Position numbers and translations under genes: made by a program. Under the pieces are notes generated by a model. The model saw only the letters and a list, made by a program, of their open reading frames with translations. It did no database searches and was not told the origin of the DNA. From a virus, in IMG/VR virus record IMGVR_UViG_3300029911_000151, positions 1 to 22,611 of that record: 22,611 nt of DNA; one strand, 5' to 3'. Below are positions 1 to 22,611 of this stretch, piece after piece; position 1 is the first letter of the stretch; the number at the start of each line of letters is the position of its first letter.

Positions 1-1
1 T

Positions 2-706
2 TCTATTTGGAAAATACTAGACGCCTATTACGGCGACAACGAAGTTAAAGTATTTCAAGAAACCACCACATTCCAACCATGGGCTCTATCCAATGGGCAG
101 CAATTATTCATACAAATAGATGGTTTTCCAATGATTAAAGCAACATTTAATACGGCTAATTTTACAGATATAGCCAATGCCACAGCTATAGAATGTGCGG
201 GAGTAATCAATAGAGCCTTTACGTTAAACAATATAAACGCTTATGCTATAGATTATTTCAATCCAGAAGATTCAAATACATATTTACGTATATTTTCAAA
301 TACATACAGTTTGGCTGCGGACGTAAGGATATTGGGTGGTGAAGCTCAAAATGAGTTCCTTTTTGCTCTGTTGGTCGGAAGGTCGTTGGGAGAACTACCA
401 ACCGTTCCTACTTGGCATATAGTCCCTCAAGGCAACGGAATAGTTAGAATGACTTACTATGCTGGACCGACTCCTGATATTTCTGGGGTACAAGTAGGAG
501 ATTACCTTAATTTTTATGGTACAACAACAACTAATAGGGGTACCTGGGTTATAACAGCTATATATGTAGATCCAGTATCCAATACCTATTGGTTTGAATT
601 TTTCAATCTAAATGGAGTTACAGAGACATTTATAGAATCCACAAATACTGATTTGATGTTCTTTAGACCGGTTAGGGGAAGTGTTCAGAAGGGGTATGTA
701 GTATAA
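2..706 (+). CDS. Virion structural protein, 5'-truncated by window edge
   Basis: The frame is open from the first bases, with no stop before the first ATG at 131. That ATG falls inside a continuous stretch (FIQIDGFPMIKATFN), so the true start lies left of the window and at least 234 residues are present. The protein is rich in Asn, Thr, Tyr and Gly and alternates short hydrophobic strands, as virion beta-proteins do. A QVGDYLNFYG segment recurs in similar form (QVGDWVFIDG) in the next gene, so the two may share a fold. The stop overlaps the next ATG (TAATG at 704-708), which suggests translational coupling. I do not recognise a specific family. A role in the tail or baseplate is inferred from the neighbours only. 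Confidence 0.7.
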   Translation, partial: SIWKILDAYYGDNEVKVFQETTTFQPWALSNGQQLFIQIDGFPMIKATFNTANFTDIANATAIECAGVINRAFTLNNINAYAIDYFNPEDSNTYLRIFSNTYSLAADVRILGGEAQNEFLFALLVGRSLGELPTVPTWHIVPQGNGIVRMTYYAGPTPDISGVQVGDYLNFYGTTTTNRGTWVITAIYVDPVSNTYWFEFFNLNGVTETFIESTNTDLMFFRPVRGSVQKGYVV

Positions 707-1674
707 TGTCAGATAATTCAATACTGGTTGTATTACCTGTAACTACTACCTCTTTATCCAGGGAAGAGGGTACAGGCTCTTACCTGCACGCCTCCACTGT
801 ACACAACATAACAGACTATTCGATTACCATAGCCTCCAACCAAACCACAGCCAGCATCATAGTGACTACGGTAGACAACCACGGCCTACAAGTTGGCGAT
901 TGGGTGTTTATCGATGGAGTACAATGGCCAGTCACTTTGGTTAGTGGAGATTGGGTTATCAATGGAAACGATCCATCCATTATTTTTGCTGCGGGTAGAT
1001 TAAATGGATTATTCAGGGTCAGCATAATAGGTACCAGCACAATATTTGGTTTTAATATAGAAAATACTATTTTAGGACCGTTACCAACCCAACATATTAC
1101 CAATACAGGTACAGTGGCTGCTGTTGCACAACCAGTAAATACAGAGTTTCCGGGTCCTTATATATTTGATCCTGTCGATGGTATAAGTATAACCGATACC
1201 TCTACTGATATAGAACAATCAATTCCGGTTGGTTCCACCAATCCTGTCTTGACCGTATCATCTACAAACGGCTGGCCAAATACTCCTGGCTGGGTAGCCA
1301 TAGGATATGGTTCTAGTTATTTCGATAGGCCGATTAAATATGTAGGAGTGCAAGATTCTACCCATTTACAAATAGACCCCAACTATGTTTTTCCAAAGAA
1401 CATAAGTTCTGGTACAGACGTAACCTTACTATACAGCAAGGCTCCTTGGATTCCTCCCAATATAACGTCAGTAGGGGCTTTTTGGGCTACCGCCAATACA
1501 GCCGGAGTAAATGCAGCCATTACGGATATAACAGCCATAGTTGCTTCAGGAGTGGATTTGACCTTTGACGTTATTTATCCAGGAGATACAGGCTTGGGGG
1601 CCGCAGGTTATCCTACCAGTGGTAACGGTAAATTATCAAGTATTACGCAGGTATACGATATTAACGGGGAATAA
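706..1674 (+). CDS. Phage structural protein, 322 aa, function unknown
   Basis: The start ATG overlaps the preceding stop (TAATG) and follows an AAGGGG ribosome binding site inside the upstream gene. The protein is Ser/Thr/Gly/Asn-rich with many predicted short strands, no membrane segment and no cysteine-rich motif. A LQVGDWVFIDG segment near residues 60-72 resembles one in the upstream gene. The remainder looks like a compact beta-domain protein ending in DINGE. Its place directly before a possible tail-tube-like protein and a fibre-like protein makes a tail, neck or baseplate role likely, but this is inference. The stop is immediately followed by the next ATG, consistent with one polycistronic late transcript. 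Confidence 0.7.
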   Translation: MSDNSILVVLPVTTTSLSREEGTGSYLHASTVHNITDYSITIASNQTTASIIVTTVDNHGLQVGDWVFIDGVQWPVTLVSGDWVINGNDPSIIFAAGRLNGLFRVSIIGTSTIFGFNIENTILGPLPTQHITNTGTVAAVAQPVNTEFPGPYIFDPVDGISITDTSTDIEQSIPVGSTNPVLTVSSTNGWPNTPGWVAIGYGSSYFDRPIKYVGVQDSTHLQIDPNYVFPKNISSGTDVTLLYSKAPWIPPNITSVGAFWATANTAGVNAAITDITAIVASGVDLTFDVIYPGDTGLGAAGYPTSGNGKLSSITQVYDINGE

Positions 1675-2121
1675 ATGACCCAAGCTGCTTCCAATAAAGT
1701 AATGGGTGGTTCCCAAATACTGGTATTTATTAACGGATTTCCATGGGGAAACTGCCGTAGCATAAGGTTGCGTATCGTAAACACATCCAAAAAGCTGTTT
1801 GGATTAGATAGCGCCTTTCCTTTTGATAACATCCCTACCACAATACAGGTAGATGGAACCATAGAACTATATAAACTGGTGGGGGATGGAGGGTTGGAGG
1901 GACAAGAAATAACAGCCCCTCCTCTTTTGGTTCAAAACTCCATGTTTGCCAGCATAATTTTAATAAACAGAATAAGCCAAGAAGTGATATTTCGTTCCGA
2001 TACCTGTTTGGTCCAATCTCAAGATTGGGATATACCCTCCAGAGGTATAATTAGTGGGTCAGTAGGCTTTACGGCCATCGATTGGACCAGCGACGGTATC
2101 CAACTAGAAAGCACGATTTAA
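1675..2121 (+). CDS. Possible tail-tube-like structural protein, 148 aa
   Basis: The ATG directly follows the upstream stop, with a GGGGA ribosome binding site just before that stop. The layout of the protein recalls small tail-tube and baseplate-hub folds. An early strand pair is followed by GFPWGNCRSIRLR, then a central VDGTIELYKL strand, a loop with GLEGQEI, and a C-terminal set of strands with SQDWDIPSRGIISGSVGF. That order (central self-association strand, then a W-I-x-x-x-G-I-I-x-G turn) is seen in several myovirus tail-tube-like proteins. The assignment is pattern recognition rather than a clear motif; another beta-rich virion protein is possible. Confidence 0.5.
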   Translation: MTQAASNKVMGGSQILVFINGFPWGNCRSIRLRIVNTSKKLFGLDSAFPFDNIPTTIQVDGTIELYKLVGDGGLEGQEITAPPLLVQNSMFASIILINRISQEVIFRSDTCLVQSQDWDIPSRGIISGSVGFTAIDWTSDGIQLESTI

Positions 2122-2132
2122 AAGGATAGACT

Positions 2133-2195
2133 ATGAAAAAACAACAACTTGAAAATCCAAAAATGGCTAAAAAAGAACAAAAAGGCGGTATATAA
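2133..2195 (+). CDS. 20-aa lysine-rich small ORF, possible leader peptide
   Basis: The ORF encodes MKKQQLENPKMAKKEQKGGI. It has its own well-placed AAAGGA ribosome binding site six bases before the ATG, and its TAA overlaps the ATG of the large fibre-like gene (TAATG at 2193-2197). The end of the ORF contains the AAGGCGG that serves as ribosome binding site for that gene, so translating it would deliver ribosomes to the downstream start. It may be a translational-coupling leader rather than a functional peptide. Support is the RBS, the start/stop overlap and the gap it fills; there is no homology to lean on. Confidence 0.45.
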   Translation: MKKQQLENPKMAKKEQKGGI

Positions 2196-4504
2196 TGTCT
2201 GTACTTAGAGCGGCTGCTTTATATAGTCAACAGCGCGTAGACGTTTCTACATTGCGGCTTTTTGACGCAGGAGTGCAAGGAGATTTTGACTGTTTAGCCG
2301 GTCAAATTATGAGTGGTAGGGATCCTTTGGTGATCAGAGGGGCTACTATCAATCCAGCCGGTATTGGTGGTCCTCCTACGGCCCTACAATTAGACCTTTC
2401 CGATACAGCGCTGCTCCATTATGGAGCCACCTCTTCGGGAACCATATTTTATACAGCTGAATCAGAGCCAGTACAAATACTATCCACCACAAATCCACTA
2501 ATTGTTGGTTCCTTTACGGCAAATACAGTAAATTATGTTGGTTTGGATTTGGTCCGAATACCAGACGACACAACTGCCGACCAAGTAGCTTTTTTGATAC
2601 CCAATTTGGATCAAGAAGTATACCGCGAAACAGATACAGGGCAAATTCTACAATACCGTATTTACATTTCTACTACCCTTTTCGGTTCTAGTCCAAATGT
2701 TTGCCCGGTAGCTCAAGTCGCTGTAGATGACCGTGGCAACGTAACGAGCATAGAGGACTGCCGACCCATGTCGTTCCGGCTAGGAAGCGGTGGAGACAGT
2801 CCTAGCGCCTCAAATAGCTATGTTTGGCCTTCGTCCACCCTGCGCTTAGTAGAACCAAATATAAGTTCGACCAGCACCAGCAATAATCCATTCGTTTCTG
2901 CTGATAAGTCTATTTACAGCCAAAAAGCTTGGCAAGATGCCGTAATGTCTCGTATATGGGAAATAGGTGGTGGTAGCAATTGGTACAGCCCATCCACAGG
3001 TGCAAACGATGTTGTAACGGCCATAGGTGCTGGAGGTGGATTTACCTATGTATCTCCAACACTTACATGGACCGGAATAACTGTTGGTTTTACAAATTCA
3101 AACGCCAACTACAATACCATTACAAATGGTACTGCCGATTTAAGCGCTACAGGTAGTGTACTTTACATACTATTAGACAGAAGCGATACCAGCCCTAGTA
3201 CCGCTTTAGTTCCTGCTGTTTGTCAGTGGAACAACCTATACTTACAGGGATCTGGGACTCCTGGAATCCCATATGCTTTGGCTTGGAATTTCAACGGTAC
3301 GGTTTACGCTAGAGGAGATGGAAATCCAGTTCCTATTGTTTTAGGAGGGGTTGCTACGGTTAGCTCTGGAGGTACTGGCACTACTGGTATCGTTGAAATC
3401 TACAACGACCCCACTAGCTTATACACAAACAGTGGAACCTCCAGTACCTCCACCCCTATTGTACCGGTGATGTCTGGAGCCCATAGCGGACAAATATTAG
3501 CTCTAGGCTTAACACGTCCAGCTTCAGGAACAATAATGATTGGTGCCAATACCTATGATACTGGAGTGAGTATTGGTCAATCTGGATTTGGAACAAGTTT
3601 AACTTTAACTGGCGCTCTTAATCATCACAACTCAGTTTCATCAGGAGTTACATGGTTTCAGACAGACAACGTAATTGGTGGATATTCAGACGTGTTCCGG
3701 GGAAAAGCTGGAAATTCAACCACAAATGCCTTAATTGAGGTGGTTGGACAAACCCCTGGCGCTCAAATTAAACTAGAAAACGACTCTTCTACTTTATTGA
3801 GTTTGGTAGGAAATACAACCGCCTACCCTGCCGCTGGAACAGGAACAGGAGCTACAAATACTGGTTCTCAAATCAATACGGGGACATCAGGCCCATTGGT
3901 TCTAGTTGGAGGTGGAGTGTCAACTAGCGGTCCTGGAGTGATTTTAAATACAGAAGCAGCGTTAGTAAGTGGGAAAGCTGTGTCTATTAGAAATTTCAAC
4001 ACAGAAATAGCATCAATAGACTATCAAGGTTATATAACAAGTGCCGGAAATCTAATTCCACCTCCAGGTGTTGGTATGTGTAATTATGCATCAGCCGCCG
4101 TAAGCGTTACAAATAGTCAAAGTCATTTATGGGTAGGTTCCGTAAGTGCAAACCCCGTAACACCAATTGGCGGTGTTACAATTTCTACAACCGCTGGAGC
4201 TACAAATGGAGCACTTACAATACCAGCGACTCAGGGTACATACATAATAACCATTGGAGGGACGGCCCTTTTTTCAAGCGCTGCAAATTATACCTACTCA
4301 ATTTATAACATGACTGTTGGTTCGGCATCTTTTACTGGAACAGTCACACTAAGCTCCACGGCAACCGTCGTATTGTCTGGAGCCTATGTCTTCCAGCCAC
4401 TTGGGATTTCAAATACATTTATTATTTCATTGGTAGCTGGTCTTGCTGGACCATACACTGTCACAAGTGATAGTTTGTTTTTAATGGCACAAAGAGTGGC
4501 TTAA
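2195..4504 (+). CDS. Tail-fibre-like or receptor-binding structural protein, 769 aa
   Basis: This is the longest gene of the virion module. The first ~200 residues form a distinct N-terminal domain ending in CPVAQVAVDDRGNVTSIEDC, a layout I associate with phage baseplate or fibre attachment domains. The rest is repetitive and low-complexity, rich in Gly, Ser, Thr, Asn and Ala. It includes GGVATVSSGGTGTTG near residues 385-400; the SSGGTGTT type of motif is common in tail fibre shafts. The C-terminus (last ~130 residues) is a Thr/Ser-rich beta-domain that could be the receptor-binding tip. Translation is probably coupled to the preceding 20-codon ORF. Attachment to host receptors is the likely job, by analogy; host specificity cannot be read from the sequence. 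Confidence 0.65.
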   Translation: MSVLRAAALYSQQRVDVSTLRLFDAGVQGDFDCLAGQIMSGRDPLVIRGATINPAGIGGPPTALQLDLSDTALLHYGATSSGTIFYTAESEPVQILSTTNPLIVGSFTANTVNYVGLDLVRIPDDTTADQVAFLIPNLDQEVYRETDTGQILQYRIYISTTLFGSSPNVCPVAQVAVDDRGNVTSIEDCRPMSFRLGSGGDSPSASNSYVWPSSTLRLVEPNISSTSTSNNPFVSADKSIYSQKAWQDAVMSRIWEIGGGSNWYSPSTGANDVVTAIGAGGGFTYVSPTLTWTGITVGFTNSNANYNTITNGTADLSATGSVLYILLDRSDTSPSTALVPAVCQWNNLYLQGSGTPGIPYALAWNFNGTVYARGDGNPVPIVLGGVATVSSGGTGTTGIVEIYNDPTSLYTNSGTSSTSTPIVPVMSGAHSGQILALGLTRPASGTIMIGANTYDTGVSIGQSGFGTSLTLTGALNHHNSVSSGVTWFQTDNVIGGYSDVFRGKAGNSTTNALIEVVGQTPGAQIKLENDSSTLLSLVGNTTAYPAAGTGTGATNTGSQINTGTSGPLVLVGGGVSTSGPGVILNTEAALVSGKAVSIRNFNTEIASIDYQGYITSAGNLIPPPGVGMCNYASAAVSVTNSQSHLWVGSVSANPVTPIGGVTISTTAGATNGALTIPATQGTYIITIGGTALFSSAANYTYSIYNMTVGSASFTGTVTLSSTATVVLSGAYVFQPLGISNTFIISLVAGLAGPYTVTSDSLFLMAQRVA

Positions 4505-4527
4505 CGGAAAGGTAATTTTACTAAATT

Positions 4528-4926
4528 ATGGCTCAACCAACCACTTTACAACAATTTAACGTAGCATTATCCTCCAACGGCGCTGCCAATGGAACCGTAG
4601 TTATTCCAACAAACAACGCATCTATGACTATGGTAGGAGCTACTGTGTTCTTGAACGACAGTACCAATACCATTGGGCAAGAATGCGTTGTAACGTCTGT
4701 AGACGGGACCACCGGTACGATAGGTATACGGTTTGTACGTAATGAGCAAACTACCAACAATGACTATGGTTTCGGTGGAAGCGCCAATTACGGACCGCCT
4801 CAATATGGCAGGACTAGTTGTGCGGCTTACCTAACAGCCAATAGTGCCTACATGTTACAGCCGGCCCAGCTATTGTTTAATGGTAAATCAGACGATAGCT
4901 CAACTGCTGGCCCTCTAACAACCTAG
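4528..4926 (+). CDS. Small beta-rich virion-module protein, 132 aa, unknown
   Basis: This is the last gene of the plus-strand module. An AAAGG stretch sits upstream, but about 15 bases from the ATG, so initiation may be weak or coupled to the fibre gene 23 bases upstream. The protein is rich in Asn, Thr, Ala and Gly. It contains a segment of hydrophobic strands (MTMVGATVFLND, then VVTSVDGTTGTIGIRFV) and a glycine-rich FGGSANYGPPQYG loop. It has no membrane helix or signal peptide. It could be a decoration, fibre-tip or chaperone-like accessory protein. I do not recognise a family. It ends two bases before the stop of the convergent deformylase gene. Confidence 0.6.
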   Translation: MAQPTTLQQFNVALSSNGAANGTVVIPTNNASMTMVGATVFLNDSTNTIGQECVVTSVDGTTGTIGIRFVRNEQTTNNDYGFGGSANYGPPQYGRTSCAAYLTANSAYMLQPAQLLFNGKSDDSSTAGPLTT

Positions 4927-4928
4927 AC

Positions 4929-5375
4929 CTATTTATGGCCCTTGCTGGTCATAAGGACACCCCAAGCATGATCTATTTCATGTTGTATACATTGAGCTTT
5001 TAAGCCCGTAGCTGTGTCGGTCCATGTAGTACCATGTGGGTCTTGGTAGGTTACCTTGATTTTATCAAATCTAGATACAAACAGATAATTACCTTTATCA
5101 GATAAACACCCTTCGTATTTTTCCACCAAAACACTTCTCGGAGTTGTAACCCAGGAAGCATTTATGTATACCTTTTTGATACCGTCAATATAGGTAACAA
5201 ATACTTGTACCGGCACACCTATCTGTACGGCTGATAATCCAACTCCACCCTCTACCATTAAGGTGTCTTGAAGATTTTTGATTAAATCAAGGATTTCACT
5301 GTTAAATTCAGTAACAGGAGCCGACTTTTGGGAAAGTAACGGCTCTGATATAGAGAGAACTGGATATACAGCCAT
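4929..5375 (-). CDS. def: Peptide deformylase, 148 aa
   Basis: Peptide deformylase removes the N-formyl group from nascent bacterial-type proteins, using a metal held by one Cys and two His. All three family motifs are present. GVGLSAVQ (residues 44-51) corresponds to motif 1 (GxGxAAxQ) with Ser for the first Ala. EGCLS (88-92) carries the Cys90 ligand. QHEIDH (131-136) carries His132 and His136 with the catalytic Glu133. At 148 aa it is a little shorter than the ~165-aa bacterial enzymes and ends soon after the HEIDH helix, as known phage deformylases do. AAGGAA precedes the ATG. It lies 8 bases after the 94-aa gene, so both are probably transcribed from the promoter near 5714-5741. Confidence 0.93.
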   Translation of the reverse strand: MAVYPVLSISEPLLSQKSAPVTEFNSEILDLIKNLQDTLMVEGGVGLSAVQIGVPVQVFVTYIDGIKKVYINASWVTTPRSVLVEKYEGCLSDKGNYLFVSRFDKIKVTYQDPHGTTWTDTATGLKAQCIQHEIDHAWGVLMTSKGHK

Positions 5376-5383
5376 GGTATTCC

Positions 5384-5668
5384 TTAAGGCAAGAAACCAT
5401 CTGGAATGCTATTGTTGCTTAGATGGGCTCGTACTTCTTCTTGACTTGGAGGAAGTCCAAGGACCTGAATTTTCTTGACCCACCGAAACGCATTCATTTG
5501 TGACTCAACTGTAGGTTTAGAGGAATTGTCAAAAAAATTACTGTAAACTTTATAGACTGGCCAGCCATCTTCCTTGCGTACTAACTCTCCTCGGTACTCA
5601 GCTACTATTTTGGTACCAGTAAATGGATCATTAACAAATACTTCGTATTGTTGCTTTGGAATTGCCAT
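5384..5668 (-). CDS. Hypothetical protein, 94 aa
   Basis: This is the first gene behind the promoter at 5714-5741, with a strong AAAAGGAAG ribosome binding site. The predicted protein is soluble, with aromatic and charged residues (YEVFVNDPFTG, FRWVKKIQVLG) and a Pro-rich C-terminus. It has no membrane segment, Cys-pair or nucleotide-binding motif. It is followed after 8 bases by peptide deformylase, so the two are probably co-expressed. I do not recognise a family. Confidence that it is coding rests on the ribosome binding site, promoter and tight packing. Confidence 0.65.
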   Translation of the reverse strand: MAIPKQQYEVFVNDPFTGTKIVAEYRGELVRKEDGWPVYKVYSNFFDNSSKPTVESQMNAFRWVKKIQVLGLPPSQEEVRAHLSNNSIPDGFLP

Positions 5669-5713
5669 GTGTTTTTCTTCCTTTTAGTTTAGTTAGGTAG
5701 AGACTACCCAAGC

Positions 5714-5741
5714 ACTATACCAGACTCTCAATAAAAGTCAA
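5714..5741 (-). promoter_or_regulatory. Sigma70-like promoter P1, before the 94-aa and deformylase genes
   Basis: On the minus strand there is TTGACT (5736-5741), a 16-base spacer and TATAGT (5714-5719), close to the sigma70 consensus. The expected transcript start near 5707 lies about 38 bases before the ATG of the 94-aa gene. The -35 box overlaps the stop codon (TGA, 5738-5740) of the small membrane protein upstream, so the promoter sits at an operon boundary. It would make the two last minus-strand genes independently transcribed. Confidence 0.6.
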
Positions 5742-5848
5742 GGCTTGCGATTGGAATTGATTGCTTTTGTTAATGGGGCCAAAATAACCATTAACAACAC
5801 AGAACCAAATACAAACTCAGCGATTAATAGCTTTTTAAGCTTAAACAT
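5738..5848 (-). CDS. 36-aa single-pass membrane microprotein
   Basis: The short ORF starts with MFKLKKLLIAEFVFG and continues as a hydrophobic helix (roughly residues 7-26, SVLLMVILAPL), ending in a small basic tail (SNRKP). A basic N-terminus followed by one transmembrane helix fits a phage membrane microprotein. Its ATG overlaps the stop of the zinc-ribbon gene (TAATG at 5850-5846), the same junction type used elsewhere in this window, which supports translation. It could be a small lysis, superinfection or membrane-modulating peptide, but no function can be assigned. It fills an otherwise empty gap of about 110 bases. Confidence 0.5.
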   Translation of the reverse strand: MFKLKKLLIAEFVFGSVLLMVILAPLTKAINSNRKP

Positions 5849-6159
5849 TACGCAGCCTTACGGAATTTACAATCCGAGCAGATCAAAAACACCTTAAATC
5901 CTAGATCGTGGACATCTAATTCCCCCTCACAATTAGGGCAGGGAGGCTTAGTAGAAGGTGGTTGGTCGAATGGCTCGTCTTCTTCTTCAAACGCTTCAGG
6001 AGACCCACCCTCGGCCCTAGATAGGGCCTTTCTAGCCTTAGCTAGCTGTCGGGTTAGGTGTTTGACTTCTGACTCGAGTTCCCTCTCTCGACGACTGAGT
6101 TTTGCTTCTCTGCTTGGACGATGTTGTGTTGCTTGCCTATTGAGAGTTCCATGTGCCAT
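5848..6159 (-). CDS. Coiled-coil protein with C-terminal zinc ribbon, 103 aa
   Basis: The ATG at 6159 is chosen over an upstream in-frame TTG at 6204, because AAGAGG lies four bases before it and the extra 15 codons have no RBS. The protein has a basic N-terminus, a charged helix (about residues 15-50, with RRERELESEVKHL heptad-like pattern), an acidic/proline linker (EEEDEPFDQPP), and a C-terminal CPNC-x16-CSDC module (Cys74, 77, 94, 97) typical of a zinc ribbon. Zinc ribbons of this size often bind nucleic acid or mediate protein contacts; an oligomerising helix plus zinc ribbon would suit a small regulator. The exact role is unknown. It overlaps the 36-aa membrane gene by one base. Confidence 0.7.
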   Translation of the reverse strand: MAHGTLNRQATQHRPSREAKLSRRERELESEVKHLTRQLAKARKALSRAEGGSPEAFEEEDEPFDQPPSTKPPCPNCEGELDVHDLGFKVFLICSDCKFRKAA

Positions 6160-6213
6160 GATGCCTCTTGTATATAAATTGTCTCTACAGAAGCGACAAC
6201 CCAAGCAGAAAAG

Positions 6214-6456
6214 TTACTTCTTAACAACAGCCTCCATACGGACTATCCAGTACCCATCTCTAAAATACATCTCCAAATAGTCAAACGGTTTTCCATCACA
6301 AAGAGCGTTGTTTGGGTCCATAAGGAATGTAAGCAAAATACCCCTCTCTTCCAGACCTTGAAGAGAAAGGGGTTCTTGACAAAAACTAGACTTCAAAACA
6401 GTAGAAATTTTCTTGCTACCGTAATCCAAATCTGAGGTATAAACCTTGCGGTCCAT
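6214..6456 (-). CDS. Hypothetical protein, 80 aa
   Basis: An AAAGGAT ribosome binding site precedes the ATG. The protein is a compact, mixed-charge sequence with hydrophobic segments (GILLTFLMDPN) and aromatic C-terminal strands (YLEMYFRDGYWIVRMEAVVKK). It has no membrane helix, zinc motif or known signature. Its position between an acidic 61-aa protein and the zinc-ribbon protein, with gaps of only about 10 and 50 bases, indicates one transcript with its neighbours. Function is unknown. Confidence 0.65.
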   Translation of the reverse strand: MDRKVYTSDLDYGSKKISTVLKSSFCQEPLSLQGLEERGILLTFLMDPNNALCDGKPFDYLEMYFRDGYWIVRMEAVVKK

Positions 6457-6468
6457 TCGATCCTTTAG

Positions 6469-6654
6469 TTAGTCTGCAAATGAGAGTTCTTCTTCTTCAT
6501 CTTTTTTGGCAGGATCATCATGAGCTTCCAAACTCTCTTCCAGCCGAGTAATTACACTTTCAATAATATCTGGAATAAGTTCTTCATCTACTTTATTTTC
6601 AACCAAAACATCCTCCAAAGAGGATTCCAGCAACTTATAGGCGAGACGGTTCAT
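6469..6654 (-). CDS. Acidic helical protein, 61 aa, unknown
   Basis: AAGGAA lies seven bases before the ATG. The protein is strongly acidic and probably helical: MNRLAYKLLESSLEDVLV starts an amphipathic helix, and the C-terminus is a Glu/Asp run (KKDEEEELSFAD). Small acidic phage proteins of this type often bind or mimic nucleic-acid-interacting host proteins, but nothing in the sequence identifies a target. It sits 8 bases downstream of the membrane-anchored gene and 12 bases before the 80-aa gene. Confidence 0.6.
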   Translation of the reverse strand: MNRLAYKLLESSLEDVLVENKVDEELIPDIIESVITRLEESLEAHDDPAKKDEEEELSFAD

Positions 6655-6662
6655 GTTTTTCC

Positions 6663-7292
6663 TTAAAATGTTATACTTGCTTGAATTCCTACGTTTTTTT
6701 GCTTATCCGCATAAATTCCCAACCAAATGGGACCTACAATGCGTCTATCTAATTGCAACCCAAAGTTTATATTGTCTTTAGTTGGAGTCTGAGTTACGTT
6801 CAGGCCAGCATAGATCCCCAACCGCCAGTTTAATGGATCATTTGTTACGGTAACAGTGTTGATTTTGGTATCTTTATCTATGGTTTTTGTATCTGTAGCT
6901 ACTTTAGTTTCGGTGGTAGGAATGGATGCTGTTTGATTTTTGTTACTGTAGTCTGTTTGGTTGTTCCAGTCAATGGTTTTCTTTATGGTTACGTTACCTT
7001 GAGGATCCTTATGCTCTTCCACGACTACATGACCGGACCTATGAACCTCTTGGGCTTTCTCTTCATTCTTTATGGTAGGAGTGGTCGTGACCTGGGTTGT
7101 AACGGTTTGACCTACAGTCTTATCGTCATTTTTAATGATTTGTTGCTGTACGGTCTTTAATGGCTTAGACATCTTACCAGTACCAAAACCTATTAAAAAC
7201 ATAACTATAAGAGCTACGGTAATTCCACCAAGCTTCTTCCAATTAGTCTTTAAATAAGCTAAAATGTCTGTCAATATAGTAACTTCACTCAT
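6663..7292 (-). CDS. Membrane-anchored protein with C-terminal beta-strand domain, 209 aa
   Basis: One transmembrane helix (about residues 21-38, LGGITVALIVMFLIGFGTG) follows a short cytoplasmic-type N-terminus, so most of the protein would lie outside the inner membrane. The middle (about 40-150) is a low-complexity Thr/Lys/Val/Gln segment, possibly an extended stalk. The last ~60 residues alternate hydrophobic and polar residues (WRLGIYAGLN, then FGLQLDRRI, then GPIWLGIYAD) and end in GIQASITF, an aromatic end reminiscent of outer-membrane beta-strands. This could be an envelope-spanning or spanin-like protein, but that is a guess. The ATG overlaps the ClpP-like stop (TAATG), so it is translationally coupled to the protease. 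Confidence 0.65.
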   Translation of the reverse strand: MSEVTILTDILAYLKTNWKKLGGITVALIVMFLIGFGTGKMSKPLKTVQQQIIKNDDKTVGQTVTTQVTTTPTIKNEEKAQEVHRSGHVVVEEHKDPQGNVTIKKTIDWNNQTDYSNKNQTASIPTTETKVATDTKTIDKDTKINTVTVTNDPLNWRLGIYAGLNVTQTPTKDNINFGLQLDRRIVGPIWLGIYADKQKNVGIQASITF

Positions 7293-7936
7293 TAATTCTT
7301 CTTCTTTTTGGTATAAGGTACAATTTCATCAACCAAACCAAGGTCTATAGCCTGTTGAGCATCGTAATAGGTATCTTTCTTGCAAGCCTTAACTACGTCC
7401 GAATGACTCATTTTACCCTTAGACGAATTAGCTAAAACATTGTAATACCGTTCGTTGTTTTCTTTTAGATCTTCTGCGTGTTCAAGCATTTCGTGAGCTT
7501 GAAATTGGTTCTCGCCAGAAATAAATAGTTTCCCCTGGTGAATCATGATCCTACTTTCCGGCATCATCCTGCGGGTGTCTGCGGCTTGAAGGATAAGGGC
7601 TCCAATGCTACTTGCGGCTCCAGCCACGTCCATAGTAACGTGGTTTCGGGCCGTTCTAATGGCATCGTAGATAGCCATCCCTATCTCCATGGAGCCGCCA
7701 TTGGAGTGAAAGGTTATATAGATAGGAGCTTCAAAAGTATCCATAACTGAAAATGCAGTTATAAATGCCTTAAATAGTTCTTCATCTACATCCCCAACCA
7801 GAAACAGTCTACGCTCCCTAAGGCTGACACCCATGCTGACGGCTATTTGTAACTCACCAGCTACAGTACTAATTTCTACTAACTCACCAGGATCTGTCCT
7901 GGTTGTGGTTTTCGTCTTTTTGGGGGCTTTAGGCAT
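7292..7936 (-). CDS. ClpP-like serine protease, 214 aa
   Basis: ClpP-family peptidases degrade or process proteins; phage members often act as head maturation proteases or as free Clp-like enzymes. The triad is visible: Ser110 in GAASSIGA (equivalent to GQAASMGA), His133 in SRIMIHQ, and Asp188 in KKDTYYDAQQAIDLGLVD. The HSNGGS loop (77-82) is the oxyanion region. An N-terminal basic, Thr-rich tail of about 15 residues precedes the fold. Because it lies in the replication/accessory block and not next to capsid or portal genes, a regulatory or host-directed protease is plausible, but a maturation role cannot be excluded. The ATG directly follows the helicase stop, with AAGGAA inside the helicase end. 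Confidence 0.88.
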   Translation of the reverse strand: MPKAPKKTKTTTRTDPGELVEISTVAGELQIAVSMGVSLRERRLFLVGDVDEELFKAFITAFSVMDTFEAPIYITFHSNGGSMEIGMAIYDAIRTARNHVTMDVAGAASSIGALILQAADTRRMMPESRIMIHQGKLFISGENQFQAHEMLEHAEDLKENNERYYNVLANSSKGKMSHSDVVKACKKDTYYDAQQAIDLGLVDEIVPYTKKKKN

Positions 7937-9178
7937 TTATTGACCATTTCCTTGATTTTGATAGGCTGCTAAGAACTCATCCGTTACAAACTTATTGGGG
8001 TACTGTAGCATTAAGTACTGGGCCATGTCAATGTCTGAGGATGTACCCCTATATGCTACCCCTCCGAGTTCATTACTATGGGTAGTAGTAGTACCGAAAT
8101 TACTATTACAGGTAACAGCTATACCGGTTTCGCTGCCACGGGATTTATCCACATAATACGTAATCAAGTTCTTGGCTTGAGATTCAGGGTTACGATTGAC
8201 AGTTATGATGTTAGAGGCTGTTTGCATAGGTCCGTAAGCTTCGGCTGCATCTTCTTGCGTTAGGAACCTTGAGTCGTCAGCCTTGTTCACCTTAGCCCCC
8301 TCACGGTTGGATTGGTAGGCAACAATGCTATGCCAATTAAATTCCAAAGCGTAATTAACGTAATAATCATAGACAATATCCAAGCTAAAACGCTTTTCTA
8401 GCTTGCCCCCAGCATTTTGCTTGGTCCGTAGTTTGGCCGGGTAGTCACAAACAAACAGGTCGTATCCTTTGCCAAACTTAGCGACACGCTCATCCTGCTT
8501 GGTTCGGATGATAGGTTCAACGTCTTCAATACTCATTCCGGCTTTAGCGTAATGAATAAATGTTAGATTGCGCTTTAGTTGAGCCAAAGCTGTATCTAGA
8601 CGCTTCTTTCCTTCTGGATCGGTTAGCATCTTAAATAGTTCGGCTCGTTTAACCCCAAGCATGCATTGCCAGATTTTGAAGTTAATATCTGCTGGACGGC
8701 CCTCATGAACCATGAATAATACTGATTTATTGCGCTTTACGTTGGCACAGATGGTAGTTATTAGGGTTGAAGTTTTGCCAGTATTACTTGGAGCAAGTAC
8801 GATAGTCTGGTCGCCAGGGAGGAGTCCTCCCCCCTGATTGTCTGGCAGTAAAACCTTATCCATAACTCCAATACCAAATGTTAAAGCCTTGTCCCGATCT
8901 ACTAGTTCTTGTTGGAAATCAGTAAGATAGTTCTCGAATTGAAATTCCTTGTCTTCTACGAAGCGGGTGGTTTTAATGTCTTCTATCTTTTTACCAAAAA
9001 AATGATAACACTCCTGAAATCGTTGTTGTAGGAACAACGTCTTAGCTTCTTGGGCTGTACCTTGAAACATTACAGCCTGTAGCCATCCTTGTAGTTCGGT
9101 AGCAATTACATCCTTACCATAGTTTTTGGACTCCAAAAGGGAAAGCTTAACCTTTTGTTGCATTTTGCTACGAACCAA
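7937..9178 (-). CDS. DnaB/gp41-like replicative helicase, motor domain (N-terminus in another frame)
   Basis: This is a RecA-fold hexameric helicase of the DnaB/T4 gp41 type, expected to unwind the fork 5'-3' and work with the primase three genes upstream. Motifs, numbered from the TTG at 9178, are Walker A APSNTGKTS (129-137), Walker B YDLFVCDYP (about 239-247), a YQSNR motif (288-292), and a late KSRGSETG stretch that matches the arginine-finger/DNA-binding loop region of DnaB proteins. The only start in this frame is TTG 9178, with no ribosome binding site, yet the frame is open back to 9358 and that extra part (QANWFLDA, KFYDEFKRIPTVEEL) resembles the DnaB/gp41 N-terminal domain. The true N-terminus is therefore probably the fragment at 9292-9408, joined by a -1 shift. 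The combined length is about 490 aa, normal for the family. Confidence 0.85.
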   Translation of the reverse strand: MVRSKMQQKVKLSLLESKNYGKDVIATELQGWLQAVMFQGTAQEAKTLFLQQRFQECYHFFGKKIEDIKTTRFVEDKEFQFENYLTDFQQELVDRDKALTFGIGVMDKVLLPDNQGGGLLPGDQTIVLAPSNTGKTSTLITTICANVKRNKSVLFMVHEGRPADINFKIWQCMLGVKRAELFKMLTDPEGKKRLDTALAQLKRNLTFIHYAKAGMSIEDVEPIIRTKQDERVAKFGKGYDLFVCDYPAKLRTKQNAGGKLEKRFSLDIVYDYYVNYALEFNWHSIVAYQSNREGAKVNKADDSRFLTQEDAAEAYGPMQTASNIITVNRNPESQAKNLITYYVDKSRGSETGIAVTCNSNFGTTTTHSNELGGVAYRGTSSDIDMAQYLMLQYPNKFVTDEFLAAYQNQGNGQ

Positions 9179-9291
9179 AGGTTCTTCCGTAACGAAGTCT
9201 CCCCACTCCGTAAGTTCTTCTACGGTTGGAATGCGCTTAAATTCATCATAAAACTTTATCTTGGTGGTCCAAACCTTGCTAGAAATGGCAT

Positions 9292-9408
9292 CTAAAAACC
9301 AATTAGCTTGGATTTTATAACGGGAAAGAGTAAGTGACCCAAAACGGCATCTTGTTTTTTAGCACTAAAGGGGAGTTGAATTGCGTCTAGATCGTTTTCG
9401 ACAGACAT
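9292..9408 (-). CDS. N-terminal fragment of the helicase gene, frame-disrupted
   Basis: The ATG at 9408 has AAGGAA ten bases upstream. The leader AAGGAATACCAT also precedes the deformylase gene. The reading frame encodes MSVENDLDAIQLPF, then SAKKQDAVLGHLL, which looks like the first helix of a gp41/DnaB N-terminal domain, and stops at TAG 9292-9294. The motor-domain frame is open across 9358-9179, overlapping this one for about 64 bases in the -1 frame. Reading this start and then the -1 frame gives a continuous helicase. The cause may be a lost base, programmed frameshifting, or a sequence error. A T6 run (A6 on the coding strand) lies at 9355-9360, exactly where the two open frames begin to overlap. 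Confidence 0.6.
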   Translation of the reverse strand: MSVENDLDAIQLPFSAKKQDAVLGHLLFPVIKSKLIGF

Positions 9409-9432
9409 TTAGATGGTATTCCTTGTTAGAAG

Positions 9433-9750
9433 TTAGGGTAATTGAGACTTCTTAAATTTATATCCGTACTGCTTTTTCTTTATTATGTCGGGCGAGCACT
9501 CTGATACCATATAGGCTTTCGCTGCATTTAATTGTCTCAAAAGTTCGTCAATCCAAGTACTAGACGCACACATCTGATTAAACCAAACACCATCATCCTC
9601 CATTAATATATTAATCATAACGTGTGGGTCTTTATCGCCATTGCGAGGGGATAATCCAACCCCAAGACACTTTCCTTTGAATTCTTCGGTGTAATCCATC
9701 TCATTGTCTCCATCATACCCAAAATCTGTCATGTCGTCTGTATCTGCCAT
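9433..9750 (-). CDS. Acidic hypothetical protein, 105 aa
   Basis: AAGGAG precedes the ATG. The N-terminus is very acidic (MADTDDMTDFGYDGDNEMDYTEEF) and the C-terminus basic (IIKKKQYGYKFKKSQLP). The middle carries HVMINILMEDDGVWFNQM, a possible beta-strand pair, then a helix (WIDELLRQLNAAKAYMV). It has two Cys but no paired motif. It lies between primase and helicase with a 24-base gap to the helicase start, so it could be a primase-helicase accessory or loader-type protein. That is a position-based guess; I do not recognise the family. Confidence 0.65.
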   Translation of the reverse strand: MADTDDMTDFGYDGDNEMDYTEEFKGKCLGVGLSPRNGDKDPHVMINILMEDDGVWFNQMCASSTWIDELLRQLNAAKAYMVSECSPDIIKKKQYGYKFKKSQLP

Positions 9751-9758
9751 AACTCTCC

Positions 9759-11834
9759 TTAGAAGTTAAAAGCTTGATCAAAAATCAGTTTGGCTTTATT
9801 TATTCGTTTTGCCACACTATACTGCTCAAGTACTTCTTCAAATGTCATTTCGCCTAGGTCTTTGTGGCCCTTAGAGGGTTCCATCAAATACAAATCAAAC
9901 TCATCTTCGTATTTTTGAACCAATTTAATAGTCTCATCTAAAGCGTCTGGGTCTAATCCAAGGTATATTTTCTTAATGCCGAGATGGCGTAACAGTTGTA
10001 TTTGGTGTTTAGTGACGATTTTGCCCATAGAGGCTACGTTCCCGCCAATCATATCACAGTTGTGTACAACTGTAAAGTCTTTAAGAAGAAACAAATGATC
10101 TCCGTCTGTTTCAATACCATAAAAAACCCCATCTTCAACTGAATTTATTTTGAACTGGCTTTTTGTTGGAATATGTTTTGGGGTGTAGGAAGTAGGAACT
10201 TTTTTTCTAGGGACGCGCAAGGGAATTTCAGACAAATCACCACCAATCGTAACACTATAATATAAACTTGGTCTGCCGGGAGTTTTGCTCGTAGAACGCA
10301 CATAAGGCGTCAGACATGTTTTAAACCCCAAGGATCTGGATAGCCACACAAAAGAATCTACGATAACTTTGGATTTTTGAGTAAACCTTATATGATTTTT
10401 GTTAGTAGTACCGTCCGTATCAATCAAACCCGCTAAAAGTTCTAGTCTTTGTTGTCTAGATCCATGTAAATAAATGTCTGGAATGTGTTTATTATTTAAT
10501 ACTCCCAATTCATTTAATTTTAATTTAGAATTAGTCATTATTGTTCGAGCTTTACCCTTACACCCATTTCTCTTTCTTAGTACCTTTCCTGACAAAAATT
10601 CCAAAGCGATAGTAAATGGTTTAGCTGCATATTTTGAAGCTTTGTTTCCCGTCCTATCTAAAATTTCTACAAAATCATCATTTTTATTGACCCAATTACA
10701 CCACTCTTGGGCTATCTCACTATCCATACTAGTCAAAAGAGCTTGATCAGAATCTCCGTCACCCAGCCAAATACCAAGAATATACGGTGGAATGGACAAC
10801 GATTTTTCTGGAAATTCTAAAATAGCTCGATATAAAGAAAAGTGTTGTTGAGTGTTATGCTTGTATTTTAAATAATTATTGACCGAAATTTCTATTTTAT
10901 TATATATAGGTTTTTTATCGTGTCTCTTTTCCAATGACAAAATATGTTCTCCATTACAAACCCACGAGTCCCCACCGCCAGATGGAGTGATCTTATATAG
11001 CGGACCAAATCCATCATTAACAGAAAGAACGTTACGGGCGTTGCCGTCTGGACCCATTAGTTGGTCACCCACTACAATATTTTGAACGGCTTTTGAAGAG
11101 CCATCCGACATCATAACCATTGTATCGATACCAAAACATTTCATAGAATCCAGAGGCCCCTCGCTTATAACAGCTTTGTCGCCGGGAGTCAAGCGGTCAT
11201 AAAACATCACCAATTTATCCCTAGGAGTTCCATTTTCTGTAAGGATCTTGGGGATCCTTCTTACTTGACCATCCTTAAAGTAGGTGGTTTCACCCGTAAA
11301 GCGACCTTGCCCGCCGTAAAGGGTACCACCGGCTTTGACCGGGAAGACCACCCGTCTCGACGTAATGTCATAGTGCAGGTCGTATTTAACGGCAACTTCC
11401 AGGGGGATTCCACGGGATTCCAAATAGCGGAGCCCTCGGGAGGACAACTTGTGCGAGATAGGGTAATAACCATACGGATATACTTTCGGTTCTAATACTA
11501 AAGGTTCTTCTGGTTCTGGTTCTTGCTGAAAATCTAAAAAATTAAATACAAATGTCTCTTCAAAATTACTTAAGGTTATTTCCCCATACAGCTTGGATTT
11601 CATTTCACTTAAGGGAATACCAGTCAACACAGATAGAGCGTATTCTGCTTTGCCCTTGAAATTATTAGTTTCAGCGCAACTAAAGCATATAAACGCTCCA
11701 TCTTTCTTACGTATATAGAGTTTGTCAGGCTTGTCGCATAACGGACATCTAAATACGTAAGAATTTGTTGTTGTTCGAAAATTAAGACCCAGGTCGTCTA
11801 TGACCTTAAATAATTGTTTGGGTTCTATAGACAT
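9759..11834 (-). CDS. DnaG-type primase with in-frame intein, 691-aa precursor
   Basis: The primase synthesises RNA primers for lagging-strand replication. The N-terminus carries a zinc-binding module CPLC-x16-CFSC (Cys30, 33, 50, 53). The TOPRIM catalytic domain begins at GDKAVISEGPLDSMK (Glu225) and resumes after the intein with CDMIGGNVASMGKI, followed by the acidic LGLDPDALDE (Asp628, Asp630). An intein occupies residues 233-592, so the spliced primase is 331 aa, similar in size to T4 gp61-like phage primases. No helicase domain is fused; that is a separate gene. The ATG has only a weak RBS (GATGAG) and follows the RecA-like gene by 9 bases, suggesting coupling. Primase activity should depend on splicing, because the insert interrupts TOPRIM. 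Confidence 0.9.
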   Translation of the reverse strand: MSIEPKQLFKVIDDLGLNFRTTTNSYVFRCPLCDKPDKLYIRKKDGAFICFSCAETNNFKGKAEYALSVLTGIPLSEMKSKLYGEITLSNFEETFVFNFLDFQQEPEPEEPLVLEPKVYPYGYYPISHKLSSRGLRYLESRGIPLEVAVKYDLHYDITSRRVVFPVKAGGTLYGGQGRFTGETTYFKDGQVRRIPKILTENGTPRDKLVMFYDRLTPGDKAVISEGPLDSMKCFGIDTMVMMSDGSSKAVQNIVVGDQLMGPDGNARNVLSVNDGFGPLYKITPSGGGDSWVCNGEHILSLEKRHDKKPIYNKIEISVNNYLKYKHNTQQHFSLYRAILEFPEKSLSIPPYILGIWLGDGDSDQALLTSMDSEIAQEWCNWVNKNDDFVEILDRTGNKASKYAAKPFTIALEFLSGKVLRKRNGCKGKARTIMTNSKLKLNELGVLNNKHIPDIYLHGSRQQRLELLAGLIDTDGTTNKNHIRFTQKSKVIVDSFVWLSRSLGFKTCLTPYVRSTSKTPGRPSLYYSVTIGGDLSEIPLRVPRKKVPTSYTPKHIPTKSQFKINSVEDGVFYGIETDGDHLFLLKDFTVVHNCDMIGGNVASMGKIVTKHQIQLLRHLGIKKIYLGLDPDALDETIKLVQKYEDEFDLYLMEPSKGHKDLGEMTFEEVLEQYSVAKRINKAKLIFDQAFNF
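10059..11138 (-). mobile_element. Intein with LAGLIDADG homing endonuclease inside the primase
   Basis: The intein runs from Cys233 (CFGIDTMVMMSDG, block A) to His591-Asn592 (LFLLKDFTVVHN, block F), followed by extein Cys593; splicing would join Lys232 to Cys593. Block B includes GEHILSL with His297. Two dodecapeptide-type motifs, LGIWLGDGD (353-361) and LLAGLIDTDG (466-475), mark a LAGLIDADG endonuclease that could drive homing into intein-less alleles. The splice residues (Cys1, penultimate His, terminal Asn, Cys+1) are all present, so it should be functional. It sits between the TOPRIM Glu and the DxD motif, a conserved active-site region that inteins favour. The Lys/Asn-rich middle differs visibly from the flanking primase. 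Confidence 0.93.
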
Positions 11835-11843
11835 GGGCTCATC

Positions 11844-12929
11844 TTACTTCGATACGATGCCCAAGTCCAGTTCTTTGATTTTCTTTAAAACATCATTATA
11901 AAGGACATTATCGTCACGCAAACCTAGTAAAAAGGCTTCCTTACTAGTAAAAGTCTTACCTCCAAATTCATAGGTGCGATTATTTGGGCGATGAATGATA
12001 TTTTGGTTTACAGATAGGGTGAAAAGCTCTTCGTGTTGATTAATAATACCCTTCTTGTAATCAAAAAGGAATTCACCGGTACGACCTACGCAAGAACCGT
12101 CAGCTGAACTTCCCTTCATAGTAACTTTGATTTTATGACCAGTTAAAATGGGCTTTTCATTAAAGTCCAAACGAGTATCATCTTCAAACTTATTCCCTAA
12201 TTCATCAACCTTACCGTCTGCATTCATAAGTCTCTGAACATGCATAAAGTACTCAGCATAGTGTTGGACGCCCCAGCTAGCAGACATCTTGGTTGTGTTT
12301 CCACGCATACGTTCAACTTGGTCCAGTTCGGCCCTAACGTGGGCTGTGGCAATAACAGCAAACTTGTATTTACGTTGAACAGGAAGTATGCGCTTGAAGC
12401 CTTCTTGTAGGGTCTGGGCTACATCACCAATGGTCATATCCATAATAGACTCATTATTTAAACCTCTGCGTCCTTGAATTTGAGTGATAGAGTCTATAAT
12501 AATAAGTTTAATCGGCGCGCCCTCTTCGCATTGTTCAGCTATATTATGCTCAATAGTATCAAATATAGAAGGAGAATTGGTTTGGATAGTGCGAATACGG
12601 TCCGGATCTATTCCAAACAGCTTATTGGCTTGTTCTGTATCATCCTGGCCTCCCTGTAGACCTTCTCTGAACTCAGTGTCGAACTTAATAACCAAAGCTT
12701 CCGGATCGTATTTATGAAGGTGACCTGCAAAGTAATTACTTAAAACACTTTTTCCACACTTTGGAGGACCATACATAATAAGGCTATAAGCAAGAGGTAA
12801 GCCGTGAGACTTCCCAAAAGTATAATTTACACTAGGTGAAGGAGTTTCGATTGTATGAGCAAATGGGTTATAGTTCTTTTGCATTACACCGTCCCATTTG
12901 TCTATTTTTGCCATCCATTTATTAGCCAT
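11844..12929 (-). CDS. RecA/UvsX-like recombinase ATPase, 361 aa
   Basis: This protein probably acts in homologous recombination or recombination-dependent replication by forming filaments on single-stranded DNA. It has Walker A GPPKCGKS (54-61), FDTEF (83-87, the catalytic Glu region of RecA proteins) and Walker B KLIIIDSI (141-148). A later AVIATAHVRAELDQ segment resembles the L1/ATP-sensor region. The length is near that of T4 UvsX (391 aa). It starts directly after the previous stop with GGAG as RBS, and abuts primase on the other side. The alternative is another RecA-fold ATPase such as a second helicase, but the neighbouring gp32-like SSB and helical protein favour recombination. Confidence 0.8.
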   Translation of the reverse strand: MANKWMAKIDKWDGVMQKNYNPFAHTIETPSPSVNYTFGKSHGLPLAYSLIMYGPPKCGKSVLSNYFAGHLHKYDPEALVIKFDTEFREGLQGGQDDTEQANKLFGIDPDRIRTIQTNSPSIFDTIEHNIAEQCEEGAPIKLIIIDSITQIQGRRGLNNESIMDMTIGDVAQTLQEGFKRILPVQRKYKFAVIATAHVRAELDQVERMRGNTTKMSASWGVQHYAEYFMHVQRLMNADGKVDELGNKFEDDTRLDFNEKPILTGHKIKVTMKGSSADGSCVGRTGEFLFDYKKGIINQHEELFTLSVNQNIIHRPNNRTYEFGGKTFTSKEAFLLGLRDDNVLYNDVLKKIKELDLGIVSK

Positions 12930-13496
12930 TTATTTAATATCTCCAAAATACGTATCTACTCTTGCTTTACTATTAAAACCAAGCCGACGATTAGCCTCAT
13001 CGGCACCATTTAATTCAGATTGACGATTATTTAGGTTAGGATTATGCTCACCAATCTGCTTCTTGGCTCCAGTATAGCCCATCTCTAAAGACTTTAAATG
13101 ATGCTTTAGGAGTTCTTGAAGAGCCGCCAATTGCTCTACTACGTCCTTAATTTGAACGTAGTCAGAATCAGTCTCCATCATTGCGTCTATATTACTTTTA
13201 GTGTCTTTGAGGTGCTTTTCCTTTAGTTTAGTAGGTATTTCATCCAAAACAAGGATACTCTTACGCTTGTTAAGAGCAGCAACAGCATTGATTTCTTCCA
13301 AGCGAACAACATTTAAATATTTTCCTAATACCAAATAAGCCTTATTAAAAGTACTCATTAGCTCGGGTGCTTTCATTGGGCTTAGGCTTCCAACCTCAGA
13401 TATGCGACCCAAAACTTCGTATACATGGGTTAGATCAACCTCTAGACCATCTGTTCTTCCAGGTAGGGTTGGGATTTTTACTATTAAGTTTGACAT
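12930..13496 (-). CDS. Helical protein, 188 aa, possible recombination mediator
   Basis: The sequence is helix-rich (VVEQLAALQELLKHHLKSLEMGY in the second half), with charged residues but no nucleotide-binding or metal motif. It is the first gene after the structured leader and promoter P2 and sits just before the RecA-like gene, the place where T4-type phages often carry a small UvsY-like mediator that loads UvsX on SSB-coated DNA. The size (188 aa, versus 137 for T4 UvsY) and composition allow that role, but I see no diagnostic motif, so it is position-based. The ATG has no close Shine-Dalgarno: the nearest purine run (GAGGGAG) is 18 bases away and is part of the leader stem. Confidence 0.65.
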   Translation of the reverse strand: MSNLIVKIPTLPGRTDGLEVDLTHVYEVLGRISEVGSLSPMKAPELMSTFNKAYLVLGKYLNVVRLEEINAVAALNKRKSILVLDEIPTKLKEKHLKDTKSNIDAMMETDSDYVQIKDVVEQLAALQELLKHHLKSLEMGYTGAKKQIGEHNPNLNNRQSELNGADEANRRLGFNSKARVDTYFGDIK

Positions 13497-13675
13497 AATT
13501 TAGATTTATAAAAGCTCCCTCTTGTGAAAAATAGCGTTCAGTCCTAACCCATGGTGGAATTCGTTTACTACTTATCCACATCTCCGGGCCATCCTCCAGG
13601 GATACCCGGTATTTTGATTAAAATAGGAGTCGGTTCCAGCCCGGTTATTTTCCAACAAGAGAGAGAAGTATAGTA
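13497..13675 (-). ncRNA. Candidate structured leader RNA upstream of the 188-aa gene
   Basis: About 180 bases without a gene, transcribed from P2. The RNA begins (about 10 nt after the predicted start) with CUCUCUCUUGU (13665-13655) and ends with ACAAGAGGGAG (13525-13515), which pair over 11 positions including one G.U. On the opposite strand that pair would be a C/A mismatch, so the stem suits this strand. It encloses CCGGG and CCCGG elements (13605-13609 with 13584-13588), with an extra upstream CCGGG that could compete for pairing. The closing stem buries GAGGGAG, the only RBS-like stretch near the next ATG. This resembles a regulatory leader or riboswitch-like element, but I cannot assign a known class. 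Confidence 0.4.
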
Positions 13676-13681
13676 ACATCT

Positions 13682-13711
13682 ATAATACTGCGTTATATTA
13701 CCTCACCACAA
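13682..13711 (-). promoter_or_regulatory. Sigma70-like promoter P2 before the RecA/primase/helicase genes
   Basis: The minus strand reads TTGTGG (13706-13711), an 18-base spacer, and TATTAT (13682-13687); both boxes are recognisable though not perfect. The expected start is near 13675, about ten bases before the leader stem. It would drive the 188-aa, RecA-like, primase, 105-aa and helicase genes. No clear rho-independent terminator separates it from the upstream SSB gene, so read-through is also likely. Confidence 0.5.
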
Positions 13712-13718
13712 CTACATT

Positions 13719-14795
13719 TTACTGACTTAGGTGATCCATTAGTTCTTGTTCGGTAGGGGTAGCTACCGTGACTGATTTGTGTTTAGTGGCTGCCCGTAGG
13801 TAGTCCAACCCGCTGTCCTCCGAAGCAACAGGAGCTACGGTACGCTTTACCTCGACAACCCCAGGAGCGGTCGGTTTGGCCTGATTGACTTCGCCTGGAG
13901 CTAGCTCTATGACATTATGCAGGGTAGTTTGGGCTGCATCCATGATTGTATCTACTAGTTCTAGGTTCCCCTCACCATTATCAACCAATTGTTGAATTTG
14001 AACTTCCGTTAATACCGGTGTAGCGTGGGCATGATTTAGATCCATGCAGAAACGGCTGATCTTCTCAACATCGTCTTGGACCAGAGGAGCCTTTACGCGC
14101 TTCTGGAGAGCCTCTCCGTCAACATTGACTTCAACGCTGTAAGGTTTGGCTGAATATACAGTCTTACCAGAAGAATCAACTCCCCGACTAAACTCAAAGA
14201 AGCAACCTTCCTTGGGGCTAATGGTCTTCTCTTCGCCCATCTTATCGATGCAATCCTTTACATCGTTATAGGCCCCAGCCCCAATGCACATATTTCCAAA
14301 GGTTCCGTCTAGGTACTTAACAGCGATATAGTACTTGCGATCACAGTTGAAGTTGCGAATCCAAGCTGATAGGTTAACCCAACGGGCATCGGCCTTCTTG
14401 GCGACTTTGATTTGTTCCTTGCTGGGATTTGCCCCTAGGCTGTTCTCAATGTCACTCTCTAGCTTCTTGAGGGTGTTGGATTGTTCCTCAAACGAGGTGC
14501 ATTGAGGGCAGTTTTGGGTAACCATCTTGGTCTTCCAGTCTCTTTCTTCAATGCAAAGAAACGGAGCGATCCAGGGAGAACCATTTACGTCCTTTTTGTT
14601 GGTACGCTTGAAGCCCCAATGGACGCCATGGCGCTTGGCCCAGCGACCAATACTCCTATTGCTCTTAAAGGGTGGAACGACCCTGGCAACTACCGTTTCG
14701 CCTTCTTTTAGCTTACGGGCACTAAGATAAGTGCGCTTTGAAAGGGTTTCATTTTTACCAGCTACTCCAAATACATCATCGAAATTATTGTCCAT
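13719..14795 (-). CDS. gp32-like single-stranded DNA-binding protein, 358 aa
   Basis: The start is placed at ATG 14795 (MDNNFDDVF), with AGAGGAA 8-10 bases upstream. The frame is open 33 codons further, but those overlap the upstream gene and have no RBS. The N-terminal half has a zinc-subdomain pattern like T4 gp32: His56/His59, then FLC81 and CPQC (96, 99). Aromatic and basic residues that fit ssDNA binding occur around it (GRWAKRHGVHWGF, RKYYIAVKY). The C-terminal ~90 residues are Ala/Pro/Val-rich with scattered acidic residues, like the disordered tail through which phage SSBs contact polymerase and other replication proteins. It lies between replication genes, which supports the call. 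It overlaps the previous gene by 11 bases. Confidence 0.65.
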   Translation of the reverse strand: MDNNFDDVFGVAGKNETLSKRTYLSARKLKEGETVVARVVPPFKSNRSIGRWAKRHGVHWGFKRTNKKDVNGSPWIAPFLCIEERDWKTKMVTQNCPQCTSFEEQSNTLKKLESDIENSLGANPSKEQIKVAKKADARWVNLSAWIRNFNCDRKYYIAVKYLDGTFGNMCIGAGAYNDVKDCIDKMGEEKTISPKEGCFFEFSRGVDSSGKTVYSAKPYSVEVNVDGEALQKRVKAPLVQDDVEKISRFCMDLNHAHATPVLTEVQIQQLVDNGEGNLELVDTIMDAAQTTLHNVIELAPGEVNQAKPTAPGVVEVKRTVAPVASEDSGLDYLRAATKHKSVTVATPTEQELMDHLSQ

Positions 14796-15510
14796 TTTTG
14801 TTTTTCCTCTTTGACTTGTTGCTGCTTTTTGGGGACGACATGTCCACTTGGTTTTCAGTGCTAGGTTCAATATTAGGACTCTGTTCGGTCCCAATTGACT
14901 TCGTGTAAGTACCCGAAAACATACGGGAAATTGTACTTACTTTATTTGGTTTTACATTTTTAATAACAACATTTGGAAGTGTTTCCTTGGTATCCTTGCG
15001 TTCGAATAGCTTATCCAAAATAGACTTACTTAGGTATCGGTCAGCAAAGTAATCTATATGGGCTTTTTCAAATAGCTCTTTAAGGTGTACTGGTAGTCCT
15101 TGAGCGTCTGTTGCAACCGCAAATAAACGACTATAATCAATAGCATCGAACTCCATTATACCTAACTCTAGCGCGTTTTCAAGCATAAAATTACGCATGT
15201 GAGCTATATTGTTTACATCAAAACGTCCCTTAACGAAGTTAGGAATAGACTTACCCATATCGACGTAAAACTGATTTGCATCAAACACCAGCGTATCTAC
15301 CGAAGGCTCTACATCATCGGCAAATACAGGCGTAACCGCCTTAGCAATGAGACCACCGTATGAAGAACGTAAGTTCTTTAGCTCTTCCACAGATTGGTTC
15401 TTACGCATGGTCCAAGCCGCACGAACGTTCAAGGGAACCTCATCCACATTCATAGTGCTGGCCTTGACAGCCAATTTGGCCTTGTCTACGATAATATCTA
15501 TTTTATCCAT
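14785..15510 (-). CDS. Hypothetical protein, 241 aa, with Ser/Lys-rich C-terminus
   Basis: An AAAGGAAAA ribosome binding site precedes the ATG. The first ~170 residues look like a folded, helix-rich soluble domain (NIAHMRNFMLENALELG). The last ~50 are low-complexity Ser/Asn/Lys, ending KRKNKNGQ, a tail that also encodes the AGAGGAAAAAC ribosome binding site of the SSB gene. There is no recognisable catalytic motif. Tight coupling to SSB and the neighbouring small genes suggests a replication-associated role, but I do not recognise a family. Confidence 0.7.
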   Translation of the reverse strand: MDKIDIIVDKAKLAVKASTMNVDEVPLNVRAAWTMRKNQSVEELKNLRSSYGGLIAKAVTPVFADDVEPSVDTLVFDANQFYVDMGKSIPNFVKGRFDVNNIAHMRNFMLENALELGIMEFDAIDYSRLFAVATDAQGLPVHLKELFEKAHIDYFADRYLSKSILDKLFERKDTKETLPNVVIKNVKPNKVSTISRMFSGTYTKSIGTEQSPNIEPSTENQVDMSSPKSSNKSKRKNKNGQ

Positions 15511-15533
15511 TATTAGATTTTCCTTTAAACTAT

Positions 15534-15743
15534 TTACGTAACCACTTGAAATAACTTAGCGAATGCAGTTTGGTCCAATACTTGAACAATACCAGTTTCA
15601 TGGTCCCTGACAACCCAGTCGCCAGGATTGGCGTTAAGTGCAAAACCAAAGGGGGTTTCGACTTGAATATAATCATCAACTTGATACGCTATTGCCGGTG
15701 TAGGTTGATGTACCACCTGTAAATATACGATTTCTTTAGCCAT
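15534..15743 (-). CDS. Small beta-rich protein with PGDWVV motif, 69 aa
   Basis: AAGGAAG lies before the ATG, within the end of the 137-aa gene, and the two overlap by 8 bases. The sequence is rich in Val, Gln and aromatic residues with short strands. ANPGDWVVRDHETG contains a PGDW-type turn that I associate with small phage-encoded proteins of unknown function. It has no cysteine, membrane helix or catalytic motif. The function is unknown, but packing and RBS make it a confident coding call. Confidence 0.65.
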   Translation of the reverse strand: MAKEIVYLQVVHQPTPAIAYQVDDYIQVETPFGFALNANPGDWVVRDHETGIVQVLDQTAFAKLFQVVT

Positions 15744-16149
15744 TTTTATTCTTCCTTTTTACCTTCAGCACGTCCGCTAGATTAAGAAGAGGAAACACAA
15801 GACGATCTGCTTGATTTTCGTCGTAATAAGCATGATCATTCGCCTCCATTACAAGGTCGGCAGCGGTTTCAAATGAAGTCGGATTGCGACTCCAAGGCAT
15901 TTGTTCGTCATGAAGGTAGTTAGCTTCCCACTTGACGTGACCAAGAGCGCAGCTTGGGCCAATGATCTTATCTTTTGAATCAACATTCAATAAATCATTA
16001 AATGAATAAAATGTATTATTTGAAACAATAGGTTCCTTTTTGAATTCCTGTCCAATGTCAAAATGCTTTACTTCCCCACTTGCACATTTTAACGCTAGAT
16101 TGCGCGCTGCTCGTGCCATTCGTGTACGGATCTTATCTTGTGTAGCCAT
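15736..16149 (-). CDS. Hypothetical protein, 137 aa
   Basis: This is the first gene behind promoter P3, with a strong AAAAGGAAG ribosome binding site located in the duplicated 53-bp repeat. The N-terminus is basic (KIRTRMARAARNLALK). The middle has GPSCALGHVKWEANYLHDE and FETAADLVMEANDHAYYDE, a mix of His, Asp and Glu that could be metal-binding, though I cannot place a known motif. It ends KVKRKNKNG, a tail that encodes the RBS for the next gene. It was probably once directly behind the polymerase stop, before the promoter cassette was inserted. The family is not recognised. Confidence 0.65.
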   Translation of the reverse strand: MATQDKIRTRMARAARNLALKCASGEVKHFDIGQEFKKEPIVSNNTFYSFNDLLNVDSKDKIIGPSCALGHVKWEANYLHDEQMPWSRNPTSFETAADLVMEANDHAYYDENQADRLVFPLLNLADVLKVKRKNKNG

Positions 16150-16198
16150 TTTTTATTCTTCCTTTTGGGTTATAGGTTCTCTTATTACATTGATTAAA
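16146..16198 (+). repeat. 53-bp direct repeat, copy 1 (before the 137-aa gene)
   Basis: This is a perfect copy of 16296-16348, with 150 bases from start to start. It contains the start codon and RBS of the 137-aa gene on the minus strand, plus a silent copy of the last codons of the DNA polymerase gene (INVIREPITQKEE and stop) that are not translated in this position. Only the segment between the two copies is unique. Confidence 0.9.
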
Positions 16199-16209
16199 AA
16201 CTTAACAAC

Positions 16210-16238
16210 AAGATACACTAAAAAAACTTACTTGTCAA
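16210..16238 (-). promoter_or_regulatory. Sigma70-like promoter P3 in the inserted segment
   Basis: The minus strand has TTGACA (16233-16238), a 17-base spacer and TATCTT (16210-16215): a perfect -35 with optimal spacing. The predicted start near 16203 leaves a leader of about 53 bases, largely the duplicated repeat, before the 137-aa gene. It gives the genes downstream of the polymerase (137-aa, 69-aa, 241-aa and SSB) their own transcription. It is the strongest promoter I see in the window. Confidence 0.65.
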
Positions 16239-16254
16239 GCAAGACGGGTGGATT

Positions 16255-16299
16255 TTAAATAATTTGCAGCATTAACACAAAATTATCAATATCTTCCAT
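16255..16299 (-). other. 14-codon remnant or pseudo-start behind the polymerase stop
   Basis: The second repeat copy supplies the same RBS and ATG as the 137-aa gene, but here they lead into MEDIDNFVLMLQII and a stop. It begins three bases after the polymerase stop. It may be translated as a short peptide, be the N-terminal leftover of a deleted gene, or be an accident of the insertion. It is recorded because the RBS is strong. Confidence 0.35.
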
Positions 16300-16348
16300 T
16301 TTTTATTCTTCCTTTTGGGTTATAGGTTCTCTTATTACATTGATTAAA
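16296..16348 (+). repeat. 53-bp direct repeat, copy 2 (DNA polymerase 3' end)
   Basis: This copy is part of the polymerase coding region. It covers its final 14 codons and stop (16303-16305) and a following RBS-ATG. It is identical to 16146-16198. Because the repeat contains both a gene end and a downstream start, it looks like the original gene junction that was duplicated when the 97-base unique segment entered. Confidence 0.9.
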
Positions 16349-19300
16349 TCAAGTGAAGGATCTTTCCCCTTCTTTGATTTAGTTAAAACAGCAATAACTA
16401 TACAGCCTGTCAAGTCTTTTTTGAAGGAAGATATTAACTCTCCTGTATTGTAATCTGGCCACTTTACCACTTTAATTTGTTGTCCAGCTACATCCAATAC
16501 ATACTCCGCAGCTTCCTTGGTTCCATGGTAAGTAAACAACCTATACTCCAAAACAACCGCCGCTACAGCCACTGTTGTCTTATTTGGCAATACGGGTAAA
16601 TCTTCAAGCATAGACAAATAGGAGGGGTTAACAAACGGATATCGATCTAGGTAAACATACATCCGTTTTTCTTCATTCCTGGTAACATCCTGGATTTTAG
16701 AATCTACCATAATAGGAAGAACAGATCCAGCAAAATAAGGCATAAGTTGTTTACGGTACTGGTATCGAGTCAAAGCGTCAAATTTAAGAAACTTTTGTTC
16801 TATTGATTTTTGTTTAGATCCAGTAATTAATGCTTTTTCTTGTTCATACAGTTGTAATTTAGACAATATGTCCATATTTTCAGGAAATAGAGAATCAGCA
16901 ATACCAGATATAATCAAATTATAAGCAACCTTGCGATTTATAGCAGAGTGAGCTTTTTTAATCTTTGGTGGTTCGTTAGGAGTGGAGAATAGGTCTATTT
17001 GTTTGGATTCCTTAACCTCTGGCTCTATTGTAGTTCCATTGGCAATACTTTCGTTTTCTATCTTTTGCAAGAAATCCTTAATATCAGTAAATGGACCAAG
17101 CTTGGTCAATTCCAAATACGCCTTTTCTCCAACCCCCTCTAATAACCATAGCGGGGCTCTTAGTTTGTTTCCTTCTACGATAAAGCCAGAACCGGAGTAT
17201 TTAATGTCCGGCAACAAAACAAAGCTAGAGCAATACTTCCAAAACTTTTCTTGTATTTCATTTCTATTAGAGTTGGAGAGAACAGCGCACCACCACTGCA
17301 AGGGGTAGAAATGTTTTAAATAGGCAGTAGCGTAAGCCGTAACTGCATAGCAGCAGGCATGGGACTTGTTGAAAGAATAACGACTAGAAGTCACCAATTG
17401 CTCCCAGACCTTTTCTCCCACTTCTTCCCCAACCGTATCCTTGGCTCCACGCATGAAAATTTCTTTATCTTTAAGGACCTTTTCGGTGTTTTTCTTGGAT
17501 GCATGACTACGGAACCCTTCGGCTTCTACCGATGTAGCCCTACCTACCTCTCGAAAAACCTTAGAGGCAGTTTCTTGGAATACCAAAACCCCGTATGTAT
17601 CGGGGGAAATATCTTGAAGTTCCTGAATCAAACCAATAGGTTTATCACCTTTGGCCCTTGCTACATATTCCTCCAACATGTTCCGAGATGTGGTTCCATC
17701 TGAAACAACAGCATCTAGTGTTCCTGGACGATCCAAAGCTGTAAATACAGCTATATCGGAAATACTGTTTATACCCATCTTTCCGTTTGATTTTTGAAAG
17801 TTGAATAACTGTAAGTATTTTTTCGCACCAGACGTGTTTAATTGAAAGACAGTTTCAGTTTTACCGTCTAATATATCTTTGAATACTTCATCTTTTTCTG
17901 GTAAATCCCATATATCATGTAAATTACCCTCTAAATCAGGAACAAGCCTAAAACCAGGAACCCTACGACCATTTAAGGTGTGATCGTTTAGGTATTTAGG
18001 ATCATTAGCTTGAATAATTTCTATACACTTAGAGATATCTTCCAATATCTTAATTACCAGGAAGTCTATCTTAATACCACCAGCCTCTTCTACCTCGTCT
18101 TTGGTCCATTGGGTTGCGGTAACTCCATCAATATTCATTGTAGGTAGGAAACTAGAGATAGGCATATCTCTGTCAGTGATTACATACCCTCCGGCGTGTA
18201 CCCCTTTGCCCTTTACCAAAGATAGGGCAAGTTTTGCTGTTTCCCATGCTTCGGGATAATTCAATACAAACTCTTTAAGGGCTGGATCGGTGTCTATAGC
18301 CCCTGGAACGAAGTCTTCATCCTTGGGTTGGTACCCAAACACATGGGCTTGGTCTGTAACGCCCTGAGGGGCATCCGCCATGCGTTTAGTCAAGGCATGG
18401 ACCTCTTTAGAGACCTCACCGTAAAGAGCCCTACATACATCCTTAATAGCTGATTTCAAGCGGAGGGTACCATTTGTAGAAATCTTAGCTACATGGTTCT
18501 TACCAAACCTACGCTCTAGGAAGCCAGGACGACCTTCGGTGCCATCAAGAATATCTCTATTGAATAAATCATGGTCAATGTCAGGATAAGAACCGCCCTG
18601 GATACGATCTGGAGTAATAAATCGAGATAAAGACAAATCATCTTTAAATGGATCTACATGGGTAATACCCAATAGATAAGCAATAAATACGCCAGCTGCG
18701 CTGCCCCTTCCTGGACCAGTAAGAAGACGGGCCTTTTCATATTCAGACAAAACCTCTTCCTGCGTAAAGAAATATGGCAAGAAGTCAGTAACACCATTCT
18801 TTTGTAGTAAAACAACCTCTTCCTTGAGACGTTCTACATATTTAGGGTTACTCCAGTCCATCCTTCCATGCTTACGGATCAACTCAAATAGATACTTTAC
18901 TGTATCGTGAGGATAGAATTGGGCTGGAAGTGACTTCTTATCTTGAAACTTAAAGTCCTTAAAACCAGAAGCCCAATTACGGCTATTCTCCACCCAAGAA
19001 CGGAACTCATCCTCTTGTATCCCCATGTTTTGATTGAAAAATTCAAAACACTCGCTGGAGCTTTTACGCCAATAACCTTCTGAAAAGTGCCAATTGCCAG
19101 ACTGTAATAGTCTAACCTTTTGAACAACCACATGTTCAGGAATAGCTACGTGGGAATCGTCTGATACTACAATTGGATCCCCATATTTTTTAGCTAAATC
19201 TATAACAAATTGATTGGCACCTATTTGCACGGCTCCATTGGGAGCGTATGGGGAGCATTCATTTTGTATGAATCCCTCCACCAGACGTATATTATTAAAA

Positions 19301-20130
19301 TGAAACGGCTCTTCTTCAGTCAAAACCTTATAACGAAAGGTTCCGACCAGCCTATAATCGGCTTGTTTGTCCTTGAAACGCTTAGCGAGCGTCTTTCCGT
19401 CAATTTCATGACGCTTTCCTTTTGCATCTAGGACCAAAAGACGTTTATTTGGATGCAACCGTTTTTCGGTACCATCTGGATTGATTAAATATAGAGATTC
19501 CTCCCAGTTAGTATCACATTTATGTGGAAATACTTCCACAATAAAGTTTCCAGGTTTAACAATAGACCGTAGCTTTTCGTAGTATTTAACAGCGATATCT
19601 GGACGGTTCAGAGCAAGGTGGCCTTGAACAGCCCCAATTAAGCAGCTAGAGCCCATAGTCACGTTCTTGGACCCAAGCTCTTCAAGTTCTTCCCAGCCGA
19701 AGATCGGCTTCTTCTCAGATCCCCACGTTTCTGCCGTTTCGTCTGCAATTGAGATAAGACGTGCCGCTGTCTGGAAGGCTTCATAGTCCTTAAAATGCAT
19801 TGTTACGTGAAAGTATTTACGATAATCAATATACGATAATTGGTCTTTGGTTGGACCCTTTTCGGCTATTGTCTTGGATACACCCATAGACTTGAGAATT
19901 TCACACTCACGAGGGCGTAAATACGACTCCAAACCAAGTATTGGGGTAATCTTAGCCTTTTTAGCTAAATCGTAAATCTTGCGAACGCCAGCAAGAGTTC
20001 CATGGTCCGTAGTAGTAATATAGCCAGTGTTCAGGTCCAATTCTCTACGCAAAAAAGATTCTGGTGTTGAGCCAGAATCAAGAGAAAGGGTGTGACAATG
20101 TGGTGTAACTAGTGGATCGAAATCTTTCAT
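16303..20130 (-). CDS. dnaE: Family C DNA polymerase, PolIII alpha (DnaE-like), 1275 aa
   Basis: This is the replicative polymerase of the phage. The N-terminal PHP domain shows HCH (11-13), TTDHG (40-44), GLES (66-69) and a DDSH motif, indicating a possibly active metal site. The polymerase core has GPGRGSAAG (472-480), catalytic aspartates in PDID (Asp517, Asp519) and IKIDFL (Asp689), and GVHAGG. At 1275 aa it is longer than E. coli DnaE (1160). There is no separate proofreading exonuclease in the window, so the PHP domain might supply it, as in some bacterial DnaE proteins. No Shine-Dalgarno precedes the ATG, and the promoter at 20140-20168 would start transcription only two or three bases upstream, so the message may be leaderless. 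The final codons are duplicated downstream (53-bp repeat). Confidence 0.95.
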   Translation of the reverse strand: MKDFDPLVTPHCHTLSLDSGSTPESFLRRELDLNTGYITTTDHGTLAGVRKIYDLAKKAKITPILGLESYLRPRECEILKSMGVSKTIAEKGPTKDQLSYIDYRKYFHVTMHFKDYEAFQTAARLISIADETAETWGSEKKPIFGWEELEELGSKNVTMGSSCLIGAVQGHLALNRPDIAVKYYEKLRSIVKPGNFIVEVFPHKCDTNWEESLYLINPDGTEKRLHPNKRLLVLDAKGKRHEIDGKTLAKRFKDKQADYRLVGTFRYKVLTEEEPFHFNNIRLVEGFIQNECSPYAPNGAVQIGANQFVIDLAKKYGDPIVVSDDSHVAIPEHVVVQKVRLLQSGNWHFSEGYWRKSSSECFEFFNQNMGIQEDEFRSWVENSRNWASGFKDFKFQDKKSLPAQFYPHDTVKYLFELIRKHGRMDWSNPKYVERLKEEVVLLQKNGVTDFLPYFFTQEEVLSEYEKARLLTGPGRGSAAGVFIAYLLGITHVDPFKDDLSLSRFITPDRIQGGSYPDIDHDLFNRDILDGTEGRPGFLERRFGKNHVAKISTNGTLRLKSAIKDVCRALYGEVSKEVHALTKRMADAPQGVTDQAHVFGYQPKDEDFVPGAIDTDPALKEFVLNYPEAWETAKLALSLVKGKGVHAGGYVITDRDMPISSFLPTMNIDGVTATQWTKDEVEEAGGIKIDFLVIKILEDISKCIEIIQANDPKYLNDHTLNGRRVPGFRLVPDLEGNLHDIWDLPEKDEVFKDILDGKTETVFQLNTSGAKKYLQLFNFQKSNGKMGINSISDIAVFTALDRPGTLDAVVSDGTTSRNMLEEYVARAKGDKPIGLIQELQDISPDTYGVLVFQETASKVFREVGRATSVEAEGFRSHASKKNTEKVLKDKEIFMRGAKDTVGEEVGEKVWEQLVTSSRYSFNKSHACCYAVTAYATAYLKHFYPLQWWCAVLSNSNRNEIQEKFWKYCSSFVLLPDIKYSGSGFIVEGNKLRAPLWLLEGVGEKAYLELTKLGPFTDIKDFLQKIENESIANGTTIEPEVKESKQIDLFSTPNEPPKIKKAHSAINRKVAYNLIISGIADSLFPENMDILSKLQLYEQEKALITGSKQKSIEQKFLKFDALTRYQYRKQLMPYFAGSVLPIMVDSKIQDVTRNEEKRMYVYLDRYPFVNPSYLSMLEDLPVLPNKTTVAVAAVVLEYRLFTYHGTKEAAEYVLDVAGQQIKVVKWPDYNTGELISSFKKDLTGCIVIAVLTKSKKGKDPSLDLINVIREPITQKEE

Positions 20131-20139
20131 TGGTTAATC

Positions 20140-20168
20140 AATGTAGCACAACGACCAACACTAGTCAA
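20140..20168 (-). promoter_or_regulatory. Possible sigma70 promoter P4 for the polymerase gene
   Basis: On the minus strand, TTGACT (20163-20168), a 17-base spacer and TACATT (20140-20145) fit a promoter. The expected start lies about 2-3 bases from the polymerase ATG. An imperfect palindrome, CATTG-gttaat-CAATG (20128-20143), covers the start codon and part of the -10 box, so it could be an operator or simply chance. Moderate support only, because the -10 box is weak. Confidence 0.4.
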
Positions 20169-20393
20169 CTAACCATTGAGGAATCTTAAGAATCCATGCA
20201 AAAAATCACTAATTCTATTGAATTCCAAAGAAACCAAAAACCACAAAGGAAAATAATGCCAATTAATCATACCTAGTATGCTTCCAGAACCTTTGTATTC
20301 CCAGGGGTTTCTATCTGTGAATCTTTTATAAATAAAAGCCCATATGAATTCAGAACTGTATATAACTAAAACATACAATATGGAGGTCAACAA
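20169..20393 (-). CDS. C-terminal half of TMEM229/CmpB-like membrane protein, 74 aa
   Basis: The reading frame begins with overlapping TTG codons and gives hydrophobic helices (LTSILYVLVIYSSEFIWAF), a conserved-looking DRNPWEYKGSG segment, and YFPLWFLVSLEF. This matches my memory of the second half of the TMEM229/CmpB family (putative ABC-transporter type IV, PF06541), where a PW-Y motif is followed by a P-W-F/L helix. The N-terminal half is the next gene upstream, in the other frame, with a 7-base overlap. The two together would make one ~140-aa membrane protein. The stop lies directly beside the polymerase promoter. Confidence 0.55.
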   Translation of the reverse strand: MLTSILYVLVIYSSEFIWAFIYKRFTDRNPWEYKGSGSILGMINWHYFPLWFLVSLEFNRISDFLHGFLRFLNG

Positions 20394-20584
20394 TGCATAT
20401 TCACCTTAAGACACTCTAAGGCCATACCAGCTGTACTATATACAGGTATTACGCTAAGATGACTGTACGTTACAAAGTGTACATCTCTATGTTTTATATA
20501 GGATTTTAGACCGGTAAATAGGTTTTCAAGTAATAAACCTACAACCCCTATGGCCAGAGCGTGTTGTAGCCATAGAAGTTGCAT
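20387..20584 (-). CDS. N-terminal half of TMEM229/CmpB-like membrane protein, ~65 aa
   Basis: The ATG at 20584 is preferred over the GTG at 20593, with AGGG eight bases upstream. It encodes LWLQHALAIGVVGLLLENLFTG, then KSYIKHRDVHFVTYSHLSVIPVYS, resembling the family's first helix, the E-x-L-F-T-G element and the conserved IPVYS (WMFPIYG) helix. It stops after ECLKVNMHC, in the middle of the family fold, while the continuing part lies in the -1 frame. It may be a genuine split gene or a frameshift mutation. The function of this family is unclear. Confidence 0.55.
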   Translation of the reverse strand: MQLLWLQHALAIGVVGLLLENLFTGLKSYIKHRDVHFVTYSHLSVIPVYSTAGMALECLKVNMHC

Positions 20585-20610
20585 AGGAATCACCCTATGT
20601 TTAAATATTA

Positions 20611-20958
20611 CTAGAGATTTTTATGCAAATGAGGTAATGAAAGTAAAATAGTATTAAATAGTTTATCTATAGTGGGATCCCAAGACTTTTCTACACTATT
20701 TTCCATGATTATTTGCTGTAGATAGGCTAGAAGGTCCAAAGCCTCCATTAAGGCATCAGCTCTGGCGTTACGACCATTAAAGGGCATCAAAGGAACACCA
20801 TACCTTTTAATTCCAACCTCATTACGCTCTACCATTAAATCTATAATAGATTCTGGAAGATCTACATTTCGGGCCTTTTCAAGAACCTCATGCCAACAAC
20901 TATTAAAATCAGCAGACTTATTGACTGGTTCTGGTTGGTCCAGACTATAAGCTTCCAC
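20611..20958 (-). CDS. MazG-like / dNTP pyrophosphohydrolase-type protein, 115 aa
   Basis: The start is GTG at 20958, with AGGAG seven bases upstream, overlapping the preceding TAG (TAGTG). The central region ERNEVGIKRYGVPLMPFNGRNARADALMEALDLLAYLQQ has a Glu-rich first helix, a G-I-x-x-Y-G turn and an E-A-L-D-L helix, a pattern I associate with small phage MazG-like proteins that hydrolyse dNTPs or (p)ppGpp-type nucleotides. The metal-binding Glu/Asp set is plausible but not diagnostic. A nucleotide-housekeeping role would suit a replication block. The alternative is an unrelated helical protein. Confidence 0.65.
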   Translation of the reverse strand: MEAYSLDQPEPVNKSADFNSCWHEVLEKARNVDLPESIIDLMVERNEVGIKRYGVPLMPFNGRNARADALMEALDLLAYLQQIIMENSVEKSWDPTIDKLFNTILLSLPHLHKNL

Positions 20959-21260
20959 TAAATAACTCCTAGGATTACCCTGAGTTTACTTACTATGTCT
21001 GAATATAATTCATCCAGGTCTTCAGTGGAAATAAGAAGACTTTGAGCTATAGTGTGATCTGGTATTGGACCATCAAAACGTTCAATCATCTTATCCAAAG
21101 AATAACCATAACGTTTGCAGTACACGTAATCAGGATCGGTATGTATTTTTTCTCTTATCTCTTTAGGGTTTAAGGACACTAGGGACTCGAAACTGTAAAA
21201 TCTTTGCGGTTGCGGGAGGAGGTTTGGACTTATTGATGCGTTCAAGTGTTTTAAGTTCAT
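20958..21260 (-). CDS. Hypothetical protein, 100 aa, overlapping upstream gene
   Basis: The first ~33 codons overlap the end of the coiled-coil gene in another frame by 98 bases. The convincing part is the C-terminal ~72 residues (SLNPKEIREKIHTDPDYVY, then CKRYGYSLDKMIERFDGPIPDHTIAQSLLISTEDLDELYSDI), which look like a folded helical domain. The ATG at 21260 has AGAGG immediately adjacent, without spacing; a GTG at 21179 would be an alternative start, without RBS. Its stop overlaps the MazG-like start. Family unknown. Confidence 0.55.
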   Translation of the reverse strand: MNLKHLNASISPNLLPQPQRFYSFESLVSLNPKEIREKIHTDPDYVYCKRYGYSLDKMIERFDGPIPDHTIAQSLLISTEDLDELYSDIVSKLRVILGVI

Positions 21261-21549
21261 CCTCTATTTTCTTCTTTTGATTATTAGCCTGTTGACAATC
21301 TTGTTTGGTTTTAGCTAGGCATTCCTTGATTTTAATAATATCTTCCTTGGTCTTTAAGTACTCAAACATCTTGACTATCTTGGCGTCTTTCATGTTCCGA
21401 TGGTGTTTTGTTAGCTTTTTCAGCTCAGAAACCAATTCAACTGAAAAAACAGACATTTTGGTTATAATGTCATTTACACCGCTAAGTTTGATATTTACGT
21501 CAAGTATATCTGAATCAATCTGTCCCATACCATTAATATTGGCAGTCAT
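21163..21549 (-). CDS. Coiled-coil protein, 128 aa
   Basis: The ATG directly follows the metallophosphoesterase TAG, without a clear RBS, so translation is probably coupled. Residues ~30-110 are a long charged helix with heptad pattern (LVSELKKLTKHHRNMKDAKI, then KKKIEDELKTLERINKSK), typical of a coiled coil. The C-terminus is Pro/Lys-rich. A small coiled-coil partner beside an SbcD/Mre11-like phosphoesterase is suggestive of an SbcC/Rad50-like role, but it lacks any ATPase domain, so that remains a guess. Confidence 0.6.
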   Translation of the reverse strand: MTANINGMGQIDSDILDVNIKLSGVNDIITKMSVFSVELVSELKKLTKHHRNMKDAKIVKMFEYLKTKEDIIKIKECLAKTKQDCQQANNQKKKIEDELKTLERINKSKPPPATAKILQFRVPSVLKP

Positions 21550-22611
21550 CTAAGCTGGGAAACCGGGCCAAGCAGGTATAATGGAGTCCAAAGTAGTATC
21601 ACGGTCTGTTTCTTCAGATACTTCAATAAACCTATAGTCGCCAAAGGGATGATCTGGGACTGATTCCCATAGAGTTTGACCATTGGCCATATCCATAGAA
21701 CCTATAGATTGGGAGTAAGGATCCGGAGGAATAAGGGCTCCGTTTGTAATAATTACCTTGTGGGGTAGTCTTACTACCGAAGCTGTATGTACGTGCCCTA
21801 CGGCAAACATATCATAAGACACACCCAACGGCTTAGCGGCATTTATCTTATTTGTTTGATTTTCCAATGATTTAATGTTGATATTACTGGAAGGGAACCC
21901 TACATTGAGGACAGTATCACCGTGAGTTAAAAACAAATGAGAATTATGAATAGGTACATCTACGTATGGAGTTAGGGGTATATGGAACCTAACATTTGAC
22001 AATCCAATCGTAGCCCTATAAACTCCATAGTATATATCCATTTCATTGGAATCCCACTTTTGGTCTACGCCCCGGTCTTTGTGACGGGACTTATCTCTTC
22101 CGTGGTTACCAGTGGTACAATAGACATCAACCAATGGAAATTCCTTGCTAAATATCTTAACGGCTTTTTCTATTAGCCACATAGCCCTAGCAACCTGTTC
22201 TCTAACAGGAGCGCCCTGGCGAGGATCGTGTAGGCATCCTTGAATTATATCCCCTCCAAGCAATAAGTTTAACTTGGTTTCTTTTCGATATTGGGGCTTA
22301 TAATTAACCGTCTCTAATATAACCTTTGAAAACCTACGAGCCTCTTCAGTCTTGCCATAAGGCAGGGGACATTCTGCTCCATTTAGGTCTGAACCGAAGT
22401 GGGTGTCAGATATAAACAGAGTAACCTCCCTGGTGGTCTTTACGTTGACCTTTTTGATATTAGGAGGGGTCCATTTATAATTTGAAAACCCCTTATCGAT
22501 ATAATTACAAAGATCTTCCCCTACTACTTGTCGGAAAATAGCCTCCTCTTTGGTCTTTTTGACTGTTTTTGCGGTTGTCTTGTCCCGTTTGGACTCTATG
22601 TCTGATTCGGT
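21550..22611 (-). CDS. Calcineurin-like metallophosphoesterase, 5'-truncated by window edge
   Basis: The reading frame is open from the right edge to the TAG at 21550 (353 residues), with no ATG in the first ~170 codons, so the gene starts beyond the window. A start at TTG 22263 would delete the first catalytic motif and is therefore wrong. Motifs, numbered from the edge: SDTHFGS (68-74), LLGGDIIQG, CTTGNHGRD, LTHGD and AVGHVHTA, the complete metal-binding series of the calcineurin-like superfamily. The N-terminal ~60 residues are Lys/Thr-rich and not part of the fold. The SbcD/Mre11 nuclease branch, a nucleotide phosphodiesterase or a protein phosphatase are all possible; I cannot choose between them by eye. 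Confidence 0.88.
   Translation of the reverse strand, partial: TESDIESKRDKTTAKTVKKTKEEAIFRQVVGEDLCNYIDKGFSNYKWTPPNIKKVNVKTTREVTLFISDTHFGSDLNGAECPLPYGKTEEARRFSKVILETVNYKPQYRKETKLNLLLGGDIIQGCLHDPRQGAPVREQVARAMWLIEKAVKIFSKEFPLVDVYCTTGNHGRDKSRHKDRGVDQKWDSNEMDIYYGVYRATIGLSNVRFHIPLTPYVDVPIHNSHLFLTHGDTVLNVGFPSSNINIKSLENQTNKINAAKPLGVSYDMFAVGHVHTASVVRLPHKVIITNGALIPPDPYSQSIGSMDMANGQTLWESVPDHPFGDYRFIEVSEETDRDTTLDSIIPAWPGFPA

Follow-up and report, generated by a model that had tools for sequence, protein, structure and literature searches.

A duplicated gene boundary with a promoter-like segment behind the DNA polymerase gene of an Mx1-related virus

The window, meaning the whole stretch of viral DNA analysed here (22,611 nucleotides), carries its main genes on the minus strand from position 4929 onward, as judged from its list of open reading frames (ORFs). 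Read in that direction, a DNA polymerase gene (20130–16303) is followed by one copy of a direct repeat, a unique segment called U, a second copy of the repeat, genes for 137 and 69 amino acids, a gene called X and a homologue of the single-stranded DNA (ssDNA)-binding protein gene of Myxococcus phage Mx1. Beyond that homologue lie a 188-aa gene and the genes for a RecA-like protein and a primase. The polymerase matches the PHROG DNA polymerase family (E = 2.4e-154) and aligns at 44.5% with the DNA polymerase III alpha subunit of Mx1. The features of this region are as follows.

16303–20130, minus strand: DnaE-like DNA polymerase gene, 1275 aa, with its 3′ end within repeat copy 1
16296–16348, minus strand: repeat copy 1 (P1), with the last 14 polymerase codons and stop, a ribosome-binding site (RBS) and ATGG
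16255–16299, minus strand: 14-codon ORF (MEDIDNFVLMLQII, then a stop), with its ATG from P1, read by eye
16199–16295, minus strand: unique segment U, 97 bases, 28% GC, single copy in the 126-kb contig G001
16220–16243, minus strand: terminator-like hairpin and TTTTTTT, with seven pairs (two of them G-C), a loop of 3 and −4.3 kcal/mol
16210–16238, minus strand: sigma70-type promoter-like site TTGACA-17-TATCTT, with a start point expected near 16203
16146–16198, minus strand: repeat copy 2 (P2), adjoining the start of the 137-aa gene and supplying its RBS and start
15736–16149, minus strand: 137-aa gene, starting in P2
15534–15743, minus strand: 69-aa gene, whose RBS region has 17 exact nucleotides in common with the repeat (P)
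14785–15510, minus strand: gene X, 241 aa, which lies directly behind the polymerase in most relatives

A search of the window for repeats of at least 20 nt finds only one long exact direct pair, whose two 53-nt copies start 150 bp apart, at the coordinates given by an initial annotation of this DNA. Three other direct families are 20–32 nt long and 72–85% alike, and the longest exact repeat in 20 dinucleotide shuffles of the window is 13–16 nt, compared with 53 nt in the real sequence. The 53-bp repeats are far beyond chance. On the minus strand, both copies hold the content that had been ascribed to them: the polymerase end (LINVIREPITQKEE, then the stop), the RBS (GGAAG) and the start codon within ATGG.

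The 203-bp block formed by P1, U and P2 recurs at 100% identity in two more IMG/VR contigs, 3300029985_000693 (125,960 bp) and 3300029914_000036 (51,612 bp). Relative to the longer contig, the window shows two mismatches and has lost 22 and 10 bp in two deletions, all outside the block, and is thus taken to be a separate assembly. The two deletions set it apart from the shorter contig too and shift reading frames, which hints that the assembly may not be flawless and that the repeat block could be an assembly artefact. However, all three records carry an identical block, and a path through P1, U and P2 would need real reads over the junction of U with P2, such that the copy number may be understated but hardly overstated. 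Because two other assembled contigs carry the same block, we consider an artefact extremely improbable. The two losses lie at about 9328 and 20389 of the window relative to G001, where they break two ORFs that G001 keeps open, one for a helicase and one of 144 aa; by eye, AGTAA direct repeats flank the 22-bp loss.

The promoter-like sequence that the initial annotation placed in U is present, with a −10 hexamer (TATCTT) that has two mismatches. It is not the best in the window as had been claimed, since a scan of positions 4900–22611 gives it 10 of 12 and gives 11 of 12 to two other sites. Promoter-like sites in that stretch are no commoner than in shuffles (43, against a mean of 43.9 and s.d. 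of 6.6), as would be expected if the block were a neutral accident, namely a small duplication-insertion without regulatory effect in which the promoter match arose by chance. In contrast, sites that score at least 10 of 12 and begin with TTG, of which G001 has 31 on both strands together, are enriched about eightfold in its intergenic gaps: seven are found where 0.83 are expected (s.d. 0.86), a number reached in 0 of 300 shuffles. This comparison covers 33 gaps of at least 45 nt, whose positions come from our own simple ORF caller. A site of this grade arises in 27 of 2,000 dinucleotide shuffles of U. Furthermore, all three records keep the 53-bp direct repeat, and a useless repeat of this size should be lost easily. 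We therefore regard a neutral accident as improbable. The promoter-like site of U belongs to the class enriched in the intergenic gaps of this genome, and its predicted activity would yield a transcript that starts near 16203 and carries a leader of about 54 nt consisting almost wholly of P2.

The hairpin in U (CTTGCTTGACAAGTAAG, then seven T nucleotides) overlaps the −35 hexamer. By our own rule, a hairpin with a T-run occurs in 33 of 3,000 shuffles of U. It is absent from the list of our terminator scan, whose rule asks for three G-C pairs, and the folding of U as a whole is no better than that of shuffles (z = −1.26). As a terminator, the hairpin is weak and putative.

To place this block in a wider context, the same boundary was compared in related phages. 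The best match among phage records is Myxococcus phage Mx1 (genome announced in PMC10720576), where a 244-aa gene begins 2 nt behind the polymerase gene, with genes for the ssDNA-binding protein, a hypothetical protein, the RecA-like protein and the primase next in order. Alignment-based searches of IMG/VR supplied further loci. Among the 37 locus ids looked at, 34 hold both the polymerase and the ssDNA-binding gene, and L032, L060 and L064 are without one of these. L030 is the virus of the window itself and L041, a duplicate of L040, was omitted, leaving 32 relatives; also excluded were L023 (a cut copy of L022) and L026–L029 (22% identity). X had to end beside the ssDNA-binding gene, its start was sought from −90 onward, and the earliest available start codon was used. 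By this rule L022, L046 and L054 yield no X, although L022 does have a 263-aa ORF at −4 nt that ends just beyond the limit of the rule. Some of the remaining 29 loci are not independent of each other, such as L049 and L063, L035 and L036, and L057 and L061.

The usual order among these relatives is polymerase, X and ssDNA-binding protein. Of the 29 relatives with X, 23 have its start between −89 and +41 nt relative to the polymerase stop, and the negative distances partly reflect over-long starts that come from using the earliest start codon. In the other six (L025, L039, L043, L045, L049 and L063), different genes displace X by 237 to 2,587 nt. In the virus studied here X starts at +792 nt, and the intervening DNA comprises the repeat block, the 137-aa gene and the 69-aa gene. 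A hidden Markov model (HMM) built from the X proteins of the 29 relatives matches the 241-aa protein of the window with an E value of 1.1e-22 (0.11 for the best of 500 shuffled versions), and the window protein is therefore assigned to the same family; pairwise BLAST alone does not link it to its Mx1 counterpart (E = 0.23). Given this match and the order in the relatives, 792 nt were gained at the boundary of polymerase and X in the window, rather than the 150-bp unit that the initial annotation took to be the insertion.

Extra genes at this boundary take several forms. In L025, a 77-aa gene is inserted with closely similar RBS and start sequences on both sides, including a 12-nt exact repeat (AAGAGGAATAAA). 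Occupied relatives L043, L049 and L063 have 68–69 nt behind the polymerase with a −10-like sequence (by eye), whereas L025, L039, L045 and L046 have 0–27 nt, and the short spacing in these four indicates that inserts at this position do not in general have a promoter of their own. Taken together, the occupied loci suggest that extra genes have repeatedly landed at the boundary behind the replicative polymerase in the little-studied Mx1-related phages. Within the first 68–69 nt after the polymerase, L049 and L063 conserve TTGGCAnnAACTTTGCGTTATTG and, further on, TGCTATNAT ahead of an inserted 90–91-aa gene; by eye these sequences resemble a sigma54-type element (TGGCA-N-TTGC) and an extended −10 element. 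In L043, ATGTTATATTAAAA occurs twice, 39 and 1,351 nt past the polymerase stop, upstream of two different inserted genes.

In the comparison of occupied with empty junctions that the initial annotation had proposed, X adjoins the polymerase in 23 of 29 relatives. Close relatives yielded neither an allele with polymerase, P and the 137-aa gene lacking U nor one with polymerase, P and X lacking the insert, and the insertion may have arisen in one step or in two. Exact patterns for the polymerase tail and for the 137-aa gene start are found in IMG/VR solely in the same two records of this virus. The 137-aa protein has no PHROG assignment, no Pfam family above the cut-off (best E = 0.18) and no match among phage records, and the DNA from 15500 to 17500 likewise finds no match among phage records. 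Searched at E = 0.1 against 20 related records, neither the 137-aa nor the 69-aa protein gives a match; this search recovered the control G001 for the 69-aa protein and had no positive control among those records for the 137-aa protein. The AlphaFold single-sequence model of the 137-aa protein (pLDDT 44) is too poor to use, and its presumed resemblance to DUF6197 is backed by no result. A two-sequence RecA alignment used to look for host or prophage copies gave 96 candidate stretches in genome contigs, of which none was confirmed.

A free-standing mobile regulatory cassette inserted as a 150-bp unit, as the initial annotation had in mind, can be compared with the promoter early stem loops (PeSLs) of T4-type phages, in which a stem-loop terminator is joined to an early promoter and several homologous copies are dispersed in the genome. 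PeSLs were reportedly described by Arbiol (2010) and Comeau (2014). U is similar in that a hairpin with a T-run and a promoter-like site are combined in a short intergenic block, and in that the insertion keeps both neighbours usable. The hairpin of U is, however, a weak one of seven pairs with T7 that overlaps TTGACA, and U is not dispersed. A search for the 97-base segment elsewhere in the genome, also proposed in the initial annotation, finds it once in G001, where the best other exact match is 13 nt and no local alignment rises above shuffled controls. When sought as an exact match in IMG/VR, the 29-nt promoter core appears in no records other than the two of this virus, and the relatives point to the 792-nt block as the extra DNA. 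These observations argue against a mobile cassette of this type, which we hold to be very improbable. A high density of PeSLs is reported for shuffled regions. By eye, U could derive from a promoter at position 80,664 of the contig, but that site is absent among the best local matches listed, which themselves score below most shuffles.

The 150-bp segment is instead best read as the head of a moron-like two-gene insertion, composed of a weak terminator-like hairpin, a sigma70-type promoter and a copied RBS leader, because X adjoins the polymerase in 23 of 29 relatives and is displaced in six. With moderate confidence, we favour the interpretation that a lineage-specific insertion took place between the polymerase and X, with the repeat block as its scar and its regulatory head. 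The order of events and the recombination mechanism that we infer, together with the promoter and terminator activities, are these. The ancestor probably had X directly behind the polymerase, as in most relatives. New DNA carrying the 137-aa and 69-aa genes and the AT-rich block would have entered this boundary through illegitimate recombination or replication template switching, and during entry the last 46 nt of the polymerase gene, the downstream RBS and the start codon would have been copied a second time. P1 would then end the polymerase gene while P2 provides the leader and RBS for the new genes. Because U combines a sigma70-type promoter-like site with a weak hairpin followed by a T-run, we propose that it probably lessens read-through from the polymerase and that a new transcript probably starts at about 16203 and runs through the 137-aa, 69-aa, X and ssDNA-binding protein genes.

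The initial annotation stated that the insertion leaves the polymerase end and the downstream RBS intact. Indeed, the polymerase end is intact and the 137-aa gene is given an RBS, but the first ATG behind the polymerase opens merely 14 codons and no intact gene. The start of this short ORF is closer to the start of X than that of any other of 152 ORFs, with 13 of the 21 nt after the ATG matching (mean 6.25, s.d. 2.3), one of the 13 being a G that belongs to P1 itself. This similarity hints that P1 and the beginning of U are the remainder of an older X-like start. It would be consistent with U as a gene remnant produced by unequal crossover between siblings, one with polymerase, P and another gene starting MEDIDNF and the other with polymerase, P, the 137-aa gene, the 69-aa gene and X. 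An illegitimate join would have left a start-codon stub with the DNA that followed it, and the promoter would be incidental or would have come with the stub. A single crossover of this kind would account for the intact polymerase, the identical P copies and the stub. The margin is nevertheless small, as the next best ORF starts, one of which is that of the polymerase itself, reach 12 of 21, and the likeness to X fades after about 24 nt (16 of 24, then 22 of 42). Moreover, U has promoter-like and terminator-like sites that each occur in about 1% of shuffles. A gene remnant is therefore a possible but rather unlikely origin of U.

Four junctions in a stretch of about 1.5 kb (both repeat copies, the 69-aa gene and the ssDNA-binding gene) carry a nearly identical 20-nt RBS and start module (AAAAGGAAGAATAAAAATGG), with 0–3 mismatches; one unrelated site in G001 also has three mismatches. 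Taken together, the X-like stub start, these modules and the repeat in L025 suggest that genes may enter the polymerase boundary by exchanges that re-copy the RBS and start region; template switching and sibling crossover would both be compatible routes. Gene-boundary linker sequences are known in lambdoid phages, and the four neighbouring modules resemble them; here, by contrast, a role in recombination is only putative and the modules may partly reflect constraint on the RBS.

Phage morons, known from lambdoid phages, are genes that bring a promoter of their own and sit between two genes found side by side in relatives. Similarly, the extra genes here and a promoter-like site lie in the same orientation between genes that are neighbours in most relatives (23 of 29, with X displaced in six), and the promoter is predicted from a match to the gap-enriched class of sites. 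Unlike morons, the insertion shows no terminator-like site of its own behind the genes, as the terminator scan lists none for the minus strand from the 69-aa gene to X, and no different base composition. The GC content of the 137-aa and 69-aa genes (0.406 and 0.414) equals that of the polymerase (0.405) and X (0.401), so nothing marks them as foreign. It also differs in lying within the replication block of an Mx1-related phage and in having a duplicated junction as its left boundary. A transposon or insertion sequence would leave a short target duplication of about 2–14 bp, whereas the duplication here is 53 bp, and the 97 bases of U are too short for a transposase gene. Since position and promoter-like site fit the moron concept, terminator and base composition do not, and dispersed copies are absent, we describe the insertion as moron-like, with duplication of the junction on its left side, and assign it to neither the moron nor the PeSL family.

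These features suggest that one insertion arrived with, or later gained, a predicted promoter of its own while duplicating a gene boundary. If the promoter is active, duplicating a junction would offer a simple means of placing a new transcription start within an operon while both neighbours stay unbroken. The two 53-bp copies might also make the promoter removable, because if they recombined or underwent single-strand annealing, exactly 150 bp would be lost while the polymerase, the RBS and the 137-aa gene stayed intact. A phage population could then alternate between two forms, one in which the 137-aa, 69-aa, X and ssDNA-binding protein genes belong to the operon and one in which they have an independent promoter, and the block would be a reversible regulatory insertion made through duplication of a gene junction. 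We think such switching very unlikely.

Several other signals are present in this genome and its relatives. In G001 (loci L009–L014), 14 of 150 ORF starts have the motif AATTTTA in the 30 nt that precede them, compared with 0.59 expected; 12 of these 14 are on the plus strand, and in seven the motif is at exactly −14 from the start. It has 41 copies in G001 on both strands, with examples upstream of starts 1549, 10267, 21387, 37841, 51271, 91630, 104488–105348 (minus strand) and 105402, and it is found in the window at about 4500–4528, before a 132-aa gene. We consider AATTTTA a candidate late promoter for leaderless or nearly leaderless mRNA, or a candidate phage-specific initiation signal. 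Genes for tRNA-Trp and tRNA-Asn (G001 74795–74870 and 81822–81897) occupy gaps in the replication block. Upstream of each is a TTGAC(A/T) stretch, promoter-like by eye but not among the sites scoring at least 10 of 12.

The primase (9759–11834 of the window) bears a large intein-like insertion at residues ~233–578, a homologue of which is placed in the helicase gene instead in L034 (13078–14250) and L044 (10577–11770). The polymerase genes of L021, L022, L034, L035, L036 and L044 are interrupted by about 0.4–1.4 kb near residues 530–562, 640 and 923, with some interruptions common to several relatives, and these are likely to be inteins or introns. Finally, a 32-bp part of the RecA-like gene (11975–12006 of the window) has an exact copy 54.5 kb away in the same contig (G001 113249–113280).
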